64,000 nt of DNA, from assembly GCF_029227915.1 (NCBI RefSeq), contig NC_079876.1:28431828-28495827 (forward strand), in the 5' to 3' direction. A program made the position numbers and the translations under genes. This document shows positions 1-64,000 of this stretch, piece by piece; position 1 is the stretch's first letter; each line of letters begins with the position of its first letter. Source of the stretch: Hydractinia symbiolongicarpus. Taxonomy: Eukaryota; Cnidaria; Hydrozoa; Anthoathecata; Hydractiniidae. The notes below the pieces were generated by a model. The model was given only the letters and a program-made list of their open reading frames with translations. It made no database searches and was not told the origin of the DNA.

Positions 1-636
1 CGAGATGAATCAGCCTATCTACGATCGGTAAATTTGATCGCTGTCCACTGGAAAGACAAACGAGATGTATATTGTCTTTCTACCATTCACGGTACAGGTG
101 AATCAGTTGTACAAAGGAAAGCAGGAGATGACATCACCAAGCCGGAGATAGTAATTCAGTATAACAATTACATGAATGGCGTTGACCGGTGCGACCAATA
201 TTTAGCGAGCTATACGTTTTGCCGCAAACCATCAAATGGTGGAAGAAAATTTTCATCAGAGTGTTTGAGCTGTCAGTAATCAATGCCATGATTCTCTACC
301 ACCTAAACTATCCTGAGAAAGAAGCCAAATACCAGTCACATAAAAAGTTTCGCCTTGAGCTCGTCCATCAACTTGTGCAGCCACTGCTTGACGTAAAAGC
401 AGAACGTAACGTTTACGGAATGCCCGGGAGATGTGCAGCTGCCAATGCAGCAAGGCAAACATTTTCCAGAAAGCAAACACCCTGAAAGAAAGTGTTGTGT
501 AGTGTGTGCTTATAAGAAGAAAAGAAATGGAAACATTTCTTATACAAAAACATCTAACTATTGCGTCAAATGCGAAAAGTTTCTCTGTAAAAATTGCTTT
601 GCGGGGTACCACACCAAAAGTAATCCCAAAATATAG
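1..636 (+). pseudogene. piggyBac-like transposase, C-terminal part, frameshifted
   Basis: The reading frame contains the piggyBac hallmark YNNYMNGVDRCDQY (about 160-205), then IKWWKKIF and NAMILYHL in another frame. It ends with the cysteine-rich C-terminal domain (C-x2-C ... YCVKCEKFLC ... CF-x2-YHT) at about 500-630. piggyBac transposases cut and paste DNA at TTAA through a DDD catalytic core; that core lies upstream of the window. Two frame changes (near 235 and between 433 and 485) show the copy is dead. A candidate 3' end of the element lies near 1143-1163. Confidence 0.85.
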
Positions 637-1163
637 GTTTTTACTTTTATTTCCTTGTATGTATAACATTTTAGAGTGAAAACTCGATGTAAAATAGGTT
701 ATTTATGTTAGTATTTTGATTTGTTTATATTCCATGAAAGTTGATTTCTGCCGTACCAAAATTTGATTTTACCGGTGTTTACATTTTGACTCATAAAAAT
801 TGAAATATACATGATAATTCCGTTCTGTAAAATTTCTGTGAGAGCCAACATAATTGCCCTACTCCCTATGGAGTTTTAAACGATTTCTCAGTGTAGTTTT
901 TTCTCTATATTGTGTCAAAGTTGAAAAATATTTTTTTTGCCATTTTTTTCGGAATTTGATCTTTGACCGAGGCTACCATTTTGAATTTTAAAATTATTTT
1001 TTTTGATTTTCTAAAACTTCAATATATTTGCTTTCAAAATATATATAGTTATATGGAGGTATTTAGAGTAGTTATATGGAGGTATTTAGAGTATTTACAT
1101 GAGTTTTTTACATTTAAAAAACTGAAAAACGTTAAAATTTAATGCCGTACCCAAAGAGTTAAA
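637..1163. mobile_element. piggyBac 3' non-coding region and probable 3' terminus
   Basis: AT-rich sequence without ORFs. It contains a 23-bp tandem duplication (1048-1070 and 1071-1093). It ends at GCCGTACCCAAAGAG followed by TTAA (1158-1161 region), which read inward is CTCTTTGGGTACGGC. That is the form expected for a piggyBac terminal repeat abutting its TTAA target. The 5' end is outside the window, so the pairing cannot be tested here. Confidence 0.45.
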
Positions 1164-1295
1164 TGATGCTTTGCTTGTGGATTTCATATGGACAAAATCA
1201 CTAGTGAAGGCATAGGTCACAGTGTTGTATTAACCTCGTTAATTTCTTTGTGTTTAACAACAACACTGAACTAATTAAATATTTAATTTTTTTAG

Positions 1296-1987
1296 GGCAA
1301 CCTTTTCAACACAGAATTGAAATACCTGTTGGTTGTGACACGACAAGGTTAGTTTACACTAATGAAGACAAGGATGTGCGAAAGTGGAAAAGGCAACTTA
1401 CAAATTATCACATTAAATTAATTCGAATTTTTGCTCTTCAAAGGTACGCAGATTATCTGAAGGCACTGCAATTTATCAACACTAGAAAAAACGAGATTCC
1501 AAAAGACCTATTGTCACATCTTGGTCACGAAAACCCTGTTTCATTATATGTTGCAAATGGACGAAAGGTATACAAAGTGCGATGCCCTTTCCTTGTCTGC
1601 AACTACATGGGTGACAGAATTGACAGACATTTGGAAGCTGTCCACCGTGTGAAACGGAGACTTGGTTTCTTTTTCAAATCACGACAAGTCCGAATGTATA
1701 CCCACCTGACTACAATATATCGAACCACGTCAAAGCCGCTACCATGCAAGTTATGTGCAAAGTAAGTTTTTGCACACTTACTTAGTTTTGTAGTGTTTGT
1801 ATATCGTATATCGAATTTTATATCGAATCTTCTTGATATATTTTTCTTTCTTCGCCTTAGGTATTACGACAGGGTTGATACACACTTCCGTCGAGTGCAT
1901 GGTTTTACTGATGCGCAAATACAAGAAGGTTTGAGAGTTGCGCAAAAGATTTCAAGAAATTTTAACAAATATTGTAAAAAAAGTTAA
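1296..1987 (+). CDS. C2H2-like zinc-finger protein fragment, two exons
   Basis: Exon 1 runs from an acceptor (ttttttag, 1295) to a gtaagt donor at 1762. Exon 2 starts after ttcgccttag at 1861 and ends at the TAA at 1985-1987. Joining at 1761/1861 keeps the frame and completes a finger: CKLCAKYYDR...HFRRVH. A second finger-like unit (CPFLVCNYMG...HLEAVH) lies at about 1586-1640. Both have C-x2/4-C...H-x4-H spacing. AATAAA follows at 1998. The N-terminal exons are not identified. I do not recognise the family; it may be a repeated cnidarian gene or the DNA-binding part of a mobile element. The splice-consistent frame argues for a real transcript. Confidence 0.6.
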
Positions 1988-2004
1988 AAATAATCAAAAT
2001 AAAA

Positions 2005-2360
2005 AATATGAACAAGTAATTTATTTAGTCGTAAATGTCTAACATATCTTTATCCTAATATGCCTACTATCATGTTCTATCTTCCCGGAGAATGGCGGTT
2101 TTTTGCACATTTTCCCAAGTGGCAAAACAGCACCGCCCAAAGAAATTTCCTTAGCACAGGGTGCGAGGTTTATTTATTAGGAGATGTGTAGGGCGGGTGA
2201 CGCTGTTTTAAAAATCCGCATAGTGGAATAAATAACGCCATGACCAGCGACGTCGGGAACATAAGCCATGCTGACGTCAGCAAGAATTAAGATTGAGGTT
2301 GTGAAACGAACAAAATTACCTAAGACCCAATTTCGTTGCGAACATTGATGTACACGCTGG
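2005..2360. other. non-coding interval
   Basis: No ORF, tRNA or convincing terminal repeat. It is slightly richer in GC than its surroundings around 2100-2290. Confidence 0.5.
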
Positions 2361-2610
2361 CGTCAAACAAAGTAAGAGCCTTTTCTATATGTACCGCACG
2401 ACATTCTCCGTGTGTATGGATTGGTTAATTAAAACCGTGACGGCGTGATACAAACTTAACTAATACTTGCATAATTTCGCGCAAATCAAACGAAGTACGA
2501 GCCTTTTGTTTGTATTCCGTTCGACATTCTCCGTGTATATGGATTAAATTAAAACCGTGACGGCGTGATACAAACTTAACTAATTCTTGCATAAATTCGC
2601 TCAAAAGTGG
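2360..2610. repeat. 120-bp tandem repeat, about two units
   Basis: The string AAAACCGTGACGGCGTGATA occurs at 2431 and again at 2551, with matching flanks (CATTCTCCGTG..., AAACTTAACTAAT...). The period is therefore 120 bp. The array lies directly 3' of the R2-like copy 1 on its coding strand, where copies 2 and 3 carry a USP domain. It may be the 3' tail of the element or unrelated. Confidence 0.8.
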
Positions 2611-3834
2611 TAGAATTTCGAGACATCCAGATGTAAAAAGAAGCACTCATGGAGGTAAAAGTTAGGGATTTTAATAGGGAACGTAAAGGCTTGTTAGGGA
2701 AACCAAGGCGACGAAAACAGATCCTTACTGATTCTGAACAGAAACCCCTTGCACCCACCTCAATGGCAAAGAAATGCACGATCCATCCATTGTTTTTCAT
2801 AGCATAACAAAGTGAAGAATATTTGATAAGCTTTCGTTTGTGCCAATATTCCGTGTTCTCTTCACATGGACAAGTCAGTTCTAACATAATAACAGTTTTG
2901 GAAGAACTGGATATTAATAACACGTCTGGGCGTAGTTGTGTTATTGCAATGTATGGTGGAACAACTAAAACGGACTATAAATCTGACATTATTTTCCAAT
3001 CGGAAGCAAGGTGAAGAAGGCCTGGACATTTTGTATGCCTCTTCTTAGATGGTGATTAACCGGCCAGAATGAAATTAATTTTGTTGCATTTGGAAACCTT
3101 AAGAGGTTCATATGATACCAAAAACTCTTTTAATGCCTTAACCAAAACTATTAAACCCGAGTCATGACGGTATGTGTATCTACCCCGCGTAAGGGAGGTC
3201 CTACAGGCACTCAATATGTGAGAGACATTTCAGGATGGTTTCTTGCACAGAATGCAACTTTTGTCTTTCTCAATTCCCCATCTCACAAGATTGGTTGGAG
3301 AGGGAAGGGTGTCGTAGGTTGCCCCTATACAAAAGGAAGTTAGACATTGTGGCAGTGAAAGAATTGTTCTCCAAGATAAATCATTTTTCACATAAGAGCA
3401 CCATTTCGTCCAATTGCCTTGCAAATGCAACTGTACAGCTCTGGCATGGTAAATACCTTCTTCATTTTCTTAAATGATATTGGAAACAAGCTTTCGGTAA
3501 GCATAAGTGCCTTTTGGTGGTATATTTAGATAGAGAAACTTCATAAATTAATAACGGCGAGCGGATTCTGGGAATTAACAGATGGTGTAAAAACCAAACC
3601 TTATGGATCCCTTTATGAAAGGACCTGTCTATAGCCATAAGTTTGTCTTCGGCATAATTTAGAAATTCTTGTATTGCAGCAGAATCAGACAAGGATGAGT
3701 TTATTGTTCTGCCTAAAAACCTAATTGGATTAGAATGAATGGATGGAATTTTTTCGCTGCCAACTGTAAACGGTGATCTTTGGACGACTTTTCCCTTATC
3801 AATAACAATGCTGCGTGATTTAGAAGGCCTAAAC
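2576..3834 (-). pseudogene. R2-like retrotransposon copy 1, C-terminal part (thumb, CCHC knuckle, endonuclease)
   Basis: Read on the minus strand from 3834: post-palm region (FLGRTINSSLSDSAA; IHKVWFLHHLLIPRIR), a CCHC-type knuckle CILC...HILSAC with an in-frame TGA at the expected third ligand, then RPDVLL...IMLELTCPCEEN...NGWIVHFFAIEVGARG. The latter is a PD-(D/E)XK restriction-like endonuclease pattern as found C-terminally in R2-type LINEs, which nick target DNA for target-primed reverse transcription. Several frameshifts and stops are present. The frame ends soon after YIWMSRNS at about 2640, and no USP domain follows, unlike copies 2 and 3. It is continuous with 8561-10390 across the copia insertion. 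Confidence 0.8.
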
Positions 3835-3960
3835 TGTTAACATCCTACTGTCTGACTCTAACAATGCAGTTCATTTATGTTTATTATATGTTTGTATATT
3901 TATAGGTATTAATATATAGTGGTGGGTTTATCTATCTCTATTAACATTTGCGAGTTTTCA
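3835..3960 (+). repeat. 5' LTR of copia 1
   Basis: 126 bp, TG...CA, one mismatch to the 3' LTR. Near identity of the LTRs indicates a recent insertion, in contrast with the several frame breaks inside the coding region. Confidence 0.93.
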
Positions 3961-3972
3961 TGGTAGCAGAGG
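3961..3972 (+). promoter_or_regulatory. Primer-binding site, initiator tRNA-Met 3' end
   Basis: TGGTAGCAGAGG directly abuts the LTR. It is complementary to the 3' end of metazoan initiator tRNA-Met (…CCUCUGCUACCA). This is the conventional priming mode. Confidence 0.8.
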
Positions 3973-3983
3973 GTAGTTAAACA

Positions 3984-6570
3984 ATGGCTAGTGGATTTTT
4001 AAACCCACCACGGTGGGATGAAGAAAACAAAGAGTTTTCATTATGGCTCCGAGAAGCCAAGGCATGGAAAGTTGCCACTTCTGGTGTAACTGGACTGAAA
4101 GATGTTCATGGTTTGCAATTAGCATTGCATCTTCCGGATGGAAGCGAAATACGTCGTCAACTATTTGATACCCTTGATACGGAGAACATGACAGGTGATG
4201 ACGGGTGGAAAAAGGTGATAGAATTGATAGAAACGTATATAGTAAGGACGATAACACGTCAGCCTTTGATACGTGGAAAGACTTCCGTACATTATGTAGA
4301 AAAGAAGATCAAAGTATTGAACAATATATCATGTATTATGAGAAATATAAAGTCCGAATGGAGCGCTTCGACATAACTTGGTGAACGTATTCATGGACTT
4401 AATTTACTGTGTGGTGCCAATCTTAATGATTCTGACCTTCGTCTAGCAATGAGAGAAGTTGATGGGGATCAACCAAATGAAATTTATAAACAAGCCAAAA
4501 AGGCGCTTAAGAAATATTTTGGCAGTGCTGCTGTCACAAGTACTCAGTCATCCAACACCGCTGTAGCCTCAGTTCAACCTTCTGTCAAACAAGAGCCTTT
4601 TTTTTGCTACACTAGATGAATACGAAACATACGTTGCATGGAGACAATACCGATCGAAAAATGGTAATTCATCAAATAAAAGTTATCGTGGACAAGGTCG
4701 TGGAAAATTGCAACATCGCAATCCCCTAAATGCTGACGGTAAACCTTTAACATGCCGTGTTTGCCGTTCAATTGCACATTTTGCTCGAGATTGCCCACAT
4801 TGTTCTGAGAAACAACAAGGATCGGAAGACAACCAACAGCATGATAGTTCTACAAACCGCTTCTGGATTGCTTCTGTTAACTCTGATGTTATTGAATGCC
4901 AAGCATCTGATGCGTCTATGGCAGGTGGTGTTGCATTTAACTATATGATTCTCGATACAGGTTGCCCACAGAATGTTGCCGGAGTAGTATGGACACAGTG
5001 TTTTCTTGATTCCATGAGTACTGATATGTACCAAAATGTCAAAAAGCTTGATGGTAATAACAAATTTAAATTTGGTGGTGGACGTGTCATGAAATCTATG
5101 TATACCATTATAGCTCCTGTTTTGGTTGCTGGGGAAATCACTTCCTTAAAATTCGATGTTGTTGACACCGATCTTCCTCTTCTGCTTGAAAAGGAAACTA
5201 TGAAAGCATGGAATCTGCTCATTTGTAAAGGAAATGACACTGCTGAAGTTACAATAAATCGTGTGAAGAAGAATGTTGAGCTCTTCACATCCCCTACTGG
5301 ACACTGGTGTATAAATGTGCAGCCAGGTTTTCCTGTTGAAGTACTGGATGTTATGTTTTCTGTTAGTGAATTGTCCAAACATGAGAAAGAACTTGCTGCT
5401 AAACGCTTGCATCGCCAATTTTGTCATCCTCCCTTTGAGTTCTTAAAGAAAGTCCTCAGTGTCCTGGATAAGCCTGACAAGGAATTTTTGGACATTCTGC
5501 ATAAATATTCTCAGAATTGTCTAGTGTGTAAGCGATACAAACCGACCATTCCAAGGCTAGCTGTCGGAAACTTAATGGATCCAGATAAAATGAAATTTAA
5601 TGAAATAGTTAGTATTGATTTGAAAGAAAGGAAGGGTAAATGGATAATTTACCTCATCGATATGGTTACTCGATACACACGTGCTGATTTCATACCATCT
5701 AAAGAAAAACGCATCGCTGTTGCAAAGATTATAGAACTTTGGTTGCCCATATTTGGAGCAGCTAAAAGTTTTCACATGGACAATGGAGGGGAATTCGCTA
5801 ATGATGAAATGCGGGAACTTGGCAATCAATTTGGGATAAACATCAAGCACACCGCTACTTATAGTCCTTGGGAAAATGGTCTGAATGAACGGAATCATGC
5901 AACTATAGATATTATGATGGAAAAAATGCTGGAAGATCACCCGAAGCTATCAGAATCACTGGCATTGCAGTATGCTATATCTGTACGAAATTGCTGTATG
6001 TTTGTAAATGGATTTACACCAGCACAGTTAGCAATAGGTCAAAATCCTAGACTGCCATCAGCTTTCCATGATGATCTCCCGGCCTTGGAAGGCTACTACC
6101 AGCTCTGTAATAGCCCAGCATCTTAATGCCATTGCTGCAGCCAGAAAAGCTTTCGTGCAGGCAGAAATAAGCTCAAAGCTTCGCAAGGCATTAAAACATC
6201 CTGTTCGCGAGTATGCAGATATCTTCTATCAGCCTGGTAACCAAGTCTTCTATAAACTACCAGACGATCGGCGTTGGCAAGGGCCTGCTACTGTCATTGG
6301 TGCAGATGGTAAAGTTGTAATGATTCGTCTGCAACTTGTTAATGAAATTAGTCACTCCTCGTCACAACCAGATTCCTCACCACAAGCAGCAGGAAATAGT
6401 CAGTCAGATATTACTCAAAATCTGGAATCAGGGTATGAATAGCACCACATTGCAGAAGAAGAAACTGAACAGGAAGTACAACATTTTACTGAACATGTTG
6501 CAACTCACCAACCAGAAAGCTCAATTCAGCAACCAGAATCTGGTCCTGTTGCCAGATCCAAGATGTCCCT
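3984..6570 (+). pseudogene. copia 1 gag, protease and integrase
   Basis: Gag starts at ATG 3984 (MASGFLNPPRWDEENKEF) and shifts frame near 4225-4380. A CCHC knuckle CRVCRSIAHFARDC lies at about 4753-4795. The long frame 4708-6126 has the aspartic protease signature MILDTG (about 4945) and an integrase with an HHCC zinc domain (H...C-LVC) and catalytic D,D,E in IDLKERKGKW, HMDNGGEF and ENGLNERN. The frame then shifts to 6068-6442 and 6336-6629. The proteins would form the particle, process it and insert the cDNA. As written the copy cannot express an intact polyprotein. Confidence 0.88.
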
Positions 6571-8302
6571 ACCAAAAAGACAACAGACAGTGCAATACAA
6601 ATATCCTGATGGAGAATGGAAAGAAGTAAAAATTCTAGGCCCTGCTGGAAAAAAGGGTGGGATCCACAAAGATTGGGTAAACGTTCGAGATCACTCTGAC
6701 CATGAGTATTCTATGGATTGGAGTGATGTATCAGAATGGAAGTTAGTCGAAATTGAGTCAGACCCAACAGGAGGTGATCCCTCTACTCCTTCTAATTGTG
6801 AAGAAGAGATGTGTGTTGCCGTATGCTTCAACGCACCAGATGAGTTCAAGAATGCCAAAAGTGCAGAACTTGAAAAATGGAAACAGTATGAAGTTTACCA
6901 AGAGGTTCCAGATGTAGGTCAACCTAGACTAACTGGTAGGTGGGTATGTACCCGAAAAATTGTTGACGGAAAACTTGTACCGAAAGCAAGATATGTCATC
7001 CGAGGCTTTCAGGAAAATATTAACATACCTGCTGACTCACCAACTGGCAGTAAAGAATGTATGAGACTAGTGCTTTTTATAATTGCCAGCAAACAATGGA
7101 CACTAAATTCTATTGACATGAAAGCAGCTTTTCTCCAAGGCAAACCAATACAACGGGATGTCTTTATTGTTCCACCACGTGACGTACCCCTTCCAAACAC
7201 ACTCTGGTAGTTAGAAAATTGTGTGTACGGTCTAAATGATGCTGCTCGTATGTGGTATTTTGCAGTATGGGAAGCATTACAAAATTTAGGATGTCATAAA
7301 TCAACTATTGATTATGGTGTTTTTTATTGGAAAGATAAAAATGATCAATTGTCTGGTGTGTTACAAGCACATGTTGATGATTTCCTTTGGTTTGGTACTG
7401 ATGTTTTCAAAGCTGATGTCATAGATAAGCTTTACCAAATATTTCAAGTTGGTTATTCAGCATCATGACATTTTAAATATGTTGGTATTAATATCAGCCA
7501 GAGTGAATCTGGACAGCTATCACTTGACCAATTGGATTATATTGATCAAATTCCAATCACCCGAGCGTCAACTTCAGAAAGATTCCATTTGTACCAAGAC
7601 TGAATCTTCTCAATATTGCAGATTGGTTGGTCAAACTGGACAGCTACACATACTCGCCCGGATATTGCCTTCGATATTTCTGTATTGAGCTCGACTATGA
7701 AAGCTCCTACTGTGTCTAATATCTTGAAAGCAAATAAAGTGCTTCAAAGAATCAAAGGTAATCCATTAAAGATTCATTTCCCTAGCCTTGAATCATTGGA
7801 AAATTGCTCCATCATTTGCTACAGTGATGCATCGTTGGCAAATTTGTCATCAGGTCAAAGTTCAGGAGGATATGTGGTGTTCCTCTCTGATAATAAAGGG
7901 AAGGTGTGCCCATTAGTTTGGAGTAGCAAAACTATTCGACGTGTTGTTAGAAGTACACTTGCTGCTGAAACAAGTGCCATGGTGGATGCTCTTGATGCTG
8001 CATACTTTATGTCACAAGTTCTTACTGAAATGATTTCCATACCAAACACGCAATGTAAGCACATTCAGATTCATGCATTAACTGATAATGAATCTCTTTA
8101 CCGAAATACTTACTCAACAACAATGGCTGCAGAGCGCCGACTCAGGGTTGATATTTCTGTTATAAAAGAAATGATTTTGAAAGAAGAACTATCCAGCGTG
8201 AAATGGATTCCTACATCCATGCAACTTGCAGATCCATTGACAAAAGTTGGTGCAGACCCAACAAAGCTGACAGCTGTTTTGGAAACTGGAAACGTCGGAT
8301 AG
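6563..8302 (+). pseudogene. copia 1 reverse transcriptase and RNase H
   Basis: RT region: LTGRWVCTRKIVDGKLVPKA, IDMKAAFLQG (first catalytic Asp), an in-frame TAG at 7208-7210, then VYGLNDAARMWY and the YVDD-equivalent AHVDDFLW (about 7365). Frame breaks occur near 7450-7620. RNase H follows (7616-8302) with YSDAS, AAETSAMVDA and LTDNESL as the acidic residues, and ends with a TAG just before the 3' LTR region. The order RT after integrase places the element in Ty1/copia. Confidence 0.88.
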
Positions 8303-8434
8303 AGACACTATTTGCACACTTCTGTTATGAACCTTTGGTTATGTTTTGATTTTGTTTCGGGGCATTTGCAGTGTCGCTATGCATTTGCAGCCGTATGTTT
8401 ATATTATTGGTTGCGAGAAAAGAGAGAATGGGAA

Positions 8435-8560
8435 TGTTAACATCCTACTGTCTGACTCTAACAATGCAGTTCATTTATGTTTATTATATGTTTGTATATT
8501 TATAGGTATTAATATATAGTGGTGGGTTTATCTATCTCTATTAACATTTGCTAGTTTTCA
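8435..8560 (+). repeat. 3' LTR of copia 1
   Basis: 126 bp copy of the left LTR, followed by the TAAAC target duplication at 8561-8565. Confidence 0.93.
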
Positions 8561-10390
8561 TAAACGACATGCCTACCCAATCAAGAGCTGTTGTACACCT
8601 GTTTAATAAATTTTGAGTACTTGAAATTGACGTGGACATTAAGAACATATCATCCATAAAAGCTTCTATTGGGGGGGGGGGGGGGGGGTTGGTCTGGGAT
8701 TTTTTTTTTATTACCTTCAGTATCAATAAGGCTGGTGGTAACACACACATACTCAATAATAACGTTTATAGCTGCAAGAAATAGTATAATGGAAAGTGTA
8801 CAGCCGATAAAAATTCCCCTACAGTGATTTGATGCCAACTGGAAGGAGCAGAAGCCGAAAAAGACTTACTCCACAGGCTGTCGTAGTATAGCTGTATGAG
8901 CCTTATCCATAATTCTGGTACACCATAGCGTCTGAGAGCCATAAAAATCAGCTTGTGCGGAACTGAAGGGTACGCATTAGCAATATCAAGCCATATGGCT
9001 GAAAGTGAAGAATGTTGTGCCTTCGCATTCTTAAGTGTGGACCAAACAATAGACATGTGTTCCCAGCAACCCGGAACGTTTTCCATACAACCTTTTTGAA
9101 TGGAAGTAATAATGAAGTTGTTTTTCTTTATAATATGCGATTCTAACCGCTTGGAAATCAAACTAAAAAAGAGCTTTCCTTCAACATTAAGAAGAGCTAT
9201 GGGGCGAAAATCCTTTATGTTGGATGGACAAGGTTTGTTGTTTTTAGGTATATAAACTTCTGATGCAATTCTCCATTGCACAGGAATAAAAGACTTCTTT
9301 AGACAAGCTTGAAAATTGTTAAACAGAAGCGATGCAATATGAGGACAATTCTTATATACTGTGTAAGGAATTTAGTTCAGCCCAGGAGAAGAAGCATTTC
9401 TACGAGAATTTAGTACAGCTTGGAAATCCTTGAACTTTAGCTTGGAAGAATCGAAAGCTGAGACTAGATTTGGTGGTGAAGGCAATCCAGGGAGATCTGA
9501 AAGAGGTATATGGCGTGAGGGATCCTTCAAGGTTGAATGTTTGTGTGAATCCATTTCGTCCTGGGCAACTTCAAGTTTTATTGAGCAAATTGGGATCTAA
9601 AATATTTTTTCCAGCCTGATAAGGATTCTTAGAGAAAGCCCAGCGTGCATTCGAGATTTTCCAACGTCTTTTCCTATTCCGCTCACCTCTCCGAAGTAAC
9701 CTTAACTTGGCCATTATATCATCTAAAAGGTTTTGCATGTTGCTTTTCTCAACTGGGTCAGATGTGTTCTTAAGGGTTCGGAGTAGATTGTTCTTCTCGT
9801 TCACCAAACTGATGCTGCGTAGAGCTCTCCTGTTCAAACCTGATAGGTTGTGCTGGGGAAGTGACCTTACACGAAACAGGTGAGACACATGGTAATAAAT
9901 CGTTGATTCCAACAGCTCCACTTTTTTTGATAATGGGTAAGAGCCTAGAAGATTGTGGAAACTGCATCATCAAGGGAATTCCACAATTTTGTGTCAATTG
10001 ACTTCGGCCAAGCAATAGGTTATTTCCATTTCATAGTGCTAAGATGGTCAGGTTCTGTTGATTGCTGAGAAAGAACACTGTGGGAGTTATCCGGGTTAGC
10101 TTTCAGCAGCCGAGACTTTTCAGTGGAATCAACAGCTAGCACATCTTGCAAAACAACTTTACACGGTTATAATGTCCAATGCTTAGTGGAAGGGAGTAAC
10201 GATGAATCTCAGGTAGCGGGAAGGACAGAGGAGTTAGTAATAACGAAATCGATATCCGGAGGGGTAGTCCTAATACGGTCAGGGTCTATATCGTTGGGGG
10301 TACCATTGTTTAAAAAATTTAACTTTGTTGTAGACCATAAAAAATCCCACGGCCGGCCTAAGCTTGGTGGTAGCGACAGATAACAATTGG
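8561..10390 (-). pseudogene. R2-like retrotransposon copy 1, N-terminal part and reverse transcriptase
   Basis: Minus-strand reading: TKLWNSLDDAVSTIF (about 9975), the basic region RRGERNRKRRWKISNARWAF, RNASSPGLN (RT motif 0/1), VYIPKNNKP, IKDFRPIALLNVEGKLF, SIQKGCM, WLDIANAYPSVPH (catalytic Asp), YGVPELWIRLI and the FMDD box at 8640-8660. The motif order and FMDD box are those of RLE-type LINEs annotated as R2-like. A C17 run (reverse of 8672-8688) and several indels break the frame just before the FMDD box. The region upstream of about 10020 is open apart from a few stops but has no recognised domain. Confidence 0.85.
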
Positions 10391-10689
10391 GTTGGGGCTG
10401 CCAACTTTTACGCGGGCTTAGCAGGCATGTTTTTCATGTCATCCCACGACTCTACCTATTGACCCCTTGCGTGACAGTACTATCTGTCTATTGCTGAATA
10501 CTTCACTTATAACAGGTGACTGACAATAGGGAGTGTGATGTTACATGCAACAGAAAAATAACAGAAGAATAACACACATACATAGACACACACAAAAAAA
10601 TAAGCAAATAAATAAAAAGTAAAGGTCTAGTCTTTCCCAGTGTCAATCTGTCTTTCCAGATTGTCATTCGTTATCCTTTCGGACAGTAG
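10391..10689. other. non-coding interval
   Basis: Probably the 5' leader of R2-like copy 1 plus flank. It ends with a short block (10625-10675) resembling the AGTCTTTCC-type repeats at 15692-15770. Nothing else seen. Confidence 0.4.
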
Positions 10690-11140
10690 CAATAAGAAAA
10701 TAATTTACAAAGAGGTGGCAAGCCACCGCAATGATGAACTCAACCTATTAGGTCTTTGGAAACAAGCTAGACGTTGTACTCCTCTAGAGAAAATGCCTCT
10801 AAAAGCACAATTCTCCCTTTTTACAAGGAATAAATTAAAAATATATATAGAAAAAAAATAAAAAGGACACAACACATTTGAAAAGATGAACAGAACTTTA
10901 ACTAAGGGCAGGTAGGTTTCGACCCATATTTCTGAACCTAAGTACCCTGGATGTCTAGCTGAATCACCTCAAAGAGGTCCGCGGACGGTCATCAGCAGAA
11001 ACTAGACATCCCTATCTTCCTAAAGTAAACTGTGACCACTTTCTATTCAACTGTGCTATTCTTTGTTTTTAACTCAGGTAATAAGTGGAGTCGTTACTCT
11101 CCAAAGACAAGATCATGTGTAATCAAAGCCCCCTGCTATT
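10690..11140 (+). repeat. Rep-A dispersed repeat, full length
   Basis: About 450 bp. The left part (AAAGAGGTGGCAAGCCACCG to TTTCGACCCAT) and the right part (CTGAACCTAAGTACCCTGG to AAGCCCCCTGCT) recur separately elsewhere in the window. It contains conserved hairpins: CTAGACG...CTCTAG-type near 10766, and a 10-bp stem GGATGTCTAG/CTAGACATCC at about 10949-11011. No ORF. Candidate SINE or structured-RNA repeat. Confidence 0.75.
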
Positions 11141-11149
11141 TTTTTTTAA

Positions 11150-11425
11150 ATTCGCCTTGCTTTTCCTCATGTTCGGGATGACGAATTCGCCTTAAAGTCG
11201 TACATGATGAAGCCTTATCCTCAAGCAAATTTATCCCCGGAAAAGCGAATCTATAACTACCGGCATAGCCGAGCACGAAGAATTTCTGAGAATTTATTTG
11301 AAATACTGGCAGATAAATGGAGAAACTTAACAACTATTAGGCTTATTGCCAAAAAATGCTCGCACCATCACAGCATGTGTTTTGGTTCTGCACAATTTTC
11401 TCCGCAATTCGAAAACCTGAAATGA
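11150..11425 (+). pseudogene. PIF/Harbinger transposase C-terminal fragment
   Basis: The plus-strand frame gives MMKPYPQANLSPEKRIYNYR, then HSRARRISENLFEILADKWR. This matches the C-terminal block of DDE_4 Harbinger transposases (…FNYRLSRARRxxENxFGILxxRWR). The rest of what may be the same gene is on the opposite strand at 11636-12230, so the pieces are rearranged or come from two copies. Confidence 0.75.
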
Positions 11426-11635
11426 ATATAGTCCCCGTGAATCTGTCGATTCCGTAACCTCTAGCATATTTCCAAAGACCTAACAGGTTGAGTTCATCAT
11501 TATTTTCTCTTCATCTTTTGTGCCTGAAGTTAAAAAAAAGGCTCCTACCACGACTAAAGTAATTCGACTAACATTTTCTAAATATTTTTGAATAAAGGAA
11601 ATGTCGATTGGCAGTGGGAAAGGCATTGACAAAAA

Positions 11636-12230
11636 CTAAACAGTAGTAGGGTCTGGGTTGTTCATACTATTTTCCTCGACTATTCTACGCAAATTTGAGT
11701 TATTCCAAACTCCAGAATCATTCATTCGTCCATTACTACTTACATCCGCAGAAAATTTTTTTGTAGTTGAAATATTCAGAACCAGCAGAGGTCTTATTAG
11801 GATATGCTTTCCATCAATAGCGCCTATGCAATTGGGAAAGTTCCACCTTGATGCAAACTTCTCAGATATCTTGTTCCAATCATCTACACTTAAAGGTATC
11901 TTGATATACTCTTTTCCAATGCACTCTGTGATCACTTTAGTAACCTCATCAACAATATAAGATAATTAAGTTTCTCCTGTCGCAAGGAACCGAATGGTGA
12001 GCACTAATCTTCGAGCTGCTGAGATTGTTTGATGAGCTTCCATTACACCTGATTTTGTGTCTTCAGCCAGTAATTCCTGTACTAAGTTTGTACACAGCCC
12101 TTCGCTGTTTCTTCTTCGAATCCATTTTCTTGAAGGACTACGTCTTTTTAGTCATCGTCGTCATCAACCAAGAGGGCGAGTGCCAAACAAGCAGCATCTT
12201 TACACTCTGACATGCTTCTTCATAGGAAGT
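11636..12230 (-). pseudogene. PIF/Harbinger transposase N-terminal and central fragment
   Basis: Minus-strand reading gives ARRLVLTIRFLATGET, a stop, then YIVDEVTKVITECIG, WNKISEKFASRWNFPNCIGA and IDGKHI (first catalytic Asp), then SNGRMNDSGVWNN. These are the Harbinger DDE_4 signatures. The stretch between GKHI and SNGRMNDSG is shortened, so catalytic parts are lost. It is inactive. Confidence 0.8.
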
Positions 12231-12280
12231 CAAAAACAAATGAATGAACATTTCGTAATGCTGACTACTTGTTTTTTCGA

Positions 12281-12955
12281 AAAGAGAATAGGAGTAACTA
12301 CATCGCAATGCAGATATAACTAGCCTTTTAAGATAGAAATGTTAATGAAGAAAGGAGGATCCGAAGAATAAGAAGCCACTGGAAAACTTCTGTATTCTCC
12401 CCTTTACAGGGATGATCGAAAAACTAATGGATTTCGGCTCTATTGAAAGAAACACATATGAATGTGGAAACACGAGGATTGGTTAAATTCACTCATGCTT
12501 GGGATCTGGTGCTGGCCCTTGAGTAAGCATCCCCTGCCTCCTGCAAGACACCAGCCGCATTCATTGACACCATCTGCCAAAACCAAAACTTTTGTTAAAC
12601 GTTGGAAAAAGAAGAGTCGACAACTACAATTCGTATCGTTGTTGCTTTTAGCTACTGACACAGAGAACCCACGGCTAAGAAAGGTAGACTTGGAACCCAG
12701 CCCTTAGAAAGGTTATGGCAAAGAATAAAAAGAAGCAAACATGAAAACAAAAAAGCTTTCTGACCTTAGACATAAACACTTGAGAAATCGTATCGTAATG
12801 CTTGGGCCGACCAAGAAACCGCCCCTTAGAAAGGTAGACTTGAAACACAGCGGTAGCAATTCAGAAAACCATTGCATATCGTCTCGAACTTAAACAAGTA
12901 ATTCACTTTACCACCCAGTCAACTTTTATGCTTCGAAATCTGCCACGCTTGGAAT
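12281..12955. repeat. Rep-B dispersed repeat, full length
   Basis: About 670 bp, starting GAGAATAGGAGTAACTACATC and ending near ATGCTTCGAAATC. Another full copy is at 14907-15580, a left part is at 15796-15997 and an inverted part at 58262-58545. On the minus strand each copy keeps a 60-73 codon frame (VNECGWCLAGGRGCLLKG), but with too few copies to call it a gene. Confidence 0.75.
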
Positions 12956-13544
12956 ACGACAACGCGAACCGTACCAACATGTTGGCCCAAAATGTTGGTC
13001 GAAAATGTTGGCTGGTTTGCGCCCACTTTAGTTTTATTGATTTGGTTTAAAGTTTTGTGGGTTTTTTTGTTTTGTTTTAAAAATGTGTGATTTGGCGAAG
13101 TACAACAAAGTTAGAACGTAGTGTGGATAACTAGGGACCACTTTGAGTAAGTTTCGTAAAACTTTGTCCCTGAATCCGTTTCGAAATGGAAGGGTTGATG
13201 ACGTCAACAAAAACCTTAAAACACTAATATCTCTGCAGCCGTTTCTCAAAAGTACATGATCCTATACATTTTCTTGACGACCGTTTCAAGATCTATACAA
13301 TGAAGGCATCAGGTCTACTAATTTCTAAAAAAAAATTTGGGGTTGAACGGGCCATTGCTGACGTCACTAAAATTTTTAAACTGTGTTATATCTTATTAAC
13401 CATTCATCAAAAGCACATCACTATACACATCTTCTTGATCAGCCGTTTAAGCTCTACACAATAGAGGCAACGTGAGAATAAGATTCTATTTTTTTGGTGG
13501 ATGGGTTGCTGAGGTAATTAAAATTTAAATGATGCTTCTTTTTT
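12956..13544. other. non-coding; degenerate tandem repeat
   Basis: Contains three nearby AATGTTGG-type words (12975-13015). It also has two diverged copies of a block of about 170 bp that starts at a TGACGTCA-like word followed by CAAAAGNACAT and CNATACA (13195-13370 and 13365-13530). No coding potential recognised. Confidence 0.4.
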
Positions 13545-13782
13545 AGAGAAAATAATTACAAAGAGGTGGCAAGCCACGGCGAAGATGAACTCAACCTGTT
13601 AGGTCTTTGGAAATAAGCTAGAGGTTGTGCTCCTCTGGAGAAAATGCCTCTAAAAGCACTATTCTCCTTTTTTACAAGGAATTAATTAAATATATATATA
13701 TACAAAAAAATATAAAAAGGACACAACACATTTGAAAAGATGAACAAAACATTAACCAAGGGCAGGTAGGTTTCGACCCATT
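13545..13782 (+). repeat. Rep-A left part
   Basis: AAAGAGGTGGCAAGCCACGG through TTTCGACCCAT. The copy stops at the same internal point as at 14906, and the right part is absent. Confidence 0.75.
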
Positions 13783-14540
13783 TGTTATGTTGCCTCAGTG
13801 GATTTTTCCACGGGCTTTATCGACTAGTTTCCTAATATTTGTCTGAGTTGTTCTACTCCTTTCTTGCCTATAGTCTTATCACCGAAATGTTTACTGCTAC
13901 TGCAAAAAAACATTTGAAAAGCTACTTTGTGAACTCTTTAAAAACCTTCGAACGATTTGTCAACAACAGGTGGATTGAAAGGAAAGGTGGTTACCAGTGA
14001 GGAAAGGTTTTAATCGGGAAAACAAATGCTGTTTGGAACTCACTGCATGAAAAACAACAAACAGAATATATGAATTCACCCCCTATTGCTCCTACACAAA
14101 CAAAACATAGAATCATGACGTTGTTTTCAAATTTTTCAAACACAATATTGTTTATTTTATGGAAATGAAAATATTGAGTTACTTATTGTTAATGGTTACG
14201 ATGTAAAGAACAACATGGAAGTCCCTCTTTGTATATATTTATGTCAGAGGAAGAGGATCAATAACATCTCGATCTTCGCTATTTAAAGGGGAACCCATAG
14301 AACGTTTTTCTAGCATACTGTCGAGTTGTGAACGTGAAGTAAGATTTGATAACTTGGGTAGATGAGCCCACCTTCCTAGTCCAATTGAGTACCACCATTC
14401 TACTCTTGTCACACATGTTTGCGACCTCTTGGACATTTTGAAAGAATGCGATAACTGTTCTAGGTCCTGACTTCTCACCAGCTTCAGTTGAAAATGCCTT
14501 GTTTTATTACAGTTACAAGGTTGAATTTGAACATACTGTT
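13783..14540. other. non-coding interval
   Basis: Low-complexity AT-rich sequence with only spurious short frames. I recognise nothing in it. Confidence 0.35.
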
Positions 14541-14544
14541 AGTA

Positions 14545-14645
14545 TCTACATATGCTGCTCGATATTCCGCTTTTAATCCAGTTGAGGATTTATGGTCCCT
14601 TCTCAGGAAACGTCTTGCTGGTGCTATTTGAGTTCCAGATTAAAA
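14545..14645 (+). pseudogene. possible DDE transposase C-terminal scrap
   Basis: Plus-strand reading YAARYSAFNPVEDLWSLLRK resembles the …NPVE-x-LW… block before the end of IS630/Tc1-like and related DDE transposases. It is only about 30 residues and ends at a TGA (reading LAGAI*), so the family cannot be fixed. Confidence 0.35.
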
Positions 14646-14671
14646 AATGAGGAGAAACCGCCAAGTGAACA

Positions 14672-14906
14672 AAGAAAATAATTTACAAAGAGGTGGCAAG
14701 CCACCGCAATGATGAACTCAACCTGTTAGGTCTTTGGAAACAAGCTAGAGGTTGTACTCCTCTAGAGAACACGCCTCTAAAAGCACAATTCTCCCTTTTT
14801 ACAAGGAATTAATTAAAAAAAATATAAAAAATAAAATAAAAAGGACACAACACATTTGAAAGATGAACAGAACTTTAACGAAGGGCAGGTAGGTTTCGAC
14901 CCATAG
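14672..14906 (+). repeat. Rep-A left part, interrupted by Rep-B
   Basis: Left Rep-A part ending at CGACCCAT. Rep-B starts immediately after at 14907, and the right Rep-A part resumes at 15998. This suggests one Rep-A copy split by Rep-B material. Confidence 0.75.
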
Positions 14907-15997
14907 AGAGAATAGGAGTGACAACATCGCAATGCAGATAAAACTAGTGTTTTAAGACGGAAAGTTTAATTAAAAAAAGGAGGTTTCTCTCCAAAGAATA
15001 AGAAGCTGCTGGAGAACTTCTGCATTCTCCCCTTTACAGGGATAATCGGAAAGTTAATGGATTTCGACTGTACTGAAACAAACACCTATGAATGTGGAAA
15101 CACGAGGATTGGTGAAATTCACTCTTGCTTGGGATCTGGTGCCGGCCCTTGAGTAAGCATCCCCTGCCTCCTGCAAGACACCAGCCACATTCATTGACAC
15201 CGTCCGCCAAAACCAATAACTTTTGTTAAACTTTGGAAAAAGAAAAGTCGACAGCTGCAAATCGTATCGTTGTTGCTTTTACCTACTGACACAGAGCCCA
15301 GGGCTAAGAGAGGTAGACTTGGAACCCAGCCCTTAGAGAGGTTGTGACAAAGAATAAAAAGCAGCAAACCTGGAAACAGAAAAGCTTTCTGACCTTAGAC
15401 ATGAACACTTGAGAAATCGTATCGTAATGCTTGGGCTGACCAAGAAACCGCCCCTTAGAAAGGTAGACTTAGAACCCAGCGGCGGCAACCGAGAAAACCA
15501 TTAGATATCTTCTCGAGCTTAAACAAGTAATTCACTTTACCACCCAGTCAACTTTTATGCTTCGAAATCCGCCACACTCCATTCTTTGGAAGGAGTTATC
15601 AATCGTCTCGAGATTGCAACTGAAGACCCATCCTAACCAATGAAGAACACACACTCTTCAGTCACCAAAACCTAAAAGCCTTCACGATCTATGGTCTTTC
15701 CCACCGTCAGTGGTCTTTCCCACAGTCACTAGTCTTTCCCAGTGTCAACCAGTCTTTCCTAGCAGTCAACTGGATCTGTGTAAGAAACAGGAAAAAGAGA
15801 ATAGGAGTAACTACATCGCAATGCAGATAAAAGTAGTCTTTTAAGACGGAAAGTTTAATTTAAAAAAGGAGGTTTCTCTCCAAAGAATAAGAAGCTGCTG
15901 GAGATTTTCTGCATTCTCCCCTTTACAGGGATAATCGGAAAGTTAATGGATTTCGACTGTACTGAAACAAACACCTATGAATGTGGAAACACGAGGA
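14907..15997. repeat. Rep-B full copy plus partial copy nested in Rep-A
   Basis: Full Rep-B at 14907-15580. A spacer follows with four imperfect units of about 20 bp (GTCTTTCCCACNGTCA-like, 15692-15770). A second Rep-B left part lies at 15796-15997. The block is bounded on both sides by the two halves of Rep-A. Confidence 0.7.
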
Positions 15998-16212
15998 TTG
16001 GTGTGAACCTGAGTACCCTGGATGTCTAGCTGGGTCACCTCGAAGAGGTCCGCGGACGGTCATCAGCAGAAACTAGACATCCCTATCTTCCTAAAATTAA
16101 CTTTGACCACTTTCTGTTCAACTGTGCTATTCTTTGTTTTCAACGCAGGTAATAAGTGGAGTTGTTACTCTCCAAAGACAAGATCATGTGTTATCAAACC
16201 CCCCTGCTAATA
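15998..16212 (+). repeat. Rep-A right part
   Basis: TGAACCTGAGTACCCTGG to CCCCCCTGCTA. Keeps the GGATGTCTAG/CTAGACATCC stem and the GTAATAAGTGGAGT...TTACTCTCC stem. Confidence 0.75.
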
Positions 16213-16219
16213 TTTTTCT

Positions 16220-17090
16220 CCAGATAAATTAAAACAGAAAGAATCCCTTGTCTTTAACAAAGCACTGGAAGATTTGTTGAAATATTGACAAGGCGTTTCT
16301 TTTGATGGATGCAGGATCGATTGCAAGAAGGTTGAAGGCGGTGAAAACAAGCTTGAATGTGAATACTTTGAAGAAGTGAAGAAGTATTTCAAAGCACCTG
16401 CTTGGGATTTACATTTATGCCTCGATATATCTCAAGAATGTGAAAAAGCGCTTCAACTTGTTGATCGTCACCGCAACGGGGTCATTTTATTCAGTGCAGA
16501 TATTGCTTGTTGCGGTAAATGGCATTCCTTGGTGGTATACAAATATTTAAAATAGCAAAGTTCTTGTTCTTTGCACCAATTTTTTCCACCTACTACGAAA
16601 TACATTGTGCAACCTCTTTGCAGACATCAATTAGTACTAATAACACTGATCATACTACCCAGCGTTTTCCAAACACATGCAATTTAGGAAAATGCGAATT
16701 CTGCCCTAGCTATTTCTTAAAGTCAAAATCTGGCAAGGAAAGACATATAACGATGTACCATCGTCGTCACAAACGTCCTCATTACCAAAAAGAGTTGCCT
16801 TGTAATATTTTGTGAGGAGTGCTTTGCTAGTTTTTCTGGTCTTAATCGTCATAAAAAAGGCAAGAATCATGCCTCCAGAATCTAAACGAAAAGATTGGTT
16901 AATGATTTATTGCAACAAATTGACAGCGAGACCAGGGACTAAGAAGAAACCAGCGACGAAGAAGATTGTCATTACATGGGATTCGTGCGATTTATGTGAG
17001 TCTTGGTATCATTCGATTGTGTCACATCTCTACAAGAAAAAACATCTGATGAATTGAGAAATATACATTACAAATGTGATAAATGTGTTT
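16220..17090 (+). pseudogene. degenerate C2H2 + PHD-finger gene
   Basis: Two C2H2-like units are visible: KCEFCPSYFLKSKSGKERH...YH at about 16690-16770 and, after a frame change, CEECFASFSGLNRHKKGKNH at about 16818-16880. A PHD-like end follows, spread over frames: WDSCDLCESWYHS, then SDELRNIHYKCDKC ending near 17088. The upstream part (16300-16540) is open in one frame (LDISQECEKALQLVDRHRNG) but unrecognised. It is probably a dead mobile-element or host-gene copy; function unknown. Confidence 0.45.
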
Positions 17091-17269
17091 AAAAACATTT
17101 TTATTAATTATACTTTTTCTTTTATTAATTAGGGATCTGATATTTCTCACAAAACGCCTTTTTGTTCAAACTTGTTCCCAGGTCTTTCTTTTCATCGAAA
17201 TGGGTGAACAGTTGTATTGCGTTGGGTACGTGATACCCATTTGACATGAAAAATACGCTGAGGTATACT

Positions 17270-18170
17270 TAATCACAAAATATTATTATCCAAACTTGAA
17301 CACTATGGTGTCAATGGTGCTTCTTTAGATTGGTTTGAGTCTTATTTATCACGTAGATATCAATATGTAGTTTTTGAAAATGAATCTTCTTCTCTCAAAA
17401 TAATTACAACCGGGGTCCCCCAAAGGTCTGTACTTGGCCCACTTCTCTTCTTACTTTTCATCAATGATCTGCCTAACATTTCATGTAAATTGTTATTTTT
17501 TCTATTTGCAGATGACACGAACATCTATTTTGAATCTGATGGTCTTCTCAAGCTTCAAAACTGTATCAACCAAAAGCTCAAACAATTAAGCCTATGGTTA
17601 AATATAAATCGTTTAGCTCTGAATCTAAGTAAAACCAACTTTGTTCTCTTTCACAGCAAGAACAAAACTTTCAATCACAATGTTACTCCAAAACTTAATA
17701 ATTGTGCAATCACTCAAAGTGATTGTATTAAATACCTTGACGCTTATGTAGATCAATATTTAAACTGGAAACAACATATCTCAGTACTGTCTAAAAAAAT
17801 TAGTCGAAGCATATGTGTAACGTATAAGCTAAGACCATTTGTGAACATAAATGTGCTAAAAAATGTTTATAATAGTCTAATTTATTCTCATATTGTTTAT
17901 GGCATTAAGACTGGGGGTCAGCTTGTGGTTGTCTTTAGACAGATTCTCACTCTACAAAATAACGCGGTAAAAATGTTAACATCTAATGACAACTATCCTA
18001 TCACACCTTTAAGGAGCTACGCATTTTCAAATTTAAAGATGTATTCAAACTACATTTTGCTAATTTTATCTAACGTACTCTATCACAAGAAACACCTATC
18101 AATTTTCTAGAATGGTTTACACCAACTCATTTTATTCACAACTACAACACACGCAGGAATAGAAGAATGA
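17270..18170 (+). pseudogene. APE-type LINE reverse transcriptase fragment (CR1/L2/Jockey-like)
   Basis: Plus-strand translation shows GVNGASLDWFESYLSRRYQY, then TGVPQRSVLGPLLFLLFIND (RT motif B) and FLFADDTNIYF (YADD-type motif C, about 17500). WLNINRLALNLSKTNFVLFH (motif D) and a C-terminal thumb region to 18110 follow. The longest open frame is 17490-18110. The copy is truncated at the 5' side and ends where a Rep-A part begins. It may belong to the same LINE class as 49998-56003, but the fragments do not overlap in domain. Confidence 0.85.
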
Positions 18171-18420
18171 AAATTACAAAGTGCACGCACAATGATAAAC
18201 TCGACCAGTTAAGTCTTAATATTTAAATTCTAGAGGTTTTGCTCCTCTAAAGAATATGCTCATAAAAAGGAACACAATTCTTTCTTTTTGCGGAGCGTAG
18301 CGAAGCCCATTTCCTCATTAAATAATTAAATAAGCCAAATATAAGTGAAAAGTAAGCACGGTGGAGAGTATATAGGATTTCTATACGATTTCGTCCCTAT
18401 ACATCAAATTTATAAAAAAT
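18171..18420 (+). repeat. Rep-A left part, diverged
   Basis: Retains the hairpin TAGAGG...CCTCTA (about 18229-18248) and the TTTCGTCCCTAT end, but has diverged elsewhere. Confidence 0.55.
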
Positions 18421-20349
18421 TCTGCCATTTTATCAGTGTTGCCCAGTAATTTTATCTGGTCATTTGTTGGTAAATTTTCGTAAATATCTGATTGAGCGAG
18501 AGAACGTGTTTTTAGCACGGCGATGGAGTTTTTGTTGTGTTTTAAAGATGGTGCTAAACGTAGTCAGCCAGCTAGAAGCGAAATGATGAGATTTTTCAAG
18601 AAAGAAGTGGAGGTTATGATCACTGTTTTTTAAAGGTTGTGAAAACCCCTTGCATACACCTAAAGCTATCTAGCACAACAGTAACAGCTAAGCTAGCATA
18701 AAACTACCAATTTAACTAGCATAAAAATGCCTATTAAGTTTTCTCTTATGGTAGATGATTAGAAGATAGCATCATAAGAGAATTCTCAAAAATCCGTCCT
18801 AAGACTTTAGGACGGATTTTTGAGCTAGCTAGCTGGTACTGCACAGAGTGAGTGATGTCCATCACATAACTACTTTGTAGTTTTATCCAGCTCCACAAAA
18901 TGTGTTGGCTCTTGACAAATTTTTTAAATGTATATAAAGAATGACTAAAAAAACTTAGCAAAATCAACAAAAGAACATCGCTAATTTTTCCATATATAAT
19001 ACTTCCTGTCAATGTTTATATAGACATTGACATAGTCACATGTTACCGACACCAAAGGTAATTTTTTTCAAGATTGGATGACAGAGAAGTGTCGGGGAGA
19101 GGGCAGGGGGAGGAGAGTCATATGATTGTGGAGCTAGCTAGAAATTAAGAGGCATCACCAAACACCCAGAGGAGTAAATATTTAGCTACCGCTGGGGCAT
19201 CACGGTGCTGGATGCAATTATTGTTTAACATGTAAATTTGTAGTCGTCGGATTCTAAACAAAATGTAGACCCATAGACTATTTGGCGTTCCAAACAAACT
19301 ACTCTTTCGCTAATACAGCAACAGGATCATGTGTCTTCAAATTAATTTTATACACTAGTGCGAGTCATGTTATAGAAACTGAAATTATTTCTATATATAT
19401 ATATATCAGGATTAACACCAACATCCATATTTTCTAGTAACAATTTTTTTTAATTTCTAAGGAGTGGTTCTTGTGCAATCATTAACATGTCCTGAAAATC
19501 TTCAAACATCTATATAATAACAGAAAAAATAACATAGAAACATAGAAAATCTTCAAACATATATAAACATTGAACAACATTGAGCTTTTATTTGAATTTA
19601 TAGTTATGCATTTTATTGAGTATATATATACATCTTTTTTTTTTGAATTAAGACTTCTTTTGTTTTTTTTTTCTATGTTAGGATAAAACTTTGTTAGGAT
19701 GTATATTTACATGAAAAAAGAACCTTGTTTCTACTTTTCAGGTAAGCAAACTTTTCGAAGCAAAATAACACAAATAAAAATGTGCATGCTCAGATACATT
19801 TCGCCTGCAAATTTGCCATCCAATTCGCATTAGAAAAATCCTTCGTAACGTTTTGTAGCATCTTCTGATTTGTTTTGTTCTAAATAAAATGTGTCACTGA
19901 CCCATATAGAATATTGTGTCCAGAATAGACTGTGTTTTTGCTAATAAAGAAACCCCATGACATATAAAAATTTGTGAGTAAAAATTCTCCACATATAAAG
20001 CCTTAGAAAACAGTATAGTCACTGTAGTTCGATCTAACCCTCATCCTCCTCTCTCTAGAGATAAAGTAGAAGAAGAGGAAGAAGTGACTGACGTCGGTCG
20101 TCCACGACAGGCGTGAAGCTACAACTTCAAAAGTTAGCATAAGTAACATATGGTGTGCAGAGAGTACAAAGTTTTGACTCATTTTGGATATATATTTTTA
20201 TTATTTTGATTTGTTTTTTGCTGTTGTGGTTAATATTGCAGTTCTGAGACACTTGTATAAAGAAAACTAAATTTTGATGTTCTTATATATCAGACTTTCT
20301 GTACATGTGTGGCTATAATGTGCAACTATAAAAGTATATATGCATTCAT
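18421..20349. other. non-coding interval
   Basis: AT-rich, no credible ORF. Holds a perfect 18-bp inverted repeat (18785-18802/18807-18824). It also holds two of three dispersed copies of a motif ending GTTTTTGCTAATA-like (19255-19345, 19885-19965; third copy at 21030-21110). Confidence 0.5.
18785..18824. repeat. perfect inverted repeat (hairpin)
   Basis: Arms CTCAAAAATCCGTCCTAA and its exact reverse complement, 18 bp each, separated by GACT. Confidence 0.85.
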
Positions 20350-20413
20350 GCCCTGTTGGTCTAATGGCTAAGACTTATAAATGAGAGATCCAAGTTCGAA
20401 TCCTGGACAGGGC
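20350..20413 (+). tRNA. tRNA-like sequence, anticodon arm degenerate
   Basis: A 7-bp acceptor stem GCCCTGT/ACAGGGC, a D-arm GTCT...AGAC and a T-arm with loop TTCGAAT are present. A and B box-like promoter elements are recognisable. Only about 15 nt lie between the D and T arms instead of about 23, so no normal anticodon arm can form. A second copy at 47619-47684 shares the shortage. Most likely a tRNA-derived repeat or tRNA pseudogene. Confidence 0.45.
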
Positions 20414-20519
20414 TAGGAAAAACATTAATTATGTTGCACATATAGCTATATATTGCAGTGTTAAGGATATTATATTCCGTATACTATGATGTATATATAT
20501 ATATTCTGATTTTTACCCT

Positions 20520-20735
20520 GACTTTTTACCTTTGCCGCAGGGATCTGTGTTGGGCCCCTGCTTTTTCTTTTGTATATTGATGACTTAAAATCTGTCATCA
20601 ATTCAAACCACCACCACCTATATGCAGATAATACAATAATTATTTCATCCCATAAAAACTTGGATACCCTTGTCTCCCAGGTCGAGTTAGAACCTTCGCA
20701 AGTCGACCTCTGGCTGAATAATAACAAAATTAGAG
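20520..20735 (+). pseudogene. LINE reverse transcriptase scrap
   Basis: Plus-strand reading across frames: PQGSVLG, LLFLLYIDDLKSVI, LYADNTIIISS, VDLWLNNNKI. These are RT motifs B, C (YADN) and D of an APE-type LINE. Truncated on both sides. Confidence 0.7.
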
Positions 20736-20739
20736 CCAG

Positions 20740-21427
20740 TTGAAAAAAGTTGAGAACAAAACTATCAACTATATCTGTATTCCTTTTATATTTCTTAGTT
20801 CATTGTGTTTTTCTCTGTTTTTTCTCTGTCTTAGAAATCTAACAGGACCCATGGAAAAAACTTGGCATATAATATACAAGCTTTTGAATGGCTATCCTGT
20901 AAAAAATATTTCTTTCAAATAAATAAATATCATACCGACACTTCTTTAACCTATTGGTAAGAAAACAGACGCGGGATACTGTTTATTTACATTTTAGTAG
21001 TTTTTGATTCATTAGATTATAAACAATACGTAATGTCATTGGCACGTGAAATATTGCGTCCGGAATAAACAGTGCATTTGCTAATACAAAAAGCGCTGGG
21101 AACTAAGTTTTTCAAAAACAAACATTTTTTGCTTTGATTGGACAAAATAAATCACGTGAACTTTTATAAAAAACGAAAAATTTTAACTGTGATTGGACAA
21201 TATGGATCACGTGGTTTACGCCGTCGAAATATACTTTTTGGCGCTACTTATTCTCAAACCCTCTGGAAATTTACTGGAGCGTGTTGCGTTTGTTTGCTCA
21301 AACTTTATTGATACTTTTTGGATTATTGGATAAGTATTATTTAATAATTTTATCTGTGTCTTTTTACTAGCAAACAAACTACAGCTAGGTACATCTTTTA
21401 GTAGATTTACCTACCGTTATATCTGAT
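20740..21427. other. non-coding interval with duplicated CCAAT/CACGTG module
   Basis: No ORF of interest. GATTGGACAA...ATCACGTG occurs at about 21135-21158 and again at 21190-21213, i.e. an inverted CCAAT box followed by an E-box, 55 bp apart. Confidence 0.45.
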
Positions 21428-21733
21428 TTAAAGGGACTGTACGGTAAAAATAAAGTTGTTTGTATATTTCAAGTTATAAAAAATAACTCACGAACATATA
21501 TTTCTTTTTCCATAAAAGTTTCTCATATCATTCATATCTGCAAACTTTTTTCAATAACATGTTGAAGCATGCCTTCATTCTTTTTGTGTGAATGTGCGCA
21601 AAAAAGACTGGGTTAAAACATTAACATGCGTAATTATGCATGTGACGTAAAGCAATTCAGAAAGAAAGACAGAGCGAGCGAAATATAGAGAACACCCCCA
21701 GCAATGTAATGTAAGTTTTTTAGTAGGAATAAA

Positions 21734-22504
21734 ATGTCTTCGAACTTTACTGTTATTGGATTTCAGTACGAACCAGAAAGGTCAGAGGCAGAAATAGCGG
21801 CACAGCCGAGGCCTGTGTATAACGACGACGGCAATGACCAAGTACTTCCATGCGAAAATTCTAGGATGAATAAACCTGTTAATGAATGGTGTCGATGTGG
21901 GAATTGCGAGAGAATGCCGACGGGCAAAGAATGTCTACGCTGTGTTGATGTGGATGCGATAAAATACTTTCATCTCAACGGTAGTGCACTTTTTTCTATA
22001 ATATATATATTTATGCTGTACAATTCTTCACCAAGCCTCTGACATAATCTAACGTAAACCTCAAATGATATTTTTTCATTTTAGAACAAGAATGCATTAC
22101 ACAACACCCTCATTTTTATTGGGTTGTCCTACCCAAGGACGCTCTTTGGACTGCCTTAGTTGCTCTTCACGACCGGGAAAGTCGGGGTATACCAGAACGC
22201 GACAATGTACCAAATAAGTATTTTCTGTTTTCCTTTTTTTCACTACTTCATTTACATGATATATATGTTATTTATTCATATTTTTGTCTGTTAAAGGTCT
22301 TATAGATATGCTGCCTATCGTCAGTTTTGCTGATTCGTACACAACAAACTAGGAAGAGGTGTGAGACGGGTTATACCAGCATGCGTTGTTTCCCGTATTA
22401 GGAAGGAATACCCGAGCACAGATGGCCAATACACTGGGTTTCGAGGTGATGATGAAGGGGGAGAAGTGGCAGAAATGGATTTGTTGTGGACAGAGGATGA
22501 GTAA
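21734..22504 (+). CDS. P2X7 intracellular (ballast)-domain-like protein, three exons, one internal TGA
   Basis: Exons 21734-21980, 22085-22217 and 22297-22504 join in frame at consensus gt..ag sites. Motifs are NEWCRCGNCERMPTGKECLRC (a Cys-rich zinc-binding block), then EQECITQHPHFYWVVL, NKSYRYAAYRQFC, LGRGVRRVIPACVVSRIR and GQYTGFR. This is the pattern of the P2X purinoceptor 7 cytoplasmic domain, here without any channel part. A TGA at 22331-22333 falls where a Trp is usual, so this allele may be truncated. The gene lies inside the Kolobok-like element, tail to tail with the transposase, so it is probably accessory element cargo. Its role there is unknown. Confidence 0.8.
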
Positions 22505-22576
22505 TCATCCGGAAAATTTGTTTTATATATATATGTACAATGATAGTTATTTACAATTAGTTTTATATTTACGTTT

Positions 22577-25500
22577 TTACAATTTTATTCGCTTATATTT
22601 TGTAGATTTTTCAATTATTTCTGCACGTGCAGGTCTATCATCAGGAGCAATTTTCAATGGGAGTTGACGCTTCAGCTGACTTCGTTTCGAAGCTTTCCTT
22701 TTGACTTCAGCTCGTTTCAATATTTTCCTTGTAATATGCGATAGGTAACTATAGTCTTTATCGACTTTCACAACCTTTGCCACAAATCGTTTGTTGGGCT
22801 TTGAATATGCCACCTTGAAAAGAGGGGTTTCTACGCCTTCCTCGTCGACTTTGCATTTCTAAATGAGAAAAAGACTTATTGACATTACGAACAAATTATA
22901 TAAGAACATGTGCGATTCCGTACCCAGCGCTTCTTGCCTGCGCTGGTACGAGGTTGAGAACATTTTTGTGTTACAACGTTTAAATAACGCTGTTTGTCTA
23001 TGAAATGATAGTTACCTGTTCTCTGTCGACGTTGTGGTTGTGATCCAAAATGGCAAGCTGTGTTCCAGCCAACATCTTCTCCATTTTGAAAAATATGGAC
23101 TTAGGGAGACATCGTATTTTCAAGGAATGAAAAACTTCCAGGAGAGTGGTATGGAGTTGTTCCGTCAGCTTTTCCATATCTTTAACAAGACTAGGTTGCG
23201 TGACAACTTTCACCAACTTGGAGTGGGCCTCAGACCCTATCACAAGCCACTGTTTTCTGTTATTTTCATCTTCAGTCAATTCCGGATGTTCGCATTTTTT
23301 ATATATTTTATTCTGATGGAATGTATGGCGATTGACTGAATGGTGAATGATAGAGGTTAATCTCTCAACCAACTCCTTTCCGTTACCATGACAGTTGTGA
23401 ATCGACCAATAAAGGTGATTAACAACTGCAGGCGCCCAACTAGCAAGAATTTTCATGTCTGAAAATAACACAACACGAATTAAATGCCTCAACAAATAAC
23501 GCTAACTGTTGTATTTATATTGTGAAGATAAATTCTATGGTTTTAAAGAGAGGATTTATTTACCCTTTTTTTTCGATGCCTTGATTAACTTTTTGAGCAT
23601 TCCCTTCCCAATGTGCCAAGGATCAAATTGATGGATAATATTGTTGAACCTTGGGTCACATCGCATCAGCTTTTTTATCGAAGCGTGCCGATCAGTAGAT
23701 ATGACACGTATGGGAAGCTTCATATCTTCTTGTATTTCTTCAATACAGCGAATAAAACCTTCCTTTTCCATGGATTGTGACGTACCAGTCTATTCCTATT
23801 GTGAATATAACGAAATAAATAAATCGATTTACTGAGTCATTGAAGTCAAAGTTTCATTAAAAGTAATTACCTTGACATGCACTATCTTGAAGTTCAATAC
23901 TTTGTTTGTCTCGAAATCCATTGCTGATACCGTGCTGTAGGTGGCATTGTGACCAGGTGAGTCACATTGACCGTCCACAGCAAGTGCCAACTGTCGATTT
24001 GTTATTAAAATATCTTCGGCCAACATCTCTTTTTCCTTGCGCCACGCATGATCTATCTCAGGGTAAACAAAGTCTCCCCTGTGTTGATAGTAGGTTGATT
24101 TTGATATAAATTGAAGATTCAAATATTACAAAATTTCAGCATCTTATTAAACGTAATACCAGCCAATTCGATTGCTGCTGTTAGATGAATATTACCAGCA
24201 CCTTTCGTATGAACTTTTGGTTGACTTGACCAAACGTAATGACAACCTAAAGATGGAGTACTACTAGTTATTTATATTCGCTCTGGGAACGAGGTTGAAT
24301 GATTTAATTATACAATTAGTCTTACCCTTTAAACATGTCATGTCGCACATTAATTGACTTCCAGTGTTTTGAATTATGCTGACGTTTTGTTGATCGACAA
24401 CTGAACCACACTTGGAACAATATCGTAGCAATTCTTTAATACACGACTCATATACAAGGTATGTTTTTTGTTTAGAAGGATGGACACGTTTATTTTCAAT
24501 ACTTTCTAATTCATCTTCTTCATCCTCCGCTTCTTCTTCTCCTTCTTCTTCTTCTTCTTCGTCTTTTTCTTCTATATCATGCGTGAGAGAGTAGTTAGGG
24601 TCGCTTTTATCAGTTCTGGAATATAAAAGTGTGAATTCACAATCGTTAGCATTTTCTAGTTTTTTCCAAAGGTGATCATTGATATAACATAAGATTATTA
24701 CCTCTCCACAGATTTTACGAGCCATTCATCATAACTTTCATTGTCACCATCGGAAATACAATCTTCTTCTACATCGGATTCCTCGTTTACACCTGCATTT
24801 TGAACTTCTGATGTATTTGTGTCGACTAAGTTAGATAGCCCAAGTAGCTCGAGTGTATTGCCAATGTCCCCTAATATTAGAAAATGTGCCTATATAGTGC
24901 CTGTGCCTATATCTTTTCTTATTCATTAGGGATTATTTTGTTGCCAAAATAGTCTTACGAAAATTACCTTTATGTAACATGTTGAATGTACTATTAAAAC
25001 TGCAGGTGCTATGTCTCCAATTAGCTCATCGTCCAAATCGGTATCCACTGATTCATCCGTACAATCAGAATCTGAAAAAAATAGAACAATTCATGTCATT
25101 ATGTATACCCCCCCAAAAAAATTTCCCCATATACGAGTAGAGAGAAAAACGTACCACCCAGCCGGCACAAGACGTCTTTTAGACGTCTTAAGATGTCTTT
25201 TTTTAATCTTCTGTTAGAAAACGCTATTAAGATGTCTTTAATGCATCTTCTTAAGAACGTCTTTCAAAAGACATCTTTTATACGTCTTTTGAAAGTAAAT
25301 AAATGCGAATCCTGTAGTATACGCATTTTAGATGTCTTTTAGAAGATCTTTAAAAGACGTCTTTTAAAAGACATCTAAAAGTTATCTAAAATATATCTTT
25401 TAAAAGACGTCTTTCTCTTTTTGCTATAATGCATCTAAAACGCGTCTTTTAAAAGACGTCTTTTCCTACTTCTAAAAGTGGTCTAAAATGCGTCTTTTAA

Positions 25501-28500
25501 AAGACGTTCGATTTTTTATATGGAAAATTCGATTTAAAATAACGGGGGTGTTCGCAAACTTAGTTAGCATGTTTATTTTGTAGGAAATCAATTTTTCACG
25601 AAATTGAAAGTGGTAATTGTCACTTTTAATTATTTTTAAATACTAATGTATTTTGGCGACCCTTCATAATACGTTTTTATTTCATTACGTCGTAATTTTG
25701 TTTTCCTGCACCCCCTGACGGATATTCTTTGACACTTGACCATTGGAACACTCAATAAAAATTGGCGGTAGTTTCATGAAAGCATCTGCGGGATACCGGT
25801 CGTTTAAAAAGTAAGTATTTTTGTTTTGTGATTCTCGGAATAGAGTACAGCGGTTTTTAGTACTAAGTCTAAAGGTCAAATTCGTGTTCGGTTTCCCTGG
25901 ACACAAAAAGTCGGTCCCGGCCATCTTTTACAGAAAGATGGCGATATGTAAACAAGCAAACCCAGCTAGCCAGCCAGTAGTCAAAAAAAAGGACAAAGAC
26001 TGGAAAGAAAATATTAAAGAAATCAAATTTGTTTTCTGGTTTTGGTGTTTAATGAAGGAACCGTTATTTTTATTCTATATGCTTTTATTTTTAGACAAAA
26101 ACTATTTCTTTTAACCTTGAAAGAAATTGAGAAAATGTATATATTTTGTTTTTGTTATACACTGCTGAAGCTAGCTAATTAGTTATTAGGTAGCACCTAG
26201 CTATATAGGACGCTAGCTAACTTCAAGCTAAATGGAAAATACTGTCTAATTTTATCTTTATCTAACTCTAATCCTAACCCTGTCGTTACAAGGTATAACT
26301 TTTCTTTGTAAACGTCCAATACTATGTTTTTAATTTTCCTTTGTTTAAATGGGTTTGTTACATTTTATATACAATTTAGAAACATGCAATCAGATTCTGG
26401 AGAATCAAAAGAAAATGTGCAGGTACCTTGTTCGCCTGGAAAGGCGAATAGATGGTATGGAAGGGCAAAACCAGGTACCAGTTGACAAAAGGCCTCTGGT
26501 TCAAATTGACAACAGGGAAGAACTTGAGCTTTGTGAGGAACGTTTGGGAAATCCTGAAGACTTCACGGCAATGGTGAGGTTTTTATTAGCCTGATATCCC
26601 ATTTTAACATTGAATGATATTTTTATTATTTGATCATTATCATTTAATGTCGACATCATGACTCAAATCGGAAAGCAATGTAAAATTGTTCAGTTTTAAC
26701 TTTATGACTTTAAAAATAAACATCTGTTTATCGATAAACGCATTGGTGGGAACCAGGCTTTAGTGATTTTATTTATATTCTTAATTTTGAAACTAGCATT
26801 ATTGTAATACCTTTAATTTACACAATCTAGTTTATCTTTTTAGAAACAACAAATATCACAAATTGGCGGGGTGGACTACAGAGATGCTGTACGTCTCGCA
26901 ATGAATAGGTAAAGGTATAATTTTTTCTCCTTAAGGAAATACACTCTCCTTAGTAGTTTATTTCTACTTACCTTTAATTTTAATTTTAATTTTCGTCAGG
27001 ATCTTCACCACTACATTCATGGCGCAAGCCAATTTAAAAGGCAAGAAAGACAAAGTCCCGCTGGAAGGGAAATTAATTTATAGAATTATAGTAGGTACGT
27101 GTATTAGCTGATGTATTACGTTGTTACCCTTCTATGTATGGTGTGTTTTCTCTTAGTTTTTGGATAGAGAGATTGATTGAGAAAGGCACGGTTGATTCAA
27201 GTTATAATGTTTTAAGAATGTTCTACTGTGCTACAGTCATTTACAAAAATAATGAGTAAATCGTTTTGCTATTACATAGTATGCAAATGATCGCGTTAGG
27301 TTCATTGGTCTATTTCTCAAACATTTACTGACTACGTTTCTATAAAAATCTATTATTTATCTGGAAATAAGCTATTTCTTTCTCTCTAGAATCTGTCAAC
27401 GAGCGTTTTAAAGATGCGAACGAACAAGAGATGAGACGCATAATTGGAACCAAACTTCGAAACGCTCCCAGTCAAAGGATCAGGGACATAAGGGGTACCT
27501 TAAATGTATAAATTTCCAAAAAACAAATAAAAAGCCCTTTCGACTTACCTCATTTATGAATGTCATTTATACATTTAATATATCTCTTTTTGTTTCTTCT
27601 GAACAGACTTCCTTATTATTTCCAATATTTATTTTGTTTATTTCGGCCTTGCAAGCGTTACGACGAATTTCAACTACTAGCAACTTTCACAAAATTTTTA
27701 AGGTGACTCTTTCATATGGCCTAAGCTCAATATGCTTAAGATTTTTTCGACTAGAGTTCCAATTTATGCTTTAAATAGCATGGATAAGTTCACAAGTAGA
27801 ATTCGTATTACAGATTATTGTAATGATCACAATTTGTAAATATGAATATATAAATGAATTGTATAGTGTTGATTATTAATAATATTTTATTTATTTATTT
27901 CCGGTTATATTTAAATTATATTTATGTAATTATAAAATATATTTATTGTACGAGTTTGATATAAAAAGTTCAAAATATTTTTATCGCAAAATATTTGTCG
28001 TCTTTCATGTCGTTATTTCTGCAATTTATTAAAAATGTACGTTTTAAAACGTTAACGTAAACGTCTTAAATTTATTTTATCAAATGCCTACAAAAACAAC
28101 AAAAACAAAGGAAGACGTCTTATAGATAGATAAAAGAAGTCTTTGTCAAGATGCATTTAAGAAGTTGCATTTAAGATGCATTTTAGTCGCTTCTACATCT
28201 GTAAAAGGTCTAAAAGGCGTCTTTAAAAAGACGCGTCGTAATAGTTTTTCTTAAAAACGTCTAAAAGAAGTCTTTGGGAAGATGCATTTAAAAAGTTGCA
28301 TTTAAGATGCATTTTAGTCGCTCCTACATCTGTAAAAGGTCTAAAAGACGTCTTTAAAAAGACGCGTCGTAAAAAAATTTCTTTAAAACGTCTAAAAGAC
28401 GTCTTTGGAAAGACGTCTTTTAAAAGATGTCTAAAAGAGATCTTTTGGAATGCATCTTTGAAAAGACCTCTTTTAGACGCTTAAAAAGATGCATTATAGA

Positions 28501-29404
28501 CGGACAAATCAGCGCTAAAAAAGACGTCTTTTAGAAATGCGGAAGATGTCTAAAAGACGTCTTTTAGACATCTTTGTGCCGGCTGGGCATCGTCCGAACA
28601 AATTTCTAGCTCTGTTTGGCAGGAAGCATCTATTGCTATTGGAACAGCGACCACCGTTTGTGTTTGTGCATCTGCTATACAGCTAGATGTTTGTGTCGAT
28701 GCATTCCTAAAAGTTGCATCCTTGTACTGTGTCCACCTTGTATGTGTTTTAGGTACAGCTTGTACACCAATTGACAAGTTTCTTACAACTTCAAATTCAC
28801 AGTCTGGATATGCGAGGTTGTCGTAAGACTCGGAGGAGGGTTGCGGAAGCTCCTCAACCAACGCTGCTTCCACTAACTACAAAAATAAATGTTAATAGAT
28901 GCAGTAATCTCGTTACCAATTCACTTAAATTAATTTTAAAGTTTTCTTGCCTATGTTTTGCAGCAATTAAAAACAAGAGCACTGGGAATGAGGTATATTT
29001 ACTAAGTATTTCAGATGTAAAGTAATGAGGGAATTATGAGCAGAGCAGCGATGAAAAAACATATTTCAATATATATTAGGCTTACCTCTTTTGATTGTTT
29101 TTTTCAGCTCTCGATTTTGAAGTCGCGCGTTCCTTAGAAGGACGCTTGTGAGCGAATATAGTGGGTATGGATTTTGGCAAAAATCTTCGTTTACAAGGAC
29201 GATCGTTGACCTGACGGTCCCAACTTGGATCATAACAACTTTCGTCGAAATGATCCGAGCAAACAAAAATTTGAATGGGAAGATCTTTAGTCCCTATTGC
29301 AGCAATCCAAGCTTTTTTTACTAGCGGGTCCTTAAGCAAGCTGAAAAAAGTTTTGTTTTTTTTTTTCTTTTTTTGTTATCACAGCCATAAGCAGCACAAG
29401 ACAT
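22577..29404 (-). CDS. THAP-domain Kolobok-like transposase, multi-exon, interrupted by a nested element
   Basis: On the minus strand: a THAP domain (MSCAAYGC... at 29404, FVCSDHF, FLPKSIPTIF), with a one-base slip in an A-run near 29360 or an intron there; linker exon 28876-28588; acidic exons 25071-24968 and about 24870-24711; a D/E-rich exon with CSKCGSVV and CDMTC pairs (about 24613-24327). The DDE-like core follows in 24250-23005: VDGQCDSPGHNATYS, ISTDRHASIKKLM, FDPWHIGKGM, HLYWSIHNCHGNG, QLAILDHNHNVDREQ. The basic last exon (22860-22577) ends in KYKRIKL. THAP binds the element ends and the core catalyses transposition. A frameshift near 24110 and the nested insertion make this copy inactive. 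Confidence 0.82.
25165..25515. repeat. Left AGACGTCT palindrome array of the nested element
   Basis: At least ten units of the self-complementary word AAAGACGTCTTTT and derivatives (AAAGACATCTTTT, TAAAATGCGTCTTTT). The array can fold as many alternative hairpins, and mirrors the right array (28110-28575). Confidence 0.85.
26380..27511 (+). CDS. DUF4806-like protein, four recognisable exons, intact
   Basis: Exons 26380-26573, 26844-26908, 27000-27094 and 27390-27511 (TAA 27509-27511) join in frame at consensus splice sites with no stop. The first part is coiled-coil-like (ETCNQILENQKKMCRYLVRL). The rest has the DUF4806 layout: NREELELCEERLGN, IGGVDYRDAVRLAMNRIFTT, ANLKGKKDKVPLEGK and a final Arg-rich stretch. 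Upstream exons are not certain; an ATG exon 25776-25810 with a gtaagt donor is a candidate. AATAAA lies just downstream (about 27525). DUF4806 has no known biochemical role. Intact splicing and frame contrast with the broken transposase around it. Confidence 0.75.
27540..28100. other. non-coding part of the nested element
   Basis: AT-rich, no credible ORF, between the gene's 3' end and the right palindrome array. Confidence 0.5.
28110..28575. repeat. Right AGACGTCT palindrome array of the nested element
   Basis: Repeats of AAAAGACGTCTTT-like palindromes. It includes an internal duplication of about 110-115 bp: GATGCATTTAAGAAGTTGCA at 28150 and GATGCATTTAAAAAGTTGCA at about 28279, each followed by the same CATCTGTAAAAGGTCTAAAA block. 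Confidence 0.85.
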
Positions 29405-30045
29405 ATTTGTAAAAATATGAAGAACCTTCGAACCCGCTAACTTGCTACGAAAAGAAATATCCCTTTCACGCGTGTTTTTTTAAAAGCTATTCTCATGCTC
29501 AAAACACGTTGAGGCTATTTATCATTTAGTCCCGAATCCCTTTTCTTTTTTTCCGTCAACAAAGTAATGAAAAAAAAAATCCTGGGACCTAAGTTGATAA
29601 TTTTCATCGCTAGCCTTTCATTTTTAAATGAACGGTGTACCTCGTACAAAAAAATGAATTATTTATATATATATGAATAATTCATGTGATGTATATGATA
29701 CGGGGGTAAATTAGCTACGAACTGTCTAATATATACACGAATATAAAAAAATAAATAAATACGGCGTTAACTTTTTGCTTCACATTCCATACAATGAGTT
29801 TGTTATGATTTGTTTCTGAATTGCTCTACGTCATACGCAAACATATTTATCCAGCCTCACTTTCAATGCAGACTTATTCCCGCCATGATGGTGAGCGAAG
29901 GTCATGCTTCACGAAGAAAGTCAATAAAGAAAAAAGGTTAGACTTCTATAATAATAAAATACGAAGTGAATGAAGGGGATTTTCTTTAATAACAAGTGGA
30001 GGAGAATTGATATAAGGTATATATATTTTTCACCGTACAGTCCCT
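29405..30045. other. right non-coding end of the Kolobok-like element
   Basis: AT-rich upstream region of the minus-strand transposase gene, so it probably includes its promoter. No ORF. Ends in the terminal inverted repeat. Confidence 0.6.
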
Positions 30046-30069
30046 TTAAGTGCTATCTTAAGTAGATTT

Positions 30070-30335
30070 ACTTTACTATTTATCTCGGGTTCGATTCCTC
30101 TTGACGGCGATTCAACATGGGCGAGTGAATTTTACCATAGCCCCGGGTTAACCCAAGCCATGTGAGGAAATTGAGAAGATGGCACACTGTGCGGGCCGTT
30201 GGATGTTGCCGGGAGTTGTCTAGTAGAGCGCGGGCTCTAATTGGGTCTGCGTAGCTCAAAATGGGTCTGCGTAGCTCAATATTTGTGAGGCTAGCCATGT
30301 AAAATATGCACATCTCTCTCTCTCTGATTTTTAGT
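30070..30335 (+). repeat. SINE-like sequence with B-box
   Basis: CGGGTTCGATTCCTC at about 30087 matches a pol III B-box. It is followed by a non-coding body with a duplicated word GGGTCTGCGTAGCTCAA (about 30243 and 30264) and a CT-repeat tail (30314-30327). No clear A-box: its 5' end may be lost. Confidence 0.4.
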
Positions 30336-30390
30336 CCCCTGCTGTGTCATGTATTTACTTTCTGCTTCGTAGCACTGAAGCAATCGCAGG

Positions 30391-31576
30391 TTGACTTTGA
30401 AGACCAAATTCATCATGATACCGGTCCAGGCATATCAGGCTACTATTGGGTCGTTTTATAATGTAGCTGCCAGTCACTCCAATAATATTAGGAATGAAAC
30501 AATAAATTTTCACAGCAATTCTGGAATGTTTTTTGATCAGATAGATAATAACAACAACTTCCATTTTTTAAAACTTTTTATTTCAGTAATTTTCATGTGT
30601 TGTCTAAGCTGTAATATCAGTCTTGCATCTTTGAAATTACTGTTAATGTTATCTGGCGATATTGAAAGCAATCCTGGCCCCTTTAATAATAATAATGATA
30701 TCGACTTCCAAGTAGCACTACAGGAATCCTTTGCCACCCATCTTCTAAACAAATCAAACTCTGCCAATCAAATAGTCGCTTATGCTAGAAGTATTGGTTT
30801 GTCAAATAACGTATCTAGAAGTGACGATAGGGGATGGCAACTGCTTTTATAGAGCAGTAGCACAGCAACTTGATCGCCCTGAGATAAGACAAATTGTGCC
30901 CCCTAGACTACGTTTCCAGAATCACCTCCAACTACGAGCAGCTGTAGTTCAATTTGTTCGTGAAAATAGTAATTTAGAAATTTTTCAAAATAACAGAGAC
31001 TTTTTATCCATAAGCCCTGAAGAGTGGGAATGTGACTTACAAACTCAGTCAAGACCTACTGTTGATGTTGTAGAGATTTTCATACGGGCTGCTGCAATAA
31101 TGCTGGGTGTCAGCATTTAAATAACATCAGATACCAGCACTTCCATGCACCCATATACCCTTATTAGTCCTACACATGACGAAACACATGATATTGCTGG
31201 TGAACAACAAGTGGCACATTTATTGACAGATGGTACAACTTCAGGTGCTTTTATTTTGCTTGGCAGGGTTAATCAAAATCACTACCAATCACTGATCTTT
31301 GATGACAATGTGAGCATTCCTTCTGTTACATCATCCACACCACTCAGTCCACCCAAAAAGATTCCTTGTTTGCCATCAATAACTTCAGTCCAACTTAAAA
31401 ATATAACCAAACAAAAACCTGTTGAAAAGGAGGCTACTACTTTGAAGGAAAAGCAAGATCTTCTAGTAGAAAAACTAATGACATCTTATGTGTCTGCTGC
31501 TAAAATACCAAAAGGAATCAAAAAAGATATATTATCAAAAAAGAACCTGCTTTGCAGCAAAAGTGTCTTCAGTTGA
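30391..31576 (+). pseudogene. Helitron N-terminal part: 2A-like skip motif and OTU protease
   Basis: From ATG 30391, a hydrophobic stretch (FLKLFISVIFMCCLSC) precedes LLLMLSGDIESNPGP (2A consensus D-x-E-x-NPG|P, 30640-30681). There a ribosome would release the N-terminal leader and continue. A one-base slip near 30820 leads to the OTU domain: IGDGNCFYRAVAQQL (catalytic Asp and Cys) and, after an in-frame TAA at 31118-31120, NHYQSLIF (catalytic His, about 31280). OTU enzymes cleave ubiquitin chains. All three catalytic blocks are present, but this copy is interrupted. The 2A position would free the protease-Rep-helicase protein from a membrane- or secretion-targeted leader. Confidence 0.85.
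30631..30681 (+). other. 2A-like ribosomal skip motif
   Basis: Encodes LKLLLMLSGDIESNPGP. The invariant NPGP is present and skipping would occur between Gly (30676-30678) and Pro (30679-30681). Seen directly in the sequence; activity is inferred from the consensus. Confidence 0.8.
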
Positions 31577-34420
31577 ATATTAAATATGAAAAACCTAAAG
31601 TTAATGAAACAAGTATCGAAACAAAAAAAAGACACCTGCGAATAAATTATAGATGCAAAAAGGCACTTTCCAAATCAGCTGCAGGTGAGCAGAAAAAATC
31701 TGCTTTGAAAAAACTATCTACCTCTAAATGTACAAATCTGTCGTTGCCAGGTACACTGCCAGTTACTACACACAATCAGGAAAATATTTTATCAACAAAT
31801 TTACCAATCACGCAGCCAATACAAACAAATTTACCAACCACACAGTCAGTACCAACTACAGAGTCGGAGCCAACAATTGTCACAAACGACCAAACCAGTG
31901 ACCAAGGTGATATTTACAGAAATGAAACTTCCACCATTCATCAAAATCCTGATGTTGTGGCTGCTGTAGAACAGTTTGAGAAAGGTGAAAAGTTACATAG
32001 CTTGGCAACCTGTAAAACTTGTTGTGAAACCCGACCAGTATTTCATGCTACCCTTCCTATCACTCCTACTGCAGCAAATAAAACAAAAGCAATTACCGTT
32101 AAGCCTTGGAAAATTTTCAGCGATGGAAGGTGTGACAGGTGTCATAGGGAGAGTCTTAGTCGTTTCAAAAAGAGTGTCAAGACACCTGCTAGATTTTCAG
32201 GTATACTCTCAGCCGATGATGACGATTTGGGCCCACTACACGAATTACATCCGCCATAATGATATGCATTTTTTACAAGTGCCTCCATATCTCCAAAATT
32301 TGACCATACTGGAAGTAGCGCTGATTCGTCGTATCACTGTTATCATGAATATACACCTCCTAAGATATGGCATGCTTGCATCAAAAGGACATTGTATCAG
32401 TTTCCCTCAAAGAATACAAATTGCTAAAGAATTGCCATCGTTACCATCGGATGTTGGAATAGTGGTTATTAGAAAGAAGGGAAGTCAAAATTCGGTTCAA
32501 CAGTATACCGTGCAAAGGGTTAAAGTTGAAAATGCATTACGAGGGCTGTGTTTTGTATACCCAGAAGGGGGTGTTGAATGTCAAGATACTAAAAATAAAC
32601 ATCAATACAATGGCTCTGATCACATTGACAAACCTCTAAAAGGACGCTACTTCCAGTTCCTGCCAAATGAATACTATAAGGATGTCTCAATAAAATATGA
32701 CCGCATTCAAAATTTACCAGAGATACGTTCTGAACTACCTGATTTGCCAGTTGTGGAATTATCAAATATCATACCTGAAGGAGATAAGGGTCCGGCTGAA
32801 AATCAATTTCAACAAAACCTACCTGAAGATGATGAGAGTATAACCCGTTCTGGTTTAGTGTGCCCTGTTGAACCTAAAGATGCTGACAAAGAGTTACGAA
32901 CACTACTTGAAAAGCTCTTGGGTTCCAAAGATGCCGTTAATCAAGCTCTTCAACATGGCAATGTTGCAAATGCAAATTTGGAATATACAAGAGAACAGCC
33001 TATTCGGGAATTAAAAACTCCTGGTTTTTTTACTATGGCATACCCAACTGTTTTTATTAATGGAAATTGTGACTTAACTGTTTCAAGGCTGAATAAGAAT
33101 ACATCGAACATATATATTATTGTTCTGATAATCGTGTAGCACGTCATCCGTACTTAAATTTTTTCTTATTGAACATGCGTTTGCGAATGCAAGCATTGCA
33201 GCAGGGTAGCTTTTTGGTTTCGCAACAATTAAATGATGCTCACCTCACAATCGCTGAACTGAGAGATAATTTACAAAATGATGATGATTCAGTTCCACGA
33301 AAAATTATTAGTATTGGAAAAAACCTGGTAAATACCGATACGTACTGGAGAGATCAAAAAAAAAAAATTGGATGCCATGTTGTTTTTTAGACGAAATGAA
33401 TTTGGCGATTTACCAGCATATTTTGATACCAACAGTTGTGCAGAATTTCATTGGAAACCATTGCATGAACTACTTATTAAGTATCATGCGCTAATAAACA
33501 ATTTAAACGAAGATGATGTACGGCAGCAAATGGAGAGCGACAATAAATTCAAACGGGAGATGATTTTACAAAATCTTCATATCGTCACGCAGTATTTTGA
33601 TGCAAGGACTATAAATTACTTTGCCACAGTCAGCAAGGAAGTATTTCAATATGATGACTATTGGTTGCGATATGAATTTGCTAAAAGTCGAGGTGAGATA
33701 CATGGACATGCGATAATATCGTCATCTAAACATGCCCAAAAAGTAAAAACTATCATGGATGGGTCCTCTGATAACGTTGCAGACTCACAAGCATCCAAAA
33801 CTGCAGCGCAGGAACTTCAAAGTTGGTTGCAAACAACAAACGAAGACAGTGATGACATTTTTTCACCCATGTTCACTTCACTGCATCCTGCCGGTGGAAA
33901 TGAAATTATAAATACTTCTGGAATTAGAGATTGGGTTCCTAACAAAGATCAATGGGCAAGACCGGAAGGGACTCAAGCTCCTCCAGACCATAACCCATTG
34001 GCGCAAGAACTTGCAGATGTCGCTAACCATGAAGGTGGTATTGGAATAGGTCTCCACAATTGTAATTCCAGTTGTTTGCGTTATCGTCGTAAGAATAATA
34101 AGGAAAAGGATACTGCTCCAAAATAGTACTGTCGCTTTCATTTTGGCGATCTTGATCCACAAACCAAAAAAACAAGTGGTAAAGTGATTCATCCTTTTAA
34201 TGCTGCCATAACAGAAGGGGAACATCCTAGATATGAGGGACCACGCGATCATCCTCGCTTGGTGATGCATGTAAAAACAGGCCTACTTAGTTGGCTAGCA
34301 AATTGTGATAGTCAACCCATCATCGATCAGGACCTTCTTGCTCTACAAAAATACATTGCCAGTTATGCTTGCAAAGGGGCTGCTTCAACCGAAGATTTAG
34401 TACATGTTTATCGGCATCTC
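31552..34420 (+). pseudogene. Helitron zinc region, helper domain and HUH Rep nuclease
   Basis: Frame pieces 31552-32259, 31976-33139, 33169-33390, 33368-34126 and on from 34127 make one protein with frame changes. Visible blocks are TCKTCCETRP...CDRCHRESLSRF (paired Cys zinc motif, about 32010-32165), then VPPYLQNLTILEVALIRRIT, then NYFATVSKEVFQYDDYW. The HUH motif EIHGHAII follows (about 33694-33717). The catalytic Tyr pair is in QKYIASYACKG (about 34344-34376). An in-frame TAG lies at 34124-34126. Rep nicks and joins the strand during rolling-circle transposition. Confidence 0.85.
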
Positions 34421-36821
34421 ATTGAAAACACTGCTAACGGAAGCACTGTTAAAAATTTGGCTCAACGACTGCTTCAAAAAATTGCTGGTCTAGTAGACGT
34501 ACCAGGTGCTGCGGCAGATTTCATTAATAGTGGTGGCCGTTTGACTAGATTTACCAGGAATTTTCGATACATTGGTATCAGTGGCTTCCGAGCCTTGGAT
34601 ACGTCTGGTGAAGATGGAACCGTTACAAAGAGTAGCACATTGGATAAATACTTGAGCGATAAGCGTAGAGAAACAGAGCCAGAAATATCATTATGGAACT
34701 GGAGCAAGAAATGTAATTGTACCTGCAAAGTAGATCACATCCCAGTTTTTGCTGGAATATCTACAAAACCTGTTTGGCCTGTTACTGAGGACTATGCAAA
34801 AGCTATGCTCATTATATTTTCTGTGGGAACGTGGCATAATACTGAAGAATTGAAAGGACAACATGAGTCATTTGCTGCAGCTTTGGCTTCCCTTGTTCAA
34901 ACTGAAGAATGTCCATCAATATTAATTGATTCATTGAAAGAGGCTAAACAATCTTTCGATAAAAAGAGCAAGAGAACACGAAGTCACACTAGTGTAATCA
35001 ATATTCAAACCGATACTCAGTCTTCAGATCAATCATCACAATACACAGATGCAAGTTCCCAATGTTCCCAAAATTCTGCCATTGCAGAAATTAACATAGG
35101 TAGAGCAATGATGAGAGATATTGCTAAGCACCATGTTGCTGATATGAATGAGCCAAATGTACAACAGGTTCTTCCCAATGGGGGGCCTATGTTTGATTGG
35201 AATAATTATGCAATTCAAAGTTTTGGTAGTCAATGGCCAATTAATGCTGACACATGGTTACAATCTATATCTGAAGAAGCTGAAAGAAATGAATTGCAGC
35301 ATGCTGAAGATTGTACCTTACCCCAAATAAACATCTTAAATGCTAATGAATTACAAAGAACAGTCATTGGTATAAATCTTCAGCATTTATTACAAGTAGC
35401 AAAAGGAACTTTGCCAACAGGTACCCAGCCATTACGTTTATTAATACAAGGAACAGCTGGTGTTGGGAAAACATTCATCATTACCGCACTCACTAGAATT
35501 GTTCGCCGTATTTTTAAGCGAAATTCTGCTGTTATGAACTTGGCCCCAACTGGTGCAGCATCAGTCCTCATACCTAATGGTCGGACTATACATTCAATGA
35601 CTCCACCACCACACAAACTGAAAAAAGATAAGAATTTTAAATTCTGTCCAGCTTTCTGACTATCCGTTGGGTGATGTATCTCTAAGAAAGCTCAGAAAAT
35701 ATACAGGCATGCATGAAAACAATGAACTGAAATTATTTCAACTTAATACTGATGAACGTAGCATGCAGTCAAAGCTTCTTGTGGCCTGGTGCAGCCAAAG
35801 ATTATGTGAGGCAACAGGAGACTTTGACAATTACTATGGAGGTGTACCAACTGTCAATTTCTTTGGGGACCTTGGTCAACTTGGACCAATTCGTGCTTTC
35901 GATCTACATCAGCCACCAAAACACGATGATTCCACAATCAACTTTGCTGGTTATGCAATCTATCGCTCGTTTCAACATGTTATCGTTCTTACAGAGACCA
36001 TGCGCCAAGGCCCAGATCAGTTGGATCTTTTACAACGACTTCTTAGAATACGTAATGGTTCGATCACTCAACAAGATTGGCAGGATATAAATAGTCGTTA
36101 CGAAAATGCTTTGCCCCATACTGAAAAATGTAACTTTCTTCATGGTCGCGTCCTGACATTAATGGAAACATGGTATGAAGTTAATGAAGAAAACCACAAT
36201 AAATTAGCCAGCCTTGGTGTACCAGTTGCTGTTATTCCATCAAGAGGCCGTGGAAAACATCACTCTTTGACCGATAAGCAAATGGGTCAAAAACCTCTGA
36301 GATCTTTAATGGCAGTTGGTGCAACTGTAATACTCACCAAAAACCAAAAAGGTCTTACAGGCCTCGGTCTTAATAATGGTGCCATGGGAAAAGTAATTGC
36401 AATCCTTTATTCACCAAATACGTCACCACCTGAATTTCCAATTGCTGTTGTTGTCAATTTCCCAAATTATAAAGGCCCACTATGGATTCCAGAACATCCG
36501 ACATGAATACCAATTACTGCTATTGAAGTACGATGTGAGTCTAATTGTTGTAGCAGAAATGGCCTGCCATTGATGCCAGGATATGCGATAACAATTGCCA
36601 AAAGACAGGGTATGTCGATTGGAGATGGTAAAACTGCCACCCACATGCGTATAAAGTTACAACAATCAATTCAGATGGAAAAAAATAACCTTGGTACAGC
36701 TTACACTGCATTCTCCAGATGCGAAAAAGAAAGAAATTGGGCACTTGTCGAACCAATTACTCAAGAACGACTCTTGTACATTAATACACATCCCCGTACG
36801 CCTGAAGGCATTATCGAATGA
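34421..36821 (+). pseudogene. Helitron Pif1-type SF1 helicase
   Basis: Walker A is in IQGTAGVGKTFIITALTRIV (about 35447). The frame then shifts near 35650, and the motif II region reads VNFFGDLGQLGPI. TETMRQG and GATVILTKNQKG follow, then after an in-frame TGA (36504-36506) MPGYAITIAKRQGMSIGDG and GTAYTAFSRCE (motifs V and VI). It ends at TGA 36819-36821. It would unwind DNA for rolling-circle replacement synthesis. Two breaks make it inactive in this copy. Confidence 0.88.
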
Positions 36822-37009
36822 AACCGTCAAAAAATTCAATATCACTATGGAAAAGTATATTAACTTGTTAAAAGAACTTCACGAGTTTTGTGATGATGGT
36901 ATTGAAGATGCAGTTTGTCCTTCACCATCTCTAAATTGCACATGTATAATATACATATCTCACTCCTAATTTTATTTACTACCTAACTTCATCTATTTTG
37001 GAGACAATC

Positions 37010-38045
37010 ACAATCTTGACCTGTTACAATAACCATATCTACACTTGATATCCAGTCCCATATCTATTTTATCCTTACCCCCATCGATCATCATTCCCCA
37101 ATTACAGTACCGTTTTGACTTATAGCAATCAACATATCCTCTGTACCCTACCGAACATACCACAATTATCATACCGTTTCGACTTGTCGCAATCAACATA
37201 TCGTCTCTACCCTACCGATCATCATACCACATACCATTTGGACTTATCACAACCAACAAGGAGTTGCGAAGGAGGAAGCACATGACAGAATAAAGCCTGA
37301 ACAAGGTGCATTAACATTACAGCAGTGTGCTGATTATTAATGGCCTTTAGGCCAATTGCAACCTTAACAAGGTGAACATTACAGCTTCATGCTGGTTATT
37401 AATGGCGTTGCTGGAGGTGGAGGGTCATAACACAGCCTAACAAAGGTCTGTAATTGTTACATTAACCATGGATACATTTGATATCCAGTTGCATGTCTAT
37501 TTCATCCGTATCACATCGATCATCATACCACAATATACCATACCGTTTCGACTTATCCCAATCAACATATCGTTTTACCATACCGATCATTGTACCACAA
37601 TTACCATACCCTTTCTACTTACCAGATTCAACATATTGTCTGTACCCATTATATCACAATTACTTAAATAAGGTACATTAATATTACAGCTTTATGCTGA
37701 TTATTCATGGCGTTGTAGGCCAATTGCAACCTAAACGAGGTGCATTAACATTACAGCTTTGTGCTGATTATTAGTGGCATTGTAAGCCAATTGCAACCTA
37801 AAGAAGGTGCATTAACATTACAGCTTTGTGCTGATTATTAATGGCGTTGTAAGCCAATTGCAGCCTAAACAAGGTGCACATGCAACCTAAATAAAGGTGC
37901 ATTACAGCATTGAGTTGATTGCGCAATTTCTTTTTATAAGCAACTGGGATTTTGGTCTCATCTGTACCCTACCAATCATCACAGCCCAATTACCCTACCA
38001 GTAGAGCTTACAACAATCAACCTACCAGCCATCATACCTCAGTTA
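37010..38045. repeat. Two interleaved minisatellites
   Basis: Unit A of about 65-70 bp (…CATACCGTTTCGACTTATC…CAATCAACATATCG…) fills about 37020-37260, 37460-37650 and a last diverged stretch to 38030. Unit B of about 60-65 bp (GGTGCATTAACATTACAGC… then TGCTGATTATTAATGGCGTT) fills about 37300-37430 and 37665-37905. The arrays alternate A-B-A-B-A, so the higher-order unit has itself been duplicated. Confidence 0.85.
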
Positions 38046-38758
38046 CTGTAGGTTGTGCAACATGAAGAACCAGTACATCACCAAAATGGGGTGTACATCT
38101 CCAAAATGGGGTAACTCTTTTTTACTTAAAATGTTAATTGCAACATAAATCTGCCCTTTATTTTAGGTATGACCTGCTTAGTCCCATTGGCTACCTTCTC
38201 GTGGTGCAGGTTGTCAAGAAGAGCTTGTAGACTTTTCAGGCCTATCAATAAGGGGCGAGCAATTGCTCTTGCTCACGCAAACGCTAACTTAACTCTAAGA
38301 AATAAGAAACTAGGTGAGCTATTAATTGCTCTCCCAATTCCGAAAAAAGTTTTTCTGCCTGAGCAATATCAATTCATCTCACATGGAAATCAATGTTCTC
38401 TTTCTTATTGTTTACAGTAAAAAAGAACTAAAATATATAAAAAAAGATGAAATTAAATAGATAAAAAGGACTTTTTTTAAACTTATTCTATTTATTTAGA
38501 ATGCTTGCCCAGTTTAAATTATTGTAACCTTATGAGAGCGATTTGTTGCTCTGGTGTTATTTTCGTATTGATAGGCCTGATGAAATTTTTAATTTAGGAT
38601 TTTAAAATTTAATAGATCGTGTTGTTTTTGTCTACATGTTGTGTCTACACGCTCTTCAACCAACAGCCAGGGCAATAAAACTCTCTTTGCATGAAATGTT
38701 TGCAAACATTCTTGTTTATTTCGGTGCTTTTAACTCCCTATTTAGTGAAATATTTAAA
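38046..38758. other. non-coding interval
   Basis: Contains a duplicated 16-bp word CTCCAAAATGGGGTAA-like at 38080-38115. No ORF with recognisable content. Confidence 0.4.
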
Positions 38759-39445
38759 AATGGAAAGTGAGCTGGTAAATGTAAGTATTTTCATAGTTCG
38801 GTTTTTACCTTTTCAATACTAAAATTGCATTTCTTTAATGCAAAATTTTGCATTCATGTAAGGCTTTTTTGTATTAAAATTTAATACTGAGGATGGTGTT
38901 CATGTTTCTGTATTATATCTTTAAAATAAATGCTAAAGTTTTGCCACATAAAGGCGGTCTTACATAGACTAGCTGTTGTTATTGGCTTGGTATCCTGACT
39001 GCCATAGATTGCATTATGTATATGAACTCATTGTCATCTCATTATACGAATGAGATAAAGGCTACCTCTACTACTTTTAGCAGCCAAATAAGATAATATA
39101 ATACTTAGTTGGATTAGCATACAAGAATTAGCATATGAAAGTATTCAATTAATTTGAGAGATATCTTTATGTAGGAGTTAAAGCAGAGAATTGATACCCT
39201 GGGGGGGGGGAAATTGAGGCTTTAGAGGAGAAAGTTAAAGTAAGTTATGCACTAGAAATAATTGCTTTGAAGTGTAGAATGTAATAAAACAGTAACAGTA
39301 ACTTAGTGAACGATTAGAAGTTTAGAATGTGGCATTTCCACAATTGTCTTATTTTTTAGGAGTTATCAGCAGAGAAATTGGATTTGTGGTGGGACGCCTT
39401 CCGGGACTTTTGTCCCAAAATAAGACTTTGGGAGCTTTTATAAGC
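38759..39445 (+). CDS. Possible small coiled-coil gene, three exons (weak)
   Basis: ATG 38759 opens MESELVN followed by a gtaagt donor (38780). An exon after tttatgtag (39173-39240) gives ELKQRIDTL and, allowing one base in a G10 run, EIEALEEKVK, then a gtaagt donor. After ttattttttag (39358) comes ELSAEKLDLWWDAFRDF. All three junctions are phase 0 and the heptad pattern is continuous. The third exon runs into the folded element at 39393-39474. No family recognised; the G-run slip keeps confidence low. Confidence 0.3.
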
Positions 39446-39474
39446 TCCCAAAATTACAAATCCTGGAAGGCGTC
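39393..39474. repeat. Three-way-junction inverted repeat
   Basis: The outer arms GACGCCTTCC (39393-39402) and GGAAGGCGTC (39465-39474) enclose two further hairpins. These are GGGAC-TTTT-GTCCC (39403-39416) and TTTGGGAGCTT-TTAT-AAGCTCCCAAA (39427-39452). All arms pair perfectly. Confidence 0.85.
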
Positions 39475-39756
39475 TGGTGGCTCACGCACCTTTACACAGG
39501 AGGATGATATGCGGGAGCGGGCGAAGTTGAAGAGGAAGAACGGTGGAAGAGGGAGAGGAGGAGGATATAGGTGGTAAAAAAAAATAATGCTAACACTTGC
39601 TGTTCTTAATTCATTCCTCTCAACCCATCCCCAGACTTTTCTTCTTTTAAAAATTTTCTTTTGCACAACAGTATGCACTTTTAATATTTTGACGTAGTAT
39701 ATAGTTATATAGACATATATGATTTTGAGATAACAAGACAGCAAGCTGTGATGATG

Positions 39757-40375
39757 GAACTGGTCTAACGACCCTTGAAGTTAAAATTGTAGAGGTTACA
39801 CCCTCTAAAGATCAAAACGCAATGCAAGATCTCCCTTTTTGCAAGGATAGTCTGTAGATTCAAGGTAATTGAACCAAACAGCCCTCTCTACACAATATAA
39901 TACGTACAACTAACGGTCGGTACACAAAAACTGACAACATGAAAACAGAAGACAGACATAACGACAACAATACAACAAAGAATTTACTATAAAAATAAAT
40001 AAATAAATATAAAACTATAAATATGAGTAGACAACCACCCGAGTGCCAGGACTTGTGAACCTGGCAGTAGCTTTCCACATGTGATACGGGATCCCAACAC
40101 TCAGCCTTACACGGGTAGTTGTCGCTTTGGACCAGCCATTTGCTTTGGACCAGCCTGAAGACAGTGGAGTAATGAACGTGGATGTAAAGTCACGGACACA
40201 AGAAAGATAGAAATGAAAACCCCTTATATAGCTTCTTCGTAACATCAGGTATAGCAGGATCGTTAACCCGGTAGACTAAGTGAGCCAACTTAGCCTCCCT
40301 ACAGAACTGGGGTTATAAGTGGGGTCGTTACACCCAAAGACAAGGCAATTGCCAAGCCCCCTTGCTAAGCTTCTT
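39757..40375 (+). repeat. Rep-A dispersed repeat, diverged full-length copy
   Basis: Begins near GATGGAACTGGTCTAACGACC, keeps TAGAGG...CCTCTA and a CTCCCTTTTTGCAAGGA block, and ends GGGGTTATAAGTGGGGTCGT then AAGCCCCCTTGCTAAGC. About 610 bp, longer than the copy at 10690 in its middle. It lies just 3' of the R2-like copy 2. Confidence 0.65.
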
Positions 40376-40535
40376 ATAATTGCTTTCTAGGAAAGGGGCG
40401 AGTGAGCGAACTCGTGAATAACGGTAAACTGTATGTAAAACACACAGCAGGGGTAATTTCAAACCGCTAGGAAAAAGAGATCCCTCCCCCTCTTTTGATA
40501 TAATGTACTCCCGTTTTAGTGCGAATTCACACTAT

Positions 40536-42821
40536 TTAAATTTTGACAAAAAATAACACATACACTGTGGAGTTATCTAGATCAGATGGCTTGACTCTAA
40601 TCACTGCCCTATCATCACATTTTAACCATGTATTAACACCCTGATCTCTTATGAAAGCCCAGTAGTGACCAGCCGCCAGTGTGCCTGAATGATTAATAGT
40701 GGCGGTTAATTTATATTGGTTTGTGAATGATATATCCTCCGCAGGATGGGAATAAACATTTAGGGTGTCGTGACCTTGGGCGAGGCAAGAAACAAATTTA
40801 TTATTTTTCACAGATCTTCCTTGGATACAATTAAACCTTTTCAGTTGGATGATCAGTATATCTCCACACTGGGTGAAGACAGTTTCCCGGGTACTGTCTT
40901 GAAGGGAAGAGCACTGTGGGCACATCCATCTGTCATTTCCACACATATATTCTGGTTGCGAAAAAGCTTTAATGGAGCCTGTTATGTTGTTTGAAACAGG
41001 GAGTGGCAGAATGGACATACTTTCCTCCCTACTGGAAGACAAGAGGCATGAATTACAAGATATTGTTGTAGTTACTTTGTTGGTAATAATATTGTTAGCG
41101 ATAACTGATGGCCCTGTTAACTCGTTTAATACATGAGGTAGAATCTCAGGAACATCCTGCTGTGTGTTAATATTGAATGGGTTGTTCCTAGCATTGGACA
41201 TCTTACGTTGTAACGCTCGGAGAAAAGCGGAAGGGTCTACAACTGAGGTGGATTTAGACAACAGAGACATAGTCCGCAAGACGGACTTGGCCAGGGGGGA
41301 AACAAAAGAGGACTCCGATGCACTTTGTGACCAAAGTGCAGGAGTTACAGATAATGCTTGCAGGATAGAAATAGCATAGCATGTATTCCCTTTATTAAAC
41401 AGACCAGCATAAGTTGGTTTTGCTGGAGTGCTGTTGGTAGGCGGTTCTGGTTCCGGGTGTGAGTGACTTTTATCCACAGTTGGCCTTCGTTGTTGATGCT
41501 GTTGTTGTTGCTGCGGGCTTGTAACCTTTGGCAATAGAGGGGTAGGAACAGATGTTGAGCCTGGCACAAGATTGCAGCTGCCTTGGTTCCACGTAATTGA
41601 GTTCCTGGCTAGCCAAATGCAGAAGGATGCTTTCATACAAATGTCGCCTAATTTCCGGAAGGCTTGGAAAGCTTCTTTGTTTGGGAAACCCAATCTTTTT
41701 AAACAAATTGCAACTGACCGAAAGCAATATCCACGTGCACCCACTTCGATCGCGAACAGATTTACGTGCCATCCATTATGCTCGATGATATTTATCAAAG
41801 GGATGTATTTAGAGAGCTTTTTGGAGTGCCAGGTTTCCATGTTTTCCTCACAAGGGCATGTAAGTTCAATTAAAATAACACGTTTGCTGTTGTTGGAATA
41901 CAGGACAAGATCTGGTCTAAGCGATGTTATGGCAATATGACCAGGAAAAATAAGTTCACCATTTAAATCTGAAAGAAATAACCAGTCAGTGGCAAGATGC
42001 AAAAGGCCTACCGGTTTTGATTTTTTGCTAGATGAGTGACTACCTGCTTTAACAAATTTTACATTATTTAGGTGCTTTACAGGAGAGGAAATAGATTTGG
42101 AAAACGTGGTGATCAACTGTAAAAGTTCGCGCAAGACAGAGTCGTGACGAAACGTAAATCTACCCTGTGTTAAAGCCGTTTTGCAGGCCCCTAAAATGTG
42201 AGCTGTAGTGCAGACTTGTTTTCAACACAAGAAACATAAGGATTCGGTACATATACGCCAACGCCTTAAATTACTCGGAGAAGGAAGAACATCATAGGTG
42301 GAGCTTAAACAGAACGACAACAGGTTTGGTGGCATGGCAAGCAAGGACTTCCAGGAGAGGTCGTTCTTAATGTAGTTGTCCCATCTGGTCCAACTTACCT
42401 GTACCTGTATTTGCAAAGCTCTGCTTATATCCTTTTCACCATCAATTTCTTTTGCAGTCACCGATACTAATTTCCTGTAAGAATGAGACTGTCTAAGAGA
42501 AGTTCCCTTAGGTTTAGGACAGAGACCTAAACCGCCCTTACCGAAATGGGGTGAACCCATAATTTCTTTAATCTTTAATTCTGCTTCAGCAATTCTGACT
42601 GAATTGGACACGCTCCATCTACCGACCTTTAATGTTGGTATAGCTGCCGAAACCAATGGATCTTTAGAATCCCTTAGCAGTAAGTGTCCACTGATCTTAG
42701 CGGACTTGAGTATGGAAGTTAGGCTTTTTATCGGTAGAGAGCAAGGTGAGATGGAAGCATAAAGACATAAATTAGTGGTAGAATGTTGAAGATTGAGCCA
42801 TTTCCTTATAAATACTGACAC
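40536..42821 (-). CDS. R2-like protein C-terminal half: thumb, CCHC knuckle, RLE endonuclease and USP deubiquitinase
   Basis: One minus-strand frame of 762 codons broken only by TGA at 42222-42224. After the thumb comes a zinc knuckle CFLC(stop)KQVCTTAHILGAC. In the part from 42134 (532 aa) a restriction-like endonuclease lies at residues 73-150: RPDLVL, LIELTCPCEE, NLFAIEVGARG. Q/P-rich linker 190-240. A complete USP (peptidase C19) spans 243-530: Cys box GLFNKGNTCYAISILQAL (C252), QQDVPE (325-330), zinc pair C360-x2-C363/C405-x2-C408, IIQLKRF and His box SGTLAAGHYWAF (H490) with W-LKCDD (D507/D508). USPs remove ubiquitin from proteins. The fusion could protect the RNP or its products from degradation; that role is inference. 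Confidence 0.88.
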
Positions 42822-42836
42822 CTATAGCCTTGCCCT

Positions 42837-44400
42837 ATGCGCCAGGCGACGCAGGGTGGTCTTTTGTCCTGTGCATATTTATTCACTGTAGTACTGAATT
42901 CCAATAACCCAAACCCTCAAAACTACTACAGTGACAAAGATGTTGATTTTGAGGTAAGCGAGACAGCTTATCCTTGTCACTCAGATCAGTTTCCTCCCCT
43001 AAAAAAGTACAGTGTCGTTCTCAATGATATTTTCTCTGAACGTGGTGCTGAAAAGTTTCAGACAGCGAGTGTATTTCTGGACAAGAACCACACGAATTAC
43101 TCCTGTCACATTGATGAGAAATATCTGAAAGACCTGCATATTAAGACACCAATAAAATGGGGCAAGATGAACGATCCTCTTTGGTCGACCCTGGACAGGG
43201 CTGTTGCTACCAAGTTATCCATAAGTCTATGTGACTCCCTTTCAACTAAAGTCAAACTGATGGAACTGTTTATGAGGAAGCTGCTGCTGACACTGTTTAT
43301 GAGGAAGCTGCACAAATCCTTGGTCATCCAGCAGCAAAGAAGGTTAAAAATATTTCTGGGAAAAATAGGAGAACCTTACACTCTATTAATTTAATAAATT
43401 TAAAAAACTCTCTTGTGACTCAAGTTTTATTTGCCGTAGAGGTTGCTCAAAAGTTCGCTCTGCAGCAGCTGCTTGCCGAAACAAGGGAAAAAATCAAGGT
43501 AATACGTCGGGCAGAGAGACGTCTAAGGAAGAAGGTTAGGTTCAAGGAGGCACAGTCTGCTTTCAGGACAAACCCGTTTGCAGCCTTGCTTGATCCCAAG
43601 TGTGCAGCCACACTGCGTGTCGATCAACAGACATTTGACAATTATAAATCTTTGGTTGTCAAGGATAAATTGTATGACGTTCCCTTGTGTAATCTAGAAG
43701 GTCTTCCTGCTGCCCCTTCTATTACGAAAATTTTTCCCTCACATTCTCTTAAATAGAAAGACTTTTTTAACTCTTTTAGCAACCAGAAGGAATGCGTCAT
43801 CTCCTGGTTTAAACGCTATTCCCTATAAAGTTTATAAAAAGTGTCCCAAAATAAATACTCTCTTGTTCAATGTTTTTAAATCTTGTATAAAAAATTGTGT
43901 TGTCCCTGTTCAATGGCGTAATGCTCGTGAAATTTATATTCCAAAAACCAAAACTCCAATGGAGTCAAACATAAAAGACTTTCGACCAATTGCACTTCTA
44001 AATGTCTAAGGTAAGCTTCTTTTCAGCCTTGTATCAAGGCGTTTAGAAACTTATATGATAACAAATAACAAATTTATCAATACATCTGTTCAGAAGGGAT
44101 GTATGGAAAAGGTTCCAGGCTGCTGGGAACACATGTCGATGGTTTGGTCAGCACTTAACGATGCCCGCTCTTCTAAGTCGGATCTAGCTACCATCTGGCT
44201 AGATATAGCAAGTGCTTACCCTTCAATTTCTCATCGACTTATCTTTTTTGCCCTTAAGCGCTATGGTGTTCCTCCACAGTGGATTTCTTTTATTAGAAAT
44301 TATTACATTGGCTTCTACAGCAAATCATTCTCTCCCCTTGCACCAAGTAATTGGCATAAACATACGCCGGGAATTTTTGCAGGCTGTACGCTATCCATTA
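42837..44400 (+). pseudogene. R2-like copy 2, inverted 5' half, first segment (N-terminal region and RT fingers/palm)
   Basis: Plus-strand reading: the N-terminal region (42837-43394) includes MNDPLWSTLDRAVATKL and then EEAAQILGHPAAKK in a shifted frame. That shift lies beside a duplicated 18-bp block, TGTTTATGAGGAAGCTGC, near 43268/43297. The basic helix is RRAERRLRKKVRFKEAQSAF. RT blocks are RRNASSPGLN, EIYIPKTK, IKDFRPIALLNV, VQKGCM, WLDIASAYPSISH (catalytic Asp), YGVPPQWISFI and PGIFAGCTLSI, up to the TA at 44399-44400 where the pogo element inserted. A few indels and a stop (LLNV*) are present. Confidence 0.82.
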
Positions 44401-46287
44401 CTTTAAAGGAAGAAATTTTCGCGGAAGAAATTTTCGCGAGGCCAAAAAATCGCGAAATTTTTGGAATTTATTTTCGCGAATAGCCTCTCCTAAAATTTTT
44501 CGCAGGAATATATTTTCGTGAATGAACACTATCGAAATTTTTCGCGAGAAAAAACTTTCGCGAATGGCCTATTTTTAAAATATTTCGCGAGAATAAACTT
44601 TCGCGAACGAAGACATTTTTGATTTTTTTATACGTGCCTAATTTATAAAAAACGTGTTTTTTATACAAAAAGCAGTTATATAAATGACAGCTGATTTGAG
44701 AATGTAAGTTTTTCTTTCGTTTGCACTTTTTCAAAACACAAAATAAACTATATATAAACAAGTTTTACAGGGTAAAGCTTTTCGTATTAACGAGTAACAA
44801 AAATATTTGTTCTAACAGTGTCATTGTTCATCTTCCATGCTTTCAAAAGCGTCAAAAGCAGATCTTTCCCACACAAAATCACAATCCTCATCTTCGTCGT
44901 CTTCACCGCTATCGTCATTTTCGTCGTCGTCGGCTCTTTCAGAGTATCCAATCTGCTTTTCTTCCAAGGTCAAACCACAAACCGATTGAAGCAGCTGGTT
45001 CTCCACTGGACTGCTTTCACATAACGGGTCGATCTCTTGAAATGGGTCGATTGGAGGGAGATTCTTGCTACCCAGCTGAATCACATCAGTAATTCCCGCT
45101 GCTCTCCATTCACTTTCAATGATACTTTTTCCTTTGCTGGTAGTCATCTCATCATAAAAGTCGACAACCCATTGAGCATGTAGGGGTTTGAGAGTAGTTA
45201 AACGCAGCTTAACATCTACTTCATCAATTTTGACCACATCATTAAGCTGCTTTGAAATTTGATCAGCTTACCAGGTGCTGAATTTATTTCTCAAGAAGCG
45301 CTCTGCATGTCCATTGACAGTTAAATCTAATGGTTGATAAAACTTGGTCATATTTGCTGGTACATTGACGACACATATGTGGTTTTCCTTGATCTTATTG
45401 AGGACTTCGCTCGTCATTTGGCCAGTAAATACATCCCTGATAAGCAATCCTTTTTGATCAGGAGGTAGCTTGAGTGTTGCTCGTTCTTCTTTTAGGTAGG
45501 GCGAAATGATTTCTTCAATTATTTTGATTGACTCTGTCGTGTTAGAGTAGTGAGTGGGGTTTGCACTCAAACTGAAGCCGTCTGGAAACTTAAAGCGAGG
45601 TAGACTCTGTTCCGTCTTTCCCCCGTAGATCAGCTGGATAGGCAAAAACTTATTTGTAAACGTTATTCCAAATGTTCCAGTAATCGATCGTTTGTCGCTA
45701 GCAGCTTCCATGACTACGGACGCTGAACCACGTTTGGCTAGGGTGAAATTACCAGTTGGGACATATTTTAGGGGTGTTTGGTCAATGTTGATGATCATGG
45801 AGTGTGGTATGTTATGCTTTTCAATAAGGGTGACGATCTCATGGTGAAACAAAAATTCCATTTCTTTCCTGGCACCGTCAGGAATATTAACCTTTGAGGA
45901 AGTCTTCATCCGCCGAACGAACCCCATACGCTTGAATAAGCTTTTTGCCCAACTTGATGAATCGACATCAATGTTTCCAACGGCGCCCGGATACCTTGAC
46001 ATAAGAGCTTTGGCTGTAGCCTTGGCCAAGCTTGAGTGAGAAGTGCAATAAATAAAACCTTGCACATTTTTCTCAAACTTTTCCCCAATAAGGTATTTGT
46101 TATGTTGCAAAAAAATTTTTTTCGCGGGAATTTATTTCCGCGAATCAAGCATACTTGAAAATTTCGCGGGAATTTATTTTCGCGAACGACCCCTTTTGAT
46201 TTTTTTCGCGGGACTTTATTTTCGCGATTTTGGCCAAAATTCGCGAAATCGCGAAAATTTCTTCCGCGAAAATTTCTTCCTTTAAAG
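44401..46287 (-). mobile_element. pogo-like (Tc1/mariner-related) DNA transposon, TA target duplication
   Basis: Terminal inverted repeats are identical over 39 bp, starting CTTTAAAGGAAGAAATTTTC at both ends (44401 and, inverted, ending 46287). TA flanks both sides (44399-44400, 46288-46289). Inside the ends are many subterminal TTCGCGGGAAT...TTTTCGCGAA-type repeats (44420-44610, 46115-46275), likely transposase-binding sites. Encodes a DDE_1 transposase on the minus strand. Confidence 0.92.
44821..46110 (-). pseudogene. pogo/Jerky-like DDE_1 transposase, N-terminally truncated, one internal stop
   Basis: The minus-strand frame 46110-45268 continues in the same frame to 44821 after a single TAA at 45268-45270. 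Motifs: part of the CENP-B-type DNA-binding domain, then MIINIDQTPLKYVP (first Asp), KRSITGTFGITFTNKFLPIQ, LLIRDVFTGQMT (second Asp), CVVNVPANMTKFYQPLDLTV (third acidic residue) and RLTTLKPLHAQWVVDFYDE. An Asp/Glu-rich tail follows (44830-44930). The N-terminal HTH is missing because the frame opens close to the terminal repeat. The core is otherwise well preserved, indicating recent activity. Confidence 0.85.
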
Positions 46288-46289
46288 TA

Positions 46290-46771
46290 TCCTTTTTCTT
46301 GCAGGCATCAATATTATTCTTGAGTATACATTACTGGCTTCCACTTCCAGGTTCATCACATCACGCAAAGTGTCACTCCCCTTGATTAGAGCCTTTATGG
46401 ACGATATCAACCTGATGTCTTCATCAGTGTCTGGTACCCAAACGCTTTTGTCCAGGTGTACTGCAGCACTAAAATGGGCTGGCATGGATTTTCGTGCTAA
46501 CAAATCACGCAGCATCGTGATCATAAAAGGTAAGTCCCTCAATTCAACTCCTTTTGCTCTCCAAAAGCCTGCTGACCCCACAGACTTCTCTTCCTACATT
46601 CCTTCTATCCGTTCCATGCCTATGCGATTTCTAGGCCGTATTATGGATGGTTCTATCTCCGATAGGAAGGCTATTGACGAACTTGATCAGAAGTTATCTG
46701 CAGGGGTCTCTATTATTGACAAGTCATTTTATAAAGGCCCTCAGAAGCTGTGGATTTTATATAGACAGTCA
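46290..46771 (+). pseudogene. R2-like copy 2, inverted 5' half, second segment (FMDD box and palm)
   Basis: Continues the RT of 42837-44400 in the same frame once the pogo element and one TA are removed: LFLAGINIILEYT, then IRAFMDDINLMSSS with the catalytic FMDD box (about 46396). MDFRANKSRSIVI, MRFLGRIMDGSISDRKA and IIDKSFYKGPQKLWILY follow. Breaks off at about 46765-46771, the presumed twin-priming point. Confidence 0.82.
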
Positions 46772-46931
46772 GCAAGCATAACTTTAGGTTATAAAATTCT
46801 TTATTAAGCTATTATAAAACAATTTGCGTTTTGTCATATTATTTGTGTCTTGCAAGCATAACTTTAGGTTATAAAATTCTTTATTAAGCTATTATAAAAC
46901 AATTTGCGTTTTGTCATATTATTTGTGTCTT
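46772..46931. repeat. 80-bp tandem duplication
   Basis: GCAAGCATAACTTTAGGTTA starts at 46772 and again at 46852. The two 80-bp units look identical, so the duplication is recent or an assembly artefact. It abuts the R2-like breakpoint. Confidence 0.9.
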
Positions 46932-46977
46932 GCGTTTTTGTTCCAAGATTCTGCATATAATGTGCGTAATTACCTTA

Positions 46978-47383
46978 TTCCATGAAATTACCCAGTTATG
47001 ATTTTACACGCTTTTTTATAAGAATATAATTATAAGAATATCGAGGCTGAGAAATGGGTTAAAATTAGAAATATCCTAAGAATATACCCAGGCTCAACTT
47101 CTTGTTTTAGATATGAAAATTTGTGTGATGCGCAGATTTTGATTAGAGGTTTATTTCTTATACTGTATGTTTATTTTCTTGTCGGATCACCTGTCGTTTT
47201 CACTTTGTTTAATGACTTTCCACCATTTTTTTTAACCATCTTTAAGCATATTAAGGGTAATACATACTTTCCGGTGAAGAATTTTTTTAAGAATATTTGA
47301 GGCTGAGATTTGTCAAAAAGCTAAGGATACTGAGGCTGAAACGAAAAAACAATATTCTTATAAGACTCGTTAATTTCATGGAA
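46978..47383. mobile_element. MITE with TTCCATGAAATTA ends and TA target duplication
   Basis: TTCCATGAAATTA at 46978 and its inverse TAATTTCATGGAA ending at 47383, flanked by TA on both sides (46976-46977, 47384-47385). 406 bp, no ORF. Internal TAAGAATAT...GAGGCTGAG words recur four times. Probably mobilised by a Tc1/mariner-type transposase. Confidence 0.75.
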
Positions 47384-47618
47384 TAATAAAGAATAAAGTG
47401 GTAGTTTGTTCTGATAACATTCGTTCCTTTGCATGCTGGAAAATTTTTTCAATAAACTTACTTAGTTTCACCTCAAACTTCGGGATTAAGCCTGAAACAC
47501 ACGATCCTTTAATACGAAAGGTCAAAAACTGATGGATAATGATCAATATTACTTACTTTATTAGACACAAGTGTAAATATTTTAGTATATTTAATTAATA
47601 AAATTGCATAATTATTAC

Positions 47619-47684
47619 GCCTTGTTAGTCTAATGGCTATGACACTCGTAAACGAGAGATCCAGGTTCGAATCCTGGACAGGGC
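47619..47684 (+). tRNA. tRNA-like sequence, anticodon arm shortened
   Basis: Acceptor stem GCCTTGT/ACAGGGC (one G-T pair), D-arm GTCT...TGAC, and a perfect T-arm CCAGG-TTCGAAT-CCTGG containing the B-box GGTTCGAATCC. Only 17 nt separate D- and T-arms and form a hairpin CTCG-TAAA-CGAG too short for an anticodon loop. Same family as 20350-20413. Better viewed as a tRNA-derived repeat than a working tRNA. Confidence 0.5.
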
Positions 47685-47819
47685 ATGAAAAACATTATCT
47701 TGCACCTACAACAACCCCGTTGTATTATATTGATAAAATTCTGTATATTGACCTTATAATACCTTAATTAAATATATGTAATCTTCGAGTTGTAGAAGGG
47801 GAAGGAGTGTATATTTAAA

Positions 47820-48200
47820 TGCCTGACCCTGCCTTGCCGTTCCTTTGCCATTGCCTACCCTTTCTATGTCTTTTCTGTTGCCTGCTTACTATGCCCTTTT
47901 CTGTTCCTCCCATGCCTTGCCTACCCCTGCCTTGCTGATTCCTCTTCCTGTTTTCTTGCCTGCCTTTGTCGCTCCCTTTCCTTGCCGTTCTTAATAAATC
48001 CCTTCCTTTCCTATGCCTTTTCTGGTGCCTGCCTGCTATGCCTTTGCCTGTGCCTCCCATGCCTTGCCTACCCCTGTCTTGCCTACCCCTGCCTTGCTGA
48101 TTCCTCTTCCTGTTTCCTTGCCTGCCTTTGCCGTGCAACGCTAAATATATTGCCGTGCCCTTTCCTTTATGCATTTGCCTTGGCAACCTCTCCGCAACAC
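47820..48200. repeat. Pyrimidine-rich minisatellite
   Basis: Two to three units of about 150 bp built from CTTGCCTACCCCTGCCTTGC-type words. The complementary strand reads as a Gly/Arg/Lys-rich frame, which is a by-product of the repeat and not evidence for a protein. Confidence 0.8.
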
Positions 48201-48269
48201 TTTCTATACTGGTTCCAAGGAGGTAATTGGCACAAAAATTAAACAAACAAACAGACAGAGAGAGTAGGA

Positions 48270-48728
48270 CAGGACTTCTGCAAAGGGTACAAGGGTTTCA
48301 ACTCATATTCCTGAACTAAGGTACCCAAAATGTGTAGCTGAGTCACCTCAAAAGAGGTCTGCGAACAGTCTTCAGCAGGAACTAGACATTTCTTTCATCC
48401 ATAACTTTTCATCTGTCCTACTCTGTACAATCTTGTGTGACTGGGGTAATAAGTAGAGTCGTCACTCTCCAAAGATAAGACCAATGCAGTCAAGCCCCCT
48501 TGCTGACATAATTTTTATTTTGTTTTTCTGATTTTGTTTTTTGTTATTTCCTTTTTGACTGGGGTAATAAGTGGAGTCGTCACTCTCAAAAGATATGACC
48601 TGGTACAGTCAAACCCCCTTGCTGGCGTAATTTTTTTTGTTTTTCGCTTTTATTTTGACTGGGGTAATAACTTGAGTCGTCCCTCTCCAAAGTCAAGACC
48701 ACAAAAAATAGTCAAACCCCCTGGTCCT
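48270..48728 (+). repeat. Rep-A right part with triplicated tail
   Basis: CTGAACTAAGGTACCCAAAA then the stem AAATGTGTAG/CTAGACATTT. The tail GACTGGGGTAATAAG...AAGCCCCCTTGCT is repeated three times (about 48437, 48557, 48656). The stem differs from other copies by paired changes. Confidence 0.75.
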
Positions 48729-49997
48729 ACTCTCATCTTTTAACTAGCCCCCAGGCTGTTTTGAGAGGACCCCTGCCGGTTGTGATAGTTTATTGATACT
48801 TCCTTGTATTTATTCAGTTTAACTTTTGTAAACTTTCATTCCCAGAAAAGATTATCTGTATCTGAATTTGTTATAGCCTTACACTCCCTTATCAAGGACA
48901 ATACTGCAGGATTTTGCTCAACGAAATGACATAGCTACCTGCCTAAAATATGGAAAAACAATGCAGGAGAAAAGGTATTGCAACAAAGACACAATGGCAC
49001 CCCCATTTGTTAAAAAATGGCATGTGAAAGGTGCAAAAACAATTGTCAAAAAATATATTCGTAGCTTTAAACACATAATTTATCGAAATAATTTGAAACA
49101 AATGTGAAACTTTCAACGTCAACAGTTGAATTTTATCTACGTTATCTTGAATGTAATTTTTTGAAATCATCAAGTGCCACATATCATAAATTCGGGTTTA
49201 TTTCTTATTCTAAGACGAACATATTAACATATTTTACAACAAAGTGGAAAGGCTGTCCACACGTATCTGCATATCTTACTCTGAACTAGATACCCAGCCG
49301 TGAACTGTGTTGTCACTCATTAAACGCTTTTATGTTCTTGTTTTGCTACACGAAATATTTGTTTCGTACCTAGGAATCTTTTTATAGGGGTTCTTAATCA
49401 CCTCTATCTGAATCTTCTTTGGCTAGGTTTATCACTCTCCTCTTTATCGTGAGAACTTATAAGAAGCTAAGCTTGACAGTTTGTCTTGTCGTTGGGTTAA
49501 CGATTCCACTTCCAATGGATTGGGATTAGATCTGTAGTATGTACTGCTGATGGTTTTGCGTCGGGGTCCACGTTCAGCTTGATGGGTGTACCATACATTG
49601 TAGGGAGCTTCTGGTGGGTGCATTTGTTGTGCTAACTGGTGTAGTCGGTGTGTTGGCTGGTGTAGTCAGTGTGCTGACTGATGTGGTTGGTGTATCTGTG
49701 AAGGCATTGATTGATGGGAAATCTTTAGGATAATCTCTGACTTATTTCGACTTGTCAGAGAAGCTTGGGAGAAACCCACAATTACGTTTGGACGAAAAGT
49801 GGCATAACACATGTTCGCAGGACAGACAACTCAACAACCATAACAATCCTATCCTGTGAAGATATAAATGAACATTCATCAGAGTGAACTTCGTACAGGT
49901 ACCTTTGTGCATTTCTCTATAACTAAATTTTTAATTAAAAAAATTTCTTGTCTTTTGCACTTAATCTTCACCTTTTATAAAAGTTATATAGACCAAT
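48729..49997. other. non-coding interval and probable LINE 5' leader
   Basis: No recognisable ORF. A short GT-rich tandem repeat (GCTGGTGTAGTCNGTGTG-like, 49630-49695) lies in it. The last few hundred bases may be the 5' leader of the LINE that starts at 49998. Confidence 0.4.
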
Positions 49998-50731
49998 ATG
50001 AGTGTTCAAAGCAATAATATTGAAAATGTTGTCTGTCCTGTCTGTAATCTGATTAGTTTAGATAATTGCATTTTCTGTGACTATTGCCAAAGTTGAATAC
50101 ATGCCTCGTGCTCCAAGATTTCAAAAAGAGTTCTTTTGTCCATCTCACAAAATAATGATCCCTGGTTTTGCCACATGTGCCTGATAAAAAGATGCCTTTC
50201 CAGACTATAACTAACTTACAAGTTAATTCTCTATGTTTTAACTCTAATGAATGCCATACAGCTAATATATGTAATATTTGTAATAAACATATCGCTATTG
50301 ATAATAACAGAAAAATTTTTTTGTGAACTTGAATGTGTGAACTGAAATGTGTGAACTTGAACAAAAAAAGCTTAAAACCATAAATGGTAAAACGTGGTCT
50401 TGTACAGATTGTGATATAATTCCATTTAAAGATATTAACAACCTTGATATGACGAAAAACATTAATTATAATTCTCTAAATGACTTTTCCTGTCATAAAA
50501 ACATTCTTGAAGTATCTACATCATTTGGTGACTTAAAAGGCTTGCCTGAACTGCAGTTGGATTTTTCACAAAACGTGGGAGATAACAAGGATGCACCAGT
50601 GCTAGATTTTGATTATTATACTCTTCAAGAATTTCGTAGGTTGGTTAAAAATATGCAAGATGATAAATGTAGCTTGTCCATCTTGCATACTAATATAAGA
50701 TATCCTACCAAAAAAATTTTCCTCTTCTTCA
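49998..50731 (+). pseudogene. APE-type LINE, N-terminal PHD-like zinc region (5' of copia insertion)
   Basis: From ATG 49998 the frame gives VCPVCNLISLDNCIFCDYCQ, a TGA, IHASC and, after a frameshift, WFCHMC: a PHD-type C4HC3 pattern as in ORF1-like regions of CR1/L2-class LINEs. A second Cys cluster (LECVN...WSCTDCDIIPF) follows at about 50325-50425. The frame then runs to DKCSLSILHTNIR, the usual lead into the APE endonuclease. It resumes at 55353 after the copia element. Confidence 0.7.
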
Positions 50732-51052
50732 TGTTGAATAATATTTGTTATGGTTCAGAAGATATATTTACTTCACAATGTACATACATAAATGTTTACA
50801 GTCAGCTTATATATAGTCTTTACATGGAACTTGCTAGAAAATACTAGTATACAAGAAAAAACGTCTAGAATGTTCCAGAAACAAAGATGGCGTCTAGTAA
50901 GCAACGACAAGAAAGTTCCAACGTATGTTCTAGAGAGTTCAAGTACATATATACATGATGTAATGTCCATACTACATGAATGTTCAAGAATGTTCTGGAA
51001 TGTTCCGTAATGTTCCAGTAAATATCTGACTAGAGTGTCTGTAATTTCAATA
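50732..51052 (-). repeat. 3' LTR of copia 2
   Basis: 321 bp, about six to eight differences from 55032-55352. Confidence 0.92.
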
Positions 51053-51059
51053 CTCCTCC

Positions 51060-51383
51060 TCACTCGCTGTCAGATAGTTCGTAAATACCACTCCTTTCGC
51101 GTAGTTCATTAAATTGAACACGACCCAATCCTTTTGTCAATACGTCCGCAACCATGTCCTCGCTCGGACAGTACACCAACATGATCTTCTTATTCGTAAT
51201 CTGTTCTCGTATGTAGTGATGCTTAATGTCAATATGTTTTGTACGTCCATGAAACTTTGGATTTCTCGCCATACAAATTGTTGACTGATTGTCTTCGTAG
51301 ATCAAAGTTGGCTCGTCTGATTTCTCGTTCATGTCATTAAGAATTCGTCTCAACCAAATAGATTCCTGTGCTGCACTTGACAA
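51060..51383 (-). pseudogene. copia 2 RNase H C-terminal part, out of frame
   Basis: SSAAQESIWLRRILNDM, LIYEDNQSTICMARNP, HIDIKHHYIREQI and YCPSEDMVADVLTKGL are the C-terminal RNase H blocks of copia elements. The join to the upstream frame at about 51370 skips the expected stretch between STSGH and the SSAEAEY-type block. One catalytic Glu is therefore lost by a deletion of about 90 bp and the frame changes. Confidence 0.85.
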
Positions 51384-54103
51384 TGACCAGATGTTGATTT
51401 TCGATCGTCAAGATCGCCTGCCCAATTCGCATCTGAATATCCGGTTAAACCACTTTTATCACCATATAATAAACCATAGTTGACTGTGCCATTCAAATAT
51501 CTCATAATACGTTTGACTGCAGACCAATGATGTGTCGTAGGTTTTGAAGTGTATCTTGCAACGTTTCCAACAGCATATGCAATATCTGGTCTTGTTTTCG
51601 TTGACAGATAAAGGAAACATCCAACTGCTGATTGATATATGTCTTGGTCAAACAGAATATCGTCGTCTGTTGGTTTCATCAATCTTGCTCCGGCTTCAGT
51701 AGGAGTTGCGACAGCTTTCGAATTTTGCATGTCAAACTTCGTTAGCACTTCTTTGATGTAGGTTGGTTGACCAATCCATATCTTCCCTGGTTCTAGATGA
51801 ACGACTTTAACGCCAAGGAAATGATGTAACTTCCCCATGTCTTTTACGTCAAATTTTACACCAATTTCTTGAATGATTTGTTGGATTTGCGTACTTGATT
51901 TCCCTGCTAATAGGATATCATCAACGTATACAGCCAATATAAACATCTCTCCTCCTGAAGTCATCGTGTAAATGCAAGGATCATTCGTCGAAGGGGTAAA
52001 TCCACATTTCTTGAGATGTTTATCCAAAGCTTCATTCCAGCATCGCGACGATTGCTTTAGACCATATATACTTCTCTTCAGCTTGCAGACCATATTCTCC
52101 TTCCCTTTAATCTCGAAACCCTCAGGTTGTTTCATGAAGATGTCTTCTTTCAATTCGCCATTCAAGAATGCGGTTGTTATATCCAATTGATGTAGTTGAA
52201 GATTATATTTCGCTGCCAATGCAATCATTGTCCTTATTGATTCGAATCTTACTACGGGACAAAATGTTTCATCATAGTCAATTCCACTTTTCTGTGTGAA
52301 TCCTTGCGCTACCAATCTTGCCTTGTGCCGCTCTACGTTTCCATCTGCATCACACTTTCGTTTGAACACCCATTTGCTTCCAACAGCTTTACGTCCATCC
52401 GGCAGTTCAACGACATCCCATACATCGTTTTTGTATAGTGATTTGATTTCCCTTTTCATTGCGTCGATCCAATTTTCTTTGTCATCACTTTGAAGTGCTT
52501 CTTTGATTGACTTTGGATCTGGTACTTCTTCTGCAACATATACCCAATCACCGTAACGATCTGGTGCTTTTCGTTCTCGTCTCTGCCTATCGGTTTGTAA
52601 AGGTTCACCGTTGTCATTTTTGTCAACGTCATTATCTTCAAATTCCAATTCCACTTCATGTTGCTTGACAACTTCTTTTGGAGCTTCTTTGTCATCCTTC
52701 TCCTTAGTTCGTGATTTAGTTTCGTTGAAGACAACATCTCTGCTGAAGAAAACTCTTTTCTTCACTTCATCGTACAACCGAAAGCCTTTGGTTGTCGTAC
52801 CATATCCCAGGAAAATGCATCGTTTCGTCTTTGAATCCACTTTTGCTCTCTCGTCCTTTGGAATGAGTGCGTAAGCGTTGCATCCAAATATACGAAGATC
52901 GCTGACATTTGGTTTGTGTCCAGTCCAAACTTCATATGGTGTCATACCTTTAACAGCACTTGTAGGACTACGATTTCGTAAGTAACTTGCTGTTGATAAT
53001 GCTTCTGCCCAAAAACGCTTGGGTAACTTTGAATCCGCTAACATGGCTCGCACCATTTCCACAAGTGTCCTGTTCATTCTTTCAGCCACACCGTTCTGTT
53101 CTGGATTCTTTGGAACTGTTGTTTCATGTCGAATACCTTCTCTTTTGAGATAGTTCTCAAATTCATTTGAAGTGTATTCTCCTCCGTTGTCCGTTCGAAA
53201 TACTTTAATTCTCGAACCGCTTGACTTTTCGACCATTGCTTTCCATTCCACAAAACTTTGGAATGCGTCGCTTTTGTTTTTCAGCATATACACCCACACA
53301 TGTCGTGACTTATCGTCGATAAAGGTGATAAAATATTCAGCTCCGCTAAGTGACTTCTCTTCAATCTTTCCACACACGTCACTGTGCACTAATCCAAGTA
53401 ATTCATTGGACCGCACTCCTCCTTTCTTTGGAAAAGGTGTCCGGTGCTGCTTTCCATCAACACATGATTCACAAAACTTTGCATTCTTTAATGTATCGTA
53501 TTCAAATCCATCAACCAAATTATCTTTTGCCAGCATTTCCAGACTTTTAACCCCAAGGTGACCGTAACGTCGGTGCCAAATTGATTCTTTTGTGTCGTCA
53601 CTTCCACACATTGCAAACTCGCTTTCCGCTTCTCCCTGTTGACTACAGTTGAGATGATACAGGTTTCCAGACTTTGTAGCAGTAGCTACTACTTTGTTGC
53701 CATCCAATATACGGCATTCCGACTGACCAAACTCAAACCTCTTACCGGACTTTGTTCCCTTTGAGACACTCAAAAGATTGTAAGACAGTTGTGGTACGTA
53801 TAAAGTTTCATACAATCGGCATTGTTTCACTTTTACATCCGGGATGTTCACGAATAATTGCACTGTCCCTTTACCAATAGCTTCCAGTGAGTATCCGTCC
53901 CCAACAGTAATCTTCTGTGGTTCCTCGAGTTCAACAATGTCAATAAATAAGCTCTCGTCATTGCACATATGACACGTGGCTCCAGAGTCCACTATCCAAT
54001 CGCTTAACTTTTCGGATGCTACTAAAGAATGTTCGACAACAAATCCGAGTTCGATTTCTTCGTCGGACTCCTTCTTTTCGGCGGTACAAGCTTTTTGGTT
54101 CAT
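51350..54103 (-). CDS. copia 2 Pol: protease, integrase, reverse transcriptase
   Basis: A 917-codon open frame, the longest in the window. Protease WIVDSGATCHMC; integrase zinc domain HRRYGHLGVKSL...CESCVDGKQ; catalytic core SDVCGKI (D), FRTDNGGEYTS (D), NPEQNGVAERMNRT (E); RT KARLVAQGFTQKSGIDYDET, LDITTAFLNGEL and LAVYVDDILLAG (YVDD); RNase H start GYSDANWAGDLDDRKSTSG. Gag lies upstream in the same frame, separated by a single TGA. Apart from the RNase H deletion the protein looks functional. It drives cDNA synthesis and integration with 5-bp duplications. Confidence 0.95.
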   Translation of the reverse strand: MNQKACTAEKKESDEEIELGFVVEHSLVASEKLSDWIVDSGATCHMCNDESLFIDIVELEEPQKITVGDGYSLEAIGKGTVQLFVNIPDVKVKQCRLYETLYVPQLSYNLLSVSKGTKSGKRFEFGQSECRILDGNKVVATATKSGNLYHLNCSQQGEAESEFAMCGSDDTKESIWHRRYGHLGVKSLEMLAKDNLVDGFEYDTLKNAKFCESCVDGKQHRTPFPKKGGVRSNELLGLVHSDVCGKIEEKSLSGAEYFITFIDDKSRHVWVYMLKNKSDAFQSFVEWKAMVEKSSGSRIKVFRTDNGGEYTSNEFENYLKREGIRHETTVPKNPEQNGVAERMNRTLVEMVRAMLADSKLPKRFWAEALSTASYLRNRSPTSAVKGMTPYEVWTGHKPNVSDLRIFGCNAYALIPKDERAKVDSKTKRCIFLGYGTTTKGFRLYDEVKKRVFFSRDVVFNETKSRTKEKDDKEAPKEVVKQHEVELEFEDNDVDKNDNGEPLQTDRQRRERKAPDRYGDWVYVAEEVPDPKSIKEALQSDDKENWIDAMKREIKSLYKNDVWDVVELPDGRKAVGSKWVFKRKCDADGNVERHKARLVAQGFTQKSGIDYDETFCPVVRFESIRTMIALAAKYNLQLHQLDITTAFLNGELKEDIFMKQPEGFEIKGKENMVCKLKRSIYGLKQSSRCWNEALDKHLKKCGFTPSTNDPCIYTMTSGGEMFILAVYVDDILLAGKSSTQIQQIIQEIGVKFDVKDMGKLHHFLGVKVVHLEPGKIWIGQPTYIKEVLTKFDMQNSKAVATPTEAGARLMKPTDDDILFDQDIYQSAVGCFLYLSTKTRPDIAYAVGNVARYTSKPTTHHWSAVKRIMRYLNGTVNYGLLYGDKSGLTGYSDANWAGDLDDRKSTSGHCQVQHRNLFG

Positions 54104-54160
54104 GGGTTTCTTCTTGAACTTTCCATCCGATCTTGAATAATTTCCCGCCTTGTTGAGATC

Positions 54161-54871
54161 TCAGTTTCGTTTAATATGTCCGTAATTACCACACTGATAA
54201 CACTTTGGACATTTCTGGTTACGCTGATGATGCTTTAACGTCATCGCCTTTATTCCTGGCTCTGTTTCTACCATGTCTTTCTGTTTGCTTTCTTCGTGAA
54301 GCAGTCGCTCTGTAACAACGTCAATTTTTGGTACCTCCGAACTTGCTTCGAGCGCCGTGACCAACATGTCGTACGAACGCGGCAAACTTGCCAACAAATG
54401 AACCACCTTATTTTCGTCATCCAAAGGATCACCAACAATCGCTAACTCTTCAAAAATCTCCGTCATTGTTTTGATGTGAGTCTGTACCGATTGTCCTTCC
54501 TTTAACTTTAACGCATAAAGTTTTCGACGTAATGCCAATTTGTTGGCCCAAGATTTTTTTTGAAATTGATTGGCTAACCTTTTCCATACTTCTGCGGGAT
54601 CCTCTGGATCCGGACCAAGTAGATATAGGAGAGACGGTTCAATCGATAAAACGATAGTAGCCAATGCCTTGTCTCTTCTCAATGCATATTTCACCGCTGC
54701 TGCTTCGCCATCAGCAGGAGCACCTTCAGTTTCATTAACAATTTTCCACAAACCTTCTCGTACCAATGCCATCTTACATTGCAACTTCCATGTCGCATAA
54801 TTTGATCCATTCAGCGGTTTCAAAAGAATCTTCGTTGCTTCCGCAGCCATTATTCCTCCGGATACTTTCAA
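54161..54871 (-). CDS. copia 2 Gag
   Basis: The frame opens at 54871 and the likely start is MAAEATKILLKPLNGSNYAT at about 54850, as in other copia Gag (UBN2/DUF4219-type) proteins. KSWANKLALRRKLYALKLKE and the zinc knuckle CYQCGNYGHIKRN follow. The fourth ligand Cys codon is TGA (54161-54163). The same frame then continues directly into Pol. This stop is the only separation of Gag and Pol. Confidence 0.9.
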   Translation of the reverse strand: MKVSGGIMAAEATKILLKPLNGSNYATWKLQCKMALVREGLWKIVNETEGAPADGEAAAVKYALRRDKALATIVLSIEPSLLYLLGPDPEDPAEVWKRLANQFQKKSWANKLALRRKLYALKLKEGQSVQTHIKTMTEIFEELAIVGDPLDDENKVVHLLASLPRSYDMLVTALEASSEVPKIDVVTERLLHEESKQKDMVETEPGIKAMTLKHHQRNQKCPKCYQCGNYGHIKRN

Positions 54872-55017
54872 CTAAATACCGGAATACCAATGTTTTGATT
54901 CCGTGATAACAATCACCAAAATTCCGTGAACTACAAATTTCCAAGATGGCGTCAAGTTGTGTACGTACTTTGTTTACAAGTTTCTTCTCACTATCTTCAG
55001 TTATACTGGGCAATACT

Positions 55018-55031
55018 CTGGGCCCATAACC
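55018..55031 (-). promoter_or_regulatory. Primer-binding site, internal initiator tRNA-Met fragment
   Basis: On the element strand GGTTATGGGCCCAG abuts the 5' LTR. It is complementary to the anticodon-arm segment CUGGGCCCAUAACC of initiator tRNA-Met, the half-tRNA priming known for Drosophila copia. Confidence 0.75.
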
Positions 55032-55352
55032 TGTTGAATAATATTTGTTATGGTTCTGAAGATATATTTACTTCACAATGTACATACATAAATGTTTACA
55101 GTCAGCCTATATATAGTCTTTACATGGAACTTGCTAGAAAATACTAGTATACAAGAAAAAACGTCTAGAATGTTCCAGAAACAAAGATGGCGTCTAGTAA
55201 GAAACATCAAGAAAGTTCCAAGGTATGTTCTAGAGAGTTCAAGTACATATATACATGATGCAATGTCCATACTACATGAATGTTCAAGAATGTTCTGGAA
55301 TGTTCCGTAATGTTCCAGTAAATATCTGACTAGAGTGTCTGTAATTTCAATA
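55032..55352 (-). repeat. 5' LTR of copia 2
   Basis: 321 bp, paired with 50732-51052. Contains ATATATAGT-type promoter-like sequence. Confidence 0.92.
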
Positions 55353-56003
55353 CTTCAAAATCTTATCAGCTCAATGGACTTTAAATTTGATGTAATTGGA
55401 TTGTCAGAAGCGTTACAAACAAATAAGGATAGCACTATACATGAACTGCCAGGATACTACCCCCTTGACTTTATTTCTGGCATAACCCAAAACTCTGGAT
55501 GTGGCCTTTACATCAAAAACAACCTAAAATACAAAGTCGTGACGACATATTTTCGGTCAATCTCAGTAAAAATGAAAAATTTGAGGTTTTGTTTATAGAG
55601 GTTTTTAATAAGTCAGGAATCATTTTAATTGGAGTTATTTACCGTCATCCAAAAAATAATTTAAACGAGTTTTTGTTACATATGAATGATGTTCTCCATA
55701 ACATTCAAAAAGCGAACAAAAAAGTTATCATGATGGGGAACTTAACATTAATATGTTAAAATTTGAATCTCACTCTAACACTGGCTCTTTTTTAAATATA
55801 ATGTTAGAAAAATTTTTACAACCACACATTGTACAGCCTACAAGATTTAACAACAACCAGAAGTTCACCTTGATTGACAACATCTTTTGTAATGATATAG
55901 TTAACCCATGTACAAGTGGAAACCTAATCTCTCATATTTCGGTTCACTTACAAAATTTTCTCATTATTAAAGACATACTCTCTGTTATTGCGGACAATAC
56001 AAA
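55353..56003 (+). pseudogene. APE endonuclease of the LINE, 3' of copia insertion
   Basis: Frames 55335-55598, 55499-55759 and 55753-56007 give FDVIGLSEALQ, SGCGLYIKNNLKYK, VLFIEVFNKS, ILIGVIYRHPKNN, MMGNLTL (usual GDFN site, altered), VQPTRFNNNQKFTLIDNIFCN and SGNLISHISVHLQ. This is the exonuclease-endonuclease-phosphatase fold used by APE-type LINEs to nick target DNA. Two frameshifts. At about 56003 it is replaced by the R2-like copy 3. Confidence 0.85.
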
Positions 56004-56960
56004 TTAATGGTTGGGCAGTTCACTTCTTCGCAGTTGAGGTTGGCGCTCGTGGGTACTGTTCAGATTCTGTGCATACTTGTTTACGTCGTCTAGGTTTTTC
56101 ACCCAAGTTAATTCGTTGCACTCAAAAATTACTTGGTTCTATTGCAATGAAATGTTCCTTCCATATTTGGTTGGCCAGAGATTCAAAACCTTGGGAAACG
56201 CTTACTACAACAACAGACAGTTTCCTGGAAAGAAGTCACCTTTCAAATTTGCCAAAAGCAAATCACCTGTCCACATAACTGACACGAAAATAACATCCTC
56301 AGGTTCAACAAAAGAGTTAATGCTTACAAACAGTGGAATACAAAATAAGGGTAACACTTGCTATGCAAATTCTATTCTGCAATGTTTAAACTCCCTGCCG
56401 CAATTCCATGTAGCCCTCTTGGCGAAAATCCTTCCTTGTCACCTCTTGCTTCAGCTTGCTCGAATGTTTTCCACCAATTGTCATCTTTAAAAGTCCCAGT
56501 TGATCCATCAGCTTTCCTTGCAGCCCTAAAAAATGCTATAGGTAAAGTAAAAGGTAATTTTGATATTTTTACACAGCATGATGTGCCTGAGATCCTAGGT
56601 TACTTGCTAAGTGAACTTGCTACAGACTTGCTTTTTACTACCACCATGTTCCAGTTTACAATCACTTGTGACACATGTTTCCAATCGCACTCTACTGATG
56701 AAATATCTCTATTTCTTGAATTGCAACAAAGACTCACAATTCAAGAGTCATTGAACCTCTTCTTAAAACCCGAGGTTTTGACAGGAAATGATAAGTGGGT
56801 TTGCCCTCTGTGTAATTCACATCAAACAACAACACGAGAGACGGAAATTGTGAACAGTGGTTCACACCTTATATTGCAGTTAAAGCGTTTCATCATGTCA
56901 AATGGTCATATCTCAAAACAAGTGTCGCCAGTTTCATGTTTCCCAGACTTCTGCAGCAGT
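56003..56960 (+). pseudogene. R2-like retrotransposon copy 3: end of RLE and USP domain, 5'-truncated
   Basis: Starts within the endonuclease (NGWAVHFFAVEVGARGYCSD), then LARDSKPW, a linker and, after a frameshift near 56150-56280, the USP Cys box GIQNKGNTCYANSILQCL (about 56337). A second shift leads to VDPSAFLAALK, TQHDVPEILGYLLSE, CDTC/CPLC zinc pairs, KWVCPLCNS and LILQLKRFIM. The copy ends at about 56955 before the His box, where an unrelated repeated sequence begins. It is clearly diverged from copy 2 yet has the same domain order, so the USP belongs to the element family. Confidence 0.85.
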
Positions 56961-57180
56961 ATCCCTGTCAGAAACATTATCAATACTAAAATTAGTTGCA
57001 CTGGTAAAAAATGCAGCTTCTAGAGCAATCTCTCGTGGCTTAGCCAAATCTGCACTTCTATGCGTAAAAGGATATGACCAATTTTCTTTTACAGAATAAT
57101 GCAGAACAGGATTTTGCTTTGGCCCATTTACTTTGGGTAGTTGATCGTTGCGTGAATTGAAAGTTTGTGTAAGAATAGGA
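56955..57180. repeat. Direct-repeat partner of 61205-61430
   Basis: CTGCAGCAGTA...CCTGTCAGAAACAT...GGTAAAAAATGCAGCTTCTA and on for about 220 bp, highly similar to 61205-61430 in the same orientation. At 61205 the sequence is the end of a minus-strand frame. Confidence 0.8.
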
Positions 57181-57251
57181 GGAAATAAGGTGACTATTAC
57201 AAATAAGGTGACTATTACTTATGTTATTGTTAAGGTAAATATACAAGCGTA

Positions 57252-57438
57252 AAAACCAGTTTGGCCTACTAAGTTAAAGGTCGGTCCTATCGATTACTTA
57301 TTCGACTCAACTTTTCCGTTGAAAAAAGGACAAGTGGTACAACTTTTACGAGATTTACATTTTAAGGACAGCGCACAGGCATCAGTTGTCAACTTTTTGG
57401 CAAAACACATTACACTAGAAGATTTTATGTTTATGTAA
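57252..57438 (+). CDS. Unidentified terminal exon-like frame
   Basis: Open from about 57252 to TAA 57436-57438 (PTKLKVGPIDYLFDSTFPLK, ending ITLEDFMFM). It is preceded by an ag acceptor-like CCAG and followed by AATAAA at about 57456. No family recognised. Could be the last exon of an element gene. Confidence 0.3.
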
Positions 57439-57600
57439 ACAGCAACTAAAAGGCAATAAAGCATTTCACTTATTTAAATTTCAATGCGGCACAAATTTAT
57501 TTCATGTATTTGCTATCACAAACAGGTCTAACTTCAAAAAACATTGCTCACAATGATCATCGCGCTTTTCTGGAACAGAATTTGCACGTTTTCATATGTA

Positions 57601-57623
57601 TTTTTTTTTTTTTTTTTTTTTTT
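57601..57623. repeat. poly(T) tract
   Basis: 23 consecutive T. Could mark the poly(A) tail of a minus-strand retro-insertion, but no body is recognisable beside it. Confidence 0.7.
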
Positions 57624-57748
57624 CATAACTGTTTTCACGAAGATGGATTAGCTGGATGAATTCATGCCGGAAAATTAATGGCCAACGGTTTTGATAGGTG
57701 GTATTATTAGCATTTTTAACGATGCGCTGGTGCTTTTGCTCTCTTCCT

Positions 57749-58264
57749 TCAATTGTATTGCATCCTTATCCAAGATCTTTTTGCCTCAATTTCCATATTT
57801 TCTAACAATGCTTTACTAAAATTGGTAAAGCGGACAGATGAATTGATTTCTAAAATACGCAGTGCAACTTTGTATTGATTCATTAACCAGCTGTATTGCT
57901 GAGTAACAATAAAATAAGCGAAGGTAAATGTTGCAAAGATAGAACTTTCTTTGCCAGGAAAACGAAATGAAAACTTCTTATCCTTAACTTTCCCCGCATT
58001 TTCATTAAACCATGTTTTGACTTTCGAGGTTAAAAAATTGCAACTCATCTCTAACCGAATAAAGTCAACAAATTTAACAAATAGACACTGACAGTCAATT
58101 ATTTTTTCAGAAGTGGGTGAAGAACAGAAATTTGTTTCTGAAACGGCAGATTGGAGCAATTGGATGAACATCTCTTTAATTGTATTATTTTTGAGATAGA
58201 GAGGTTCAGCTTTTGCCACCATCAATGAAATGTTCCTTAGCTCTGTGTCAGTAGGTAAAAGCAA
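57749..58264 (-). CDS. Unidentified 171-codon protein fragment
   Basis: A continuous minus-strand frame, rich in aromatic residues. Recognisable blocks include DCQCLFVKFVDFIRLEMSCN, KVKDKKFSFRFPGKESSIFA and FTFAYFIVTQQYSWLMNQYK. It ends with SFSKAL-type text and WIRMQYN. Its N-terminal side is cut exactly at the Rep-B copy beginning at 58262. The absence of stops suggests genuine coding, probably from a mobile element next to the THAP gene at 59600-60448, but I cannot name the family. Confidence 0.4.
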   Translation of the reverse strand: MLLPTDTELRNISLMVAKAEPLYLKNNTIKEMFIQLLQSAVSETNFCSSPTSEKIIDCQCLFVKFVDFIRLEMSCNFLTSKVKTWFNENAGKVKDKKFSFRFPGKESSIFATFTFAYFIVTQQYSWLMNQYKVALRILEINSSVRFTNFSKALLENMEIEAKRSWIRMQYN

Positions 58265-58545
58265 TAACGATACGAATTGTAGTTGCTGACTCTTCTTTTT
58301 CCAACGTTTAACAAAAGTTATTGGTTTTGGTGGATGGTGTCAATGAATGTGGCTGGTGTCTTGCAGGAGGCAGGGGATGCTTACTCAAGGGCCCGCACCA
58401 GATCCCAAGCGTGAGTGAATTTCACCAATCCTCATGTTTCCACATTCATAGGTGTTTGTTTCAGTACATCCAAAATCCATTAGCTTTTCAATCATCCCTG
58501 TAAAGGGGAGAATACAGAAGTTTTCCAGTGGTTTTTTATTCAGCC
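58262..58545 (-). repeat. Rep-B partial copy, inverted
   Basis: Reverse complement of the first and middle part of Rep-B (compare 12361-12660), including GGAGGCAGGGGATGCTTACT on this strand. Confidence 0.75.
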
Positions 58546-58923
58546 AACATCTTTAAATCGTTAAGAATAGCTCCAACTTTAAACTCAACATTATGCAACA
58601 AATCTCTAACAACAACTGAAAAAACTTTACTTTCAAGGTATTTTAAATCATAAACTAACTTCTTCTAAAACTGGCTAACATGCTCACTATTTTCATCAAC
58701 TTCGGCCCTAAACAATAGAAACTGATTTTTACTGCTTGCAATTCGAACACCAACATTTAAAAAAGAAAACGAAAACGCAGTGCAATACATAGAGCACCAT
58801 CTCCGCAGATAAACACAGATAACACAGATAAAATAAAAAGAAAGGAAGTAGAATTTTTGTGTTCAAGGTTACCAAATTGAAGTAATTTATTGTTACGGCT
58901 GACATTAACTTTCAAGTAAAATA
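58546..58923. other. mostly non-coding interval with a minus-strand open stretch
   Basis: The minus strand is open over about 70 codons (FLNVGVRIASSKNQFLLFRA … VGAILNDLKMLAE) with one TAG. This is possibly a further piece of an element gene. Nothing else seen. Confidence 0.3.
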
Positions 58924-60617
58924 CACGGGCTCACAGTTTCAAAAAAATACTGTACGCGCATATCATAACATTACGTAATGCACATGTGCGCGCAGAAAAA
59001 GCAGTAAAGAATGTAAACAAACAACGTAGAAATACGATTCCCTAGCTTGTTTTTGCCTTTGAAATCATAAAAATCACCCAACTAAGCTTTAATATGATAA
59101 AAAACAAATAATATGCCTCTACCTAGATGTAATAATCCTTTTTCAGCTATAATTCATTTATATATAACAAAAATAAGGCGCATCCAGCGCAAGAGAAACC
59201 GAAGATCGCTGTTTCGTTTTCCATCTTTGTTTGAAAACTGAGACGGCAGTGTAAATACCAGATCAAGAGAAGCAAAGTAGATATCTATTTATAAACTCGT
59301 AAACACGCTGTGTAAAGTAGCGCACGTGGGTTTTTTGCGATTACTTTCTCTTTCGATTTTTATCAGTGGAAAACAAATATACAGTTAATTTAACTATGTC
59401 ATCGAACTTTGGGCACTTCCTTTTTTACCAGGAGATAACTTGCATGAACAATTGTTAGCAGATTGATGTAACACATTACGGGTGGCAGATTGTTTATGGA
59501 ATTGATTTTTAATTAATTTTTTTGTTGTGGTAAGTGACACGATTTTCTTCTTCAAAAGTTTGTTTTTGGCTTTTAGTTTCAGGATATTTTCAGAGAGTGG
59601 ATTTAAAAGTAATTCTCCTTCCTTATTTCAATCCGAAGCTGTAAAACCTGCATTATCTTGATGTGAAACATGGTCAGGTGAAATCCTCTCTTGTGGGGGT
59701 GAAAAGCTTGATGATACTGTACTATTAGGTGACAATAACCCTGGTAATGGTGAAGAAATACAAGATTTAATGCATAACCAGGACTTTGAATATCAATATT
59801 AATGTCACTGTTTGATGCTATGCTACCAACACAATGACTTTCAATATTGGGATCCACTTTCTTTGTTTTAGATGTTTGCTTTTTTTATGACGATGTTGAA
59901 TATGACAACTTTCGTCGACGTGTTGCAGAGGGTAAAAACTTCTCAGTCCTTGAAGCTGATTCATAACCAGGACATACAGTTGGATAAGAATGCTCGTATG
60001 ATGGTTTCCTGCAACCAAAATGTTTGGAACAAACCCGTTGTTTGAGTGTGTCATCAATTTTGGGCTGGCGCAATTAATAAGTTACCTCCATTTATTATGA
60101 GCATCAGATCTCATGGTTATAGAAGGAAAGGTGAACAAGCTAGCTAAAAATAAAATAAAAAATACTATATATAGCTAGGTAGCTAGCCCTTTAGCAAGAC
60201 CTAAAAGCCACCCTTTATTGCCTTTGTTATTTGCTAATTACTGCTAGTTTTTGGCTATAAACACTTAATCTTGTATAAAATATTTTCTCACCTGTAAGGT
60301 TCTTTACATGAGCATGCATCAGAACGTCTGGTAACATTGTGAACATCACAGACGTTATCATTCCAAACTTCAAGGTTGTACTCGCTGTTGGCACAATTCA
60401 AAACTGCACACGTAACCGATAGTTTTCTTTTTTACTTGGTGGATCCATTATAACCAAATTTTCTTGAAAAATGTAAGTATAAGTTCTGAAATTAAACGTT
60501 CTTTGCCTTTGACTTCTTTGAGCGAAAGATACTTTACTGCCTTTTCCGCGCGCGCATATGTATTACGTAATGTTATGATAAGCGAACGCAGTATTTTTTT
60601 GAAACTATGAGCCGGTG
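58924..60617 (-). mobile_element. THAP-bearing DNA transposon with ~90-bp inverted repeats
   Basis: The left end (58924-59015) and the inverted right end (60525-60617) match over about 90 bp. The shared core ATCATAACATTACGTAAT lies within each. TA lies on both outer sides (58922-58923, 60618-60619). It carries only a THAP-like gene on the minus strand, so it is probably non-autonomous or internally deleted. Confidence 0.75.
59600..60448 (-). pseudogene. THAP-like zinc-finger gene, two exons, frameshifted
   Basis: Exon 1 (60448-60292) gives, after a one-base slip in an A-run, VTCAVLNCANSEYNLEVWND, then CDVHN and CSCKEPYR, and ends at a gtgag donor. Exon 2 (about 60060-59600) gives QRVCSKHFGCRKPSYEHSYP, then FLPSATRRRKLS. 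C-x4-C ... C-x2-H is the THAP zinc-finger layout. The middle block with the expected FPTxxxxxxxWI motif is missing. A Lys-rich coil (NILKLKAKNKLLKKKI) lies just downstream at about 59590-59540. It would bind DNA; no catalytic domain is present. Confidence 0.6.
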
Positions 60618-60619
60618 TA

Positions 60620-61204
60620 TTGAGCAAGTTTCAAAATATAATCTGCAGGGTTACGATAGTTACCCCGGATAGGTACCACATTAGGTACTAGCTCACTGAC
60701 GTCATTCAACTTTTGTGTTTTTGAAGCAAGTATCTTTGTTTGCTTTGAGAAGTGAAATGTACTTCCGTTTTTCGAGAACGTTGTGAGAACAGTAGCAATT
60801 TAATGACCGAAGCAAATTCTCATCAGAAAGATAAAAATATTTTGTCAAAATACTATCATTCAAACTTCACAAGTGAACCTTTCGCGTTCAAGATCTTCAG
60901 ATTTACACCGACTTGTCAAGGTATCAATTATGGCGATGAACGTGGATGCAAGATTTTTTTCGAGCTGCCATGAATATGGAAACAATAAAAAATGTTTCTG
61001 TTCGTCGTACTGACTTTGCTTTTATAGCTATTTTATCAGATGTTGGATTTCAATTTTTCAATCTCTTTGCGGCTATACTTTTAGAAATTCTAATTGCAAT
61101 TTTTAAACTCATTGTAACGTTCCATAAGACTTAAATCTTGCAAATTTACAACTTCATAATTGGAAATGCTTGTTATGGGTTTTAGTATTAATTTTTTTTT
61201 ATTT
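60620..61204. other. mostly non-coding interval
   Basis: Two short plus-strand frames (60752-60973, 60946-61134) have no recognisable content. One ends in a hydrophobic stretch (FFNLFAAILLEILIAIFKLI) that could be a membrane segment. Confidence 0.3.
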
Positions 61205-61832
61205 TCATCTGCTGCAGCAGTAACCCTGTCAGAAACATCGTTACTAATTTAGTTGCACTGGTAAAAAAAATGCAGCTTCTAGAGCAATCTCTCGTAGCTT
61301 AGCCAAATCTGCACTTCTATGCGTAAAAGAATATGACCAATTTTCTTTTACAGAATAATGCAGAACAGGATTTTGCTTTGACTCATTTACTTCGGGTAGT
61401 TGTGCGTGGCCTTTCAAAGTTAATGTGTTATAATGTTGGCACAGCATTATTTCGCCATCTGTTCCAAACACACAGTTCATTTGTAACTGTCACCTTATTT
61501 CCTCCAATTCTTACACAAACTTTCAATTTAAATAGGAGTCCGGTCAACTTAAGGCATGCATCTTTTTTCGATGTTGTTCCTATCTCCATCTGGTTGCCTT
61601 TCTCACTAACACGGTTCAATTTTTGATAAAATGCCTCTGCGTTTTTCTGTTTTTCTATGAATTGTACCTAATCTTTTCTTCATCATTTTCTATTTTAATT
61701 TTGATGTCCTCAACTTCCTTTTTTCTTTTTTAGAGGTAATCTCTGACAAACTTACTTCTTTTTGTATCTCTGTAAATCAACAAAATTTCTTTTTTTAGCA
61801 TTTTGTGCTTTACTGCCTTTCGGAGGCATTGT
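61205..61832 (-). pseudogene. Unidentified minus-strand gene, basic N-terminus
   Basis: Starts ATG near 61830 (MPPKGSKAQNAKKRNFVDLQ). After stops and frame changes it reads LNRVSEKGNQMEIGTTSKKD, then LTLKGHAQLPEVNESKQN and SFTHRSADLAKLREIALEAA. The 3' 220 bp recur at 56955-57180. No domain recognised. Probably a degenerate element gene. Confidence 0.35.
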
Positions 61833-61979
61833 TGAAATAAAATATAAATATAAAAATATAAAAAACATGCAAAAGTTTCAACAAGACAAAACACAACTAA
61901 AAACTACACACAAAATCAAACTTGTTTTTAACTGAAAATTTCAGCCTTAAAGAAATTCGGCTAGAGTTAACTTTGTACG

Positions 61980-62339
61980 TCAGAATAGCCCGTTTTTCGA
62001 CGTTATCCACCCAACATACGCAATGCAATCCAGCGAATTTTTTTTATCTTTTTTTAAGTGGTAATTTAATACACTAAGGTGGAAAAACTGAATACAATGT
62101 TCTTTGGGACTCCCTTGTTTGTCTTCTTGTGTTGTAAAAACATGCCCAAAGTCATTCGTATGGTCTCGAATCGCTCTAAACCAACGATAAAAATTGTTGG
62201 AGACAGTTTCGGTAGCCAACACAATCCACGGATCCTTGAGATAGAATTTTGGCGTTTTTAAACCGAAAATAGAAAAAAATAAAACGTTAGGATAGCCGAA
62301 AAAGGGTTTATGAATCATTATAAAGCTATTGCTGTACAC
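61980..62339 (-). CDS. Unidentified 119-codon frame
   Basis: Continuous frame (KDPWIVLATETVSNNFYRWF, FTTQEDKQGSPKEHCIQFFH, then CIAYVGWITSKNGLF). No family recognised and no upstream exon found. Confidence 0.25.
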   Translation of the reverse strand: MYSNSFIMIHKPFFGYPNVLFFSIFGLKTPKFYLKDPWIVLATETVSNNFYRWFRAIRDHTNDFGHVFTTQEDKQGSPKEHCIQFFHLSVLNYHLKKDKKNSLDCIAYVGWITSKNGLF

Positions 62340-62502
62340 AAAAATTTGTTTTCAAAGTTTTCTAATAGCTGTAAAGTTAGAGGAAATTTCGGTACACAAA
62401 AAAAAACGCTACAAAATGTCATCATAACAAGTGAATAGGCCCATCAACTTCTCATGTAAATACATTATTCGAAACATGAATAAATGCTGATTCATCGTAT
62501 CC

Positions 62503-62800
62503 TTATTTCCAAACCAAGCCAGTATGTAATTCTCTTCTCTTTTGAATGAACGGGCCGTCGCACATTACAACGACCGAAATGACCGACAATATTACAAGCC
62601 CGTTCTTGACTGCTAACATCTGGCCGTGTGCTTTTATATATTTAAATGCCTTGAAACTTTGGTTGGTATATTCGCTTGGAGTATTGATCAGGTACATATA
62701 CAAGTCGCCCCATTGAATACTTAGTAAAAGCTTCATGTCATCTTTCCGAGACGAGTCAACCAACGCATATGGGTCTGGTAGTATTCTACTATTTTTTAGT
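62503..62800 (-). pseudogene. Fragment resembling the N-terminus of YqaJ/SWIM-type element proteins
   Basis: Minus-strand reading RILPDPYALVDSSRKDDMKL, then IQWGDLYMYLINTPSEYTNQ and FKYIKAHGQM. The spacing (DPYAL...W-GD-Y-YLI...T...KA-K...A) resembles the leader of cnidarian YqaJ-nuclease/SWIM proteins found in Harbinger-class and other elements. This is similarity from memory, so only tentative. Confidence 0.35.
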
Positions 62801-63186
62801 GTTAATTTTCCTTTATACTTCGGGTTATCGATGTTTTCTAAAGCAGGAAATATTTAAATGCTTGCCATGTATCAGAGTTTGAAGTCATTTTGTTTTTAAT
62901 AGCTGTGTGATTTGATGTTTATAGTTTGTCTCAACTTGTGAAGAGTTTCACTAGCAGGCGCTTAATGTTTTGACTGCTAGCACTTTGTGCATGCGCAATT
63001 ATTTCGCAAAATCAAATCACACAAAAGCCATCTATATACTGGAAACCACCTTCATGTATCTAGGAAAGACAAGAAAGGGGGGACACTGCAAAGTTCACAA
63101 AATAGGGTTTTATTTTTGGCCAGCATCTAGCTTCAAAACGCGTGAAAAAGGGTGTCACTTCAAAGTGGTGAGTTCTTCAACAGTTA

Positions 63187-64000
63187 GTGACCAAACTTGA
63201 GCAAAATAGAATAGCTAATGGAAAAGTTTTAGATCAGTCTCCTTTTTGTGTCCTGCAAGATCCAATCCCATCTATTCACGCAAACCCAGTTAAGTTTCTT
63301 GGCTGGACGATAAATTCAACATTGTTAGATTCAGCTGTTGTCCAACAGGTTATTGTTAACGCTGCTCTACAGCCAGTCAATCTCATAGATAAGTCTTCCC
63401 ATAGAGGCATTCACAAAGTGTGGTTTTTGCATCATCTTCTAATTCCCTGAATACGATGGCCTTTTTTAATTTACGAAGTTCCGATATCTCGTATTGTTTC
63501 ACTAGAACAAAAGTTTTCTTTCCTCATAAGAAAGTGGCTGAGACTCCATCACTCTATTTCTAACATAAATTTGTATTCCGCTTCATCGCCATGCCTGTTA
63601 CCTTTAAAAAGTCTATCCTCTGTACTAAAATCTGCTAAGATCAGCAGTCATCTTATCCTCCGAGATTCGGCTGATCCTCTAGTCTCAGACTCTCCTCCAG
63701 ACTTTAAGGCTGGACACTGGAAGGTAGATCAAACAGTAAAATCAGCAGAGTCAACTCGAGTTCAAGAAAATACTTGCTTTCCACCAGTTTGGTAGAGCAG
63801 GCTTGGGACTGGTTAGCCATAAGAGTGTCCCAGCAATTGGTACCCATTCTTACCGCAAACTTGTATCAGATGTTGTGCAGGACAATGAGTAAGACATCTA
63901 TTATGCTCGAGCCGTTCAGCTTCATGTCCAAGGTAACTGGACTAAATGGTGCTCGTTTATTAAATACGATCTTTCTTGGAAGAACCTACTGTCTCTGCCG
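63187..64000 (+). pseudogene. R2-like retrotransposon copy 4, post-palm region, continues past window
   Basis: Plus-strand reading: IHANPVKFLGWTINSTLLDS, SSHRGIHKVWFLHHLLIP, a stop, IRWPFLIYEVPIS, FLIRKWLRLHHS, LPLKSLSSVLKSAKISSHLI, FGRAGLG-type text in a shifted frame, SHKSVPAIGTHSYRKLVSDV and NWTKWCSFIKYDLSWKNLLS. Same order as copies 1 and 2. The part covering 63446-63560 shows the roughly 30 residues missing at the copy 2 inversion junction. RLE and any USP would lie beyond 64000. Confidence 0.82.

Follow-up and report, generated by a model that had tools for sequence, protein, structure and literature searches.

A complete USP deubiquitinase domain behind the endonuclease of an RLE-group LINE in Hydractinia symbiolongicarpus

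When a complete ubiquitin-specific protease (USP) domain follows the endonuclease of a LINE in one reading frame, it must be asked whether the USP belongs to the element or to the place where the element landed. This question was raised by a locus of Hydractinia symbiolongicarpus within a stretch of 64,000 nucleotides, which was analyzed as a whole and is called the window here. An earlier note had described an R2-like LINE at this locus, with a single frame that contains one TGA and runs from the thumb to a full USP domain. The frame was confirmed on the minus strand by ORF reading, Pfam, and motifs. The element ORF is read from 42821 to 40536, where 199 open codons (42821-42222) close in the only TGA and the frame then stays open for another 561 codons (42221-40536), and the domains are arranged in the order of thumb, CCHC knuckle, PD-(D/E)XK endonuclease (RLE), Q/P-rich linker, and full USP. 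Within 40536-42821, a domain-bearing open frame was absent from the plus strand, and a plus-strand reading was discarded because stops occurred throughout. The features of the window are summarized in Table 1.

Table 1. Features of the USP-bearing element and of its relatives in the window.
Feature	Position	Strand	Basis or remark
3' UTR, containing blocks that are conserved between subfamilies, ending ...CTCAAAATCAT at 39719	39719..40535	-	alignment with L009, L015, L017, and L022
USP (peptidase C19): Cys box, two CxxC pairs, His box, Asp	40548..41405	-	Pfam UCH, 1.8e-33; residues conserved across subfamilies
Q/P/S/T-rich linker between RLE and USP, fast-evolving	41406..41582	-	17-38% identity among three subfamilies vs 44-54% for USP
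RLE and second half of CCHC knuckle: RH, RPD...E, KLSKY	41583..42221	-	51% identical to copy C, E 1.65e-60
CCHC zinc knuckle, broken by TGA at 42222-42224	42183..42236	-	knuckle motif
RT thumb and linker region	42225..42821	-	79-aa alignment with copy D at 59% identity; joined to RT in L009 and L015
Inverted 5' half: leader, N-terminal region, RT, FMDD	42822..46759	+	RVT_1 profile positions 39-129, then 150-202
DDE_1 DNA transposon nested in RT, inverted ends CTTTAAAGG..., TA on each side	44401..46283	-	boundaries by eye
Candidate target-site duplication, left, TTATATAGACA	39705..39715	+	11-bp repeat
Candidate target-site duplication, right, TTATATAGACA	46757..46767	+	11-bp repeat; 3-nt overlap with element
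Copy B: RLE C-terminus, linker, USP; frameshifted, USP cut before His box	55967..56942	+	groups with L005
Copy C: knuckle and RLE; RT part at 8544-9500(-), past a nested copia element	2597..3541	-	groups with L007
Copy D: RT end and thumb, truncated at the window end	63172..64000	+	continues as L043 outside the window

Profile searches for the USP, RT, and RLE domains, as suggested in the earlier note, were successful for the USP and, in related loci, for the RT. Pfam UCH matched the translated 561-codon frame (P0002) at residues 273-558, covering profile positions 2-254 of 254 with an E-value of 1.8e-33. RVT_1 was found in the related loci L009 and L015, while the window copy gave two weak halves, both below the cut-off (E 0.00041 and 0.00053). 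For the RLE alone, no significant Pfam or PDB sequence match was obtained, and it was identified by its signature motifs. The signatures described for RLE LINEs are a CX2-3CX7-8HX4C knuckle followed by RH, PD...E, and KX2KY (PMC5678591). The RLE of the window copy presented RH, RPD...E, and KLSKY, the last corresponding to KX2KY, and its knuckle fitted the pattern if the TGA was counted as one spacer position, the thumb region ending in ...CFLC before the TGA. By sequence, the window USP was matched in the PDB by USP8, USP15, USP46, USP12, USP2, and others. Its Cys box, His box, and Asp are all present, as are the two zinc CxxC pairs, the identities of the catalytic residues being established knowledge of USPs. 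The structure of P0002 predicted from a 4-row alignment had a mean pLDDT of 38.8 and was set aside. In addition, a sub-threshold Pfam match to the ubiquitin-like APG12 was observed in the RT thumb (L017 frame residues 613-670 and P0001; E 0.0043 and 0.13), which is probably due to chance.

The whole element spans about 39719-46759 and extends beyond the 40536-42821 first given. The window copy is a single insertion whose 5' half is inverted. In the inverted half, the RT is interrupted by a DDE_1 transposon, which we take to be pogo/Tigger-like, and resumes past it, through FMDD, up to about 46759. Between the two halves, 84 nt of the element are absent, as counted against L022 of the same subfamily. 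An inverted 5' half is the layout expected from twin priming, as known from work on L1. The same inverted layout was found in a young copy of >99% identity (L031:1-4659, in USP-forward orientation), in which the inverted part begins at element position 1296, goes back to position 1, and continues into an upstream tail, and the direct part extends from 2865 to the end. The 11-bp repeat on both sides of the window copy is given as a candidate target-site duplication only, because the longest words shared by the two ends of young copies (11 with both ends inside the locus) measured 4-6 bp, and no convincing duplication was found among these copies. The window copy is dead, as it bears a 5' inversion of the twin-priming layout and was later disrupted by a stop and by a DNA transposon.

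Three more RLE copies touch the window, and they entered the analysis independently of the finding. Copies B and D carry a USP, and copy C does not. Copy B was identical to the window copy at 53% and 40% over 77 and 178 residues, respectively. In L043, the continuation of copy D, the RLE is followed by ~0.7 kb of other sequence and then by linker and USP, with the frames shifted. In the case of copy C, neither a USP nor a remnant of it was found in 2.6 kb downstream, where a 120-bp tandem repeat starts immediately, and the copy nests inside the USP-bearing clade. Because a second, diverged RLE and USP copy is present in the window and intact 1426-codon copies are present elsewhere, the domain order is more than a chance arrangement.

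Other repeats were also observed in the window. A copia-type element at 3835-8561 (rve, RVT_2), with 127-bp terminal repeats of 99.2% identity, lies between the RT and the thumb/RLE of copy C, and another copia element at 50732-55354 has gag and pol frames and 323-bp end repeats of 97.8% identity. Repeats at 48438-48656, 10915-11146, and 16004-16217 resemble by eye the L007-type 3' UTR motif (TGACTGGGGTAATAAGTGGAGTCGTCACTC) and are probably short 5'-truncated members. At the Rfam gathering score, the matches in the window were two tRNAs, at 47619-47685(+) and 20350-20414(+), and no rRNA was found there at that score.

The genome itself (480,894,487 bases in 76 contigs) was searched with the PF00443 profile, which gave at least 150 matches, 149 of 1015 first-look candidates having been scored. 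Frames of 1426 codons without a stop contained six of the USP matches, and further matches lay in frames of 1422, 1423, 1379, and 1345 codons. The frame of L009 contains the N-terminal region, an RT with FMDD, the thumb, the knuckle, the RLE, the linker, and the USP; Pfam RVT_1 (8.1e-16) and UCH (3.8e-32) matched in this one frame, and L015 (RVT_1 4.7e-17) and L017 were alike. The L009 knuckle CFLCHKEICTSAHILGAC fits CX2-3CX7-8HX4C, with a Pfam zf-RVT match below the cut-off at that place, and the RLE presents RH at 901, PD at 979 with E at 995, and KVAKY at 1011.

The spacing of the two domains was determined for the 44 USP stretches in loci L001-L044 that reached a length of 600 nt (tblastn, E 1e-6; four duplicate loci removed). 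These loci were entered through the USP search and, with the window copy, correspond to 41 of the 150 rows, mostly the best-scoring ones. An RLE was located upstream of 36 of the 44 stretches, at 115-184 nt in 35 and at 814 nt in L043, and since the loci were sampled through the USP, this fraction cannot count RLE copies without USP. For the other eight, no RLE was present within 900 nt upstream; in four of them (L003, L024, L027, and L033), the similarity to a relative begins in or just before the linker, a start pattern that looks as in a 5'-truncated insertion. The earlier note had considered that copies might consistently end after the RLE and the USP be found only here, as a host-gene exon; the latter part was contradicted by the 36 stretches with RLE and by the six 1426-codon frames. 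The USP belongs to the element because intact, nearly identical copies exist elsewhere in the same genome, and the fusion characterizes the element rather than the locus. In scans of viral and prokaryote contigs, no relatives were found.

The ends of the copies were consistent with one another. The L009 subfamily ends with ...TTGTAAACCTTTTTCA, at a point about 755 bp past the USP stop that varies by one to three bases. Among 29 tabulated ends, 16 led into flanks that were all different and 9 led straight into the start of the next unit, while L026 ended inside another member and three were diverged, cut, or unaligned. The copy starts were scattered along the element and the 3' end with the USP was retained, that is, the 3' end was fixed and the 5' truncation was variable. 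The USP is inside the mobile RNA and undergoes reverse transcription together with the other parts of the element.

Tandem arrangement was a further observation. In the fetched loci, all nine L009-type unit starts abutted the 3' part of another unit at the same junction (L009:1209-1689, L010, L011, L012, L013, L014, L016, and L041). The preceding 3' part measured from 111 bp (L016) to 2,026 bp (L041), was at least 2,128 bp long in L011, and comprised the whole unit in L010. L022, which belongs to the subfamily of the window copy, had the same appearance at its unit junction. The abutting starts suggest that RNA is read through from one tandem copy into the next and that the upstream tail contains a promoter. 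Moreover, blocks of the 3' UTR (window 40000-40420(-) and L009:6480-6770) showed about 80-90% DNA identity across subfamilies and may represent the RNA that is recognized by the RT. The last 70 bp of the L007 type (L007:2804-2873) were 97% identical to the L009-type 3' end despite strongly differing proteins, and an exchange of 3' ends between these subfamilies is possible.

As copies of several subfamilies were available, the histories of the two domains were compared. The RLE and USP trees had the same topology for five subfamilies (L015, window-A, L009, L007, and L005 types, window A being the window copy), and the node joining L009 with the L005 and L007 types, which is shared by both of these small trees, had support values of 0.90 and 0.91. 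The agreement suggests that the USP was captured once and that the two domains then descended together. Most likely, there was a single acquisition, and it preceded the split of at least five subfamilies.

From this architecture, a role of the USP can be proposed. An intact ORF of about 1420 residues would comprise the N-terminal region, RT, thumb, CCHC knuckle, RLE, low-complexity linker, and USP, and its product would build the usual machine of target-primed reverse transcription. The USP, held on the low-complexity linker behind the DNA-cutting domain, would remain with the particle in cis and would strip ubiquitin from the particle itself or from proteins in contact with it. Protection from ubiquitin-marked destruction would then last until target-primed reverse transcription is complete. 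We regard protection of the element's own RNP as the most likely function of the USP. The reading as a whole, in which the ORF of an RLE LINE includes a singly captured and putatively active USP that travels in cis and protects the RT-RNA particle, is considered reasonably probable. Only tentatively would we go on to propose a living clade of RLE LINEs in which an active USP is required for retrotransposition and, delivered by the RLE, edits the ubiquitin of the integration complex or of the target chromatin.

The same fusion could also act at the target. The RLE would bring the USP to chromatin, where histones or DNA-repair proteins would be deubiquitinated for cleavage, priming, and second-strand synthesis. 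This fits with a USP that is separated from the DNA-cutting domain by some 40-60 linker residues and with flanks that vary between insertions, and an involvement of DNA repair has been raised for transposon-borne Ulp1 and OTU proteases (PMC2836005). However, particle protection is served equally well by the same fusion, and action at the target is judged possible but rather unlikely. Accordingly ranked, protection of the element's own particle would be the first choice and removal of ubiquitin from histones or repair proteins at the cut the second.

A USP that was captured once and has since been carried without function, or used only occasionally, was also considered. Between subfamilies, which are 32-56% identical in the USP, the catalytic and zinc positions are retained: the catalytic Cys and the four zinc Cys were present in 11 of 11 aligned USPs and the His and Asp in all 10 that reach them (copy B stops earlier), nine of the 11 having come from the USP profile search, which favors well-kept domains. 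Among L009, L015, and window A, the USP had a pN of 0.30-0.37, well under the pS of 0.77-0.86, which is saturated, while the adjoining linker had drifted to a pN of 0.48-0.66; between window A and copy B, pN was 0.43 and pS 0.84. In contrast, the share of nonsynonymous changes in the USP of the youngest copies was large. Six young copies, each compared with L009, had 9 nonsynonymous and 2 synonymous changes in the USP, with a pN/pS of 1.23 in which shared changes were counted repeatedly. Constraint on the USP is not visible in this youngest burst, which would be expected of copies that are not selected singly and equally of a passenger, and copy C without USP would also suit a passenger. Considering the retained residues and the drifted linker, we hold a mere passenger to be improbable.

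Processing of the element's own polyprotein in the manner of a viral protease was also considered, as the protease ends a long ORF and is preceded by a low-complexity linker. USPs cleave after ubiquitin. However, no ubiquitin domain was found above the Pfam cut-off in the scanned ORFs, only the sub-threshold APG12 match in the thumb, and such processing is therefore very improbable. Host-type USP genes do occur in the genome (L001 and L002, 26-28% identical to the element USPs by tblastn; they are outside the 44 stretches, being too short at E 1e-6, although L001 gave one longer stretch at E 1e-4), but a host gene, its exon, or a retrocopy lying beside an RLE fragment was ruled out, with practically no probability left to it, by the common order and spacing, the intact single frames in dispersed copies, copy B, and the agreeing RLE and USP trees.

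The element presents a natural fusion of a DNA-cutting endonuclease with a predicted deubiquitinase. Since RT, endonuclease, and USP are in one protein, a single active-site change can test ubiquitin removal in target-primed reverse transcription, and the same change could ask what gets deubiquitinated. On the basis of Ulp1, OTU, and one C19 domain in mobile elements, a participation of ubiquitin-type pathways in transposition has been proposed (PMC2836005).

By its sequence features, the element is an RLE-group non-LTR retrotransposon. The earlier designation as R2-like can be kept if it is taken broadly to mean an RLE LINE, R2 proteins being the best PDB matches of the RT, but membership in the R2 clade proper is not supported, because neither an N-terminal zinc finger nor a Myb domain was found by Pfam and the flanks differ between copies. 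R2 is described with N-terminal zinc fingers and Myb (PMC5678591); in the frames of L009, L015, and L017, of which the last starts inside the N-terminal region, neither was detected at E<=0.01, a search that divergent fingers may escape. The 16 ends with different flanks do not correspond to one specific site in 28S rDNA.

Proteases of related pathways have been found in other mobile elements, and the statement of the earlier note that Ulp1- and OTU-type proteases are known there agrees with the descriptions in PMC4640811 and PMC2836005. The BLAG elements were rejected as a precedent, as their extra domain, a motif located between zinc finger and RT, is not a USP (PMC7650587). No RLE LINE with a USP was named in the titles and abstract beginnings among the open-access matches listed, and because no such element appeared among these matches, we regard the element as a new form of RLE LINE.

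Among the Dualen/RandI elements, Dualen carries an OTU-like protease, which is of another protease class than USP. Similar to the present element, Dualen/RandI elements are RLE-bearing LINEs, and Dualen is reported to carry both APE and RLE (PMC4640811). The nematode elements NeSL and Utopia-1_TSP are RLE LINEs with an N-terminal Ulp1-like protease (PMC4640811). They resemble the window family as RLE LINEs with an acquired cysteine protease of the ubiquitin/SUMO pathway; however, their protease is Ulp1-like and N-terminal, whereas that of the window family is a USP and C-terminal, and no Ulp1 was found in the Pfam scan of the three long ORFs (L009, L015, and L017). Ginger1 transposons possess a C-terminal OTU or Ulp1 domain, and one protein of T. 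vaginalis combines transposase_11 with peptidase C19 (PMC2836005). In these cases, as here, a deubiquitinase-type domain is part of a mobile-element protein, but the elements are DNA transposons and not LINEs. R2 and the other RLE LINEs (R2Bm and R2Tg; CRE, R2, R4, NeSL, and HERO) have RT, thumb, knuckle, and RLE in one ORF, as does the element described here, in which, as a difference from them, the RLE is followed by a whole USP.
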